A program made the position numbers and the translations under genes. A stretch of DNA of 64,000 bases, taken from Lumbricus terrestris. Lineage: Eukaryota; Annelida; Clitellata; Crassiclitellata; Lumbricidae. The notes under the pieces are model-generated. The model was not told where the DNA came from. It did no database searches and was given only the letters and a program-made list of their open reading frames with translations. The DNA lies in NCBI GenBank assembly GCA_949752735.1, contig OX457052.1, forward strand, positions 37,112,868 through 37,176,867. Reading direction: 5' to 3'. Below are positions 1 through 64,000 of the stretch, in pieces. Each line of letters opens with the position of its first letter. Position 1 is the stretch's first letter.

Positions 1-262
1 CCCATTCCTCACCTGCAATTGTTCAAGGTCCATACGCGGCGACTTGAAGTGGATAAGCACCCGTAAGCATCCACTCCCAATTCATCGAACAGGCCACTAC
101 ACCACCGCGCATCACACGTTGGACAGCACTGCCATAGAGTTTCCCTAGCAAGTGCAAATTATTCATTTTTTTCGCATCACCTTCGTCTAATGGCCTGCTG
201 TCCTTCGGCTGTAAGGCAACGAACATACCCGCTACACCACCGCACCCACGATGAATGACAAT
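1..262 (-). repeat. tRNA-derived SINE (family a), partial and rearranged
   Basis: On the minus strand the right part (about 200-245) reads like the tRNA-type head of the SINEs at 24955-25180 and 45424-45660: a GGTGTAGCGGG A-box-like stretch followed by TTCGTTGCCTTACAGCC. The left part (1-60) carries the 'ttcaaggtcc' body seen in those copies. The middle is interrupted by unrelated sequence, and the window edge cuts the element. Confidence 0.45.
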
Positions 263-329
263 CGTTATTGTCATTCATCTCGTACACTATGCCTTGCTTT
301 GTTAACTGTCGACGCGCTGTCGTTTGGTT

Positions 330-905
330 CTAAATGGCAAATAAAGAATCAGAGGTGGTAGAGTGGCTGTTAATGTGGGTGGTGTTTAGGTCGAGCGTTG
401 AAGACGGAAGATCAGTTGTGTCGGGGTAATAGCGCCTAAAGAGGTGAGGCTTTAGTGTCGAATGGAAAGTCCGAGGAGTGATAGGGTAGGGAAGTGATGG
501 TGGTTGACCGGAAAGATGGAGAAGGAACGGAAATAGAGCGGGATTCAGGATAGAGGGCATTCCAGAGGCGTGGAACAGTGGTTTATATGGCTCGGTTGGA
601 GATGTTTAGGTGGGTAGTGACAGGAGGTCGAGATAGGGCGAGACAGGATGATGATCGGGTAGAGTGAGCTGGCTGAAAAGTGAAGAGTTTACGAAGAGCT
701 TGCGATATCTTGGCTGAGAGCATTGTAAGGAGTTGTAGGTTAGGGGAAGGACTTTGACATGGATTCGTTCTGTGGTATTTAGCCATTGGAGTGATTTCAG
801 AATCGGAAAGATGTGATGATGTTTGGGAGTTCAGGTGACGGCTCTGGCTAATGAATTGTGATGAGTTGGAGTCGATTCAGTTGCATAGAACCAATGTCGA
901 CGAAA
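330..905 (-). mobile_element. LINE 3' end fragment (CR1/I-like), decayed
   Basis: Minus-strand translation in shifting frames gives the C-terminal signature of non-LTR retrotransposon ORF2: LRKLFTFQPAHSTRSSS, then SRPPVTTHLNISNRAI, then a PRLWNAL-like block and a HSTLKPHLF-like block. Frameshifts and stops break it. The same fragment, in the same position downstream of the stalk exon, occurs at 25560-26120 and 46400-46930, so it was inserted before the units duplicated. It is not an exon of the host gene. Confidence 0.7.
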
Positions 906-965
906 TAGGAATTGCAATTATAGTAGGCCTGCATAAAACAAACTATAAGGAAATTGGAATTCTAC

Positions 966-1370
966 CTTCTGATGGCCTCGAATCGTAGGATGATTTCGGT
1001 GTGTCATCTGTTGTCATGGCGACAGTGGACTCATCTACGACTTCGCCCGTTACTTCGGACGTACTGTCTGTGATCTTAGTGATTTCCTTCACTGTAGAGA
1101 TTGGTGTAGGTGTGTAGAGTGCGGTGTTTATGTCGTTTGATGATATACTATTGCAGGAAGATTCGGCTGATGGTTCACCAGTTGTGCGAAGTGAAACCTT
1201 AAGGTCAGTTGGGAATGGTGCATGGCTTTGAGAAGTGGGGAAAGCAACTTGAGTGTTTGAAGTGGTTTGTTTGTAAGTTATCTTTGGCTGGGCTGAACTG
1301 TCATCTACTTTGCCGTCAGTTTTTGTGTTTTTCCATTGGCTGTTTGCATGACTCAGTGACTCTTGTCCAG
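966..1370 (-). CDS. Gene 1 exon 2: Ser/Thr-rich extracellular stalk exon
   Basis: This 405-nt exon is open throughout, with acceptor TATAG ending at 1371 and donor GTAGAA beginning at 965; both ends are phase 1. It encodes about 135 residues rich in Thr, Ser, Pro and Glu, including TTSNTQVAFPTSQSHAPF, a mucin-like stalk likely to be O-glycosylated (inference). The same exon recurs at 26170-26571 (402 nt), 47025-47435 (411 nt) and 55171-55941 (771 nt). All lengths are multiples of 3, so indels between copies keep the frame. The next exon would lie left of the window. I do not recognise the family by name. Confidence 0.7.
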
Positions 1371-2187
1371 CTATAGCAAATCACCATCATCAAAAGACTT
1401 TTGTGAAAAATATAAAACATACCCTTAATTTGAAACGAACATGATGTTTCAACCGAAAATATATTTAGCCAAGCGTTTTAAAATGGTACCTTTATCTTGT
1501 TTTGATGTAATGCTAACAGGGACACGGTATTAGGCAGTTGGTAATGGTAGACTTTTAGATGCTAACACATAATTATCTTTAATTAAATTCTGTAACAGCG
1601 GAACGCATAATCTGTCGATTTTAGCATCGATCAAACCGATTGGTCCTTGCTAAATTGCTTGCCTAGATAACTACATGTAACTGTTACGAATTAAAGTGAA
1701 CGGGATACCTCACAACCGACTTTGTTATTACATTTAAAATTCCAAGCTGTGTTCCACTAAATTGTACAATTCAACATTATTTCCGGATAGTAACACTACG
1801 TGAGAGACAATGAATTTGCTGTCAAAATTATTCCATTTAAAATTGCACACGATGAAAGAATATCTGAAGATTAGGTAGCTGGTAATAAATTGTCTTTAAT
1901 TCGAAAACCTTTACGGAAAATAATATTAATGACAGCATGAAAAATAACAGGCTGATTCACATCATAGCATAATTATTTAGCATGCAGTAGCTCAGACAAA
2001 GCCGAGTAGAGGGCACTGAAAATGAGTTCAAAAAGTTAAAGGCTGTCGCACTGATTGCGGAAACAAAATCGCAAGTGACATTATGAATCAATTATGACAG
2101 ATTTTCTTGAAGATGTAGACTTAAAAGTTAAATCTTGACTCATATTGCGATACCGCATGAACAAGTGAGAAGCATTATTTCACTTAC

Positions 2188-2251
2188 AGACTATCGTATT
2201 GAAAATGACGATGGCTAAGAAAACATTATCCGCACAGAAAACTCGAAACAT
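2188..2251 (-). CDS. Gene 1 exon 1: signal peptide exon
   Basis: The ATG is at 2251-2249, followed by 21 codons plus one base and then a consensus donor GTAAGT at 2187-2182. The peptide starts MFRVFCADN and runs into a hydrophobic core VFLAIVIFNTIV, a typical secretory signal. The phase-1 donor fits the phase-1 acceptor of exon 2 at 1370. The start is supported by the matching ATG in genes 2, 3 and 4 and by a TATA box about 40 bases upstream. Intron 1 (1371-2187) holds no other feature I can see. Confidence 0.7.
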
Positions 2252-2287
2252 TTTGTGACCAGTCAACAGTTGATACGAATACTGCAC

Positions 2288-2296
2288 TATTTATAC
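2288..2296 (-). promoter_or_regulatory. TATA box of gene 1
   Basis: The minus strand reads TATAAATAG about 40 bases before the exon 1 ATG. The surrounding block (CGACG, TATA, then the leader) is conserved in genes 2 and 3. Confidence 0.6.
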
Positions 2297-2689
2297 GTCG
2301 TTATATCGCTCGATTGTAAGTTAGTTATGACGTTCACGATCGAAATCTTTAACTAGGGCAGATTCTGGTTAGACAGTGTCTTTCTATTTTATTCGGTCCT
2401 CTAAACGACAACTCATCTATCATCTTTGTCGAGCCCAGACTGCGACGTCGCATCGCCAAGGCCAACACGATACAGATTTTTTGGCTAGAACAAAACGATG
2501 GGCAGATTGCACTAGACCCATGCGTTTAAAGGACGTAAAACTATGACCATCAATGGTTTCAAATAATATCAAATTGTTGTGGCAACAGACCGTTTCCTTG
2601 CACTTAGTGTATAATGGTGTGGATGTGTTGGAGTGATATTCACATGTATAGACCTACAATGTTGATTTTTCGAGATTCGACAGACCTGT

Positions 2690-3090
2690 AATATATAATT
2701 GGTTAATGGTAAATCACGGTTTGCTGGTTGCTCATGGACTGTGATCTGCGTGGTCAAGTGTCTGTTGCCGTCCGATGTTACTTTGCTAGCAGCTTGTTAT
2801 CTTCATGAGACAATGCGTGTAGGCATATTTTGCATTAGCTCCATCTGATACTAGTTAAAGGATCAATTCTGCGTTTTGGATATTACAAACTAGTGTGCAC
2901 AGACACTATAATTATGTTTTAGCTCTTAACAGATATTTTATTGGTTGCTTGTGGACTGGTGTCTGCGTGCTGTAGTGCATGCTGTTATCAGATATTACTT
3001 GTAAGCTAATTTCGGACATTGTGGTTTTCAGTTTCTTCACACAATGCGGGCATTTTATCAGTTACATCTGCTACTAGTTAAACGGGTAAT
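2690..3090 (-). repeat. Two diverged tandem modules upstream of gene 1
   Basis: Two modules of about 200 bases, starting near 2690 and 2930, share TGGTTGCT, a TGGACTG..TGTCTGCGTG stretch, a GTCTGTTGC/GCATGCTGTT block and an ATCTGATACTAGTTAAA-like end. The same pair precedes gene 2 (28380-28760) and gene 3 (50700-51065). This may be a duplicated upstream regulatory module or an old repeat; the sequence alone does not decide. Confidence 0.5.
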
Positions 3091-3384
3091 TTTGATATCG
3101 AATGCATGAAGACATCACAGCAAACAGTTCGCTAGTTTGGTAAATAATGCTCACTGGCGTCACAACCAGTGAGTCCATTTGGACTCCAACCTTAAACTTC
3201 TGAAAGGGTTTGTTCTGTGGAAAGATCACCCGATAGCCTACTTTATACTTAAGGCTGCCGACTCTTGGTTTTGCCAGTCCTGGACGCCCTCAGTCACTAG
3301 ATATGACATCTATAGCAATTTACACTGTCCACATAACTATATTGCATACAATGCATAGGCACAAAGTAATGGAAATCAGAAATT

Positions 3385-3475
3385 GATTGATTTATTGATT
3401 GATTGTTTCATTAATTAATAGATTTATAGATTGATTGATTGATTTATGGATTGATTGAATTGCAGTCCGATTTTG
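3385..3475. repeat. (GATT)n imperfect microsatellite
   Basis: Runs of gattgattgatt interrupted by single changes. The flank 'cagtccgattttgaaatcaacg...aagtgggaaataacc' recurs at 31068-31120, so this block is part of a wider repeat. Between 3475 and 3960 I see no gene or element. Confidence 0.7.
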
Positions 3476-3964
3476 AAATCAACGTTAAGTGGGAAATAAC
3501 CAATAAATCCAAACGGTTCTCTTCTCTAGCTTAGGAATTGCGCTTTAATAATGATAATAATTATGATTATGAAGTAACTATTTTGTTTGTTCAATTTTTA
3601 TATGACATACAATCCAAAGTATGGAATTACCACATAGATGTTATGCATGTTCTATTTCATACTCACTTATTGCTCAGCTGATGCAACAATTGGATTAATA
3701 ATTGTCTGCAACATCCAAGCATGACAAGAACAAGTTTAAAGTGCATAATAGGTAGCAGTCAGTCCTAATAACTTATAACCTGAGAGGCTTCCAGGTTTCT
3801 TGTTCATTTCTTCATGATGCTCCAAATATTCTCAAACACAGCAAATTGATTAAATGCACTCGGAAACTAATGAGTCATCGCGACTAAACACTCAGGCTGG
3901 TTTATTTTACATACTAATAGGCCTAAGCTAGACATGCAATTAGCAACATAGACGCTCACTGATA

Positions 3965-4490
3965 GTTCTGCAGTACTGCAGTTGTGCAAAGCACCACAAT
4001 CATGGTATAACAAATTAGCTTTTGCTTAATAGCTGCGATATGCACAATTCCCAGAACAATCGCAACGAACTGTTTTTTCTCTGCATCATATATAGGCATT
4101 CCATTATTCTGCAATCGACCAAAATCACACCACTTAAGGTTTTTTGTGTCAAACAGATACAATCATGTCAGCTAAGATATTTCCAGACACCAAAAGATAA
4201 TCATTTTCTATCTTCCAAAACAATCTCACATGCTGCATTACTCCTGCGAACTCGCATTGATGGATACCATACCTCGCGAGTCTCTCAAAAGGTTAAAATC
4301 TTTCTAGAACCCTCGTCTTCGGAGATGACGACACCATAATCAATCAGGTTCCGTCTAAGTTGCATAGTCCTTAAAGTATAATAATTATGTCTCCACTGAA
4401 ATTTTCAGTTGCAATATAAACGCGTTCAGTCCAACTTGGAAGTGTGAAAACTTGCACATCCTTGAAACCAACTGTTTCCTCGAACCTGTA
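3965..4490 (-). pseudogene. Decayed copy of the propeller exon (exon 3), C-terminal half
   Basis: Minus-strand translation in several frames aligns with the last third of gene 4 exon 3: YLFDTKNLKWCDFGRLQNNG here against a YLFDTKSKEWSQLGRLQND-like stretch there, and VVISEDEGSRKILTF against VTISSDHSEKTGTLEV. Stops and frameshifts lie between the blocks, and the N-terminal half of the exon is absent. It lies between the intact exon 3 (5622-6703) and gene 1, and is a leftover of an earlier duplication. Confidence 0.65.
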
Positions 4491-4626
4491 GGCCTACTCA
4501 CAGCTTAGTATTATGCAAAAACAATGCGAGGACGATGTGTAGGCCTAACACTTTTTAACAAATTATAACGCTTGTTACAAATAAACTTCTCTTGCAATGA
4601 AGAGTCTGGAATTTACGAGGAGCAAC

Positions 4627-4800
4627 CAGGGGCGGATCCAGGGGCAAATACGGACATGCCCCCCATTTATGAATTTCCTTACTTGTCACCAGCTATGTTG
4701 CCGGGGAAGGTGGACGTACCCCACTATCAGTTTCGTAGACCCATCCCACATAGGATTCGTACAGGCTTTCAACAACACAGTGGAGCTAATATAATTTTAT
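4627..4800. mobile_element. Possible hAT-type end, right boundary not found
   Basis: CAGGGGCGGATCCAGG at 4627 fits the hAT terminal pattern (YARNG) and is followed by a stretch like non-autonomous hAT ends. No matching right end or 8-bp duplication was found, so this is weak. From 4800 to 5621 I see nothing else that can be supported. Confidence 0.25.
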
Positions 4801-5621
4801 TACTGAACATAAATACGATGATTAGCCTAGATGTAATTCAAAAATATAAGTCAAAATAGCATGCAGATATACTGGAACAAAGTATTATAAAACAAAATCA
4901 TTAGTCAAGATTTTAGTACTGTTATTGGTCAATATTTTGACGCTTTCAAACGAAACTGTGTTCTTCAGTGACTTAAATGTTCGATTATCTATAATAGCCT
5001 ACATAAGTCGCAGTTCTGAGACTTGTGAAATACACGATGTCCATGTCCTGGTTAAATAATACTCTGTTTGGCAATCGCATTCAGTCTGGAGCGATGGATG
5101 ACATCGGAGCAAGTACATTAGCGACGGCATTTCGAACGAAAGTGGTTAGTATAGCCTACCTTGATCTCAGATCTGCAATGTAGCCTAATATCGCTGCACA
5201 CTCATCCAGGAGAGGAGTTAATCGTTCACTATTGTATTTCTTGCAACGTTTTGAGTCAAGTGTGAAAATGATGTTGCAATGGGAATAACGCGATCGCAGA
5301 TGTTATGATCATAAGTATAAACCGCCTTTCTTAGCATGAGAATGTTCTTCGGCACTGCGACGGAGCAGAAGTGTCAATAAAATGAAGAAAAGGGTACAAG
5401 TCTTCGATATGCGATGGCATTGCGAAGCATTTTATGAATAACAAACATTGGTGTAAGAAAGCTATTTTCAGCTGATGCGGTGTGTTTTAATGCATCGCTT
5501 TGCACTTCTGAGACATGATGTTGGCAGCAACAGAAAAGCAGTTGGATGTGACTAACAACGTTCCACCGTACAATCTTAGTATGCGAAACTTCGTAGAATC
5601 TACTCATCTTTGCCGCTGAAG

Positions 5622-6703
5622 TTAGTTCTCTTCAAATGTCCATAAATGCATAATACTATTAGAAGAACGCGCAATAAACTGATTCCAAGATGGATCGTGA
5701 TACCAATCCCATTCATGCCATCGACCTCTTTGGTTCCACGTTAGAGGTTTTGTGTCAGGAGGATATATTTCAACTAAGACTTTCCTAGACCACATGTCAT
5801 TATCGGTGCCATCAGCCCAAAGCAGACGTAAGTACTTCCTGTGTATTTCTTTCACAAACTGTTTGATTCTGATACGACGTTCAGGGTTTCGGAAAACCTT
5901 TAGACGTCTCTGTTGTGAGTCGCTGCTGATGGTGACCGTAAGATCAGTTGTGTTTCTGTCTCGGGTAAAATATTCGTCAAACACGTATAAGTGTTCACTA
6001 TACATTTCAGCCACATATACAAAGTGGTCTCTATTCGAGAACCATAGAACATCGTTGAAACGACCTGATTCTTTGATACTAAACTGACAAATGATTTGCC
6101 CTTCGATGGTGAAGAAACTTACAAACCTGACTTTGTAATCTGTTGATCTGTGAGCGACGATGTATTCTCCATTAGGTTTCTGAATCACGTGAAATGGTCT
6201 TTTTATGTCTTTGGGAAGTGAAACATTTCTTACGAGTTTCGCGTGTAGATCGAACGTCTCAAGGAGCAAAGTGTAATTATCTATTGTCGTCACCCATAGC
6301 ATATGATTATCAATGGTTAATGACAAGGCAGTGTAAATAATTCTGCCCATTAGACGAAATCTAGAGAATTCATTCGATAACCATTTCTCAACTTTAATGC
6401 TATCGGTGTCAATCTTCCAGATGCACTCGAACCATGTGTCACGGACGAAAATGAGACTCGTGTTGCCAATGGCAATGACCTCTGCAGGATCACTTATCTC
6501 TTCAACAACATTTATCATCAGAAGGTCATAGGGAAAGTGATCGTCGAAAGAACATAAATTCAACTTTTGGGCACTATCCCCATAGCGAGTATAACTTGAA
6601 CTTTCTATTCGACACAGTGCGTAGAAGAGTCCCTTCATTTTTATCACATTCCCCTCGCAACCAACACTTCGACTGAACTTCCACACCGGACTGATGTTGT
6701 ATT
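5622..6703 (-). CDS. Gene 2 exon 3: NHL-like beta-propeller domain (terminal exon, intact)
   Basis: This 1082-nt exon is open from acceptor TGTGCAG (6710-6704) to the stop at 5622-5624, in phase 1, so it joins the phase-1 donor of a stalk exon. The nearest upstream stalk exon in the same orientation is 26170-26571, which would give a 515-aa secreted protein (21-residue signal, about 133-residue stalk, about 359-residue propeller). Blade-like motifs include FECIWKIDTDSIKVEKWLS (near residues 247-265), VSLPKDIKRPFHVIQKPNGE (about 316-335) and HFVYVAEMYSEHLYVFDEYF. These resemble the SLPxD..P.HAVQ...GxFIVSH and VAD..N.R motifs of NHL/TRIM-like propellers common in invertebrates (from memory of the family). 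Ligand unknown. The join to gene 2 over 19.5 kb is inference; it could instead serve gene 3 or an alternative promoter. Confidence 0.65.
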
Positions 6704-6879
6704 CTGCACATGGAACAACAAAAGAAATTGTGAATTCGAATTTATACTGCTATTGATATTGCGTTTTGATATCTGATTCATCGTTGAAGTTAATTCCGCG
6801 GTATCCAGCTACAGGTGCGGTTAAGATCCTTGATTGCGACTTGAAATCCTTATTTTAATGCTCATATATATATATATAC

Positions 6880-7223
6880 AGGGTGGTCCAAAAAAAGACC
6901 CCATTAAGATTTTTGCCAATATCTTGACCACAATTAAGAATTTCGAAATGAAATTTTACAGCCTTAGAGACAATTCATTTTAACACATGATGGCCAAATG
7001 TCATCAAAATATTTCAATCAGAACAAAAGTTATGTCACTTTTAATGAAGCCACCCACTGTTTTTTGACGATTCAAAAACGCGACCCAACAAAATATGACA
7101 AAAAACCAGTTTAATTATTATGGTCAATATAACACACGCTGCCTTGGAGAGACAAACCTGGCGTGGAATAACGAGAACGGCATCGAGCACCAACGGGCAT
7201 TGGTCCCTCGGTTGTTGATGATG
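6880..7223 (+). mobile_element. Possible Tc1/mariner-like terminal fragment
   Basis: After a (TA)n run the sequence starts ACAGGGTGGTCC followed by an A run, a start typical of TA-inserting elements. The remaining 340 bases have no coding potential, and no right end was found. Weak call based on the terminal motif only. Confidence 0.3.
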
Positions 7224-7271
7224 GTGGCCCGACATCCTGTGATGCTAGGCCTATAATAACTATGCTAGAAT
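7224..7271 (+). repeat. Host core repeat copy III, left part (split by Gypsy-1)
   Basis: The run 'gtggcccgacatcctgtgatgc' and the following bases to GAAT match 44658-44715 in copy II. The repeat resumes at 18848 after Gypsy-1. GAAT at 7268-7271 is the left target-site duplication. Confidence 0.7.
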
Positions 7272-8730
7272 TGTAGCGAACCAGGTTGCTACTAGCCACC
7301 TTACTTATTTACTTAAGTAAGGCCGCTATTTCTATTGCGAATTCATGGGTGCTATGATTAGCGCAAATCGATGCGGTCATCGCTATTTTTAGCTTCCCCA
7401 TGCATTTGTCAATGGAATTTTCCACCACCTGCGATTTTTGATTGGTTGGACATCACGCGATGTTTTAGGCGCCAAGAAGCGGTCTTCTTAGGCAAAATTA
7501 ACGCGCAAACTGTCAGTCTGGACAAGGAAATTGAACGGGTGACACCTATGTCGATCGATTTCTTAAATTGTGGTAAAATTATACAGATCCGGCTCCGGCA
7601 AGTTTCCAGAACCAGGAGGACAAGGTTCCTTGGTAATTGGTTTGTCGATAAATGATGGTGAATCGTTTCGGGCACCGATTAAACGCATAATCGAAATTTT
7701 ATGGGAGAAATTGTGACGTTGGCTGAAGACACAATAAATCTTACAAGACGGGAAACGTGGATCGGCTGTCTTGAATATATCAATGGAACAGGGAAGTATT
7801 GCCATGCTAACCTATTGAGCTCGAACCAGAATTAAGTGTAAATCGATAAAACCTGCATTGCTAATTTTGACGCTGTTTAATTGAATCTACTCAGTCTGTG
7901 AACTGGGACAATAAATCTTAAATTAGTAAAGGAGCATAGTTAGTATTTAGAAGACCTTGATAGCGACCTATTACTATTGATTTCGTTTCTACTACTGTAC
8001 AAATAATTGATAATGAGCGACGGACAGTCACCCGATTAATTGTATAATAAATAACGCTTAAATAAGGAAACTGTGTATTTATTATTGCTATTAAAACCCG
8101 ATGGACTCGGACAGTGACTCAGACGGTGTACTGCAGATGGAAACAGGACACGAGGAGGACAAGAGGTGTCCTGAAGAAATGGTTGATTTGGAAACGACTG
8201 ACCATTCAACAAACCCTGACCTGATTTTGATATACCGACAAATGGCGACTATAGAACAATTTATGGAGCGCCAGGCTGATATTCTAACCAGTTTAACTGA
8301 TGAATTAGGCCAGGTTTCTGTACAACAGGGCAGACTAAATTCTCGCCAAGAAGAGAATGAAGTAAGAGTTAAGTCCCTAACTGAAAGTGTAGCGGGTGGT
8401 GGAGCTAGGGGAAATGTTGAGGGATCGAACCCAGATAAGCACCCTATCACAGGGGCTGTTGTGCTCTCAACAGACACCGCGTACATATGTCCGATACCGG
8501 CTCATCCTGTGGAAGGTAACCAGAGAAGCTCCCACCCTAGGTTAGGACTTGAACCGGCTACCATTGATAATAAGGAAACCCTACAGGGAAGGGTGGGGCA
8601 CCTTACCGACCCGGAAACCCTTGATCTGGGACCCAGACTCCCTCAACAACGCCCAGGGGAGCGCGCAGCAGTGGAACCCATTAATTGGACAGGAAATAGT
8701 TATGGAGAGCTGGCGCCCCCGCGCGTAACA
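7272..8730 (+). repeat. Gypsy-1 5' LTR (1459 bp)
   Basis: Starts TGTAGCG and ends GTAACA. It contains AATAAA near 7730, 7908 and 8046, an Inr-like TCAGT near 7890 and a TATA-like TATAATAAATAA at 8042-8053. The last 630 bp (8101-8730) are open and in frame with Gag. A 94-codon ORF at 7371-7655 is also kept in all three LTR copies, but its opposite strand is open too, so its meaning is unclear. Confidence 0.92.
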
Positions 8731-11700
8731 ATTGGCACCAGCAAGTGGGATGAAAGTACAGGAGGTCCTAGAGAAAAGGGTAAAATAATAATGGGTCCTA
8801 GATTTAGTAGAGCAGAAGATTTATGGGAAAAAGTGGAAAATGGAAAAGAAAATTTTCCACAAGATGATCCAAGAGGAAGGGATGTACAGATGAAATACTT
8901 TGGTGCTAGACCAAAGGATTTACAAGGTCAAGGTCAAGGTCAAGGTCAAAGAGTAAATACAACTGACATGTTGCATAGTCAAACAATAGACTATTATGAT
9001 ACAAATGTTTTGTATAGAGATTTTGACTTTGAAAATTACATGCGTCGAAAACAAGATAAATTGGTTAAACATGGAACTGAATATAAATCTGATAACGATG
9101 ATTCAGAAATTACCGACTTGCGAGCGCTACATAAATTCGAACTAGAAACAAAAGCGTTAGGTGTAGAGCAAAATGAGGGTAAAACTTGTACTAATCCCAG
9201 ATTTCTAGTTTCAGATGGAAAAATGGGGGATTCTTCGTTGCTGAGCGACGACCACGTGGTATCATGGGATGCACATCCTCGTCAGTCAACGACTGCTACC
9301 CCATGGGCTGCCACCTTTTCCCCCTCGTCGGTTCCTGAAACAGAAAAATTCCGGTCACCGAGTAACACGCTGTCACTTGTGACCGCTTCAGTCACCTCGG
9401 CTGCCATTGACTTCCGTTTCTGCGAGTCGGAAGCGGAATCCAAAAGAATCCCTACCATCGTCGCATCGGTCCCTCAGATGTTCACGTACACACCTGCTCC
9501 GAGCCGGCCGATTATGTCCATGGTTTCCCTGTCGTCGGAAACCCAAGTCACGCACAGCTACGAATACATACATTGGGCTAATGGTCAGCCCATGTATGCG
9601 TCCTACAGTCGGAAGATGGTTCCACCTGTTCCAGTTTTCCCTGTCTACGCGTTCCAGATGCAACCGTGGCCCACGACGAGCACAGTTCTGGAAAATCCTG
9701 TCATGCAACTGGGTACATCGTCAGAAATGTTCAGCTCGGCCAGTTTGAATGGGCAAGACAATCATCTGAAAACAAAGGAAGGAAGGATGGTCAGTCTCCC
9801 TTCCACAGAAATTCGAGCCGCGGTTGAAAAACAGATATCAACTGGTGGTCATGTAACTTCATCATCCAGCACAGAAAAAGAAGAAGCTACCGAGAATGTT
9901 CCGACCTCAGCCGCCGACTCAATGAGAGAAAAGGTGAGATCGCATATGAAACTAGGTCATTATAATGGGAAAACGTCAGTGGAAGTGTTCTTAAAAAAAT
10001 TTGAAGTGTGTTCCAAGAACAATCGTTGGACAGAAGACGAAAAACTAGCACAACTGACCTGCGCACTGGTTGAACCGGTAGATCAACTTCTTTATGAATT
10101 TGACTCTGATACAATTACCACCTGCGCCGACTTGATGGACAGGTTGAGGCTAAGACATGGGAGCACTGACCAAACGGTTTTGTATCAGACCCAACTAAGT
10201 GCTCGCAGACAGAAGGGGGGAGAAGATCTGGGTTCTTTGGTCCAAGACATAAGAAGATTAATGATTCTGGCATTCCCAGGACCGAGGTCTACACACTGCG
10301 AAACTATCGCGATCAAAGCTTTCCTTGATGCTTTACGAGATAAAGAGCTAGCCTTAAAAGTGAGGGAGCGAGAACCGGTCACCCTAGACAGTGCATACAA
10401 AACGGCCATGAGACTGGAAGGCTACCGCAGAGCTGATGAAGATGGCATGGACCGCCAAGAACGACGTCCAGGCCGAATCAAAATCGTAAAAGAAAGTGAT
10501 GAAACAGAAGATTGCGATACGAAAGAATTTCGCGAAGACATTGCTCGTCAACTCAAGCAATTGAGTGACAGAATGGACTGCTTGCTAAAGACCTCATCGA
10601 CCGAAAAACAATATCCGCGATGGCAACCGCAGAATACCTCTTCAGCAGGGAGAGGCACAAACTATATGAATCAACGATGGAACCAGAAACCGAACGAAAC
10701 CGAACGAAGGACAACCGACAACCGTCGCTGCTTCAAATGCAACCAGGTTGGACACTTGGCCAGGGTTTGTCCTCGCAGAATAAACTCTTCGTCAACTGGA
10801 GAGCAAGATGAATACGAAGGACCTGGGGTGAGTAACGCTAGACATGTAAAAGGAAACAGTGACGCTTATTTGTCCGTAACAATTAGAGGGAAGAAATTGC
10901 TAGCTTTGTTAGACTCGGGTAGTGAAATGACATTATGCCCTGCGTCGTTAGTGGACTCGAAAGAAATTATCGGTTCCAGTCAACTATTACAAGCTGCTAA
11001 CGGGTCTGCAATTCGTGTAATGGGAGAAACTGTATTGAAACTGAAAATTGAAGGGCAAGCCTTCGAAATCCCTTGTCTGGTAACTGAACAGGTTACCGAA
11101 CTGATTCTTGGACTCTCCTGGATGGTGAAGGAAAATGTCCTATGGCATATGGGAAAAAGATGGGTTCTCGTGCGGAACCTTTGGTTCACTGTTCATGGTA
11201 AACCCCGTTCAGGGTTATGCCGAAAAATCGTGGTTTCTCGAGATGTTCAAGTACCGTCAAATAGTGAAATGGACATAACTACACATGCGGTGTTACCGAA
11301 TCTGAAAGTGGTAACTACGCGATGGGCTGTCCGGCCCCAACTGTTAGACTCTGGACTCATTCTTGCCGGAACGCTGCTTCCACACCGGACGTTCGACCTG
11401 CCACTTCGGGTCATGAATCCGACCGGTCGACCCATCTGGATAAAGAAAGGAATCCACTGTACTGCTGAGCCGGTCATCGTGGCAGACGAAGAGCCACCCA
11501 CGACTATCGAGTCTATTCGTGCAATCATCACGGAGACGCCGAGGAAGCCAACCGAAGACGAGGTTGCCAGGATCCTAGCCCCCTTGTGGAAGGAGAGTGC
11601 CTCCGACGTACCGGAGGGAGTACAGGAAAGATTACAGAGAATCATCTTGGATCATCAGAAAGCTTTCTCCTTAAGTGAATGGGACTTGGGGTTTACCGAT

Positions 11701-13875
11701 GCGATTCAACACGAGATTGAGACGGGAACGGAAAGTCCTGTTAGGCAATCGCTGCGTCGGCAACCACTATCTGTATTACCCATCATCGACGAACAGGTGA
11801 ATCAGATGTTGCAGCAGCGACTTATCGAACCCTCCGCTTCCGCTTGGGCCAGTAATGTGGTTATGGTCACAAAGAAAGACGGAACCCCGAGATTTTGCGT
11901 AGATTATCGTGCAGTGAACACTAAGACTCGGAAAGACGCCTATCCGCTACCCCTCATCGGCGAAAGTCTCGACACGTTGGCCGGGGCGAGGTGGTTCAGC
12001 ACTTTTGACCTTCGTGCGGGCTACCATCAAGTCGCGGTACATCCCAGGGACCGTCATAAGACAGCTTTCATCACCAGAAGAGGAAGTTACCAATTTCGAG
12101 TCCTACCCTTCGGCCTCTGTAATTCGCTGGCCACCTTCTCACGAATGATGAACCTTGTGATGGCCGGACTGAACTTTGAAGTATGCCTCATTTACTTAGA
12201 CGACATTATTGTGTTCGCCGAAGATCTGGAGACACACCTGGACCGATTAACACAGGTGCTGGAACGTTTGGCCAAGGTGGGATTGAAATTGAAACCGTCC
12301 AAATGTCATTTGCTACAGCGACAAGTACTTTTCTTACGACATGTGATCAGTGAGCAGGGGATCACGACTGACCCAGAAAAGACAGCTGCTGTGAGAAATT
12401 GGCCGACTCCAAAGAACCTTAAAGAGGTGCGAGGTTTTATCGGGTTATGCTCGTATTATCGGAAGTTCGTCCCCGACTTCTCTGGAATCGCCAAGCCGCT
12501 GCATGCCCTGACAAGAAAAGGATGTCGGTTTATCTGGTCCGATGAGTGCGAGATGGCTTTCTCCCAGTTGAAGCAGCTTCTTATTGAGGCACCCATACTA
12601 GCCTTACCATTGGATGAGGGAATGTATGTGGTGGACACTGACGCATCAGGAGAGGCCATAGGAGCTGTCTTAGCGCAAATTCAGGGAGGACAGGAAAGAG
12701 TCATCTGCTATGGAAGCCGCCTCTGTTCAAGAGCTGAGCAGAATTACGATGTAACAAGGAGAGAGCTTCTTGCAATAGTGTATTTCCTAAAGACCTACCG
12801 GCCGTACCTGCTGGGACGGCGCTTCCTTCTTAGAACGGATCACTCTGCGCTTCAATGGTTGAGGAGGACTCCTCTTCCCATCGGACAGCAAGCGCGATGG
12901 CTATCCATCACCGAAGAATTTGAATTCGACATCCAGCACCGGGCAGGGACGGCACATCGAAATGCAGACGCTATGTCCCGCATTCCACCACAAATACAGG
13001 TTGTTCGGGAACTGCGAGACTTCTCTGATGGGCTAGCCGGCTTACCAATAGACTGGAGTAGAACTGTCATACGCGACGAGCAAAGAACCGATACTGATCT
13101 GGGCTGGGTGATTCAGAGGAAATTGGACTCAAGTGATCCGCCTTCGTATGAAAACGTAAGGAGTCAGAGCGGAGCCGTAAAGAACCTAATCTCCCAATGG
13201 CCGCAGTTGGAGTTGAGAGATGAACTGTTGGTACGGAAATGGCTGGATGCAGAGGATGGCAAAGTCGCTACCTACCAGTTGATTCCACCACCTAATCGTC
13301 GGTCGACGTTGATCCAGCTGTCGCACGAAGGAATAACTGGAGGGCACATGGGAATCAGACGAACCTTGTCCCAGCTACAGAAAAGAGCCTACTGGCCGGG
13401 GTGGCGAGAGGACGTTCGAATGGCACTGAGACGGTGCACACCCTGCGCTCAGTATTTCCGAGGCAAACCGCCCAAACAAGGACGACTGCAGTCCATGGTC
13501 GTAGGAGCGCCCATGGAATGTTTTGGAGTGGACATCACCGGACCGCATCCCACCTCCAGCAAAGGGCACCGGTATATCCTGACGGCTGTCGACCACTTCA
13601 CGCGCTGGGCGGAGGCACACCCGGTCCGCAACCAAGAAGCAGCCACCGTGGCCCGTGTTTTTGTGAGGGAAGTTTTCTGCCGATTCGGGTGCCCGCGCCA
13701 GATTTTGACGGACCAAGGGCCCTGCTTCGAGGCGGCCCTGTTTCAGGAACTGTGCCGTCTCCTCCAAATCGACAAAATCCGTACCACCCCCTATAAGCCG
13801 AGCACGAACGGCGCTGTTGAAAGATTTCATCGAACCCTGAACGCCCTCCTGGGAAAGGTGGTAGCCCAAAACTAG
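8101..13875 (+). CDS. gag-pol: Gypsy-1 Gag-Pol polyprotein (1924 codons, ends at a premature stop)
   Basis: One frame covers Gag, protease, RT, RNase H and most of integrase. The ATG at 8101 lies inside the 5' LTR; residues 1-210 come from the LTR and include an acidic start (MDSDSDSD) and a coiled-coil-like segment at about 40-95. Residues 211-607 have no recognisable domain and include a (GQ)n run. A retrotransposon Gag domain spans about 608-780, a CCHC knuckle (CFKCNQVGHLARVC) 877-890, and the protease DSG 938-940. RT has YLDD at 1365-1368; RNase H begins with DTD at 1512-1514. The integrase HHCC zinc region starts near 1742, and the catalytic triad is D1811, D1871, E1907 (D-59-D-35-E). 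Codon 1925 is TAG where Gypsy-2 has Gln, removing the integrase tail. A shorter Gag from an internal ATG at 9922 is possible. Confidence 0.92.
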   Translation: MDSDSDSDGVLQMETGHEEDKRCPEEMVDLETTDHSTNPDLILIYRQMATIEQFMERQADILTSLTDELGQVSVQQGRLNSRQEENEVRVKSLTESVAGGGARGNVEGSNPDKHPITGAVVLSTDTAYICPIPAHPVEGNQRSSHPRLGLEPATIDNKETLQGRVGHLTDPETLDLGPRLPQQRPGERAAVEPINWTGNSYGELAPPRVTIGTSKWDESTGGPREKGKIIMGPRFSRAEDLWEKVENGKENFPQDDPRGRDVQMKYFGARPKDLQGQGQGQGQRVNTTDMLHSQTIDYYDTNVLYRDFDFENYMRRKQDKLVKHGTEYKSDNDDSEITDLRALHKFELETKALGVEQNEGKTCTNPRFLVSDGKMGDSSLLSDDHVVSWDAHPRQSTTATPWAATFSPSSVPETEKFRSPSNTLSLVTASVTSAAIDFRFCESEAESKRIPTIVASVPQMFTYTPAPSRPIMSMVSLSSETQVTHSYEYIHWANGQPMYASYSRKMVPPVPVFPVYAFQMQPWPTTSTVLENPVMQLGTSSEMFSSASLNGQDNHLKTKEGRMVSLPSTEIRAAVEKQISTGGHVTSSSSTEKEEATENVPTSAADSMREKVRSHMKLGHYNGKTSVEVFLKKFEVCSKNNRWTEDEKLAQLTCALVEPVDQLLYEFDSDTITTCADLMDRLRLRHGSTDQTVLYQTQLSARRQKGGEDLGSLVQDIRRLMILAFPGPRSTHCETIAIKAFLDALRDKELALKVREREPVTLDSAYKTAMRLEGYRRADEDGMDRQERRPGRIKIVKESDETEDCDTKEFREDIARQLKQLSDRMDCLLKTSSTEKQYPRWQPQNTSSAGRGTNYMNQRWNQKPNETERRTTDNRRCFKCNQVGHLARVCPRRINSSSTGEQDEYEGPGVSNARHVKGNSDAYLSVTIRGKKLLALLDSGSEMTLCPASLVDSKEIIGSSQLLQAANGSAIRVMGETVLKLKIEGQAFEIPCLVTEQVTELILGLSWMVKENVLWHMGKRWVLVRNLWFTVHGKPRSGLCRKIVVSRDVQVPSNSEMDITTHAVLPNLKVVTTRWAVRPQLLDSGLILAGTLLPHRTFDLPLRVMNPTGRPIWIKKGIHCTAEPVIVADEEPPTTIESIRAIITETPRKPTEDEVARILAPLWKESASDVPEGVQERLQRIILDHQKAFSLSEWDLGFTDAIQHEIETGTESPVRQSLRRQPLSVLPIIDEQVNQMLQQRLIEPSASAWASNVVMVTKKDGTPRFCVDYRAVNTKTRKDAYPLPLIGESLDTLAGARWFSTFDLRAGYHQVAVHPRDRHKTAFITRRGSYQFRVLPFGLCNSLATFSRMMNLVMAGLNFEVCLIYLDDIIVFAEDLETHLDRLTQVLERLAKVGLKLKPSKCHLLQRQVLFLRHVISEQGITTDPEKTAAVRNWPTPKNLKEVRGFIGLCSYYRKFVPDFSGIAKPLHALTRKGCRFIWSDECEMAFSQLKQLLIEAPILALPLDEGMYVVDTDASGEAIGAVLAQIQGGQERVICYGSRLCSRAEQNYDVTRRELLAIVYFLKTYRPYLLGRRFLLRTDHSALQWLRRTPLPIGQQARWLSITEEFEFDIQHRAGTAHRNADAMSRIPPQIQVVRELRDFSDGLAGLPIDWSRTVIRDEQRTDTDLGWVIQRKLDSSDPPSYENVRSQSGAVKNLISQWPQLELRDELLVRKWLDAEDGKVATYQLIPPPNRRSTLIQLSHEGITGGHMGIRRTLSQLQKRAYWPGWREDVRMALRRCTPCAQYFRGKPPKQGRLQSMVVGAPMECFGVDITGPHPTSSKGHRYILTAVDHFTRWAEAHPVRNQEAATVARVFVREVFCRFGCPRQILTDQGPCFEAALFQELCRLLQIDKIRTTPYKPSTNGAVERFHRTLNALLGKVVAQN
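8731..8750 (+). other. Gypsy-1 primer-binding site
   Basis: Two bases after the LTR the sequence TGGCACCAGCAAGTGGGA (8733-8750) begins with TGG, complementary to a tRNA CCA end. It resembles the Gypsy-2 site (TGGTACTAAGAAGTGGGG). The primer tRNA cannot be named with certainty. The site lies within the open Gag frame. Confidence 0.6.
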
Positions 13876-14514
13876 CGGGATTGGGACGTGCATCTACCCT
13901 ACGTCCTGGCAGCCTACCGAGCCAGTGAGAGTGAAAGCACCGGATTCACTCCGAATCGGCTGTTTCTGTCAAGGGAATTGTGCATGCCTATTGATTTAGT
14001 GCTTGGGGATGTTTGGGACATGAATACCTTGCTAAATGTGGATGATTTTGTTGCAAATCAAATTGAAAATGTACAAACAGGTTTCGAAACCGCCAGGAAA
14101 TTTATGCAGCGCCAGGCAATTACTAGGAGTGCCCGCTATAATTTGAGGGTCAAATCGGCCACTTTCTCCATTGGGTCCTGGGTTTGGTATTTCTACCCGA
14201 GGCGGCGACCTGGGGTAAAAGAAAAATGGAACAAACTTTACACTGGACCCTACCGAGTTGTAGCACAACTGAGCCCGGTTCTCTATAGCATACAGAAATC
14301 GGCCCGGTCACAAGCGAAGTTGGTTTATGTTGATAAACTTAAGCTGTACGAAGGAGAGACCCCTAAGGATTGGGATATGGACCTTAATCCCGACCCGGTT
14401 GGGCCAGTTGACCTGGAAGCTTTGGCGGAGGCCCATGATTTGGAAGAAGAGGAAATGGGAACCCCTCAGAGACCACGTAGAAACATTGTACGGCCTCGGC
14501 GATATAGGGAGTGA
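13876..14514 (+). pseudogene. Gypsy-1 integrase C-terminal region, separated by the TAG codon
   Basis: This is the same reading frame as Gag-Pol, continuing after the stop at 13873-13875 to TGA at 14512-14514. It holds the conserved LPYVLAAYRASESES block, a GPY-type module (LYTGPYRVVAQL) and an acidic tail ending near RPRRYRE. Gypsy-2 carries the equivalent region uninterrupted. A one-base change (CAG to TAG) explains the break; stop-codon readthrough is possible but has no supporting signal here. Confidence 0.85.
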
Positions 14515-17377
14515 GGTTGTAATGTAATGTGATATGATAGGGTAGCCTGTCGCATAATGGCGACAAGTTGTGAATAGGGAATAGAATCTTCTCTGCTTTA
14601 GTTGTTGTTTTTGATGATCTCTATATTATATGTGGCCTTGCGATGTAGGTTTACATTTTTATTTTAATGTGCGTTGATATATTGTGCTTTCTTACTGTGT
14701 AACTATGTGAAAGTGATTACAGTAATGAAGTGTAATATGATGATATATGTTAAGTGAGAATGCATAGTTTTATTCGTGTGAAGTGTAACTTAAGTGTTTA
14801 AGATTACATGTGTGTCCTCTGATGATCGTAAGATAAAAGTAACTATGTAGATGAGATGAATAATAAAGAAATGTGAATAAGAGAAGAGAAAACCAAGTAA
14901 ACATACTTGTACTTGTCTCGTGTAGAATCCCTCCAGGTCGCATAATGGCGACGGGATCCTTGAAGAGAGAAGAGTGATATTCTCTGGTTTAGTTGCCTTT
15001 TGATGAATGATGTAGGAATACATTCTTTTTGGTTTCTTGTGCATTTCTGTGTGTTTGCTGATCTCAGAGGATGATTTTAGCATAAGTGTTTAGTAGCATT
15101 CAGTAGTAATTACATGTAAGTAACACAGTGTAATGTGATGGTACTAGACCATTTGATAAGTGTTAGTCCTGTATGTATAAATAAAATATTTAGTTGCTAA
15201 ATTGGTATAAATATTAGAATTGCTTCTTGTTGCCACGAAGAAGGGCTGATGTTGTGTTTGTATGTCAATTGCATAATAATGATTGCAAGTTAGAAGGCTG
15301 CATGGTGGTTGAAAGATAACCTCGTGTGAATGGTTGAATGAGTAACTGATGATGGTAAGAGTTGGTAGAGCACCCAATTGTAAGCATCGCCCTGGGAGTT
15401 GGTAAGTAAGTTGGATTATAGATTTGTAGGTAGACTCACTATTTAGCCGTCAGTGGAAATTGCATGCAATGGTGAAGCTGTGCCTGTGGATTAGTGACGA
15501 GATGAATTCGTCCAGTCTTAGACTACTTCCTGTAGAGGTTGTAATGTAAAAAGTAAGTAAGTAAGTATATACTTTATTGAACCGCCTGCAAACGCACTGC
15601 GGGAACAAGGTACAAGAACAGAATAATTAATGCAAGTATACAATCAAGACAAATAGAAATATGCAATTCAATAGACACATTATACAACTACATAATAGAC
15701 ATGTTGTGAACTATACAGGAGAGAACTTAGGCTAGACAGGGAAAAAAATATATTGTCACTTGAATAGCAACCGTGTTATAAAGCCACATCTGGTAAGTGC
15801 GTCTGCATGAGGAATCATGTGATGATTATAGGATATTATAGGATATGGGAATAAGTCCTTTATGCCTTGGGTATGCTTAACTGAGCAGTAATTCCTTCTT
15901 CGATCCGGGTAGCTAAGCCTTGATGTAATAAGGTATGGTATGCATGTGGTATACATTAGTGTCCTAGGTTTATGATCTGACGTTGCTTCATCTCTGTAGT
16001 AGTGGCTTAGTGTAGAAAGAATGAATGCCTGTAAAACACAGCTTAAGTTTTAAGTTTGCTGTATATGTTTGGCTTGGTGAATGGGTGAACCTTGGTTTCG
16101 GATTGTGATAGAAAAGATGGTTTGTGGAAATCAAACAAGGTCTAAGTGATAGTGTAAGGTAGTGTGAATGAGAGTGACTGAGTGTGCTTGAAAAGGGATG
16201 ATGGCTTCCGACTTCTGTAGCGTCTTTCGTTGAAGACCCTGTGTGTGAATGTGTGTGTCTGAGATTTAGTGTGGTATTATAGCCATAATATTGTGTAAGG
16301 TATTGATTCTTCTATAGCGATTCTGTTGATTATGATTATTATATGTGAATTTTTGTATAGCGCTACCGCTGTATAAAGATGTACTAATGATTAATGTAAG
16401 ATTTGGCGCCGGAACATGACTACATGTGTTAAGAGGACTTTCTCTCGCTAGGGTTCCGTGCAATTGTTGGAAGTAGGAAGGTAGTTAAGTGTTGATTGTC
16501 GATGATTTGCTAAAAATAGTTAAGGTGTGCTGTAAACTTATGGTGCTCGAGCGAAGGCACATATTTGGATAATGGTAGTGTGTATTAAAACTTAGTTGTA
16601 TTCTGTTGGTAGGCATGATTACTAGAGTTGCGCTGAAAAGGTTAAACTTCTTTTGTAGGTTAAGTGACCCGTTAAGATGGAGGACAAGGTTGATATAGTG
16701 AAACTCATATGCCCTTGGGTAAGGAATCAGGAGTGGTGGAAGGTGGAGGCGATCATTATAACACTGTTTACCATTAGGAGAGCCACTTGGTTCTGGCCTT
16801 TCCTGGTTTAAGAAGGACGCTGCCTGAGTTGTTGCAAACCGTAAGGTAAAAGTTTAGATGTACCCGGTCCCTATAATCTTGAATCATGGAATTTAACGCA
16901 TTATACCGGTTGTGAATTGTGGATAATATTTTCGTTGGTTATTTTACGTGGAACTGATTGTGCTGATGAAGATATGATTTTAGTTGGTTGTGTTACTGAG
17001 TTGCCTTGGAAATGCTATGTCCTGCATTGCTATGTTTTACTCTTCCGTGTGGAGATATTATTGCTATATGATGTATGTAATTTGATGGCAGGTAATAGTG
17101 ATAAAAACTGCAACAGTTTCTATGAATGAAAAGATTAGTAGTACTTCGTTGGTCAGTTTGAGGACCTCTGTTAGTTAAGAACTGTTTTGGGCATTTGTGA
17201 ACCCTTATGACTGACTAATACTCAGTCATTGTACAAATTTCTATGTCTTATACCTATGTAACTTTTGAGACAATGTAAGATGTTAAATGATAGATAAGAT
17301 GTAAGTGCCATGTATCAGGTTCGAGCTCGGGAGTTTGGTTTAAATTTCCCAGGATACTGGTAAATTTAAAAAAGTAA
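14515..17377 (+). other. Gypsy-1 long 3' internal region without coding sequence
   Basis: About 2.9 kb between pol and the polypurine tract, AT-rich, with no ORF longer than about 100 codons and no envelope-like segment. It holds two copies of a small hairpin, TGTCGCATAATGGCGACA at 14548-14565 and a near copy at 14937-14952, each followed by a similar 'tctctg.tttagtt' stretch. It also carries a SINE-like fragment near 15552-15740. Confidence 0.7.
15552..15740 (-). repeat. SINE/LINE tail fragment (family b) inside Gypsy-1
   Basis: The stretch starts with (AAGT)n followed by 'actttattgaaccgcctgc' and 'aaacgcactgcgggaacaag'. It matches the ends at 23951-24165 and 30437-30500. It is a minus-oriented retroelement 3' end with a tetranucleotide tail, carried inside Gypsy-1. 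Confidence 0.5.
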
Positions 17378-17388
17378 GTGGGAGAGGG
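17378..17388 (+). other. Gypsy-1 polypurine tract
   Basis: GTGGGAGAGGG directly abuts the 3' LTR start TGTAGCG, the expected plus-strand primer position for reverse transcription. Confidence 0.85.
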
Positions 17389-18847
17389 TGTAGCGAACCA
17401 GGTTGCTACTAGCCACCTTACTTATTTACTTAAGTAAGGCCGCTATTTCTATTGCGAATTCATGGGTGCTATGATTAGCGCAAATCGATGCGGTCATCGC
17501 TATTTTTAGCTTCCCCATGCATTTGTCAATGGAATTTTCCACCACCTGCGATTTTTGATTGGTTGGACATCACGCGATGTTTTAGGCGCCAAGAAGCGGT
17601 CTTCTTAGGCAAAATTAACGCGCAAACTGTCAGTCTGGACAAGGAAATTGAACGGGTGACACCTATGTCGATCGATTTCTTAAATTGTGGTAAAATTATA
17701 CAGATCCGGCTCCGGCAAGTTTCCAGAACCAGGAGGACAAGGTTCCTTGGTAATTGGTTTGTCGATAAATGATGGTGAATCGTTTCGGGCACCGATTAAA
17801 CGCATAATCGAAATTTTATGGGAGAAATTGTGACGTTGGCTGAAGACACAATAAATCTTACAAGACGGGAAACGTGGATCGGCTGTCTTGAATATATCAA
17901 TGGAACAGGGAAGTATAGCCATGCTAACCTATTGAGCTCGAACCAGAATTAAGTGTAAATCGATAAAACTTGCATTGCTAATTTTGACGCTGTTTAATTG
18001 AATCTACTCAGTCTGTGAACTGGGACAATAAATCTTAAATTAGTAAAGGAGCATAGTTAGTATTTAGAAGACCTTGATAGCTACCTATTACTATTGATTT
18101 CGTTTCTACTACTGTACAAATAATTGATAATGAGCGACGGACAGTCACCCGATTAATTGTAAAATAAATAACGCTTAAATAAGGAAACTGTGTATTTATT
18201 ATTGCTATTAAAACCCGATGGACTCGGACAGTGACTCAGACGGTGTACTGCAGATGGAAACAGGACACGAGGAGGACAAGAGGTGTCCTGAAGAAATGGT
18301 TGATTTGGAAACGACTGACCATTCAACAAACCCTGACCTGATTTTGATATACCGACAAATGGCGACTATAGAACAATTTATGGAGCGCCAGGCTGATATT
18401 CTAACCAGTTTAACTGATGAATTAGGCCAGGTTTCTGTACAACAGGGCAGACTAAATTCTCGCCAAGAAGAGAATGAAGTAAGAGTTAAGTCCCTAACTG
18501 AAAGTGTAGCGGGTGGTGGAGCTAGGGGAAATGTTGAGGGATCGAACCCAGATAAGCACCCTATCACAGGGGCTGTTGTGCTCTCAACAGACACCGCGTA
18601 CATATGTCCGATACCGGCTCATCCTGAGGAAGGTAACCAGAGAAGCTCCCACCATAGGTTAGGACTTGAACCGGCTACCATTGATAATAAGGAAACCCTA
18701 CAGGGAAGGGTGGGGCACCTTACCGACCCGGAAACCCTTGATCTGGGACCCAGACTCCCTCAACAACGCCCAGGGGAGCGCGCAGCAGTGGAACCCATTA
18801 ATTGGACAGGAAATAGTTATGGAGAGCTGGCGCCCCCGCGCGTAACA
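17389..18847 (+). repeat. Gypsy-1 3' LTR (1459 bp)
   Basis: Near-identical to 7272-8730 at an offset of 10117. The LTR-borne Gag start is again open (from 18218) and runs out of the element to a stop at 18866-18868. Differences from the 5' LTR include two amino-acid changes in that frame (Val to Glu, Pro to His). Confidence 0.93.
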
Positions 18848-19200
18848 GAATTGCGCCCATTTACTTAGAATAAAACATTAAAGCTTACTTCATAAGGTTC
18901 TCATTATTGCTTCTAATTTATTAATGTTCAATTCCATTAATATACAGAAAGTCATTTATTTAAGAAAATAATTATACACTTTAAATCCGAAAATATAGGG
19001 GCGATTTTAAGTAGGGGGAGACTTTGTATCGTAGAGGGGTAGATTCTATTTCGACGGCGACACTTTATTCCGATACAGAGTCTCCCCCGGATACTCTGTA
19101 TCAGCAAGGGGGAGACTCTGTTTCGGGGGGAGACTTTACTTCGTGACACCGGCCAGGGGTTCCGCGGCAGTTTGATAGAAATTTTGATGGCACCAACTGA
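18848..19200 (+). repeat. Host core repeat copy III, right part, with hairpin-rich segment
   Basis: It continues the repeat split by Gypsy-1 and matches 24217-24500 and 44729-45015. The part at 18985-19165 is a run of GGGGGAGACT-type motifs in both orientations, including GATACAGAGTCTCCCCC facing its near complement, and ends TTTCGTGACACCGG. From 19200 to 19480 nothing further was identified. Confidence 0.65.
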
Positions 19201-19479
19201 AATCACATAAGTGGCCTATAATATCAATAATGAGAAGATTCTTTCTCAGCTTTCACCCATTCTTGCATGCTTAAAATAACATTATTACGTGAATATATTA
19301 TTGTTTTCTATAATAGGCTATGTTGTTAATTATCTTACTTGTTGTTCGGAAGGTATGTGCATCAAATGGGAATCTATAGGCTTGCAGGATTGTGTCCCTA
19401 TTTTAAGCTGTCCAGACGGACAAACAAAGCATTTTCATAATTGGTTTTAAACTATTTGGATCGACGCTCGAGATCTTTT

Positions 19480-21885
19480 CTGATTAAAGATAATGTGCTG
19501 AACAATTATATAGGCTAACGACTTGTTTAGTTTATTCTCGTCTTGATCAGTATATTTTTGAAAAGCCGGTGGTTAAATATTTCATCCAGAGGTCGCGGAT
19601 ATTCGAATTTTTGCTGAACCTTAACTATAAGCTTAGTTATAGCCATTTATCGAATTCATTATATGCATTTATTGCGAATATTGCAAGCCTGGGCCCTGGG
19701 CCTATACTACCTATTGGCTTTTCTGAAAATCAATTAGATTATTGTGAAGAAAGCACTTTTCAGTAACGTAACCAGCAAACGAAGCTGAAACTTCCCAAAT
19801 AAGCTCAAGTCCCTCTGCCCACTATTCTATTCTATTCTATTCTATTTTGGGATTTATAAAGCGCTTCTCACAGTACAACCTAATCAGAGGCGCTCCCAGT
19901 GCGAAGAACTCCTGGAAAAAGAAAAGTCTTAAGACAACGGGCAGAAAAAGTAAAGCCTCCAGATAAAATCTGGGAACGAATAATAGGAGGAACGCCATTC
20001 CACAGTAAAGGGCAGACAGAGGCAAAGGCGCGATGTTGGGCTGTGGTAGTCCGAGATCGTGGTACAAGAAGATCGTGACGGTCTAAAGAGCGGAGAGGAC
20101 GTCCAACGGTAGCAGAGAAAGGCTTCCTAATAAGATCACAAAGGTAGCGGGGCGCTTGACCCAAAAACATCTTATAGGTAAGAAAAAGAATTTTATATTG
20201 AATCCGGGCAGTCAAAGGAAGCCAGTGAAGGTGCTCAGTCATGAAAGTCGAAATGTGAGAGAAATGAGGAAGGCGGGCAATCAAACGTGCAGATGCATTA
20301 AGTACCGATTGAAGAGGAGCCAGGCGGAATTTAGGTAGGCCAATGAGTAACGAGTTACAATAGTCAATGCGGGAACAGATGAAGGCATGGACCATAGAAG
20401 AAAAAATCGATGAAGAGACAGATCGCCTAATGGCACGTAAACGTCGCAGATGATAGAAACTGGACCGAGAAATATTAGAAATATGTGTAGAGAAGGAAAG
20501 AGTATTGTCAATAGTAACACCCAGGTCACGGACATTTGTCACAAAAGTAAATTGAGGAAAGTGCTTGGCAAGTAAAACGTAATCAAGCTTGTTAAGCTGT
20601 TGACGGACACTATCTATCGTGTCATTCACCACACTCATGACGGTTGAGCCCCATGCAAACGATTCTTTTATGTTGAAGATGAATCATTTTGCGTCTCCAT
20701 AATTATACTTGCCTCTCTAAGATGTGTACAAGACTTAAACCTGGCACAAATTTTGCAGTAAACCTTAAATGGGATAGGCCTACTTTAACACAACTTGTCC
20801 ATAACACGTACTGATCCAGAAGAGAGCGTATTTTTATTTTTCAATATTCTATCATCTGTCAGATGGGTGGAAAGTTGTTGGCGAAATAGAGCAGAAATGC
20901 AGCTGTTACCTCACAGAGTTTTGTGCACTGGGCCTACACTTCTAAAAGTCTAAAGCAAGACAGTGGGCATGCAGGTAGACCTGTTTGTAATGTGATCCTG
21001 TTGACTGCACCAGAAGTGCAAAATACGTAGGCTACATTTTATCTGAATATTAGGCCTACATACTTTTACAAGATACAACTGCAGGTTGTGCATTTCTTGA
21101 AATACTTGACGAATGAAACGCGCAGGGTTCCGCGAGCAAATAGTGCTTTGAGGAAGGTTCCGCCACTACAAAAAGGTTGAAAACCACTGGCCTACCGTAT
21201 ACAGTGTATTGCCAGCAGTGAAAGTCTCCGAAAGGATATTAAAAGGATGATTCATCATTTAGGCTACCATTCGTTATTTCCTGGGTAGCCTATGATAACA
21301 TATCGCTTAATCTGAGCTTTGGCTTCTGGAAATTATTTGCGGTAAAATAGAATTTGATTAGTAAAAAATAATTACATAATCTATCGCTTTAGCGTTCTAA
21401 ATATTATTATTCGTCTGACGCAGCGTTTTTAGGTCTATTTTTCATGAATCCCACTTCTGCCTTGGCATGAATGCGTTTCATCAATCCAGCTTCTATTTGA
21501 GCAATAATTTAATTTTTATCGATCGATCCTGCTTTCTATTTAAAAACAATTATTTTTCATGAGTCCAGCTCCAATTGATGCAAATCTATTGATCGTGAAA
21601 ATACTTTCACCAATCCGACTTCTATTTAGCAGGAATTATTTTCGTCAATCCATGGATGCAACGGTGAATAATTTAGAACGCTAAAGTTATATAATTACGA
21701 AGAATTCTTGCTTAAATAGAATGGATTGATGGAGGTAATTCTTGCTTAAATTGAGGTTGGATTGATGAAAATGCTCCTTTCTTAAATGTAAACTCAATGA
21801 CGAGAAAATTTAATAACCTAGGACTACTAACTTAAAGAGTAAACCTAACGTACTGTAGTAATGTGCGTAATTGTAGGCCTAGTAT
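19480..21885 (+). repeat. Host core repeat copy I, left part
   Basis: Starts 'tgattaaagataatgtgctg' and runs parallel to 33820-35418 with many small differences, apart from the LINE insertion at 19826-20607. It includes 'aaaggttgaaaaccactggc' near 21180, which resembles a hAT terminal segment. No host gene is visible; the short ORFs are not conserved between the copies. Confidence 0.75.
19826..20607 (-). mobile_element. 5'-truncated LINE (CR1/L2-like ORF2 C-terminus)
   Basis: The minus-strand frame shows late ORF2 motifs: TNVRDLGVTIDNTLSFSTHI, SRIDYCNSLLIGLP, LQSVLNASARLIARLP, HLHWLPLTARIQYKILFLTYK (cited in part) and a WNGVPP block. The frame is open from the insertion edge to the stop at 19880. 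The 3' tail is (ATTCT)n at 19826-19848, preceded on the element strand by 'gcgcctctgatta' and 'gcgctttataaat'. Target duplication CACTAT flanks it (19820-19825 and 20608-20613). Copy II at about 34168 keeps the empty site. The first residues of the longest ORF come from flanking host sequence. Confidence 0.85.
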
Positions 21886-23344
21886 TGTTACGCGCGGGGG
21901 CGCTAGCTGTCCATAACTATTTCCTGCCCAATTAATGGGTTCCACAGCTGTGCGCTCCCCTGGGCGTTGTTGAGGGAGTCTGGGTCCCAGATCAAGGGTT
22001 TCCTGGTCGGTAAGGGGCCCCACCCTTCCCTGTAGGGTTTCCTTATTGTCAATGGTGGCCGGTTCAAGTCCTAACCTAGGGTGTGAGCTTCTCTGGTAAC
22101 CTTCCTCAGGATGGGCCGGTATCGGACATATGTGCGCGGTGTCTGTTGAGATCACAACAGCCCCTGTGATAGGGTGCTTATCTGGGTTCGATCCCTCAAC
22201 ATTTCCCCTAGCTCCACTACCCGCTACACTTTCAGTTAGGGACTTAACTCTTGCCTCATTCTCTTCTTGGCGAGAATTCAGTCTGTCCTGTTGTACAGAA
22301 ACCTGGCCTAATTCATCGGTTAAACTGGTTAGAATATCAGCCTGGCGCTCCATAAATTGTTCTATAGTTGCCATTTGTCGGTATATTAAAACCAGGTCAG
22401 GGTTTGCTGAATGGTCAGTCGTTCCCATATCAACCGTTTCTTCAGGACATCTCCTGTCCTCCTCGTGTCCTGTTTCCATCTGTAGTACCCCGTCTGAGTC
22501 ACTGTCCGAGTCCATCGGGTTTTAATAGCAATAATTAATACACAGTTTCCTTATTTAAGCGTTATTTATTTTACAATTAATCGGGTGACTGTCCGTCGCT
22601 CATTATCAATTATTTGTACAGTAGTAGAAACGAAATCAATAGTAATGAGTCGCTATCAAGGTCTTCTAAATACTAACTATGCTCCTTTACTAATTTAAGA
22701 TTTATTCTCCCAGTTCACAGACTGAGTAGATTCAATTAAACAGCGTCAGAATTAGCAATGCAAGTTTTATCGATTCACACTTAATTCTGGTTCGAGCTCA
22801 ATAGGTTAGCATGGCTATACTTCCCTGTTCCATTGATATATTCAAGACAGCCGAATCACGTTTCCCGTCTTGTAAGATCTATTGTGTCTTCAGCCAACGT
22901 CACAATTTCTTCCATAAAATTTCGATTATTCGTTTAATCGGTGCCCGAAACGATTCACCATCATTTATCGACAACCCAATTACCAAGGAACCTTGTCCTC
23001 CTGGTTCTGGAAACTTGCCGGAGCCGGATCTGTATAATTTTACCACAATTTAAGAAATCGATCGACATAGATGTCACCCGTTCAATTTCCTTGTCCACAC
23101 TGACAGTTTGCGCGTTAATTTTGCCTAAGAAGATCGCTTCTTGGCGCCTAAAACATCGCGTGATGTCCAACCAATCAAAAATCGCAGGTGGTGGAATATT
23201 CCATTGGCAAATGCATGGGGAAGATAAAAATAGCGATGACCGCATCGATTTGCGCTAAGCATAGCACCCATGAATTCTCAATAGAAATAGCGGCCTTACT
23301 GAAGTAAATAAGTAAGGTAGCCAGTAGCAACCTGGTTCGCTACA
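21886..23344 (-). mobile_element. Solo LTR of Gypsy-1 family
   Basis: A 1459-bp LTR in reverse orientation with 4-bp duplication GTAT (21882-21885 and 23345-23348) and no internal sequence, the product of LTR-LTR recombination. It is more diverged from the Gypsy-1 LTRs than they are from each other. The LTR-borne Gag start (ATG at 22515) is still open for the whole U5 part, with about 17 amino-acid changes over 209 residues. Confidence 0.93.
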
Positions 23345-23387
23345 GTATAGGCCTAGTCATAGCACCGCTGGGATGTCTGACCACTTA

Positions 23388-23813
23388 GGAGCCGTCCATA
23401 AAGTAGCCTACGTCACGCTATTTTTGACCATTTTTAACCCCCCTCCTCCCCCCTGTCACAAGCTGTCACAAATCTCGGACACCCCCTAAAGTACTTCACA
23501 CTTTCGAAAAAATTTTAAAACATAACCATTTACCTAACCATAGGATACTATCCCTAATCCCTCTGATAGTGACGAGTGTCCCTAAACGCTTTGATAGTGA
23601 CGGGAAATCAACTTTTATCCCGCCAGGCCGGGTTTTAGACACGCCTGGCCGGGCCGGGTCGGATTTTAGGTACTAAGAAAAAATATATAAAAGAATTTAA
23701 AAAATAAATGTGTGACGTCACACATGGCCTGACCCCCTCCCCCTGTCACAAACTGTCACACTTTCTTACACCCCACTCCCCCCTGGAGCGTGACGTACTT
23801 TATGGACGGCCCC
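23388..23813. mobile_element. MITE-A copy 1 (27-bp terminal inverted repeats, 3-bp TSD)
   Basis: The left end, slightly degraded, starts GGAGCCGTCCATAAAGTA; the right end is the complement of GGGGCCGTCCATAAAGTACG. Duplication TTA flanks it (23385-23387, 23814-23816); copy II at about 44549 has a single TTA at the empty site. Non-coding, with internal GTCACAAACTGTCACA repeats. The 3-bp duplication is the size made by PIF/Harbinger elements, but the superfamily is not proven. Confidence 0.85.
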
Positions 23814-23951
23814 TTATGTAAGCTACCGAAGGATCTAACTAATAATTAGGCATACGACTAACTATTAATTAGATCCATGGGTAGTCTATTTGAGCCTAAT
23901 CTCTACGCTGCGCTTTAATGCCATATGTGGCCCGATATCCCGTGATGCTAT

Positions 23952-23987
<36 letters not shown>

Positions 23988-24950
23988 TATTCTTTAATGT
24001 ATCAGCTGCAAACGCACTCTGATTTACAAGCATACAAAAACACAATACATAAAAAACAAATACAGGACAAATATGGCAGCCATCAACGGCGCCCACTCAT
24101 AGCTCTAGCCTACTGATGGTAATGTCACAACGACAGAGTTATTCTTAGGCAAAACTCTATGTCTATAGGCTATGCCTATGACTATGCTACAATTAATATC
24201 AATACGCCCAGTAATATAAAACAGTTAAGCTTACTTCATAAGAGTCTCATTATTGCTTCAAATTTATTAATGTCCAATTACACTAATGGACACAAATCAT
24301 TTATTTAAGAAAATATACACTTTAAGTCCGTAAATATAGGGGGCGATTTTTGGTAGGGAGAGATTTTGTATCGCAGAGGGGGAGATTCTTTTTCGATCGG
24401 GGAGACTTTGTTCCGATACAGAGTCTCCCCCGGAGACTCTGTATCAGCAAGGGGGAGACTCTGTTTCGGGGTGAGACTTTATTTCGTGACACCGTCGCAT
24501 AGTCTGTTTCGCAATAGAGACTCCGACGGGAGACTTTAGGGGTAGGCTCTGATGACACTCCACCGGATTAAACTTTCTGTTATGTTCGCGATCTTCTGTA
24601 TGTTTAGAATCAAATTCACATCCGTGCAATCAAGTCTCCAGGGGTAGTATTATAGGGACGACCAGAGCAGCACGCAGATGTTTTCGTCCGGGTAAGGACG
24701 CCAGAACTGATGTCAGTCACTAGACTAGACAGTTAGTCAGCTTCTGTGGGGCTTCAGTATGCCGACAAAATAGATAGAGAATAATACGCTTGTCACCAAG
24801 ATTAGTGGTTGTGCATGACAATTGCATCTCCTACCACGAAGAAATTGCTCAGTGAACGAGTTTTTACGTGTGTCATCTCATCACCTTTTAGCCGAGAGGC
24901 AACTAGGCGAAGCGATTCTAAATACAACAAATTTGCTTACTACACAATCG
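23814..24950 (+). repeat. Host core repeat copy I, right part
   Basis: Parallel to 44549-45423. It contains a family-b SINE/LINE tail insertion (23951-24165) absent from copy II, and the hairpin-rich GGGGGAGACT segment at 24340-24495 with GATACAGAGTCTCCCCC facing its near complement. No gene was seen. Confidence 0.7.
23951..24165 (-). repeat. SINE/LINE tail fragment (family b) with (AAGT)n tail
   Basis: An eight-unit (AAGT)n array followed by 'tattctttaatgtatcagct' and 'gcaaacgcactctg'. It is missing from the same site in copy II (44695-44712), so it is a true insertion. It is minus oriented with a tetranucleotide 3' tail. Confidence 0.6.
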
Positions 24951-24954
24951 TCTC

Positions 24955-25180
24955 TTTTATTCATTTATTTCTCCATTTAAAGAGCGCTCCTTCAAGATAA
25001 CTACTCAGAGGCGCTCTCGCCTACAGTGCGGACACTGCATTGGAGTTTCGCGCCGAAACGCTCGAGCAATAGCAAATGCAGAACTTGCTCAAGGTCCCTA
25101 TAAGATGGTTTGAAGTGAATTCGAACTTGCAATCATCTGGCTGCAGGGCAACGAACATGCCCATTACACCACCACGACCC
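24955..25180 (-). repeat. tRNA-derived SINE family a
   Basis: On the minus strand, a tRNA-like head (GGTGTAATGGGC A-box-like, AAGTTCGAATTC B-box-like) is followed by a 'ccttgagcaag' body and a tail 'gcgcctctgagtag..gaaggagcgct' ending in (AAATGAATA)-type repeats. The tail matches the 3' ends of the LINEs at 57587-58175, 29053-29325 and 19826-20607, the usual sign of a SINE mobilised by a LINE. Confidence 0.75.
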
Positions 25181-25559
25181 ATGCTGAACGACAATCGTCA
25201 TTGTCATTCATCTAGTACACTACCGTATTCATTGCTTTGTAAGCTGATGTAACCTGTCGTCGAGTTCTGATTTGCAAATAAAGCAATCAACGGCTCTGAT
25301 TTGTTGGGCGCATTTTATGTGGGGCCATTAATATGCAAACTCAAAAGAAACTGAACTAGGGTTTTTGCGGAAATCGCTTCCACAACCATTATAGGTAGGC
25401 TAATCGTCATCTACGAAATATATTTTATAGAGTGCCACGCAAAAGTCCAGCGTAGGAAATCAGCCTGTTCACGAGCGTTGAGTCAAGTCAGAAGGGTTGT
25501 CCAAAAGAGCAGTGCGAAGGAGGTCGTAGTCTGGGTAGCAGTGGGTACGGTACCAAAGA

Positions 25560-26120
25560 ATCAGAGGCGGCAGAGTAGCTGTTTTGGTGGGTGGTGTTTA
25601 GGTCGAGAGTTGAAGACGGAGGATCAGTTGTGTCGGGGTAAGAGCGCCAATAGAGGTGAGACTTTAGTGTCGAAGGGAAAGTCCGAGGAGTGATAGCGTA
25701 GGGAAGTGATGGTGGTTGACCGGAAAAGATGGAGGAGGAACGGACATAGAGCGGAATTCAGGATTAAGAGCATTTCCGAGGCGTGGAACAGTGGTTGATA
25801 TGGCTCGGTTGGAGATTTTGAGGTGGGCAGTGACAGGAGGTCGAGCAACAGTGAGACAGGAGAATGATCGGGTAGAGCGGGTTGGCTGAAAAGTGAAGAG
25901 TTTACGAAGAGTTTACGATATATTGGCTGAGAGTATTGAAAGAGATTTGTAGATTAAGGAACATGGATAGGACTTTGAGATGGATTCGTTCTGGGATGTT
26001 TAGCCAATGGAGTGATTTCAGGATTGGAGTGATGTTTTGATTTTCAGGTGACGGCTGTGGCTAATCGATTGTGATGAGTGAGAGGCGCTTCAGTTGTGTG
26101 GAACCAATGTTAAGGAAATG
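25560..26120 (-). mobile_element. LINE 3' end fragment, decayed (copy in gene 2 unit)
   Basis: Same fragment as 330-905, minus strand, with LRKLFTFQPTRSTRSFSC, ARPPVTAHLKISNRAI and PRLGNAL blocks in broken frames. It lies within the proposed intron 2 of gene 2. Confidence 0.7.
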
Positions 26121-26169
26121 GGAATTACAATAGTAGGCAGCTGCAACTAAAAAGAAATTGAAATTCTAC

Positions 26170-26571
26170 CTTCTGATGGCCTCGAATAGTAAGAAGTTTT
26201 CGGTGTGCCATCTGTGGTCATGGCGACAGTGGACTCATCTGCGACTTCATCTGTTGCTTTGAATTTTCCCTCTGTGATCTTAGTGATTTCATTCACTGTT
26301 ACAGTAGATATTGGTGTAGGTGTGTAGAGTGCAGTGTTTATATCGTTCGAAGATTTACTATTGCTGGAAACTTCGGTTGATGGTTCACTTGTTGTGCGAA
26401 GTGAAACCCTAGGTTCAGTTGGGAATGGTGCATGACCTTGAGAAGTGGGAAAAGCAACTTCAGTGTTTGAAGTGGTTTGTTTGTCAGTTTTTGTTGATCT
26501 TTCATTTTCTAAACCGTCAGTATTTGGGTTTGTCCACTGACTGTTGGAATAACTCGGTGACTCTTGTCCAG
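26170..26571 (-). CDS. Gene 2 exon 2: Ser/Thr-rich stalk exon
   Basis: A 402-nt open exon with acceptor GCTACAG (26578-26572) and donor GTAGAA from 26169, phase 1-1. It encodes about 134 residues beginning GQESPSYSNSQWTNPNTDG and ending near YYSRPSEG, rich in Thr, Ser, Pro and Glu, with no Cys, as in a mucin-like linker. It is closest to the gene 3 exon. Intron 1 carries MITE-A copy 2. Intron 2 is proposed to reach 6704 and to contain Gypsy-1, the solo LTR, a LINE and a SINE. Confidence 0.72.
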
Positions 26572-26650
26572 CTGTAGCAAATCAATAGTTAGCATGGAAT
26601 GTACACCATCATCAATAGACATTTATGAGTCATACGAAACATATCCTAAA

Positions 26651-27065
26651 GGGGCCGTCCATAAAGTACGTCACGCTATTTTTGACCACTTTTGACCCCC
26701 CTCCCCCCTGTCACAAACTGTCACAAATCTCGGACCCCCCCCTAAAGTACGTCACACTTTCGAACAAAAAATTTAAAAACATAACCATTTACCTAACCCT
26801 CTAAACCCTAGGATACTATCCCTAATCCCTCTGATAGTGACGTGTGTCCCTAAACGCTTTGATAGTGACGGGAAATCAACTTTTATCCCGCCAGGCCGGG
26901 TTTTAGACACGCCTGGCCGGGCCGGGTCGGATTTTAATTTAAAAAATAAATGTGTGACGTCGCACATGGCCTAAACCCCCTTCCCTCTGTCACAAACTGT
27001 CACACTTTCTTCCCCCCCTCCAACCCCCCCCCCTCTGGAGCGTGACGTACTTTATGGACGGCCCC
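26651..27065. mobile_element. MITE-A copy 2 (intact ends)
   Basis: A 415-bp element with perfect 27-bp inverted ends starting GGGGCCGTCCATAAAGTACG and 3-bp duplication AAA (26648-26650, 27066-27068). Gene 3 keeps the empty site near 47517 ('catatccgaaatgtg'). The inside holds C-rich tracts, a palindromic 'ccaggccggg..cctggccggg' stretch and no ORF. It sits in intron 1 of gene 2. Confidence 0.88.
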
Positions 27066-27868
27066 AAATGTGAACTGAACGTGATGTTTCAACCTAAAAT
27101 ATATTTAGCGTTTCGAAATAGTATTTTTATCTTGTTTTGATGCAGTGCCATCAGGGGCACTGTATAGGCAGTTGGTAATGATATAGAATATGCTTAGGCA
27201 TACTCAAAATTTATGCTTAATTATATTCTATAACACCACAAGGCATAGGCTATTCTATCGATTTCAGCACCAGTCCAACCGATTGGTCCTTGTTAAGTGG
27301 TTTGCCTAGATAACTAATGTAACTGTTATGAATGAAAGTAGGCTAAACGTGATACCTGAAAAACAATTTTTTTTCAATAAAAAGTATTTAAAATTTCAAG
27401 CTGTCTGTCACTAAATAGTGGAATTCAAAATTTTTGCCGGATAGTAACACGAGGAAAAAGACAATGAAGTTGTTGTCAAAATTATCATTTCCAATTTATA
27501 CTTACGATAAAAGAACATCTGACATACTAGGTTGAGATAGCGGCTGGTAATAAATTCTCTTTAATTTAAAAACCTTATAATAATCGGATAGCCTAATGAT
27601 AATTGACAGCATAAAAAATTACAGGATGAATGGATGATTCACATCAAAGCATCATTTAACAATAGCTCAAACAGAGTCGAAGACGAGAGCTCTGAAATTG
27701 AGTTCAATATGCTAAAGACTATCGACTCATTGCGGAATTAAATCACAAGTGACATTATGAATCACTTATGCTAGTTTTTCTTGAAGATCTAACTTAATAG
27801 TCAAATCTAAAGTTCTAAACTCATATTGCGATACGTCAAGCACAAGTGAAACGCATGATTGCACTTAC

Positions 27869-27932
27869 TGACTATCGTATTGAAAATGACGATAGCTAAG
27901 AAAACATTCTCCGAGCTAAAAACTCGAAACAT
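27869..27932 (-). CDS. Gene 2 exon 1: signal peptide exon
   Basis: ATG at 27932-27930, 21 codons plus one base, donor GTAAGT at 27868-27863. It encodes MFRVFSSEN followed by hydrophobic VFLAIVIFNTIV, a cleavable signal peptide. The phase-1 donor matches exon 2. The start is fixed by conservation with genes 1, 3 and 4 and by a TATA box 35 bases upstream. Confidence 0.72.
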
Positions 27933-27962
27933 TTTCAGGCAACAGTTGACACGGATCCTAAA

Positions 27963-27971
27963 CTGTTTATA
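27963..27971 (-). promoter_or_regulatory. TATA box of gene 2
   Basis: The minus strand reads TATAAACAG, aligned with the TATA boxes of genes 1 and 3 in a conserved CGACGTATAAA context. Confidence 0.6.
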
Positions 27972-28379
27972 CGTCGTTATATCATTCGATTGTACGTTAG
28001 ATAGGACGTTCACGATCGAAATCGTTAACTAGAGCTGACTCTGGTTGGACAGCGTTTTCCTATTTTATTCGGTCCTCTAAACGACAACTCATCCATCAGT
28101 TTTGTCAAGCACAGACTGCGATGTCGCATCGCCGAGACCACCATGATATAGATTTCTTTAGAACAAAAAGTAGTGTCTTTTTTCATCGGATTTCACTAGG
28201 CACATGCGTTTAAAGATTATAAGATTATGACCAGCAATGGTTTCAAATAATATCAAATTATTGTGGCAACAGATTGTTTCCTTCCACTTGTCGTATAATG
28301 TTGTGAATGTGTTGGAGCGATATTCACATAAAATAGGCTGACAATGTGGAATGTTCAAGATTCTACTGACCTGTTATTA

Positions 28380-28760
28380 TTGGTTAATGGGATGTCACGG
28401 TTTTCTGGCTGCTTATGCACTAGTGTATGCGTGGTCTAATGTCGGCTGCCGACAGATGTCAATTTGCTACAAGCCTGTTATCTTCATGAGACATTGCAGG
28501 TAGGCATATTTTACATTGGCTCCATCTCATACTAGTCAAAAGTACAATGTTGAGGATTGGCTATTACGCACTAGTATGCACTGCCACAAGATGTTTGTCT
28601 CTTGGCAGACATTTTATTGGATGCATGTACACTAGTGTCTGCATGCCGTAGTGTCTGCTATTATCATATATTACTTGTAAGCTACTTGCGGACATGTTGG
28701 TTCTCAGTTTCTTTGGACAATGCGAGCGTTTTATCAGTTCCATCTGATACTAGTTAAACG
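28380..28760 (-). repeat. Tandem upstream modules of gene 2
   Basis: Two diverged modules (28380-28560 and 28600-28760) match those before genes 1 and 3, including GTCTGC and ATCTGATACTAGTTAAA-like blocks. From 28780 to 29040 the sequence still aligns with 3100-3190 (gene 1) and 51080-51180 (gene 3). Confidence 0.5.
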
Positions 28761-29052
28761 ATATACCTTGTGGGCACTTTGATATCGAATGCATGAAGGC
28801 GTAGCTGTTCGTAACAGCAAACAGTTCGCTAGGATGGTAAATGATACTCACCGACGTCACAACCGTTTGGACTCAACCGTCAAACTTCTGAGATCACCCG
28901 ACATTTTATGCGACGTCGCAGATAATTGTACGAACGCCGATGAGAAACAGCAGCAGATGACGCCAAAGGCAGCGACAGACAGAGTATTATACATAGGCTA
29001 TGTTCCAAGACTAGTGTCCATGTATCAATAACATACAATAAATATTTACTGT

Positions 29053-29325
29053 TTTGTATTGTATTGTATTGTATTGAAACATTTATAAAGCGCCTCTAGT
29101 AGGGTGAACCGTTCAGAGGCGCTCCCAGTGCGCAAGGCCCCGCGAGAAGAAGCAGGTTTTAAGAAGAGCCAGAGCAGAGGAGAGACTGACAGACAGAAGT
29201 GTAGAGCGGGCACAAGGAGACAGATAATTCCAGAGAGAAGGACCAATTGAGACAAAAGATCGAGACTGAGCCATAACAGTTCTAGGCCGAGGAACCAATA
29301 GGTCAAGTCTGGGGACCATAAAAAA
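29053..29325 (-). mobile_element. 5'-truncated LINE 3' end with (ATACA)n tail
   Basis: Minus-strand motifs LLVPRPRTVMAQSRSFVSIG and GPSLWNYL match late ORF2 of the LINE at 19826-20607. The tail is (TATTG)n on the plus strand at 29053-29078, preceded by the shared 'agcgcctct...cagaggcgctcccagtgcg' stretch. From 29330 to 30100 no gene or element could be supported. Confidence 0.75.
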
Positions 29326-30099
29326 TGTTCTCTACCAATGGCCTTTACTGGGAACAAGCAATTATTGCAAAAAAATCGGAATTATTATGTATTGAACATT
29401 TTGTAACCATAATTGCTTTTAGTGCTACAGTTTAAGACTTTGAGTTAGTGTTATGAGAGACTTGATGTACAGCAATGTTCCAAAAATTGCATTAGATTCT
29501 GTTTTCACAATCTATGAGCATAGAAAATGTAAATTTTTCTTTAATTTTGTGATTGAAGAATCATTAATTATACACTTGTTGATGGTGTTTTTGTGATGCT
29601 AAACATTGTATTCATTGCATTGTATATTTTATGTAATGTCGTCAACTGACATTGATGTCATAAAACGGCGTTAAACTTTGAAATAATAATGCCATCGGGT
29701 TGAAGAAGTCTCTAGTGTGATCTATAACACGTCAAACAAATTTTTATCGACGGCAACGGTCTTTCATCTCTTAAACTGTCGTTAAACTCTGGAGCCATCC
29801 ATGACTTCGGTTAGTTTCGTACACAGTCTCGATGATTCTAGGAGTCAGAATAAGATTGACATTAAACGTCAATTACAGCTAAAATATGAGAGATCACGTT
29901 TAACAAGAGTAATTCAAATTTGAATTGTTGTTCTGGTTCAGTTTAGCTATTGACTTCAAATTTTATTCAGGGAGCGACAATAATTTAATATTCATTTATG
30001 GATCGAAATTTAATAGTAGGCTAGGTCTCATTATGGGACTACCTGCGATGACTAGATAAGACCGTCGATGACTTTACATCATTTGAAACATCCTAGTGC

Positions 30100-30387
30100 A
30101 TCAACAAATTTCCTTTTCGATATTACAAGTTATATTGCGTGGGTCCGATATTTACATGGACAGATAATTTATGAAGCTGCAGCACTTTGCAATAGATATG
30201 TTATTGGTCAGTCATATTATTTTTATTGGCTGCTTGTGCTCTAGTGCCTGCTGCTACTTGATATTATGCTGCTGGCAGACGTGCTGGCATTCAGTTTCGC
30301 CAGACAATGCGGTTATTGTATGCGAACCATCTGCTATCAGCAATTATTATTATACAATATTGACTGCACATGCTGTCCAATATCGTT
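30100..30387. repeat. Segment duplicated at 51640-51830
   Basis: Shares 'gctgctggcagacgtgctgg', 'cagacaatgc.gttattgtat' and 'cactgcacatgctgtc'-type blocks with 51720-51830, and both end in (CATT)n beside a SINE tail. It resembles the upstream modules of the stalk genes (TGCTGCCA..GATATTA). No coding sequence was seen. Confidence 0.5.
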
Positions 30388-30436
30388 TCATTCATTCATT
30401 CATTTCAGAAATTTATATAGCGACCTTTCAAGAAGT
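30388..30436 (-). repeat. SINE family a 3' tail fragment
   Basis: (CATT)n followed by 'cagaaatttatatagcgacc' and 'tttcaagaag'. It matches the start of the fuller copy at 51831-52050 and is cut off by the family-b element. Confidence 0.5.
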
Positions 30437-30668
30437 AATAATAATAATAATAATATTTTTTCTTTAATTAAACGCCTGCAAGACGCACTGCGCTTTACAT
30501 TTACAGGTTATGCAGTAATCTTAATTAAACTTAACTACCAACTGAACAGATAGCTTTTGTAATTACACGGCGCCAATGGCAGCCTTCAAAGCAAATCCGC
30601 CCAACGGGGGCTCGAACTCACTACCTCTCGCACTCTTGGCCAGCGTGTTAACCACTACTCTACCGCCC
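30437..30668 (-). repeat. tRNA-derived SINE family b
   Basis: The minus strand has a tRNA-like head GGCGGTAGAGTAGTGGTTAA with a B-box-like GAGTTCGAGCC, and a 3' part 'gcagtgcgtcttgcaggcg' ending in (ATT)n on that strand. The 3' part is the same as the fragments at 15552 and 23951. From 30670 to 31020 only a C-run and short unassigned sequence were seen. Confidence 0.65.
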
Positions 30669-31120
30669 CCGCCCCCCCCCAAAAAAAGTCCACTCAGGAG
30701 TGCTGCCTAATCCCGATCCATCCGCGGTGACACGAAATGGGTCTTAAGTTAAGCTGCTGTCTGTTTTTTAAGCTATTTTTGATGCATTGTGTGTCAGGAC
30801 CAGACTGTCCCAGACAATGAAATCATCTTCACGGCATCACCGCTCAGAGGAACTACCCTCAGATTGGTTGCAAGGCCCATTCCGGATCCCCTCTGCAACC
30901 GAATGTTTGACAATCAAAATGTTTGCACGCGAACTGCTTGATTATATTAGCATAAGCTTACTTTGCATTGTCTTTAATCTTGATTTGTTGCCAAATAACT
31001 TATTTACTGACTGACTGATCTAATTGTTTGATTGATTAAGTGGTTGATTGAGTGATCTATTGATATGCAGTCCATTTTAAAATTAACTTTAAGTGGGAAA
31101 TAACCAGTAAATCCAAACGG

Positions 31121-31291
31121 TTCGGCAGCCGAAGGGTTGCAGGTTCGAATCCAACTAAAGGCACCGCGTAGGGATCTTGGGCAAGTCCTTCACTTGCAGT
31201 TACTCAGCGCTTGGCGTGAAACTCCGATGCAGTGTCCGCTCTGTAGTAGCACCTCCGAATAGCGAGACTGAAGAGTCGCTATAACAAGTGC
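31121..31291 (+). repeat. SINE family a, plus strand, tail missing
   Basis: B-box GGTTCGAATCC at 31142, body 'cttgggcaagtccttcactt', then 'gaaactccgatgcagtgtcc'. It is diverged from the copies at 24955 and 45424. Confidence 0.65.
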
Positions 31292-31354
31292 ACATGCAAA
31301 AAACAACCAAAAACAAACAAACATTAGTAACGTTATTCTATTAACATTCCCATT

Positions 31355-31541
31355 TCGTGGTGAAGTGGGTTTATTCGTTGCCTTGCAGGTTCGAATGCAC
31401 CTCAAGCCGCCTCGTGGTGACCTTGAGCAAGTCCTTCACTCGCAATTGCGCATGCGCTTGGGAGTGAAACTCCGATTCAGTGTCCACGCTGTAGAAATCA
31501 GTAGAAATCTTGTAGGGGCACTATGAAAAGTGCACATGCAT
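31355..31541 (+). repeat. SINE family a, plus strand, second tandem copy
   Basis: 'tggtgaagtgggtttattcg' head with GCAGGTTCGAATGC B-box region, 'accttgagcaagtccttcac' body and 'gaaactccgattcagtgtcc'. It follows the copy at 31121 in the same orientation. Confidence 0.65.
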
Positions 31542-31559
31542 ACATACAGTTTGAAGATC

Positions 31560-32250
31560 CAAAACTCGAGTTTTTAATTCAACTTAACCCTCGGGCTACC
31601 AGAGGGGGTGGTATCCACCCCTAGGTTTTTTCCGAATCAAACTTGTTCCGTTTGGAATAAAATTTTGACGTGTTAGGTAGCTGTAGGGGGTTCATTGGCA
31701 CACATTTTGAGCTAAAATTTTTGACGATGCCCCTACCAAACAAAAGTTACACCAGGGATACCCAAGGGACTAGGGGGGGAGGTGGATACCACCACCCTAG
31801 ATTATCGACTATAACTTTTGTTCCCTTTTTATATGAAGAGATACAAATTATACCATTCTATAGAGGGAATGTGGGGCTACATTTCGATGCTCATTGAGTT
31901 GTCTTTTGACAACCGGAAGTGCTCAAAATAAATTAAAATATATATAAAGGTGCTTTATTTTCATAAAATGTTCATTTTTTTTCTATTATAGCTTATCCAT
32001 AATTTATTTTTTAATAGAAATAAATTATGCCATTCTGTAGAGGGCATTTAGGGCTATTTTCTGATACCAAAATTAATAATTTGTCTTTTGATGACCGGAA
32101 GTGCTCAAAATAAATTAAAATGTGTGTAAATGTTGGGTTTTTTACAACGCAAGCCGATATGATATGTCTGCGTAAACGTTTTTCAGCAACTACAACATGT
32201 TTTTTTTGATTGAACATAAAACAGACTTATTACTAGTTTTTATAGTTGAA
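31560..32250. repeat. Unassigned AT-rich repeat with internal duplication
   Basis: Two direct copies of about 90 bases (31851-31940 and 32028-32122) share 'accattct.tagagggcat', 'ttgtcttttga.gaccggaa' and 'gtgctcaaaataaattaaaa'. Also present is a G-rich 'agggggtggtatccacccct' motif and its partial inverse at 31775-31797. No coding sequence. Confidence 0.5.
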
Positions 32251-32285
32251 CATTGGACTTTATTATAATATAATAAAGTCCAATG
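32251..32285. other. Near-perfect 35-bp palindrome
   Basis: CATTGGACTTTATTATA, one A, then its exact complement. It could form a cruciform or an RNA hairpin. It lies next to the 3' end of a LINE fragment on the minus strand. Confidence 0.8.
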
Positions 32286-33080
32286 ATTGGCAACATAACC
32301 GGTGAGAAATAAGGTCGATTCCAAAAAACATATACTTACGCATAGGGAATAAATTAGATTCTGTGTGTTTTAAACATGATTTATATATAAAAAATAGAAA
32401 TAGTTTACATATTATGTAATCCTGTGGGAACCCATTCCAGACAACTGGGCCGATCACAGAAAATGTTCTATGCTGCATCGTTGCAGTTCGTGCAAAAGGG
32501 ACCAATAGCAATCCCTTCTGTGCAGAACGATACATAGTGGAGCAACAAAGCTCTTGCAAGTAGTGTGGGCAATTCCAAGCTGGCATTGCCTAACTAGGTC
32601 AGCGATCCTAAATTCAATGCGCTGTCGAGTAGGAAGCCAGTGTAATGTCTCCAGCATATAGCTGGATACATGATCAAATTTAGGGATACATGTATGTCCA
32701 ATTAAACGTGCTGCAGAGCGTACGACTCTGTTTAAGCACATTATTCGATTGGATGGGAGGCCAGAGTAAAGTGACGAACAATAGTCAAGACGGAAAGTAA
32801 TGACGGAATGGACCAGAGTGGTGAGAGCACTAGATGTCAGTGAACGAGCAATTGTGCGAAGCTGACGCAGTTGATAGCAACAGTCTCGAGCAAGTCGGTG
32901 AATGTGAGGAGCAAATTTGAGCTCTTGGTCCACCAGGACACCAAGGTCACGGACCGTACTTGAGAAAGTGTAAGTGGAGAATTCAGTCACAAGTGCATCG
33001 AAGTCAATTTTAGCAAGTTGCTTACGATTGCCCAGCCAGATAAATTTAGTCTTAGTTGGATTTAGATATTGGATTATAAT
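32286..33080 (-). mobile_element. LINE ORF2 C-terminal fragment, frameshifted
   Basis: The minus strand starts near KTKFIWLGNRKQLAKIDFDA (33070), then TVRDLGVLVDQELKFAPHIH, TFRLDYCSSLYSGLPSNRI and LETLHWLPTRQRIEFRIADL; a frameshift near 32570 leads to VPFARTATMQHRTFSVIGPV. It belongs to the same broad CR1/L2-like group as 19826-20607 but a different subfamily. Not functional. Confidence 0.85.
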
Positions 33081-33248
33081 ACATATACCCAGGGGCTTCT
33101 ATCCCTATACATGGCGGGCGCAGCTTGCGCCCAGTAAAAAATAGGGGGGGATCAGAAGACAGCCACAATTCACGTCGATGAGCGTGAAGACTAAAAAAGT
33201 CATCAACTTTTTGGCGGCGAAAATAGATAAATTTCGAGATTTCGCCGG

Positions 33249-33706
33249 TGACACGAAACGGAGTATCCCCCCTGAAAGCTATCCGGGAGGATGAATTAAT
33301 CTATCCCCCCGGATGGAATTAACCGGTCTATGCTATCCAGAGGGATAAACCATTCTACCCCTTTTTTGAAAAATGCGCATAATAAACTTTTTTATGCTGT
33401 AATCAAAATTTAAAGTGACTCTAATTGTTTTAAGTGTCCTAAGCAATGCTCAGAAAAAGGCAACTCGAATTTATTTAGTGACTCTGAGTGTTTTTAAGTG
33501 TTTTAAATGTTTTAAGTGCTCTAAAAACAGGGCAAAACAAATTATCTAGTAGGAATAAACATACCTGTTAGTGTCGTTGTTGAAAACAAAGCAGATGAAA
33601 ATCAATTTGCAAAGAAAAATACACACGGAAGCGGTTTTTTCGACTTTTTTTAATTTGGGGGATACAATTAATACGGGGGATACTCTATTTCGTGACACCG
33701 GCCGTC
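33249..33706. mobile_element. Putative MITE with ends GGTG.CACGAAA..GAGTATCCCC
   Basis: The left end GGTGACACGAAACGGAGTAT and the right end, whose complement starts GGTGTCACGAAATAGAGTAT, are inverted repeats. The same end (TTTCGTGACACCGG) closes the hairpin-rich segments at 19165, 24495 and 45015 and appears alone near 30728. No target duplication was resolved and there is no ORF. From 33080 to 33249 nothing else was identified. Confidence 0.5.
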
Positions 33707-33819
33707 AGAAATTTTTGCCGGAAAAAGATGTCATTTTTTGGGACACTCAGCCATTCGTCCATCAGAAAATCTCGCGTCTTTCCGTCTCCCCCCCAAGTCT
33801 CGGCCCAGGTCTCCGCCTA

Positions 33820-35418
33820 TGATTAAAGATAATGTGCTGAGCAATTATAATGGGTTAACGACTTGTTTAGTTTATTTTCGTTTTGATCAGTTTATTTTTG
33901 AAAAACCGGTGGTGAAATATTTCATCCAGAGGTCGTGGATATTAGAATTTTTGCTGAGCCATAACTACGAGCTTAATTATAGCCATTTGTCGAATTCATT
34001 ATATGCATTTATTGCGAATATTGCAAGCCTTGGCCCTGGGTCCTATACTCTCTATTGGCTTTTCGGAAAATCAATTAGATTATTGTGAAAGAAGCACTTT
34101 TCAGGTCCGGAGACGTTACAAGCAAACGAAGTTTTAACTTCCCAAATAAGCTCAAATCCCCCTGCACACTATCTATCGTGTCATTCACCACACTCATGAC
34201 GGTTGAGCCCCATGCAAACGATTCTTTTATGTTGAAGATGAATCCTTTTGCGTCTCCCTTGCCTCTCTAAGATGTGTACAAGACTTAAACCAGGCACAAA
34301 TTTCGCAGTAAATCTTAAATAAGATACTTTGACACAACTTGTCCATAACACGTACTGATCCAGAAGAGAGCGTATTTTCTAGTTTTCTATATTCTATCCA
34401 TCTGTCAGATGGGTGGATATTTGTTGGTGAAATAGAGCAGAAATGCAGCTGTTACCTCACAGAGTTTTGTGCACTGGGACTACACTTCTAAAAGTCTAAA
34501 GCAAGACAGTGGGCATGCAAGTAGACCTGTTTGTAATGTGATCCTACCTATTGACTGCACCAGAAGTGCAAAAAACGTAGGCTACATTTTATCTGAATAG
34601 CCTATTACAGACTTTTACAAGATACAACTGTAGGTTGTGCATTTCTTGAAATACTTGACGAGTGAAACGCGCAGGGTTCCGCCATCAAATAGTGCTTTGA
34701 GAAAGGTTCCGCCACTAGAAAAGGTTGAAAACCACTGGCCTACCGTATATTGCCAGCAGTGAAAGTCTCCGAAAGGATATTAAAAAGGATGATTCATCAT
34801 TTATCATTCGTTATTTCCTGTGTAGCCTATGATAACATATCGCTTAAGCTGAGCTTTGGCTTCTGGAATTTATTTGCGGTAAAATAGAATTTGATTAGTA
34901 AAAAAATAATTACATAATCTATCGCTTTAGCGTTCTAAATATTATTATTCGTCTGACGCCGCGTTTTTAGGTCTATTTTTCATGAATCCCACTTCTGCCT
35001 TGGCATGAATGCGTTTCATCAATCCAGCTTCTATTTGAGCAATAATTTCATTTTTATCGATCGATCAGGACTGCTTTCTATTTAAAACAATTATTTTTCA
35101 CGAGTCCAGCTCCAATTGATGCAAATCTATTGATCAACCCCTCTCCTATTTAGCCTAAGTGAAAATACTTTCACCAATCCGACAGCTATTTAGCAGTAAT
35201 TATTTTCGTCAATCCGTGCAACGGTGAGTAATTTAGAGCGCTAAAGTTATATAATTAGCCTACGAAGAATTCTTGCTTAAATAGAATGGATTGATGGAGG
35301 TAATTTTTGCTTAAATTGAGGTTGGATTGATTAAAATTCTCCTTTCTTAAATGTAAACTCCATGACGAGAAAATATAATAACGTAGGACTACTAACTTAC
35401 AGAGTAAGCCTAACGTAT
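33820..35418 (+). repeat. Host core repeat copy II, left part
   Basis: Parallel to 19480-21885, without the LINE; the uninterrupted site is near 34168. It ends in GTAT (35415-35418), the left duplication of Gypsy-2. No gene was seen. Confidence 0.75.
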
Positions 35419-36607
35419 TGTAACGGACCCCGGTTAAGGGACCAAACGTCACGAGACAGGGCTGGGCGAAAGTATACCAGGAGCCGAAACCACCAACCCT
35501 GTCGTCACGGTCTCGTCGTCAAGTCCGGGGGGTAAGGCTTCAACTGGGGATTGAAGACTAGCCGACTAGGCTTAAACACGTTTATTGGCATCCAACGATA
35601 AGTAGGCAGACAAGGACAAGCAAGCGGACTCCACAGAACCGTTCCTGGAGGGGGACTCGATATGGACTGCAGCAACCCTTATAGCACCCAGGGTCCTCCC
35701 TACTGTCGTAGTCAGCCGTCCTGGCACCACCCGTCAGTCGAGAAGGTAGTCGCTGACGTCCGTCGAAGTAGTCGTCGCCAGTCCGTCAGGGGCAGAGCCC
35801 CGGTCCTGAGGAAGGATCCGACGACCGACCGAAGCGTAGCTCCAGGTAGGCGTACAGGAGTCCCTACCACCCTGTCCAGTGGGAGAAGCCGACGACCGAC
35901 CGAAGCGTAGCTCCAGGTAGGCGTACAGGACTCTCGACCACTCGTCGTCGCAGTCGTCAGTCCGTAGTCAGCCGTCGGAGGGTTCGCACCCCTCTAATGA
36001 GAGTAGGGAACCCCTAGACCGATGCTTAATGGCAAAGATCAATAGGGGCCGCGACACCCACTCCCATAGTCAGTCACCAATCGTCCCACGTTTTACCGCG
36101 AGTCAAGTGCCGGACAATTAGTCAGCTTCGTGGCCATCCAAGAGTCGGACTCTGAACAAGCAGAGTCTTGTCCTTATATACACTCGGGAGCGGTGCATGC
36201 TAGGCAGTGGGCGCGGCGTAAGCTAGGCCAACCAGTCGTATGCCGTCGTATGCCAGTGGGCGAGCCAGTCGTATGCCGGAGCCAAGAGGGCGTGGCGTGG
36301 CGTATACGCCGGGCGTATGCCAGCAGGTGAACCAGTCGTAGTCTGCGCCAAGAGGGCGTGGCGTATGCCAGCGTATGCCAGGCCAATCAGTCGTATGCCA
36401 GGCGTATGCCAGCAGGTAAACCCGTCATAGTCTGTGCCAAGTGGGCGTGGTGTGCACCAGCGTGTATGCCGGGCCAATCAGTCGTACGCCAGTCGTATGC
36501 CAGCGTGTATGCCAGCAGGTATGCCAGCAGGTATACCGGGCCAATCAGTCGCATGCTGCGTCAAAAGTAAAACCACGGCCAGGGGCAGTTTACCCAAAAT
36601 CTCCACA
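35419..36607 (-). repeat. Gypsy-2 3' LTR (1189 bp)
   Basis: Element-strand ends TGTGGAG and CGTTACA. It contains a TATA box TATATAAGG (36180-36172), a hairpin GACTCTG/CAGAGTC (36148-36167), AATAAA near 35585, a 71-bp-period duplication (35818-35933) and, in the U3 part (36230-36545), clustered CGTATGCCAG-type motifs. Confidence 0.93.
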
Positions 36608-36619
36608 CGCCTCCCCCAG
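36608..36619 (-). other. Gypsy-2 polypurine tract
   Basis: The element strand reads CTGGGGGAGGCG directly before the 3' LTR start TGTGGAG. Confidence 0.8.
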
Positions 36620-37104
36620 GAACAGTCCAAAGCCCCTTTGGAGTAAACACAAACAGGGCACAGACCCTAAACAAAACGACGCATGCGACTATCAATGTCC
36701 ACAGCCTAACTAAAAGCCACCGCTAAGTGTCATGCAAATGTTCAATGTTCATTCATGTTCGCACAAGCTAATAATGTCCAGTTCAGTGCGAACAATACAA
36801 ACAGAAAATCGCCGACGTTGGCGTTACTAAGGGACTAAACGATTATAACGAACACTAAACATCGCAACACAGTGTTTATCGACACAATAACGCCCGATTC
36901 AAACACGATATACATCAATGAAAAGACAGCAAAACGGTCAATCAAGAAAAACATAAGAAAAACACCGGTCTCGGTGACTGCAAAAATGACGTAACACAAT
37001 CTCAGTCCATCTATGAAAGTCCAGAAAGTTACTTTTCTTCTGTTTCTTTTCTTTCTTGCAAGTCCACAACAGTTCAGTTCCAGACGAAACGGTCCGACCC
37101 GTTT

Positions 37105-37656
37105 CTAGTCGTCGATCCAGATGGGTTCCGGGTCGCACGACGGTGGTCGAGCGACGGGAAGGGCTGCCGGAAGGCACCCTTCGAAGACCCCTTGAAGAAG
37201 CTCGGTCGGCCAGTGTGGCAGCTCTTCGGCCATCCTGGACACAAACTGGTCCTTAGACATCGTCCCGGAAAGCGCACGGCCTTGCCGCACGATGTGCGCA
37301 GCCTCCGACCCGGTCATGGTCGGACCCAAGACCTCGTTCGGGACAGGGTCAGGAACGTCCATCAAGAAGCTTTCGTCAAAGCCTAGCGGGGCTTCGTCCG
37401 GAAACTCGACCGTCCCGAGCGCATCCGGAATGGTCAAGGCGTCGCTGGCGGGCAGGACTGCAGGCGAAATTCCGGTTCCCGAAGTAGAAGTGACGGTCGC
37501 CGCCCCCAAAGCAGCAGGGGCGGTCGAGACGCTTCCGACCCGTCGCGTCTGTAGTACGCGACAGCATTGTTGGTGACGCCACAGACGGCTTTGCGCGTGG
37601 ATCCCCTTGAACGTCTGGCCACAGGCGAGGCACCGGCGAGTGTCCTTGACTTCCAT
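37105..37656 (-). CDS. Gypsy-2 accessory ORF: 183-aa zinc-finger protein downstream of pol
   Basis: The ORF has the same orientation as Gag-Pol, in the position where an envelope gene may occur, but has no signal peptide or membrane segment. The N-terminus has a C2HC finger-like pattern: C9-x2-C12-x3-F16-x8-L25-x2-H28-x2-C31 (C32 adjacent), close to a C2H2 finger with three extra residues. The middle (about 70-110) is acidic and hydrophobic (FPDEAPLGFDESFLMDVPD), as in activation domains. The C-terminus has SKDQFVSRMAEELPHWPTEL. A TATATAAAG box ends 35 bases before the ATG (37656), suggesting its own transcript. I infer a DNA- or RNA-binding regulator, possibly captured from the host; I do not recognise a family. 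Confidence 0.6.
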   Translation of the reverse strand: MEVKDTRRCLACGQTFKGIHAQSRLWRHQQCCRVLQTRRVGSVSTAPAALGAATVTSTSGTGISPAVLPASDALTIPDALGTVEFPDEAPLGFDESFLMDVPDPVPNEVLGPTMTGSEAAHIVRQGRALSGTMSKDQFVSRMAEELPHWPTELLQGVFEGCLPAALPVARPPSCDPEPIWIDD

Positions 37657-37690
37657 CTTCCGACTGTTTATGATCCACGTCCACCAACGT

Positions 37691-37699
37691 CTTTATATA
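37691..37699 (-). promoter_or_regulatory. Internal TATA box before the Gypsy-2 accessory ORF
   Basis: The minus strand reads TATATAAAG, its first base 43 bases before the ATG at 37656. The predicted start about 30 bases downstream leaves a leader of roughly 10-15 bases. Confidence 0.5.
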
Positions 37700-37839
37700 G
37701 CCAGCAGAGCCGCTGTCAGGCGCACTGGAAATGTTCAAGGACCACGTAGGCGGCGTACGGCGTACGGCATACGGCATACGGCATACCGAACCAAGTAGAA
37801 GGACTCGTAGAAGGCGGCCTTGAACGAGAGGGCGCTCTC

Positions 37840-38115
37840 GAAGAGGAAGGGCGCACGCAGGCATGGGACCTGCGCGCCGACGAGGAGTAGAACGAGGAGG
37901 CGTCCGCGCACTGGCTTGCGCGCACCGACGAGGAACTTGCGCGCTCGAAGAGGAAGGGCGCACGCAGGCATGGGGCCTGCGCGCCGACGAGGAGTAGAAC
38001 GAGGAAGCGTCCGCGCACTGGCTTGCGCGCACCGACGAGGAACTTGCGCGCTCGAAGAGGAAGAGCGCACGCAGGCATGGGACCTGCGCGCCGACGAGGA
38101 GTAGAACGTCGCGCG
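37840..38115 (-). repeat. 107-bp GC-rich tandem repeat between pol and the accessory ORF
   Basis: Units start at 37840, 37947 and 38054 (about 2.6 copies, nearly identical), each with GAAGAGGAAG and CCGACGAGGAGTAGAACG. The period is not a multiple of 3, so the long Ala/Arg/Ser/Pro ORFs crossing it on both strands are artefacts. Confidence 0.85.
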
Positions 38116-38166
38116 CCGACATGCGCGCCGCCGAGGAATAGGCGCACGCCGTCATCCACAGGAACC

Positions 38167-41100
38167 TCACTGGAAGCGGACCGGCCTACGAACGACCCGT
38201 CGTGGTCGGTTCGAGACCGCTGTCGCTTCGTAGAAATTCTCGTCCGGCGAATCTCTCCTTGACGTTCCCTGTTCCGCTGTTCCGTCTCCCTGCGAAGCAA
38301 AGGACCTGGTCCTTGGCTGATCGTCAGCAGAGGACGTCGGACCATCACCGATGTTGACGCGCGGACTTCTTGGAGGAGTTTCCTCCGTAGGCGCTCCTCT
38401 CCAGCGGTGACGTGGCCTACGGCTGGAAGAAGCTGTGGCGTTGTCCGTTGTCTCGGCGCGTTGTCCTTCGGTCGTCCTAGCAGGCGACTCGCTCCATTGT
38501 CCTTTCGTACGGCCATTGCAATGGCGTAGTTTGTCGACGTGCGCCACGAACGGTTTAGCCTTCGGCGACTTCTGGAGGAGGTAGTTGACCGGACCGCACA
38601 CCCGCACAACCATCATAGGACCAGTGAAGTTCCGCTGGAACTTTGGGCTACGTCCCACATACTTCCTTGGACTGAAGTAGTAGACCCAGTCTCCTTCTTC
38701 AAATTTCGCAGGACGCACCCGCAGGTCATAGACGTGCTTGCGTCTCTCCGCGCCCTTCTTAAGGCTCTGGCGCGCGATTGCGTAGGCTTTCTCAAATCTT
38801 TCTGACATCTCAGCCACGTAGGTTGAATACGCGAGCCCGTCCGCATCGTGTTGCTCCGGAGGTCCGTAAGCGATATCCAGCGGCGTCCTGTTTTCCCTTC
38901 CGAAGATGAGGTAGTTCGGAGAGAAACCAGTCACATCATGAATCGAGGCGCGGTACGCTGCCATCACATACGGGAGGAATTCGTCCCAGTCTCGCTGATT
39001 TTCGCTCACCACCTTTCCCAGCATCGCATTGAGCGTGCGATGAAATCGCTCAATCATTCCGTTGCACTGCGGATGATAGCTGGACGTCCTCACTTTGTCC
39101 ACCTCCAATAACCGACACATCTCCTGGAACACTCGTCCTTCGAAGTTCCTTCCGCGGTCCGTCAGGATCTGTAGCGGCGCTCCGTAGCGGACGACAACCG
39201 TTTCCACCAGTCTTTGTGCAACAGTGGTTGCCTCCTGGTTCGCCATCGGAACGGCTTCGACAAACTTAGAAAAGTTGTCCATCATGGTCAAGATGTATAT
39301 GTTGCCCTTTCTGCTTCTAGGGTGCGGACCTGTGACATCCACACTCACTCTCTCCCACGGCTCCCCGCAGGGCATGACCTGCAAAGGACCTTGTCTCTGC
39401 AGTGCACCCCGCCGGTACTGGCAACATCGCTCGCAGTGTCGGCAAAACCTCTTTACATCTCCGGACCATCCGACCCAATAAGCCCGTCTGCGAACCTGCC
39501 ATCGGGTCCGTCGAACACCCAAGTGTCCACCGGTCACACCAGTATGCGCCAACCGCATATAATCTTCTTTAAGATCCTTAGGCAGAAGCACTTGTTCCGA
39601 TTCATCCGGTGTTCGTCGATAAAGCACATCGTCCTTCAAATACAATGAGTCTCGCTGATGCCAGTAGACCTTGACGGCTTCCTCTTCTTGTAAGATCTCC
39701 TGTAGACTTGGCATCCCCTCGTTTAGCCAGTCTCGGACGAAACGCAGCACCGGATCTTCTTTCTGCGAGTTCACCATATCTCTCGCACCGTCGTTTTCAT
39801 TCGAGACCTCAATCACCTCCCGTACCAAGTGATCCGTTGTTTCCGTCGATTCCCGGTGACACTGTCGACAGGGCTTCCTCGATAAAGCATCGGCGTTCCC
39901 ATGCTTACGTCCCGGTCTATGCAGTATCTCGAAATCGAACTCCGCCAGTTTCTCCAACCAGCGCCCTTGTTGACCAATAGGGTCGGGAGTATGTTGTAGC
40001 CACCTCAACGCAGCATGGTCCGTTCGGAGGGTGAACCGCCTACCCAGCAGGTACTGCCGAAAGACCTGGGTAAAGTGTACCACGGCCAACAACTCCTTCC
40101 TTGTAACACAATAATTTCGTTCCGCTGCTGAGAACAACCGGCTACCATAAGCGATGACCCGTTCTTCACCATCGATGCTTTGGGATAAGACACCACCAAT
40201 TCCCAGGTCAGAAGCATCACAGTCCAACGTATAAGCAGCGTCATCCACCGGTAAGCTGAGCACCGGAGCCATAGTCAAGACTAACTTCAACCGATCGAAC
40301 GCCCCTTGGCATTCGTCTCCCCACAAGAACGGCTGATCCTTCTTAGTCAAAGCAAACAAAGGTGCTGCAACCGTGGAAAATCCTCGAATGAACTTACGGT
40401 AGTAGGAACAGAGACCCAAAAACGCACGAACCTCCTTCAGGTGCCCAGGAGTAGGCCACTCAACTACAGCCTGCACCTTCGACGGGTCAACAGATATGCC
40501 ATCAGCAGTCACTATATGTCCAAGAAAAGAGACCGTACGTCTAAATAGATGACACTTGCTGGGCTTTAACTTCAAGTTAGCCTCCCTAAGTCTCTGAAAG
40601 ACTCGACGCAGACGATCCAAATGCTGGTCAGCGGTACTGCTAAAGATTATTACATCGTCCAAGTACACCAGGCACAGTTCAAAGTTTAACCCAGAAAGAA
40701 CAATGTCCATAAGTCGCTGAAAGGTGGCCGGAGCATTACATAGACCAAAAGGCATAACCTTCCAACGAAAAGTTCCCCGCCGAGTAAGGAAAGCAGTCTT
40801 ATCCGCATCACCCGGGTCCATGGCAACCTGATGATACCCGCTACGTAAGTCCAGGGTGCTGAACCACCCGGCTCCCGACAGAGCATCCAAACAGGCATCT
40901 ATTCTAGGGAGAGGATAAGAATCCTTCCGAGTCAGATTATTTAACTTCCGGTAGTCAATACAAAACCTTAAGGACCCATCTTTCTTCTTAGCGAGAACCA
41001 CATTCGCTGCCCATTCACTCACAGCAGGTTCCACAACTCCAGTAGACAACATTTGAGCCAATTGCGAATCAATAGCAGCCTGATACGGAAGCGGTTGTCT

Positions 41101-43134
41101 ACGTAAGGGTTGTCTCACGGGACGAGAGTCTCCAGTGTCAATCCTGTGTTGGGAAATCGTGGTTCGTCCCAAGTCCTGGTCTGTGGTCGAGAAAATGCCC
41201 TCATACTCTACTAATAGACCTTTCAACCGTTCCTTCACATCCGTCGGGACATCCTCCGAAATATCCTCCATAAGTCTCTCAACCAAATGGGTTTCAGGAC
41301 CCGTCTCTCTGTCATTTTCCTTCTTTACCTCAACATTTACGGGGTGCAGCTCACCCAACATTTGGTTAGCAGTCAACAATGCACATTGTTCATTCAAGTT
41401 TACTACACGAATGCACGTCCTATCGGCATCGTCATCAAGCACAACCCTCGCCACATGCAACCCAGGCTGGATCTCTTTAGACTCGGTCATCCACGCCTGT
41501 GCAGTGCTCGTCAAATTCCTATACTGCGTCTTGCATGGAATATCGCATTGGGACCTAGGGAGAACAGTTGTCTCCTCTGCGACCATCACCCTGCGGCACC
41601 AAAGCGAACCATTTCCTCTAACCAATGGGATACGACGACGACCCACAAAGAGCGCACCCTGTCCAAAACCAAGCCTACAGCGATGCTGTCTTAGCCAGTC
41701 CATCCCAAGCAGAGGCTCGCCTATCTGATCAGAGACAAGAAAGCAGGTATCAATGGTAAACCCTCTAGAGATTTGGATGGGAACATCCAGCTGACCCAAG
41801 ACTCTAATCGCAGTACCATTCGCAGCCAAAAGAATGCGGTCACTAGGCCGGAGCGGCAAACCATCAACATCAGACGAGGGAACCAGGCTTACCTCCGACC
41901 CAGTGTCCACTAGGCAAGTTCTTTGCTGTCCGTTGATTTCTCCACGGATGTAGATTGCGTTGTTCGTCACACCCGTCGTTCGGTCTCTCGTTGTGTGGTT
42001 GGTGACGATCGGTCCATTCTCGTTACGTGCGTCGTCTTGACGGTTGGAAGGCTGTCGTCGTTGGCGGCACTGGCGAGCCACGTGACCCACGCGTCCACAG
42101 TTGAAGCAGGTCACGGCTCGACCAAAGTTCCCGGAAGACCGTCCCGGAGGCGAAACCGGCGGAGAGGCGGTTGCTTCGGCGTTGAGACTCGTTCCGTACG
42201 AGCCTCGGAGTTCCTCCAGTGAACGGCTGATCTTCCCCTCCAGATCCTGTTGCCACTTGCGTTGCGCAGCGAAGAAGCTATCCAGTTGGGACTGAAGTTG
42301 TCCACCGGCGTCTCCATCTTGCGTTCCTCTCACCCGATTGGCTGGTCTCCGTCGGTCCTCCAGTTCCGACGTCTGCTGATACGCGGCGAGGCGAAGAGCG
42401 GTTCGGTACGCTTCGTCGATAGTCTTCGGCTCGCGTTCCCTCACCTTGAGAGACAACTCTCGATCACGGATCGCTTCGAGGAAAGCGTCCTTCGCGACGA
42501 TCTCCGTGGTTTCATTGGACGGAACCGGATAAGCAAGGACGACGAGTCTCCGGATATCGTGCAGCAGATCCCCAAGCGTCTCGTCGGCTCTCTGTCGGCG
42601 GTAGTACAATTGTGCTCGGAAGGTCTCAGCTTGACCTTCCGCGCCGTAACGTTGACGCAATCTCTCGACGAGCTGTTCGTACGTGACTTCCGTCCGGGCT
42701 CCGAAATCCCAGAGTAACTGTGTTGCTGCTTTCTCCAACGAGCAGCGGAGGAAGTCGACCTTATCGTCCGCAGTCCATCGGTTGTGTCTCGCGCACACAT
42801 CGAATTGCGCCAGGAACGACTCGAGGGATCCGGTTCCATCGAATTTCCCAGGCTTCATCGGGCTCCTCCGTTCCCCGACCAGACGACTGACTTTCTCCAA
42901 GACCTTCGTCTCCAAAGCGCTGGCGCCTCTCTCCGAAATCACCAGGTTCTTGTGGTCCTCCTTCGGGGAGTCGAAATCGATTTCCTCCAGAAAGCGGCTC
43001 GACTGGACCTCGTAGTCGATCAGGCCTTCCTTTCTTGGCGGCACGGGCGGCGAAGTAGTCGGGAAGCCAGGAGCAGTTCCATCCGTCCGAGTGCTCCACA
43101 TCGTTGCCAGTCTGTCCGAGTCACAGTCTCTCAC
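38167..43134 (-). CDS. gag-pol: Gypsy-2 Gag-Pol polyprotein (1655 aa, intact)
   Basis: A single uninterrupted frame. The Gag domain covers about 85-270 (FDGTGSLESFLAQFDVC onward), the CCHC knuckle CFNCGRVGHVARQC 343-356, and the protease DTG 410-412. RT has YLDD at 824-827 and RNase H starts near D971 (LDCDASD). The integrase zinc region starts near H1197 and the triad is D1266, D1326, E1362 (D-59-D-35-E). After a GPM variant of the GPY module the tail is basic and Ser-rich, ending RRPVRFQ, with no chromodomain. Domain order and length are normal for Ty3/Gypsy with Gag and Pol fused. The pol part is clearly related to Gypsy-1, but Gag starts outside the LTR and lacks the 600-residue N-terminal extension. 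Confidence 0.95.
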   Translation of the reverse strand: MRDCDSDRLATMWSTRTDGTAPGFPTTSPPVPPRKEGLIDYEVQSSRFLEEIDFDSPKEDHKNLVISERGASALETKVLEKVSRLVGERRSPMKPGKFDGTGSLESFLAQFDVCARHNRWTADDKVDFLRCSLEKAATQLLWDFGARTEVTYEQLVERLRQRYGAEGQAETFRAQLYYRRQRADETLGDLLHDIRRLVVLAYPVPSNETTEIVAKDAFLEAIRDRELSLKVREREPKTIDEAYRTALRLAAYQQTSELEDRRRPANRVRGTQDGDAGGQLQSQLDSFFAAQRKWQQDLEGKISRSLEELRGSYGTSLNAEATASPPVSPPGRSSGNFGRAVTCFNCGRVGHVARQCRQRRQPSNRQDDARNENGPIVTNHTTRDRTTGVTNNAIYIRGEINGQQRTCLVDTGSEVSLVPSSDVDGLPLRPSDRILLAANGTAIRVLGQLDVPIQISRGFTIDTCFLVSDQIGEPLLGMDWLRQHRCRLGFGQGALFVGRRRIPLVRGNGSLWCRRVMVAEETTVLPRSQCDIPCKTQYRNLTSTAQAWMTESKEIQPGLHVARVVLDDDADRTCIRVVNLNEQCALLTANQMLGELHPVNVEVKKENDRETGPETHLVERLMEDISEDVPTDVKERLKGLLVEYEGIFSTTDQDLGRTTISQHRIDTGDSRPVRQPLRRQPLPYQAAIDSQLAQMLSTGVVEPAVSEWAANVVLAKKKDGSLRFCIDYRKLNNLTRKDSYPLPRIDACLDALSGAGWFSTLDLRSGYHQVAMDPGDADKTAFLTRRGTFRWKVMPFGLCNAPATFQRLMDIVLSGLNFELCLVYLDDVIIFSSTADQHLDRLRRVFQRLREANLKLKPSKCHLFRRTVSFLGHIVTADGISVDPSKVQAVVEWPTPGHLKEVRAFLGLCSYYRKFIRGFSTVAAPLFALTKKDQPFLWGDECQGAFDRLKLVLTMAPVLSLPVDDAAYTLDCDASDLGIGGVLSQSIDGEERVIAYGSRLFSAAERNYCVTRKELLAVVHFTQVFRQYLLGRRFTLRTDHAALRWLQHTPDPIGQQGRWLEKLAEFDFEILHRPGRKHGNADALSRKPCRQCHRESTETTDHLVREVIEVSNENDGARDMVNSQKEDPVLRFVRDWLNEGMPSLQEILQEEEAVKVYWHQRDSLYLKDDVLYRRTPDESEQVLLPKDLKEDYMRLAHTGVTGGHLGVRRTRWQVRRRAYWVGWSGDVKRFCRHCERCCQYRRGALQRQGPLQVMPCGEPWERVSVDVTGPHPRSRKGNIYILTMMDNFSKFVEAVPMANQEATTVAQRLVETVVVRYGAPLQILTDRGRNFEGRVFQEMCRLLEVDKVRTSSYHPQCNGMIERFHRTLNAMLGKVVSENQRDWDEFLPYVMAAYRASIHDVTGFSPNYLIFGRENRTPLDIAYGPPEQHDADGLAYSTYVAEMSERFEKAYAIARQSLKKGAERRKHVYDLRVRPAKFEEGDWVYYFSPRKYVGRSPKFQRNFTGPMMVVRVCGPVNYLLQKSPKAKPFVAHVDKLRHCNGRTKGQWSESPARTTEGQRAETTDNATASSSRRPRHRWRGAPTEETPPRSPRVNIGDGPTSSADDQPRTRSFASQGDGTAEQGTSRRDSPDENFYEATAVSNRPRRVVRRPVRFQ

Positions 43135-43242
43135 CCCAAGTTCCTAGTTCTGTCGAAGTCCCTACTTGTCAGGCCAAAACCAAAACCAAAACCAAAACCC
43201 CGGGCACTAAATGTCGAAGGTCACAATATCCACAAGACCAAA

Positions 43243-43289
43243 CCTACTTACCGGGTACCAAAATATAACCACCCCACTTCTTAGTACCA
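43243..43289 (-). other. Gypsy-2 primer-binding site and a near copy
   Basis: On the element strand TGGTACTAAGAAGTGGGG (43289-43272) follows the LTR end after three bases. A second PBS-like stretch, TGGTACCCGGTAAGTAGG (43260-43243), lies 29 bases on, both preceded by ATTT. The first is the likely site by position. The leader then carries a four-unit (GGTTTT)n run near 43175-43200. Confidence 0.6.
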
Positions 43290-43292
43290 AAA

Positions 43293-44481
43293 TGTAACGG
43301 ACCCCGGTTAAGGGACCAAACGTCACGAGACAGGGCTGGGCGAAAGTATACCAGGAGCCGAAACCACCAACCCTGTCGTCACGGTCTCGTCGTCAAGTCC
43401 GGGGGGTAAGGCTTCAACTGGGGATTGAAGACTAGCCGACTAGGCTTAAACACGTTTATTGGCATCCAACGATAAGTAGGCAGACAAGGACAAGCAAGCG
43501 GACTCCACAGAACCGTTCCTGGAGGGGGACTCGATATGGACTGCAGCAACCCTTATAGCACCCAGGGTCCTCCCTACTGTCGTAGTCAGCCGTCCTGGCA
43601 CCACCCGTCAGTCGAGAAGGTAGTCGCTGACGTCCGTCGAAGTAGTCGTCGCCAGTCCGTCAGGGGCAGAGCCCCGGTCCTGAGGAAGGATCCGACGACC
43701 GACCGAAGCGTAGCTCCAGGTAGGCGTACAGGAGTCCCTACCACCCTGTCCAGTGGGAGAAGCCGACGACCGACCGAAGCGTAGCTCCAGGTAGGCGTAC
43801 AGGACTCTCGACCACTCGTCGTCGCAGTCGTCAGTCCGTAGTCAGCCGTCGGAGGGTTCGCACCCCTCTAATGAGAGTAGGGAACCCCTAGACCGATGCT
43901 TAATGGCAAAGATCAATAGGGGCCGCGACACCCACTCCCATAGTCAGTCACCAATCGTCCCACGTTTTACCGCGAGTCAAGTGCCGGACAATTAGTCAGC
44001 TTCGTGGCCATCCAAGAGTCGGACTCTGAACAAGCAGAGTCTTGTCCTTATATACACTCGGGAGCGGTGCATGCTAGGCAGTGGGCGCGGCGTAAGCTAG
44101 GCCAACCAGTCGTATGCCGTCGTATGCCAGTGGGCGAGCCAGTCGTATGCCGGAGCCAAGAGGGCGTGGCGTGGCGTATACGCCGGGCGTATGCCAGCAG
44201 GTGAACCAGTCGTAGTCTGCGCCAAGAGGGCGTGGCGTATGCCAGCGTATGCCAGGCCAATCAGTCGTATGCCAGGCGTATGCCAGCAGGTAAACCCGTC
44301 ATAGTCTGTGCCAAGTAAGCGTGGTGTGCACCAGCGTGTATGCCGGGCCAATCAGTCGTACGCCAGTCGTATGCCAGCGTGTATGCCAGCAGGTATGCCA
44401 GCAGGTATACCGGGCCAATCAGTCGCATGCTGCGTCAAAAGTAAAACCACGGCCAGGGGCAGTTTACCCGAAATCTCCACA
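43293..44481 (-). repeat. Gypsy-2 5' LTR (1189 bp)
   Basis: Promoter elements on the minus strand: TATATAAGG at 44054-44046, then a perfect hairpin GACTCTG-6-CAGAGTC at 44041-44022 near the expected transcription start, and AATAAA near 43459. It is identical to the 3' LTR except for three bases. Confidence 0.94.
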
Positions 44482-45423
44482 GTATTATAGTAATGTGCGT
44501 AATTGTAGGCCTAGTATAAGAGTCATAGCACCGCTGGGATGTCTGACCACTTATGTAAGCTACCCAAGAATCTAACTAATAATTAGGCATAGGCCTACGA
44601 CTAACTATTAATTGGATCCATGGGTAGTCTATTTGAGCCTAATCTCTCCGCTACGCTTTAATGACATAAGTGGCCCGACATCCCGTGATGCTATGCCTAT
44701 AACTATGCTACAATTAATATCAATACGCCCAGTAATATAAAACAGTTAAGCTTACTTCATAAGATTCTCATTATTGCTTCAAATTTATTAATGTCCAATT
44801 ACACTAATGGACACAAATCATTTATTTAAGAAAATATACACTTTAAGTCCGTAAATATAGGGGGCGATTTTTGGTAGGGGGAGACTTTGTATCGCAGAGG
44901 GGGAGATTCTTTTTAGATCGGGAGACTTTGTTCCGATACAGAGTCTCCGGGGGAGACTCTGTATCAGCAAGGGGGAGACTCTGTTTCGGGGGAGACTTTA
45001 TTTCGTGACACCGGCGCATAATCTCTTTCGCATTAGGGACTCCGAAGGGAGACTAAACTTTTTGTTATGTCCGCGATGTTCTGTATGTTTAGAATCAAAT
45101 TCACATCCGTGCAATCAAGTCTCCAGGGGTAGTATAATAGGGACGACCAGAGCAACACGCAGATGTTTTCGTCTGGTAAAGACGCCAGATGTCAGTCACT
45201 AGACTAGACAGTTAGTCAGCTTCTGTGGGGTTTCAGTATGCCGACAAAATAGATAGAGAATAATACGCTTGTCACCAAGATTAGTGGTTGTGCATGACAA
45301 TTGCATCTCCTACCACGGAGAAATTGCTCAGTGAACGAGTTTTTACGTGTGTCATCTCATCACCTTTTAGCCGGGAGGCAAATAGGTGAAGCGATTCTAA
45401 ATACAACAAATTTGCTTACTACA
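44482..45423 (+). repeat. Host core repeat copy II, right part
   Basis: Parallel to 23345-24950 without MITE-A, the family-b insertion or the solo LTR, so it supplies the empty sites for those insertions. It includes the hairpin-rich GGGGGAGACT segment at 44875-45015 ending TTTCGTGACACCGG. Confidence 0.75.
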
Positions 45424-45660
45424 CAATCGTCTCTTTTATTCATTTATTTCTCCATTTAAAGAGCGCTCCTTCAAGATTACTGCTCAGAGGCGCTCTCGCC
45501 TACAGTGCGGACACTGCATTGGAGTTTCGCGCCGAAACGCTCGAGCAATAGCAAATGAAGAACTTGCTCAAGGTCCCTATAAGGTGGTTTGAAGTGAATT
45601 CGAACCTGCAATCCTCTGGCTGCAGGGCAACGAACATGCCCACTACACCACCACGACCCA
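45424..45660 (-). repeat. tRNA-derived SINE family a
   Basis: Closely matches 24955-25180 and lies at the same place relative to the stalk gene, so it was present before the segmental duplication. B-box-like AGGTTCGAATTC on the minus strand. Confidence 0.75.
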
Positions 45661-45989
45661 TGCTGAACGACAATCGTCATTGTCATTCATCTGGTACACT
45701 ACCGTATTCATTGCTTTGTAAGCTGATGTAACCTGTCGTCGAGTACTGATTTGCAAATAAAGCAATCAACGGCTCTGATTTGTTGGGCGCATTTTATGTG
45801 GGGTATGCAAACTCAAAAGAAACTGAACTCGGGTTTTTGTGGAAATCGCTTCCGCAACTTTACAATTTTATAGAGTGCCACTCAAAAGTCAAGCGTGGGA
45901 AATCAGCCTATTCACGATCGTCGAGTCAAGTCAGAAGGGTTGCTCAAAAGAGTAGTGCGAAGGAGGTCGTAGTCTGGGTAGCAGTGGGT

Positions 45990-46240
45990 GCGGTACCAAA
46001 AAATCAGAGGCGGCAGAGTTGCTGTTATGGTTGGGTGACGTTTAGGTCGAGAGTTGGAACACCAGGTGAGTCGGAGAAGAGCTCCTAAAGAGGCGCGACT
46101 TTAGTGTCGAAGGGAAAGCCCGAGGAGTGATGGGTAGAGGAGCCTTAGGAAGGTGATGGTGGGTGACCGCAAAGGAGGAGGAGGAGCGATAAAGAGCGGA
46201 ATTCAGGATGCAGAGCATTCTAAAGGCGTGGGGCAGTGCT
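45990..46240 (-). mobile_element. LINE 3' end fragment, extra partial copy
   Basis: Repeats the start of the fragment at 46400-46930 (agaggcggcagagt, 'gaggagtgatgg', 'aattcaggatgcagagcatt'). Produced by the local duplication that also copied part of the stalk exon (46285-46395). Confidence 0.6.
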
Positions 46241-46284
46241 AGACATGGCTCGGTTGCATATTTTGAGATGAGCAGTGACTGGAG

Positions 46285-46395
46285 GTATTTCCTTTCTGTG
46301 ATCTTAGTGATTTCTGTGACTGTAGAGATCGGTATAGGTGTGTAGAGTGCATGGTTTATATCGTTTGATGGTTTACTTCTGCAGGAATCTTCAGA
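46285..46395 (-). pseudogene. Partial copy of the stalk exon
   Basis: About 110 bases match the middle of exon 2 (minus strand KPSNDINHALYTPIPISTV-like, then TEITKITE-like). There are no exon ends. It sits between two LINE fragments, so an unequal exchange inside the gene 3 unit is likely. Confidence 0.65.
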
Positions 46396-46399
46396 GTTA

Positions 46400-46930
46400 G
46401 CAGAGTAGCTGTTATGCCTGTGGTGAGTGGCGTTTTAGGTCGAGAGTTGGAATACGGAAGATCAGGTGACTCGGGGTAAAAGTACCTGAAGAGGTGTGGG
46501 ATAGTATTGAATGGAAAGCCAGAGGAGTGATAGCGTAGGAAGGTGATGGTGGTTGACCGGAAAGATGGAAGAGGAACGGAAACAGAGCGGAATTCAGGAT
46601 GAAGAGCATTTAAGAGGCTTGGAACAGTGGTTGATATGGCTCGGTTGGAGATTTTGAGGTGGGCAGTGACAGGAGGTTGAGAAAGAGTGAGACAGGATGA
46701 TGATCGGGTAGAGTGGGCTGGCTGAAAAGTGAAGAGTTTACGAAGAGTTTACGATATCTTGGCTGAGAGTATTGAAAGAGATTTGTAGACTAAGGAATAT
46801 GGATAGGACTTTGAGATGGATTCGTTCTGGAATTTTTAGCCAATGGAGTGATTTCAGGATCGGAGTGATGTTTTGATTTTCAGGTGATGGCTGTGGCTAA
46901 TCGATTGTGATGAGTGAGAGGCGCTTCAGT
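46400..46930 (-). mobile_element. LINE 3' end fragment (copy in gene 3 unit)
   Basis: Same decayed ORF2 end as 330-905 and 25560-26120, with FHLSGQPPSPSYAITPLAFH and the LRKLFTF..STRS block in broken frames. Confidence 0.7.
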
Positions 46931-47024
46931 TGTGTGGAACCAATGTTGAGGAAATGGGAAAATTTTGCAATAGTACATGTAGGTACTTGCATAAAAGAAA
47001 CTATAAAAAAAATTGGAATTCTAC

Positions 47025-47435
47025 CTTCTGATGGCCTCGAATAGTAAGAAGTTTTCGGTGTGCCATCTGTGGTCATGGCGACAGTGGACTCATCTACGAC
47101 TTCATCTGTTGCTTTGAATTTTCTGTCTGTGATCTTAGTGATTTCATTCACTGTTACAGTAGAGATTGGTGTAGGTGTGTAGAGTGCAGTGTTTATATCG
47201 TTTGAAGATTTACTTTTGCAGGAAGCCTCGCCTGATGGGTCACCAGTTGTGCGAAGTGAAACCTTAGGGACAGTTGGAAATGGTGCACGGCTTTGAGAAG
47301 TGGGGAAAGCAACTTCAGTGTTTGAAGTGGTTTGTTTGTCAGTTTTTGTTGGCTGTGCTGATCTTTCATTTTCTAAACCGTCAGTCTTTGTGTTTGTCCA
47401 CTGACTGTTTGCATAACTCGGTGACCCCTGTCCAT
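47025..47435 (-). CDS. Gene 3 exon 2: Ser/Thr-rich stalk exon
   Basis: A 411-nt open exon with acceptor GCTACAG (47442-47436) and donor GTAGAA from 47024, phase 1-1. It encodes about 137 residues and is very close to the gene 2 exon (shared KTDKQTTSNTEVAFPTSQ and ESTVAMTTDGTPKTSYYS). No propeller exon was found between here and gene 2, so gene 3 may splice over gene 2 to the exon at 5622-6703, or may be an incomplete duplicate. Intron 1 (47436-50186) contains hAT-A. Confidence 0.68.
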
Positions 47436-47689
47436 CTGTAGCAAATCAATAGTTAGCATGGAATGTACACCATCATCAACATACATTAATTTGTGAACAA
47501 TAGGAAACATATCCGAAATGTGAATGTTTCAACCTAAAATATACTTAGCCTATCATTTCAAAATAGTACTTTTATCTTGTTTTGATGCAATGCAAACAGG
47601 GGCACGGTATAGGCAGATGGCAATGGTATAGACTATTATAGAATATGCTTAGGCCTACACAAAATCAATGCTTAATTATATCATGTAAC

Positions 47690-49582
47690 CAGAGCCCTGC
47701 GCCGGCCGCGCCGCGCCGTCGCCGCCGACACTTTGCGGGCGCCGCCGCCGCCGATTTTGTTGAGTCGGCGCGCCGACGCCGCCGCCGCCGAAAATTTGTC
47801 GGCGCGCCGCCGATGCCACGCGGATTCGGTTATTTCTTTTCGTTGCATTTTCATATGTTGCATAAAAAATTGCTCCGTCAATGAAAATAGAATCTTTCTC
47901 TTATATAGGCCTACTTTGATTTTTCCTGGCAACACCGTTTTTGCATCAATGCTATGAAACCTATGATGCTACCTATTTGTTTGGACTTTTCGAGCGGTGC
48001 GCTTAACGTTTAAAATTTTGAGGATTTTGGGATTTGATTTGAATGATGGCATCAACAAAGGTAAAAAAGAACTCCAGGTATGCCTAAGTGAATACTATGC
48101 CGTGTGTGCGTTAATTCCTGAAAGTCCGCAAGGATGGAACAGAACCGTCTGCCCTCTATTATTAGGATACACGTTACTATTATGTTGCAAAGAGGTGGCG
48201 CTCTGCAATTTTATGTAGGCGATTGGTCGTGTCTACAGGCTTGTGATTCTCCATTGCCGGCCAGTTACTACCTAATTCCAATTTTTCTCGCCAGTATCAA
48301 ACCCCTGCACTGTACGTGACCTATGTGAAATTGGTGATTAATTAAGCTTTCGAACATTATTAGGCTTGTCTATATGCACAGTGGAGTAATGTTAGGCAAT
48401 TGGACAATAGATCCTATTTTGTCAACAACTTGAGCAACGTCTCATAAATGGGATCAGATTAGGAAAATAAAAACATTTTCCGCACAAAACAAGTGTAACT
48501 TAGGGTGACTTGGCCTGCTTAGATGGAAAGACTTGTACATAGCAATTTTTGGATTTAAAAAAAGATGCTAAGAGTTTCGCTTGGAAGTCGTTCGGATTAT
48601 TGGCCGAAAATCAAAAGGGTGGTGAATTCTGATCAAGTTTACTACTCAGTGTGCGTTGACAAGGGAAAATTTAAAAAAAACCTGCACAAAGCCTCTTCTG
48701 TTGATAAGATTGCATGATAACTCCCACTTTGTGGCAGATAAATATTTCTACGCAAACACAGTACGTATGTATGTATGTATGCGTTTATGTATGTATGAAT
48801 GTATGTATGTATGTATGCGAGTATGTATGTATGTATGTATGTATGTATGTATGTATGTATGTATGTATGTATGTATGTATGTATGTATGTATGTATGTAT
48901 GTATGTATGTATGTATGTATGTATGTATGTATGTATGTATGTATGTATGTATGCATGTATGCATGTATGTATGTATGTATGTGTGTATGTATGTATGCAT
49001 GTATGCATATAATCTATGTATGTATTTATGCATGTCTGTGTATGTATGTGTATGTATGTATGCATGTTTGCATGCATGCAGATATACAATTTCAGCAGGT
49101 CGCGTCAAGAAAAATGGGCCTTTAGGCTATAATTTCTGACGGGTCATAAGGCAGGTCAAGAGTAAAATAGGCAGGTAGCGCAAACAGTCCTTTAAGTGTT
49201 ATTAGTAGGCTACGTAAGCTGGCGGCCTGAATTTGAAAACGTTGTCATGTGTTTTTCTTAATCAAGCCTTTGCAGAGTTTTGTAATTGAACGTTAATTCA
49301 GGGAGTAATTGTTTCTAATCAATGCTGACTAAAGACAAGATAATAATTGCCAAAATAATGGCTGAACACGCTTATCTTGATAATATAGGGTTCTTGTGTA
49401 ACAGCATTCAAAATAATTATGCGACGCTGGAGCAGTAATTCCACGACGCCGCGCTGCGCCGCCGACGCCGACATTTTGAGGACGCCGCCGCCGCCGATTT
49501 TTGTATGTCGGCGCGCCGCCGCCGCCGACTAAAAATGACCGGCGCGCCGCCGCCGACACTCTCATGTCGGCGCAGGGCTCTA
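47690..49582. mobile_element. hAT-A: non-autonomous hAT element, 1.9 kb, GC-rich subterminal arrays
   Basis: The ends are CAGAGCCCTGCGCCG and the complement of TAGAGCCCTGCGCCG, both fitting the hAT YARNG pattern, with perfect 8-bp duplication CATGTAAC (47682-47689, 49583-49590). Genes 1 and 2 keep the unoccupied site. Arrays of GCCGCC and GGCGCGCC fill the outer 130-170 bp of both ends in an AT-rich host. The inside holds a long (GTAT)n array and no transposase. Confidence 0.9.
48766..49078. repeat. (GTAT)n microsatellite
   Basis: About 60 or more tetranucleotide units, nearly pure between 48820 and 48950, with GCAT/GTGT variants towards both edges. ORFs of Met-Tyr-Val-Cys or Ile-His-Thr-Tyr repeats here are artefacts. 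Confidence 0.95.
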
Positions 49583-50186
49583 CATGTAACACCACAATGC
49601 ATAGGCCTAATCAGCATCAGTCGGCCTCCGATAAGTCCTTGTTATTAATTGGTTTGCCTAGATAACTAACGGTTATGAATGACATTGAACGTGACACCTC
49701 AAAACCGATTTCGTCATTACTAAAAATTCCAAACAGTACTGTCTGTCACTAAATAATAGAATTCAACATTATTGCCGGATAGCAACACGAGGTGAAAGAA
49801 AATGATTTTTTTTAATTAGTCCATTTCCAATTACATGCGATATAAAAGAGCATCTGGCATGCTAGGTTTAGGTAGCTGGTAATAAATTCTCTTTAATTCA
49901 AAAAACTGTTAGGAAACTAAAAATTGACCGCATAAAAAACTAGATGATTCCCATCACGAAGCAGTTAGACGTACATGATGTAGCTCGGACAGGTCAAAGC
50001 AGAGGGCCCTGAAAATAAGTTCGAAAAGTTAAAGGCTGTCGCACTCATTGCGGAATTAAATCACAAGTGACATTATGATTTATGAATCACTTATGCTAGA
50101 TTTTCTTGAAGATGTGAACTTCTTAGTTAAATCTAAATTCATATTACGATGCCGCATGCACAAGTGAAACGCATTATTTTACTTAC

Positions 50187-50250
50187 AGACTATCGAATTG
50201 AAAACGATGATGGCTAAGAAAACATTCCCCGCACAGAAACCTCGAAACAT
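50187..50250 (-). CDS. Gene 3 exon 1: signal peptide exon
   Basis: ATG at 50250-50248, 21 codons plus one base, donor GTAAGT at 50186-50181. Encodes MFRGFCAGN then VFLAIIVFNSIV. Phase 1, matching exon 2. Confidence 0.7.
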
Positions 50251-50293
50251 TTTGTCAGTCAACAGTTGTTGATACGAATCCTACACTGTTTAG

Positions 50294-50301
50294 TGTTTAT
50301 A
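50294..50301 (-). promoter_or_regulatory. TATA box of gene 3
   Basis: The minus strand reads TATAAACA in the conserved CGACGTATAAA context, about 45 bases before the ATG. Confidence 0.55.
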
Positions 50302-50699
50302 CGTCGTTATATCGCTCGATTGTAAGTTAGTTAGGATGTTGACGATCGAAATCTTTAACTAGAGCTGATTCTGGTTAGATAGCGTTTTTCTATTTTATTC
50401 GGTTCTCTAAACGACAACTCATCTACATGTACATCTATCGGCTTTGTCGAGCCCAGACTGCGATGTGGCATCGTAAGGACCACCATGATACAGATTTCTT
50501 TAGAACAAATAGGCAGATTGCACCAGGCCCATGCGTTTAAAGATGACAAAACTGTGACCAGCAATGGTTTCAAATAATATCAAATTATTGTGGCAACAGA
50601 TTGTTTCCTTCAACTTATTGTATTATATTGCGGATGTGTTGGAGCGATATTCACATGAATTGGCCGACATCAATGAATTTTCAAAATTCTTCAGACTTG

Positions 50700-51065
50700 T
50701 TATTATTGGTTAATGAAAAGTCACGGCTTGCTGACTGTGTCACTAAATGTCACTAGTGTCTGCGTGGTCTAGTGTCTGCTGCCGGAAGATTTTACTTTGC
50801 AAGCAGCTTGTTGGCTTCACGAGAAGATGCAGGTATTGCATAAGCTCCAACTGATCAGCTACCAGTTAAAAGATCAATGTTGAGGTTTGGCAATTCCGCA
50901 GTAGTGTGTACTGCCACCAGACATTTGATTGAATGCCTGTGCACTAGTGCCCATACGCTGTAGTATCTGCTGCCATCAGATATTACTTGTAAGCTACTTG
51001 CAGACATGTTGGTTCTCAATTTCTTTGGACAGCGTGGATATTTTATCAGTCTCTGATACTACAGT
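50700..51065 (-). repeat. Tandem upstream modules of gene 3
   Basis: Equivalent to 2690-3090 and 28380-28760, with GTCTGCGTGGTC and GATATTACTTGTAAGCTAC blocks. The segmental homology with gene 2 fades out after about 51260. Confidence 0.5.
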
Positions 51066-51639
51066 AGTGTAGTCAAACGACGCGCTGGGCAGAAACAGAT
51101 GACGCCAAAGGCAGCGACAGACAGAGCAGGCTATGTTCCAACTGTCCATGTATCAATGACATACAATTCACTGCTGAGATATTCTCTGGCAGCCATAAAT
51201 AAACTTTAATATTCTCTACCAAATAGCTCTTACTGGGAATAAACAAGTATTGCGAACCTCTGGGTTGGGAGGTAATGAATAATAATTGGGAATCAGTGAG
51301 ATTATTTTGATGCGATAAATCTTAGGCTACGTGACAGAATGATTGCGATACCTGAATCAGCGTAATTGACGTGAAATGAGCGAATGGAAATAAAGTGACC
51401 AATGCATTCGTGCTGAAATACTCAAAAGTCTCAAATCGCCCGCCATATCTCAAGAATGAAGAATGTGATTGGGGGGAAGGGGGGGGGGGGGTAGCGGGGA
51501 TCGAATGTTCGTGTCGTCGAAGAAAACCACTGTACACATGTTTTAGGACATCCGCTGCATAGAGGAAACTAAGAATTAAACTTTTAGCTAGGGGTCGGAA
51601 TAAACAGTTTGCGTCGCTGTTGTTGATGATATCTGTATC

Positions 51640-51830
51640 TTGGTCAGATTCATAAAATATTTGATTGATGTTTTAAATAGCTGCTTGTTTCCTAGTGTTT
51701 GCTGCCATTTGATATTTATATGCTGCTGGCAGACGTGCTGGATTTCAGTTTCGTCAGACAATGCTGTTATTGTATGCGAACTGTCTGAAGTCAATTATAC
51801 GATATTCACTGCACATGCTGTCGAACATCG
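51640..51830. repeat. Segment duplicated at 30200-30387
   Basis: Matches 30200-30387 and, like it, runs directly into a minus-strand SINE tail with (CATT)n, so the pair duplicated together with the SINE. From 51260 to 51640 only a G-run (51472-51492) stands out. Confidence 0.5.
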
Positions 51831-52050
51831 TTTCATTCATTCATTCATTTCAAAAATTTATATTGCGACTCTTCAAGAAGCCCGCTTCAAGATTTCTACA
51901 CTGAATCGGAGTTTCACGCCAAAGCGCATAAGCAGTTGCGAGTAAATGACTTGCTCAGGGTCATCACGAGGCGGTTTGAGGTGGATTAGAACTGCAACCT
52001 TCCGGCTGCAAGGCAACGAACATACCCACTTCGTCACGAAATGGGAATGT
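51831..52050 (-). repeat. tRNA-derived SINE family a
   Basis: (CATT)n tail, 'aaaatttatattgcgactct', 'ggagtttcacgcc' and 'tgacttgctcagggtc' body, and a tRNA-like head on the minus strand (GTGGGTATGTTCGTTGCC). From 52050 to 53340 no gene or element could be supported. Confidence 0.7.
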
Positions 52051-53344
52051 TGGTAGCGTTATTAATGTAGACTGCGTAACGCAAACAATGTACTATAATT
52101 ATTATACCTACATTATACAATGTAGGCCTACTTGTAGTTAGGTGGTGCACAAAATAATGATGACGAGAGTCCAGCAGATGACTGAATATACCGTTAACAC
52201 TAACAAAAGTTCAACAATTCAAAAAAAAACATTTCGTAGTAACACCATTAGTAGGGGCCAACAATTTTGAATCGAAAAAGACAACGAGTGTAGACTGTTA
52301 CAGTACACTGCAGTAGGCCTACAGCGTACAAAGTAAAATGACGTTATCTAGTTTATATGGATTCTTGAAGTAGTCTACCCGCATAAGATGCTGCTTATAT
52401 AATATATATGCTTATTGCAATCGCGTGAAGACGACGGGTTGCGAACTTGAAGACACAGCGCAGCTGTTGTTTACAAGACTAGAATAATTTGAAGCTGGTT
52501 TCCACATGTAGGCTATCAACATTATCTCTCTTGCATTATGTGCCACGTAAGCTACAATTAGGTCGCTGTCTGTGTGTGTTATGTAATCGATGATTATCCT
52601 AATAGATATCGCAGGCTGGCAATAAAATAGGCCCATTAGTTTTTGTTACTCTAGTTTCGCGTGTTCTCACGAAATAAGAGCAGATATTTGTGTCAAAGCA
52701 TGTTTTGTGCCTACAGGATCACATCACAGATCCTAACCTGATTCTTCCACTTCTCCAACCTTCCACGCCGTTCCAACTCTAAACAGCATCCACCCTAGCA
52801 GTATGTCTAACTCATTGCTTGACTCCCCTGATCTTGACCTCAGTTTGTCGATTTTGTTTTGATCGAGCGCTTTTAAATAAGCTGGTTCCCGCGACTTGGC
52901 TTTTGTGGGCGCTGTAGAAGTTCCGCGTTTACGATTACGATCAGCATATTATAATAACTTGAAGAAACCAACAAACAAAATTAACACGTGAGTGCTTGAA
53001 AAACAGAGCATTGTCTTCGGAAAATCATATATTTAATTTGACTGAATTGAGTAATTTTAATGCAGCTAGATTATCGGCATGCACTTCTGTGAAACAGAGA
53101 TAATCTGCAAGAAACACGGAAACGGCGCATAAATAAAATGTTCATGCTTCAGTTAAAAATCGAAAATGCTTCAATTATTATATAATCAGGCCTATATATA
53201 ATTTATTATAAGCATAAACTAATTAAAGTAATGAAATCATTACTCATTACAATATTATTGTAAAATTATCTGAAATAGGCCTATAATATAGCTAACACTC
53301 GCTGCACCTGAAGTCAGTTCTTGTTTATTGTCCAAATATTCACC

Positions 53345-53689
53345 GATCCAGCAAAAATGGTCACTAACTGCTTCTTCTTTGAGTCATAGTGCAGACCATC
53401 ATTCTGCAATCGACCCAATTGACTCCACTCTTTACTTTTTGTGTCGAATAGATATATGTTACCGTATCTAACATAGATTCATACGCCAAAAGACTATCGT
53501 TATCCGAATCCCAAAACAATTGCAAGTGCTGCCTATGAATGTTCCTTCTGAACTGCCTTATAATACGCCCATCAGTGCTTTGAAAACTTGCAACCTCAAG
53601 AGTGCCGGTTTTCTCTGAGTGATCGCTGCTTATGGTAACACTGAGATCAGTTTTGCTCCAGGCTTTAGTCTTCGTGTCAAGCGCATAGC
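53345..53689 (-). pseudogene. Gene 4 exon 3, remainder beyond the first frame break
   Basis: After the TAG at 53692-53690 the family sequence continues in another frame (DTKTKAWSKTDLSVTISSDH, then RQFRRNIHRQHLQLFWDS, equivalent to VKEIHRKYLRLLW of gene 2). It changes frame again near 53460 before a WSQLGRLQND-like end. The two breaks suggest decay, or errors in the assembly. Confidence 0.7.
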
Positions 53690-54342
53690 CTATACTTTCC
53701 CACTCAACATTTCAGTTGCAAAAACATGCCGGAAAATAAACAAATACACCTGCCAAATACCAATTGCTTCTTTGAGCTTTAACTGACTTATAATTTGCCC
53801 ATCAGTGTCTAAGAAACTGATGCACATGGCATAGTTCTTTTGAATGAAATGGCTGACGATGAATTCACCATTACGTTTCTGAACGGCACGAAACGGACCT
53901 CTGAAGTCTGTGGGAAGTGAAACTCTTCTAACACGTTTCGCGTCTTGATCGTAAATCTCGAGATGCAGTAGGTCATCAAAGCCCTTCAGAACCAGAAGAC
54001 GATTATCATTGGCTTCTGACAAATAGGTGACTTGGCTCAATCCCGACAGCCATTTCCGAACTTTGTTGTTAACCGTGTCTATCTTCCAGATGCATCTACA
54101 TGTCCAATCACTGACGTAAAGACTGATCGTGTTTTCAATGCCAACCATATCTCCAGGCCTTCTGATCTCTTCTGTTACCGTAGTCATCATTACCAGATCA
54201 TACGGAATGCTGTCATCGTACGCTCGTATGGTTATTGTTGGCGAGTCCAAACATAACACGTAAATAAGATCCCTCATTTTAATCACTTTCATTGCCAAGC
54301 ATAAAAGTGGTTCAAACTCTGAATCCGAACTGATGCCAAATA
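53690..54342 (-). CDS. Gene 4 exon 3: propeller exon, truncated by frameshift
   Basis: Acceptor AATTGTAG ends at 54343 and the exon enters in phase 1, matching exon 2. About 217 codons follow, with FGISSDSEF, TCRCIWKIDTVNNKVRKWLS and VSLPTDFRGPFRAVQKRNGE, colinear with gene 2 exon 3, to a premature TAG at 53692-53690. The joined exons (64 + 771 + 653 nt) give 495 codons. The last third of the propeller is lost unless the frameshift is an assembly error. Confidence 0.68.
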
Positions 54343-54590
54343 CTACAATTTAAATCCAAAAGAGTATGAAGTGTACATCAGTTTTAGCTATTGTATGTTT
54401 TAGATAACTTTACAATAATAATTACTTTACATCGGATAACCTAGTTTTGGAGATGCGCCTCGGGAATGTAAAACTATAATTACATTTAGAATAAAAGAAA
54501 AGAAATTTGGAAAATTTCACTAAGGGCAATCATGTGCGAAGCGTTTTTTATTTCCCATTTCGCGCAGTGGATGATGTAAACGCTTCGCTC

Positions 54591-55143
54591 TTACTGAATG
54601 AACGAATAAATGAACGAATGAATGAATGACGATTGATTGAATGAACGAACGAATGAACGAATGACGATTGAATGAACGAACGAATGAACGAATGAATGAA
54701 TGAATGACGATTGAATGAATGAACGAATAAATGAATGAACGAATGAATGAATGAATGAATGTATGAACGAATGAATGAACGAATGAATGAATGAATGAAT
54801 GAATGAACGAATGATTTAATGAATGAATGTATGAACGAATGAATGAATGGACGAATGAATGAATGAATGAACGAATGAATGAATGAATGACGATTGAATG
54901 AATGAACGAATAAATGAATGAACGAATGAATGTATGAAGGAATGAATGAACGAATGAATGAATGAATGAATGAATGAATGAATGAACGAATGAATGAGCG
55001 AATGAATGCATGAATGCATGATTGCATGAATGCATGAACTAACGAATGAATGGATGAACGAATGAATGAATGAATGAATGAATGAATGAATGAATGATTG
55101 AATGAATGAATGAACGAACGAATGAATAAATGAACGACTGAAT
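54591..55143. repeat. (GAAT)n/(GAAC)n tetranucleotide array in intron 2 of gene 4
   Basis: About 550 bases of imperfect GAAT with GAAC, GATT and GACG variants. Long ORFs of Phe-Ile-His-Ser type across it are artefacts. Confidence 0.92.
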
Positions 55144-55170
55144 TGCTTAGAACAGATTTTGCATTTCTAC

Positions 55171-55941
55171 CTTCCGATGTTTTCGAGTGTTGAGTTGATT
55201 TCAGTGCGTCAGCTGTTGTCAAGGCAACAGTGGATTCTTCTGCGACTTCATCCGTTGCTTGGGTCTTGCTGTTTGTAAGTTTAGTGAGTTGTTTATCCAT
55301 TGTGATTGATGCTGTTGAGAAAGATGTAATGCTTGAGTCTAGCGAGTTGCAAATACCAGATGATGCTTCTGTTGATGATTCACATGCGGAGTCCTTTGAA
55401 ATCTCAGTGTTTGTGGTTATTCCAGTCTCTTGTGTTGTTGTTATTTCAGTCTCTTGTGTTGTTGTTATTGCAGTCTCTTGTGTTGTTTTTGTTTCAGTCT
55501 CTTGTGTTGTTGTTATTGCAGTCTCTTGTGTTGCTGTTATTTCAGTCTCTTGCGTTGTTGTTATTTCAGTCTCTTGTGTTGCTGTTATTTCAGTCTCTTG
55601 TGTTGTTGTTATTTCAGTCTCTTGTGTTGTTGTTATTTCAGTCTCTTGTGTTGTTGTTATTTCAGTCTCTTGTGTTGTTGTTATTTCAGTCTCTTGTGTT
55701 GTTGTTATTTCAGTCTCTTGTGTTGTTGTTATTTCAGTCTCTTGTGTTGTTGTTATTTCAGTCTCTTGTGTTGTTGTTATTTCAGTCTCTTGTGTTGTTG
55801 TTATAGTTTGAGTGTTTGAAGTATCATCCCTGTCCCGGATCTCCGATGTCGTTGATCTTTCATTTGCCAAATCGTCGATCGTTCTTTCAAAGCAAGTGTT
55901 CGTTAGTTGGCAATTTGCATAACTCGATGACTCTTGATGAC
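55171..55941 (-). CDS. Gene 4 exon 2: stalk exon expanded by an 8-residue coding minisatellite
   Basis: A 771-nt open exon with acceptor GCTGTAG (55948-55942) and donor GTAGAA from 55170, phase 1-1. It starts HQESSSYANCQLTN and ends AEESTVALTTADALKSTQ..SEG, the family ends. Between them lie about 16 tandem 24-bp units (about 55424-55805) encoding ITTTQETE with a few Ala or Lys variants, so the stalk is about 257 residues, nearly twice the others. Thr makes up about half of each unit, so dense O-glycosylation is likely (inference). An ORF on the opposite strand across the repeat is an artefact. Confidence 0.75.
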
Positions 55942-56525
55942 CTACAGCAAACATGAACATGGAGGAACGTAATGACACATTCCCAACGCGATTAATTAGA
56001 GAATATGCACCCGTCTTTACAATGTTGTAGAATCAGAGTCCACTTCGCTACATCTCACATGATTATAATATTACTCTCCGGTTTTTAGGTAAAATAATAT
56101 TTTGAAGAAATAGATTGCGTTGGCCGTATGCCAATAATGTCACCTTTCTGCAATCCGTCAAATTTACAACAATTCAAACACTTTTAAGCGTAGGCCTAAT
56201 TCGTTTTCTGCAGGTTCTTATTCCTGAACACGAAAGGAACAGCGCTGAAAATATTGTTGGTTCTCACGAAAAGTGTTTCCTTGCCATTTTATTATTTTTT
56301 TATGATATTGTCGGCTTATTCGTTCAGTTAAAGCAGTCTCTTAAAAATAAGAACTCAGTATATACCTAGTTGTAACTTGATTTTGTAGGCTATAGAAAGA
56401 TGTTCCTCATGTCAGCAATATCAAAACTGAAATTTGAAATCTCTTGGATTAGAGTATCTTGATCAATAAAGTTAATTTTAAATGCTTGTGTATAAACAGT
56501 GCGTAAAGAGAAGCATTCTGCTTAC

Positions 56526-56589
56526 CCACTGTCAGATTAAAAAATCCGATGAATATGAAAATGTTCGCTTTAAATAAAATCAGGGACAT
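56526..56589 (-). CDS. Gene 4 exon 1: signal peptide exon
   Basis: ATG at 56589-56587, 21 codons plus one base, donor GTAAGC at 56525-56520. Encodes MSLILFKAN then IFIFIGFFNLTV. It has the same length and phase as exon 1 of genes 1-3 but a diverged sequence, so gene 4 is the outgroup. Intron 1 (55942-56525) shows no other feature. Confidence 0.68.
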
Positions 56590-56642
56590 TTTGTCCTGCG
56601 ATGGTCAAACTAATAAGATTTAAGTCTAGTGCGAGTCCTAAT

Positions 56643-56651
56643 CTATTTATT
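56643..56651 (-). promoter_or_regulatory. TATA-like box of gene 4
   Basis: The minus strand reads AATAAATAG, about 55-60 bases before the ATG. A weaker match than in genes 1-3. Confidence 0.35.
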
Positions 56652-56661
56652 CTTTGGCGTT

Positions 56662-56942
56662 TAATACCCAGTTCGTTCATAGCCTACATTCGGAATCAAA
56701 TTCTTAAACAAGAACTGGTTCTGTACTGTTCTAGCTTCTACTTAAAAGCTTATAGAAGATACATTCTGTCTATCGAGGGAAACAATTGGAATCTTTGTCG
56801 GTAATACCCAGTTCGTTTATAGCCTACATTCGGAATCAAATTCTTAAACAAAAACTGGTTCTGTACTGTTCTAGCTTCTACTTATAAGCTTATAGAAGAT
56901 ACATTCTGTCTATCGAGGGAAACAATTGGAATCTTTGTCGGT
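56662..56942. repeat. 140-bp direct duplication upstream of gene 4
   Basis: Two copies (from 56662 and 56802) differ at only a few bases, sharing 'taatacccagttcgtt' and 'gaagatacattctgtctatc'. It lies just upstream of the proposed gene 4 promoter. Confidence 0.9.
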
Positions 56943-57008
56943 AGAAAAGGGCTTCGCTAATATTATATTTGTTTACACTGTTATCTCTTCACTGTATTAA
57001 GTCGAAGC

Positions 57009-57279
57009 CAGTGGCGGCGCCAGGATTTCAGTTTGGGGGGCTGAATTTGCGGTGGAAAAATTTCCGTTTTCGGTCGCCAAAATTTCTGACGAGCTTTTTT
57101 AGTCCTTTGGTCGAAATCTTAGAAAATGGTCTTTCATATCCGACAAATTGTCTGGCAAACCTCGTGCGTGCGTTTACGTGTAAGTTTTTTTTGTGGGGGG
57201 GAGCTAAAGGGGGTTAATCATGCAAATATTTCATGGGAAAAAATGGATGGCCTTTCTTAGCCCCCAAGCGCCGCTACTG
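57009..57279. mobile_element. hAT-C: 271-bp hAT-type MITE
   Basis: The left end is CAGTGGCGGCGCCAGG; the right end is the complement of CAGTAGCGGCGCTTGG. Perfect 8-bp duplication GTCGAAGC at 57001-57008 and 57280-57287. No coding sequence. From 57288 to 57586 nothing was identified. Confidence 0.88.
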
Positions 57280-57586
57280 GTCGAAGCTGTTTTTTCTACA
57301 GCAGCCTTGTGTGATGACTCTCATGAGAAGCTAGTCGACGATCAACGATTCTTCGGACTCTTCTCTGTTGGAAGCAGACACTAGTGAATAAGCATAGACA
57401 GTTAGACACGAACTTCAATAACTAGATCCATGTGCTTTAAAGTCTAATGTCCATAGACAAAGATCTGGACGAATCCCCTGGACATCTCCCCGCGAAAATG
57501 TCTTCGTCATCTCTTCTGGCTTTCTCCCCCAGGAATTTCGATAGGACAAAAATCCTGGAGTTTCCCGGTCCAAATTTAGTGGTGCC

Positions 57587-58175
57587 TCAATCAATCAATC
57601 AATCGTAATTTATATAGCGCCCCTTCAAGGTACCTACTCAGAGGCGCTCCCGACCGAGATCAAGCGAAAAAAACAGTCTTCAACAGCTTGAGAAATTGAG
57701 AACAGCTTGGGAGATGTCGCATAGTCAAGGGAAGTCCATTCCAGGTTGTTGGACCAACCACAGAGAACGAACGCCTCTGCATTGTTGCAGAGCGAGTGAA
57801 AGGAACCATTAAGTCACCATGAACAGCAGAGCGCAGTGCGCGGCGGCCTATGCAAGTGGAAAGAGGGAGGCAAAGCTCACACAGATAAGAGGGTCCCCAC
57901 ACCAAAGATGCAATCCTAAATGAGATGCGCTGTGGGAAAGGAAGCCAGTGCAAGACTTCACGCATATATTGAGATACACGTCGTACTTGGTGAACCCACC
58001 AATAAGTCGTGCAACAGCCCGGTGGGCCCCCTCCAACCTCTCAATCCGAACCCGCGGGAGGCCAGCAAAGATGGAGGCGCAGTAGTCGAGGCGGCTCAGT
58101 ACAAATGCATGAACAAGAGAAGCTGCAGCTTTAGAAGTCAGAGCACTAAAAGAATAAATTTCAGTGATGCAAACA
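57587..58175 (-). mobile_element. LINE ORF2 C-terminal fragment with (ATTG)n tail
   Basis: Minus-strand blocks LVHAFVLSRLDYCASIFAGL, AHRAVARLIGG, VLHWLPFPQRISFRIASLVW and MQRRSFSVVGPTTWNGLP appear in two frames. The 3' end reads 'gcgcctctgagtaggtacct', 'tgaaggggcgctatataaat', then (TGAT)n, nearly the same as the SINE family a tail. Confidence 0.85.
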
Positions 58176-58377
58176 AGTAAAAGTCTGATAATTCAACGAA
58201 TGCCTTATAAGTCTTTACAGAAAACTGTTAACTCAATTTGTATCCTTATAAATATTTACTCAATCTGTTGCTATGTAATCCGAGACCAAGCTTTTAGACT
58301 AAGTTTAGTTAAGCGTGACATCAAAGACTACTTAAAAACAAGTGTATTTAGCATTAGTCTAATGGAAATGACTAAAT

Positions 58378-58676
58378 CAAATCAAATCAAATCAAATTTT
58401 ATTGAATCGATTCAGTGTTTGCATTCCACAGATCTCAAAGCACTTTAGGAGTAACCGATGCAAAACAATAACAAACATTTTAGCAGAGACAATAAAAGTG
58501 CACTAGAGAGTAGAGAGTGAAGAGTTAAAGTGAATCGACTAGTGGGGAGAAGAAGCCAAAGCTTATCTAGTCATCCCCAACATGTTAGGACTAGGTAGGG
58601 AAAATCAAGAATCGACACCGCGGCTAGGGCTTAGTTAAAGTTAATTATAGCTTACATAGGATCAGCTGTTATAATA
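58378..58676 (-). repeat. Retroelement 3' end with (AATCA)n
   Basis: Five AATCA units followed by 'aattttattgaatcgattca' on the plus strand, the look of a minus-oriented retroelement tail. The body to 58676 is not recognised. Confidence 0.45.
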
Positions 58677-59262
58677 ATGACTTTCCAGATAGGAGTCTTT
58701 ATGTATCGGTTCACCCATGATCTTCTTCCCCTTAACTTTGCAGGGTATTTCCAAAAAGGATCTGAAATTCACTGCTATTCCACCAGGAACTCCTCTCATT
58801 ATCGAGCCATATCCGCTCGTTTAAACTCAAGAAGATTCCATATTAAATATACTGGACCAGGTATATGGAACTCGTTTCCTAGTCATGTTCAACAAGCTTC
58901 CAGTTTACAAAGAGCAAAAACATTACTGCGCAACTACTTGGTTAATGACTGCAAAGATATTTAACCTTGTAGGCACTGATTTTATTTTATTATTATTTGT
59001 TGTGTTTGTTTTGTGTTCTTTAGTTAAGTTTACTACATTAATTGTCATCTCATGCTGTTCTTTTAGCCTATTGTTCAATTCATTATGTCAACCGTCTAGC
59101 CATCTGTTAAAATTGCATATGTAATTAGGTGTCCCTGTTAGCGGGATATTCATCCCTTAGGGCCTTCCTTGTTACCATCCGATAATGTGAAGCATGTTAT
59201 ACTATGTCTATTGTGTATGTTGATGGTTGGTTACAATAAATGAATTGAATTGAAAAAAAAAA
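58677..59262 (+). mobile_element. LINE ORF2 C-terminus plus 3' UTR, second LINE group
   Basis: The ORF to 58964 has IGVFMYRFTHDLLPLNFAGY, a SEIHCYSTRNS block and a GPGIWNSFPSHVQQASS block, typical of the last part of ORF2. It is followed by a 3' UTR with 'gggatattcatcccttaggg' and the end AATAAATGAATTGAATTG plus A run. It is related to 62886-63480, not to the LINE at 19826. Confidence 0.8.
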
Positions 59263-59860
59263 GTTATAAGCAGATGTTTTTTAAAGGCCAACTTAAAAGA
59301 GTTAGAGGAATTAATGGAGCAATAGAGAAGAGGAGTATTTAGATATAGTGAGGGATTGAGTCAACGTGTAGGCCTAAGTTTGTGCACTGAAAGATAGTTT
59401 CCGACAGACCGAGACGGAGATGATGCGACAGGGACAGATCGGTGCAGGCAGAAAGAGAGAGAAAGGGATCGGTACAGTGAAAGGTCGAAGTGTCAGCCTG
59501 TTCATGAGAAAGAGTGAGATTGAAACGGACACAACAGTAAAGACAAAGATGGACAGCTACCGACTCAAATACATAGCCTACACAGACAAAGAGAGACGGA
59601 GAGATAGATAAGAACACTTGCAGACTATCATATTATTGATTCACAGTGGGGCTTGACACTCGTGCTATTAAGGCAGAGCAAATGGATATAAGATTTTAAG
59701 ACGGACAACATTTTTCTTCTGAAAACATGAACAACGACTTTATTTGTTAAAAGACGAACAGCATCTTCCTCTATAGAAACAAGAACAATGCCTTTGTTTG
59801 TTCCGAACATTAACAAGCTGGAAATTACAGAATTCAGTTAGACTGAACGTTCAGCGAAAA
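59263..59860. other. No gene seen
   Basis: AT-rich sequence with a GA-rich patch (59405-59480 and 59585-59610). The short ORFs show no family signature or exon structure. Confidence 0.5.
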
Positions 59861-59919
59861 CTCAAAACAAAACGGAGGATGAACGAGGGACCAGCCTTTG
59901 CTTCATCGATTGCTTTTTT

Positions 59920-61985
59920 GCTTTTCGCTGCTGTAGCATAAGCTGATTCCCGTGCCTTAACTTTATCGTCGCCTGAGAATTATCTTCGCGTAGGCCTATC
60001 TCCACTTTTGTGAATTCCGAGAAAATCGAGTTTGAAATTTCGGAACTTTGGACGGAAATTTTTAAAAATGAGTGCAATAAAACTTCAGGCAAAGACGTCA
60101 TATTAAAGCATTGACATTAATTAAAGGATGTTGCATTAAAATTAAACTGAAACTTAGAATGGTTTTTGTGAAATTTTGGAAAATGTTGTATAAAATGAAT
60201 TTAAATCAATTGCAAGTCATCCTGACGAGAAATTTTTTTAAAAAAAATCAAGTAATAAAAGAAAGCAATACACAATCATTTGCGACTTTGTTCGTTTCAA
60301 TTTTCGCAAGTTTAATACCCTTTTTTAATAAAAGAACGTTTTTTATTCCCTGGACATACGACACTATGATACAACGAATTGGGATGTCGTATCTCCTTCG
60401 TCCAATCAACGACGAGCTTTCTCGGACATACGACAATGCACTTTTAAACCGTGAATGGGGCACTGGAGATACGGCAAACTAAATTGGAGATACGACAAGG
60501 CAATCCTGATACATGGACATACGACAGGTAGTTTTCGGTGAATAACTTTAAAACGACTTGTCGTATCTCTTAACTATTAAAAGAGATGAAAGAGAAGCAA
60601 ATTTTTGCTACAAATCAACAGTGCCGGCGCTAGGGTACCTGAGGCCCCCCAAAGAAAAACTTGAGGCCCCCTTCATACCTTGAGCTGTAATCTCAGCAAA
60701 ATTTCTCATAATATAAGTGCTGAAGGACATGGTGTAAGACTTCAATATATGTCCCATCCCAATTGTTAATTTTTTGGAATTTCCATGCTGTAATGCATGG
60801 TAGAAATTTTAAGCTGTCATCTTTACAAAAATAGCTCTTTTTCATTGCTGTTAGTCGTGGTTTAGGACTTCAGAGTGTCCCTCTCCATTGTTTAAATTTA
60901 TCCGATTTGCCAACTGTAATAGTAGCATTTATAGGCTGTCATCTGAACAAAATTGATCATTATTGATGGGCAGTGGATGATAGGCCCTACTTATGAAATA
61001 TTTCTGAAATATTGGGGATACAAGAATTCCGTCCCAACAAAAAATTGTGGGGCCGTGCCCCTGTCCACACCGCCAAGTCTCCTCTTTGGTTGAAGGATAA
61101 TGCTCTATTGGTTTGAGTAATATAATTTTGTATGCTTTGCGTTAAAACATAATTCGGTGCGTGGTTTCAGGATTGAACAGTTATGAAAGGTATAATTACC
61201 AGCTACATTTGAGGCCCCTTGCAAACTTGAGATCAGACACATACAAAGGACATATGGTACCCTACACAGGCTTCAATGTTTGGGTCTCACGCAGGTTTTA
61301 TTTTGAGGCCTCATCCAATTAGCAATTAGAATAAGTTACAATTTATAAGCGTTGTGTTTGAGAAAGTGGACGAAATTGCCTGAGTTAGTTTAAATGGCTT
61401 TATACTTACGCCCAAAATCAGTATGGTATTTGCATTAGGTCTGCTATGGCAGTGCCATATGGTTAGTTGAGACATGCACCAGAACGGATCTGCACAGTCA
61501 CAAAATTAATAGGCATAATTACCAGCTAAATTTGGGGGCCCCTTTGGATCCGATTTGACCAGGGTCTATGACAACAGAGGTCGTTACCCTGGACAGAAAT
61601 TTGCTCGGAGTATTACAGCAGTTAAGAGCAAGGTACGATACCAGTTCAACTGTCCACAGTTGGGGCCCCTTTCAAACTCTAATGGCTTTATACTTACTCC
61701 CAAAACCAGTACGATATTTGCATTAGGTCTGCAAGGGCAGTGCCATATGGTTAGTTGAGGCATGAACCAGACCGAATCTGTACAGTCACAAATAAGCATA
61801 ATGACCAGCTAAATTTGGGGGCCCCTCTCAAAGTCGGGTCCCCCCCAATTGGGGGGTACGGAGGGTGCTAGCGCCGGCACTGCAAATCAAGTCTAAACTC
61901 GATTTTGAAAAAATGGACATACGCGAAGATAATTCTGAGGCGACGTTATGTTGCTGAAAAATAACTATGTAATTGGGAATTTCTC
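59920..61985. mobile_element. Fold-back element with GGACATACGACA motifs, split by hAT-B
   Basis: 'cgcctgagaattatcttcgc' at 59971-59990 and its near complement at 61923-61945, together with 'aaaatcgagttt' partners, form long inverted ends. Between 60350 and 60570 the motif GGA(C/G)ATACGACA occurs at least seven times in both orientations, and once more near 61914. No transposase. The outer boundaries are approximate. Confidence 0.5.
60619..61882. mobile_element. hAT-B: non-autonomous hAT element with internal direct repeats
   Basis: Perfect 15-bp inverted ends CAGTGCCGGCGCTAG and perfect 8-bp duplication CAAATCAA (60611-60618, 61883-61890). Inside, a block of about 150 bases occurs at 61393 and again at 61681 (period 288), with a further partial copy near 61140, each ending in a 'accagctaaatttgggggcc'-like stretch. 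No transposase ORF. Confidence 0.9.
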
Positions 61986-62104
61986 AAAATGCTACGCTCC
62001 AATAACATACATACGCTACAACGTACTATGTCACATGAACTGTGAAGAAATGACGAGGCTTTGGCATTGGGGAATAGACCTAATCATAAGTTACCCCTTG
62101 CAAG

Positions 62105-62560
62105 CCGGTGTAAAGGTTTAAGATTACCCCCTCCTAAACATTACCCCCCTGCAAACTGTAAATTGCATCAATCATCGCATTTATTGCACTAATAAAATCG
62201 GAAAAATCATCCCGCTTCTTGTTTTGGTCTGAAGATTTTCATCCGTCATTCCACTTCGTGGTTTGTTATCAATATTTTCATCTGTAACTAGAATACTATT
62301 CGCCGCTGAAGTTTACATGGAGAAAATGGCTTCGTGGCTATTATTTTTTTCGGATCAAAATATTGATAGCAAACCACGAAGTGGGATGACGGATGAAAAT
62401 CTTCAGACCAAAACAAGAAGCGGGATAATTTTTCTGATTTTTTAGTGCAATAAATGCGATGATTGATACAAATCCAGTTTCCGGGGGGTAATCTGAAACC
62501 GGTTTCAAGTTACCGGGGAGGTAATGTTTAGGAGGGGGTAATTTGAAACCTTTACACCGG
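62105..62560. mobile_element. Fold-back MITE with about 180-200-bp arms
   Basis: The left arm (62105-62282) and right arm (62355-62560) are inverted copies, with partners such as CCGGTGTAAAGG, 'ctcctaaacattacc', 'gcatttattgcact', 'cttcttgttttggtctgaag' and 'cacttcgtggttt'. A spacer of about 70 bases separates them. No clear target duplication and no ORF across both arms. A strong hairpin if transcribed. Confidence 0.85.
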
Positions 62561-62885
62561 CGCTGCTTACGAGAAACACTGATGTAGTGTAGTGTAACCT
62601 TATCATGCATTAATTTACCCCTTTTTTGAGACTCTTATTAGTATGAATGACAAAACTTAGGAAACTTATCTGAATAGAAAATGATATCCTCTTGAATTCA
62701 ATTATTACCTTAATTTTGTTTTCAGACAAAATGAATGATTCACCAATTCCACATGGAAAAATCAGCTACGCCACGATAATAATCCAAAATGTTAGTTTTG
62801 AATAACCTTTTTCTTTTGTATCGCAATGATGGCGGAATAGTAATTCCCAGGAATGATGTCTAACTGACACACTTTCTTCAATTAA

Positions 62886-63480
62886 GACATAACATAACAT
62901 AGGTTTTTTATTGCTCCCATGAAAAACATAACATGATACAATTTCAAAACAGTACTAGGTAGGGATACAAAGGGAAGTCCTAAAGGGACAAAAGTCCTGC
63001 TAGTAGGGCCACCTATGTACCATTATAAATATAGGTGGAAATTGGTAACATAAGCAGCGGGAGTCATCTAAGTTCAAAATGAAATTATACATATATATTG
63101 TCTAGTGTAAGGATATTTTAGGTAAACAAACAGAATATAGCGAATAGCTATACGTTTAAAGTGAGAAGGTGGGCACGCAAATGTTTTTTAAAGAGGAGGA
63201 GATTAGGTGCACCATGAATATCGATAGGAAGATTGTTCCAAACAGTTGGACCAGCTATCTTAATTGACAACTTGTGGGTGTTGGTGTGAGCAAATGCCGT
63301 TCTATAGCCTAGTTAGACGCTGTTCTAGTGCTGTAAGAGTGAATGGCCGAACCGGTGTTAAAATAGTTGGCAAAAGTTTGAGGTAATAGGCCATGCTTAT
63401 AGCGAAACATGAATTCACCAGTTTGAAATATTCTTATTTGATCTAGTTTTAAAATACCGTTGAGGGAAAAAAGACTCTTC
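62886..63480 (-). mobile_element. LINE ORF2 C-terminus plus 3' UTR with (TTATG)n tail
   Basis: Minus strand: QIRIFQTGEFMFRYKHGLLP, FNTGSAIHSYSTR, then in another frame a GPTVWNNLPIDIHG block, followed by a 3' UTR and tail CCTATGTTATGTTATG. Same group as 58677-59262. Confidence 0.75.
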
Positions 63481-64000
63481 GTTCCTAGCACAGATAAACA
63501 TGCACCTTGACACCATGGCTGTTCATAGCAGATGGTAGAAGATGTAGCCTCTGGCTCGCATCCCTGTGACACTGTGTCCGGAGCAAAGACTGCATTTATA
63601 TCCATTGGCTAAGTGATCGAAGCAGCATAATTCAACCTTGGATAACTGATGACATCCATGTACCTCCGATTGTAATGGGTTCATAAACCCAGTTCTCAAC
63701 GCGGACAGACAACATCGTTATACGTTCAACTAGGAAGAGCATTAGGTTATCAGATTCTATGAGCTCATGAATTATTTCTTGCGACGTTAAAAGTCAGGCG
63801 AGTAGTGAAGAACAATTGAAATTTAATGAACGCAAAGTAATCCACTAATCCATGTTTTGGATGGCATGAAATGCTATTAGAGCACAGTACTGTTATGAAT
63901 AACTAATTAATCTTCGTTTAATTAGACAAATCAGGGTGACACACCGCACCCAGTTACATGTCAATGCACTTTAAAAGCAAACAACAAAATAATGTGAAGA
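63481..64000. other. No gene seen
   Basis: AT-rich sequence without an ORF, splice pattern or repeat that I can support. The 5' limit of the neighbouring LINE fragment is not sharply defined. Confidence 0.5.

Follow-up and report, generated by a model that had tools for sequence, protein, structure and literature searches.

The window (the whole 64,000-nucleotide stretch of Lumbricus terrestris DNA analyzed here) contains, on its minus strand, a young Ty3/Gypsy element that carries a small gene, ORF3, between pol and its 3′ LTR. With a probability of roughly 60%, its product would be an activator that binds motif arrays in two places, the LTR U3 and ORF3's own internal promoter, switching on first itself and then the element. 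Transcription of LTR retrotransposons is usually taken to rely on host factors, whereas feedback through an activator that the element itself encodes is typical of complex retroviruses. The broader reading is that, independently of foamy viruses, a Ty3/Gypsy lineage evolved a complete two-promoter circuit in which the arrays are swapped together, the activator of a lineage acts chiefly on that lineage, and nonautonomous copies survive in trans; we would give this even odds. The element is laid out as follows.

43293–44481, minus strand: 5′ LTR, 1189 bp, TG...CA ends; target-site duplication GTAT at 44482–44485
44112–44399, minus strand: 5′ LTR U3 array, 12 GGCATAC (minus-strand reading)
44046–44054, minus strand: 5′ LTR TATA box, TATATAAGG
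38167–43143, minus strand: gag-pol reading frame of 1658 aa, or 1644 aa when counted from the MWSTRT start
37752–37786, minus strand: internal-promoter array, three GTATGCC then two GTACGCC, head to tail; the U3 motif reversed
37691–37699, minus strand: internal TATA box, TATATAAAG
37663–37667, minus strand: predicted initiator, ACAGT; start predicted from sequence at about 37665
37105–37656, minus strand: ORF3, 183 aa plus stop
37558–37632, minus strand: ORF3 putative finger, residues 9–33, C-x2-C-x15-H-x3-C, basic, predicted beta-beta-alpha
37330–37446, minus strand: ORF3 acidic middle, residues 71–109, no basic and 10 acidic residues, hydrophobic-studded; predicted mostly disordered with one short helix
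37174–37311, minus strand: ORF3 C-domain, residues 116–161, conserved, predicted three-helix
35419–36607, minus strand: 3′ LTR, 1189 bp, differing from the 5′ LTR at three positions; target-site duplication GTAT at 35415–35418
36238–36525, minus strand: 3′ LTR U3 array, 12 GGCATAC
36172–36180, minus strand: 3′ LTR TATA box

The element belongs to Ty3/Gypsy (Metaviridae), as fits its LTR ends, its 4-bp duplication, and the order of Pfam domains in the 1658-aa frame: knuckle (345–361), protease (399–486), RT (719–878), RNase H (941–1069), and integrase (1188–1358). The spacer between pol and ORF3 (37750–38166, and the same place in other copies) has a high GC content and consists of variable tandem repeats of ∼105 bp; it holds long open frames in several frames, and its length varies strongly among copies. 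Elsewhere, the window contains minisatellite arrays at 48717–49048, 54630–55100, and 55315–55890 (8/12-base and 24-base periods) and three copies of a ∼1.46- to 1.48-kb repeat (7256–8732, 17389–18847, and 21884–23360), one of them inverted and 96% matched to the others.

The original prediction placed a 183-aa sense ORF downstream of pol, and this was confirmed: the frame runs stop to stop over 37105–37692, with its ATG at 37656 and a TAG stop, and it follows the gag-pol frame (43143–38167) in the same sense. Its length alone means little, because stop-to-stop frames beside it in the GC-rich stretch reach 138–298 aa. A search of the 1.06-Gb genome with the DNA of the ORF3 stretch gave at least 18 matches, the window included. 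ORF3 is open in all 13 copies that span it (window included), at 183–194 aa. The remaining five matches comprise a truncated copy (L023), three broken ones (L021, L022, and L024), and a whole but diverged ORF3 (L025) of 179 aa, with ∼45% protein identity to the window's ORF3 in the same genome. Breakage of the ORF in other young copies, named beforehand as an observation that would speak against the idea, is absent from 12 of the 13 other window-family copies seen. The exception is L023, whose LTRs are identical over 1376 nt and which has lost its promoter array together with roughly 120 codons from the start of ORF3; as a young copy whose ORF3 is incomplete, it counts against our reading.

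We also searched the genome with the L025 DNA, which gave at least 47 matches; 20 places were examined, 17 of which span ORF3 and three of which do not. With L025 itself included, the ORF3 frame is intact in 17 of 18 loci of this group, L043 being frameshifted. All 10 pairs tested, drawn from six of the 17 intact frames, gave dN/dS values of 0.12–0.25. The window family's pooled pN/pS for ORF3, 0.62, is a point against. Between the window and L025 families, dN is 0.45–0.47, and synonymous sites are at or close to saturation. Public assemblies likewise contain proteins of the ORF3 family (P0001, 87%; P0002, 44%; P0004, 41%), and three further proteins there match mainly in the C-domain. The intact frames in 13 of 13 copies, conservation at 45% protein identity, and the low dN/dS together exclude a chance ORF, and on this pattern of conservation, ORF3 is a selected gene of the element. 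Sense ORFs after pol in LTR retrotransposons have been described as env-like in the available parts of two accounts (PMC8220671, PMC7264820), and ORF3 might by that analogy be an env leftover, or else a captured host fragment, with no regulatory role. We regard this as highly improbable: purifying selection in every pair tested contradicts it, Pfam gave no env-like match in gag-pol or ORF3, and ORF3 has its own conserved core promoter and a finger-acidic-helical layout.

The protein divides by charge into a basic segment (residues 1–43, +9/−2), an uncharged one (44–70, 0/0), and an acidic one (71–109, 0/−10). The finger-like C2HC N terminus and acidic middle that had been predicted are both there, with C9, C12, H28, and C32 invariant in 14 aligned rows. 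Whole-protein models had low confidence (mean pLDDT 55 and 59). Within them, the finger is modeled as beta-beta-alpha (strands 6–8 and 15–17, helix 21–31) at pLDDT 70–87, and in the second model residues 116–161, which contain most of the residues common to the public relatives, form three helices at pLDDT 73–89. The profile and structure searches of the translation proposed with the original prediction gave no significant match in Pfam, PDB (sequences), BFVD (folds), or any viral model or solved structure searched, and structure searches with the ORF3 models gave nothing decisive. Of 15 ORF3 members, five matched zf-WIZ in Pfam, with an E value no better than 0.18.

Upstream of ORF3, the predicted box is present as TATATAAAG, 34 nt ahead of the ATG. 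The element contains three TATATAA, one in each LTR and one before ORF3, the internal one being the only copy outside the LTRs. The T of TATAAA and the C of an initiator-like CAGT are spaced 31–32 nt apart in 13 of 13 window-family copies and 18 of 18 L025-group copies, with differing bases between. L010 and L011 carry a TATGTAA variant at the internal TATA; L024 reads TGTCAC in place of CAGT, and L049, read by eye, has CAGT there. The ORF3 transcript is accordingly predicted to start near 37665, with a leader of ∼9 nt.

The two promoters share motifs. Each LTR U3 carries 12 GGCATAC upstream of its TATA box, and three inverted copies (plus two GTACGCC) lie within 200 bp upstream of the internal TATA; the remaining 6495 internal nucleotides contain none, and the 55 kb of the window outside the element contain seven. 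In 1000 dinucleotide shuffles, its U3 count never exceeded two, and the best U3-by-promoter 7-mer product was 36 compared with a maximum of 9 in 1000 shuffles. When 130 internal 200-bp windows were ranked by their match to the U3, the best were the four at the internal promoter. All 13 copies carry a promoter array of 3–9 GTAYGCC. The U3 and internal arrays differ in orientation and spacing and so are not simple copies of each other. Against our reading, the GTACGCC variant also occurs twice per LTR downstream of the LTR TATA box.

Related lineages have the same layout with other motifs: GTCTACWTMTTCAGC at both promoters in the L025 group and GTCTACWTAGKCC in L024 and L049. Every L025-group internal promoter (18/18) has one to eight copies of GTCTACATCTTCAGC, ending 41–46 bp before the TATA box; 38 of the 39 sites are exact, and the sole copy in L038 is a one-base variant. 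The group's 3′ U3 arrays consist of GTCTACTTATTCAGC (84 of the 86 exact sites); the other two, L044's one exact U3 site and one site in L031, read GTCTACTTCTTCAGC, and matches in L040 are all looser. In nearly all sites, two bases distinguish the internal-promoter motif from the U3 motif. Elsewhere in the 18 loci, 17 of which are only ∼4 kb long, such 15-mers are confined to 12 in the L025 5′ LTR. By exact 7-mers, L025 alone gives a weak signal (41, vs. 39 for windows nearer the 3′ LTR) that becomes clear only with the 15-mer. GTCTACWTAG-type repeats lie in the U3 and internal promoter of L024 and L049 and in three further U3s of their lineage (L050, L051, and L053), and the best U3 matches among 86 internal windows of L024 again fall at the internal promoter.

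To compare lineages, we scored each U3 against each internal promoter for six loci (the window, L024, L049, L025, L029, and L044), expressing scores as z values relative to 300 shuffles. The window's U3 scored 7.8 with its own promoter, a value reached in 0 of 300 shuffles, vs. 0.0, 1.1, −1.2, 2.1, and 1.7 with the promoters of L024, L049, L025, L029, and L044, respectively. Within-group scores were 4.1–9.7 for L024/L049 and 4.1–8.5 for L025/L029/L044. The blocks are not clean: the L024 U3 scored 3.7–4.3 with L025-group promoters, the L029 U3 scored 5.1 with the L024 promoter, and the L044 U3 scored 3.8 with the window promoter. Shared GTCTAC and GCATAC explain part of this overlap, with GTCTAC linking the L024 and L025 groups. 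Judged from these comparisons, motifs appear to have been replaced in parallel at the U3 and internal promoter across lineages.

Shared motifs need only a common trans factor, and that factor could be a host transcription factor that binds the arrays and drives ORF3, whose product would then act otherwise, for example on RNA, particles, or chromatin. The finger does not track the motif in a simple way, which fits such a factor. The window family has two finger alleles with different finger helices but shared arrays, and one of them, ARRSKWRH, resembles the L025 finger ARRSRWRH, yet the arrays differ; specificity may therefore depend on more than the finger. These two alleles on one array and the motif overlap between the L024 and L025 groups argue most strongly against a simple finger code. 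Unless the protein dimerizes, a single finger is also a slender basis for specific DNA binding. However, the window lineage's motif is wholly unlike that of relatives in the same genome, and at both promoters at once, which is easier to explain if the binder is borne by the element, and the basic finger and acidic region of ORF3 look like those of a transcription factor. We consider a host factor possible but clearly the less probable explanation.

The arrays would also suit an antisilencer like VANC of the Arabidopsis VANDAL transposons, binding them to remove repressive chromatin or DNA methylation. As far as the available parts of the VANC account go, the targets of such proteins are often tandem repeats, which vary from one related element to another, and the target spectra of related VANC proteins differ (PMC5735166), and the arrays here behave similarly. 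However, the methylation loss caused by VANC spans whole elements in that account (PMC5735166), whereas the motif here lies upstream of TATA boxes, and ORF3 has an acidic activator-like segment; such a role seems unlikely, more so than a host factor.

The behavior of the copy family bears on an activator that works in trans. Ten of the 13 copies (L009–L011, L013–L018, and L020) share a ∼2.2-kb pol deletion running from RT to integrase, with the segment replaced by ∼270 bp (length read in L009); the window, L012, and L019 retain this part of pol. A frame of gag and protease plus a tail stays open at 999–1020 aa in eight of the 10 and is interrupted in L017 and L020, and ORF3 is retained in all 10. 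These copies are a successful nonautonomous subfamily, outnumbering the full-length copies among those seen. LTR pairs differ by 0–4 mismatches (gaps aside) in 11 of the 12 copies measured, a set that leaves out L009 and L011; the other, L018, has 41 and is not clearly young. Conversely, in the stretches examined, U3 arrays are kept in seven copies without a whole ORF3 (L023, L045–L047, L050, L051, and L053). Persistence of these arrays also suits a host factor. ORF3 kept without RT and integrase and U3 arrays kept without a whole ORF3 are both as expected if an activator works in trans.

Among the alleles of L009–L020, ORF3 is a mosaic of two finger, two acidic-middle, and two C-tail types, and the five or more combinations seen suggest that copies have recombined. 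At three places (C18:1696091–1710142, C13:8934193–8947500, and C2:8073254–8088626), element copies are regularly spaced in one orientation, apparently as tandem arrays with shared LTRs.

The same anatomy would suit negative feedback, with ORF3 a repressor that limits copy number through both promoters, and conserved young copies would keep ORF3 in that case too. We think this improbable, below even the antisilencer. The acidic hydrophobic middle resembles activation domains and not known repressor motifs, and ORF3 is retained in copies that have lost RT and integrase, but neither point is decisive.

In the activator circuit that we propose, basal activity of the internal promoter would supply the first ORF3 protein. 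Its basic zinc-finger-like N terminus, perhaps with the C-domain, would bind the motif, and the acidic middle would recruit the transcription machinery. The protein would thereby boost its own promoter, and the feedback would later fire the LTR. The activator could serve family members in trans, including copies without RT and integrase. The original prediction's proposal that an element-encoded regulator with an internal promoter could control the LTR gained strong sequence support from selection, from the nearly fixed TATA/initiator spacing, and from shared arrays apparently replaced in parallel; the binding, activation, and transcription steps are inferred from these features.

If the circuit is real, its occurrence in a Metaviridae element would suggest that such circuits had more than one origin. 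The lineages would also provide, within a single genome, naturally diverging pairs of protein and target for studying how selfish promoters escape host control, as well as a source of simple sequence-specific activators.

Several known systems share parts of this design. In maize En/Spm, the transposon protein TnpA binds repeated subterminal motifs and activates its own promoter, but En/Spm is a DNA transposon that is not known to have a second promoter, and TnpA is a transposition protein. VANC is likewise element-encoded and, set beside ORF3 by description, often has tandem-repeat targets that vary between related elements; unlike the element here, VANDAL is not an LTR retrotransposon, and VANC is described as acting by DNA methylation loss throughout the element (PMC5735166). 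Closer in class are the plant Ty3/Gypsy elements Grande and Retand, which also carry accessory genes between pol and the 3′ LTR. According to the available parts of the accounts, Grande gene23 encodes a nuclear protein and has its own promoter, and many of the additional ORFs of Retand are predicted to bind DNA (PMC7264820, PMC11963269). Accessory genes with their own promoter are thus known in plant Ty3/Gypsy elements from Grande (PMC7264820, PMC11963269), but compared by description, these ORFs are antisense, whereas ORF3 is sense. Those parts do not mention a motif array shared with the LTR (PMC7264820, PMC11963269), and in the accessible text of the literature searched, mostly outside subscription journals, we found no Ty3/Gypsy activator with LTR-shared arrays.

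The closest parallel is the Tas/Bel1 system of the foamy viruses (Spumaretrovirinae). In the available parts of one account, Tas has an acidic activation domain and acts first through high-affinity internal-promoter sites and later through U3 sites, and its response elements lie in the U3 and internal promoter with no obvious conservation between species (PMC3798896). The Ty3/Gypsy element, too, encodes a small putative regulator near its 3′ end with an acidic segment, DNA binding and activation being predicted for ORF3. In both, a TATA-type internal promoter immediately precedes the gene for the regulator, recognized here from sequence by TATATAAAG and a CAGT at 31–32 nt. The shared motif arrays at the U3 and internal promoter here would be the counterpart of the foamy virus response elements if they respond to ORF3. 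Foamy virus internal-promoter sites bind more tightly than U3 sites, and in the L025 group the motifs at the two places differ at two bases. In contrast to foamy viruses, this is a Ty3/Gypsy element whose gag-pol and ORF3 gave no env-like match in Pfam, the promoter is located in the pol–ORF3 spacer and not inside env, ORF3 has a predicted zinc finger, and the motifs form dense arrays. The searches of PDB sequences and BFVD folds that returned no significant match to ORF3 lacked a direct comparison with Tas and cannot exclude homology to it. By analogy, the ORF3 element is predicted to work like the foamy virus Tas/internal-promoter system without being a member of it.
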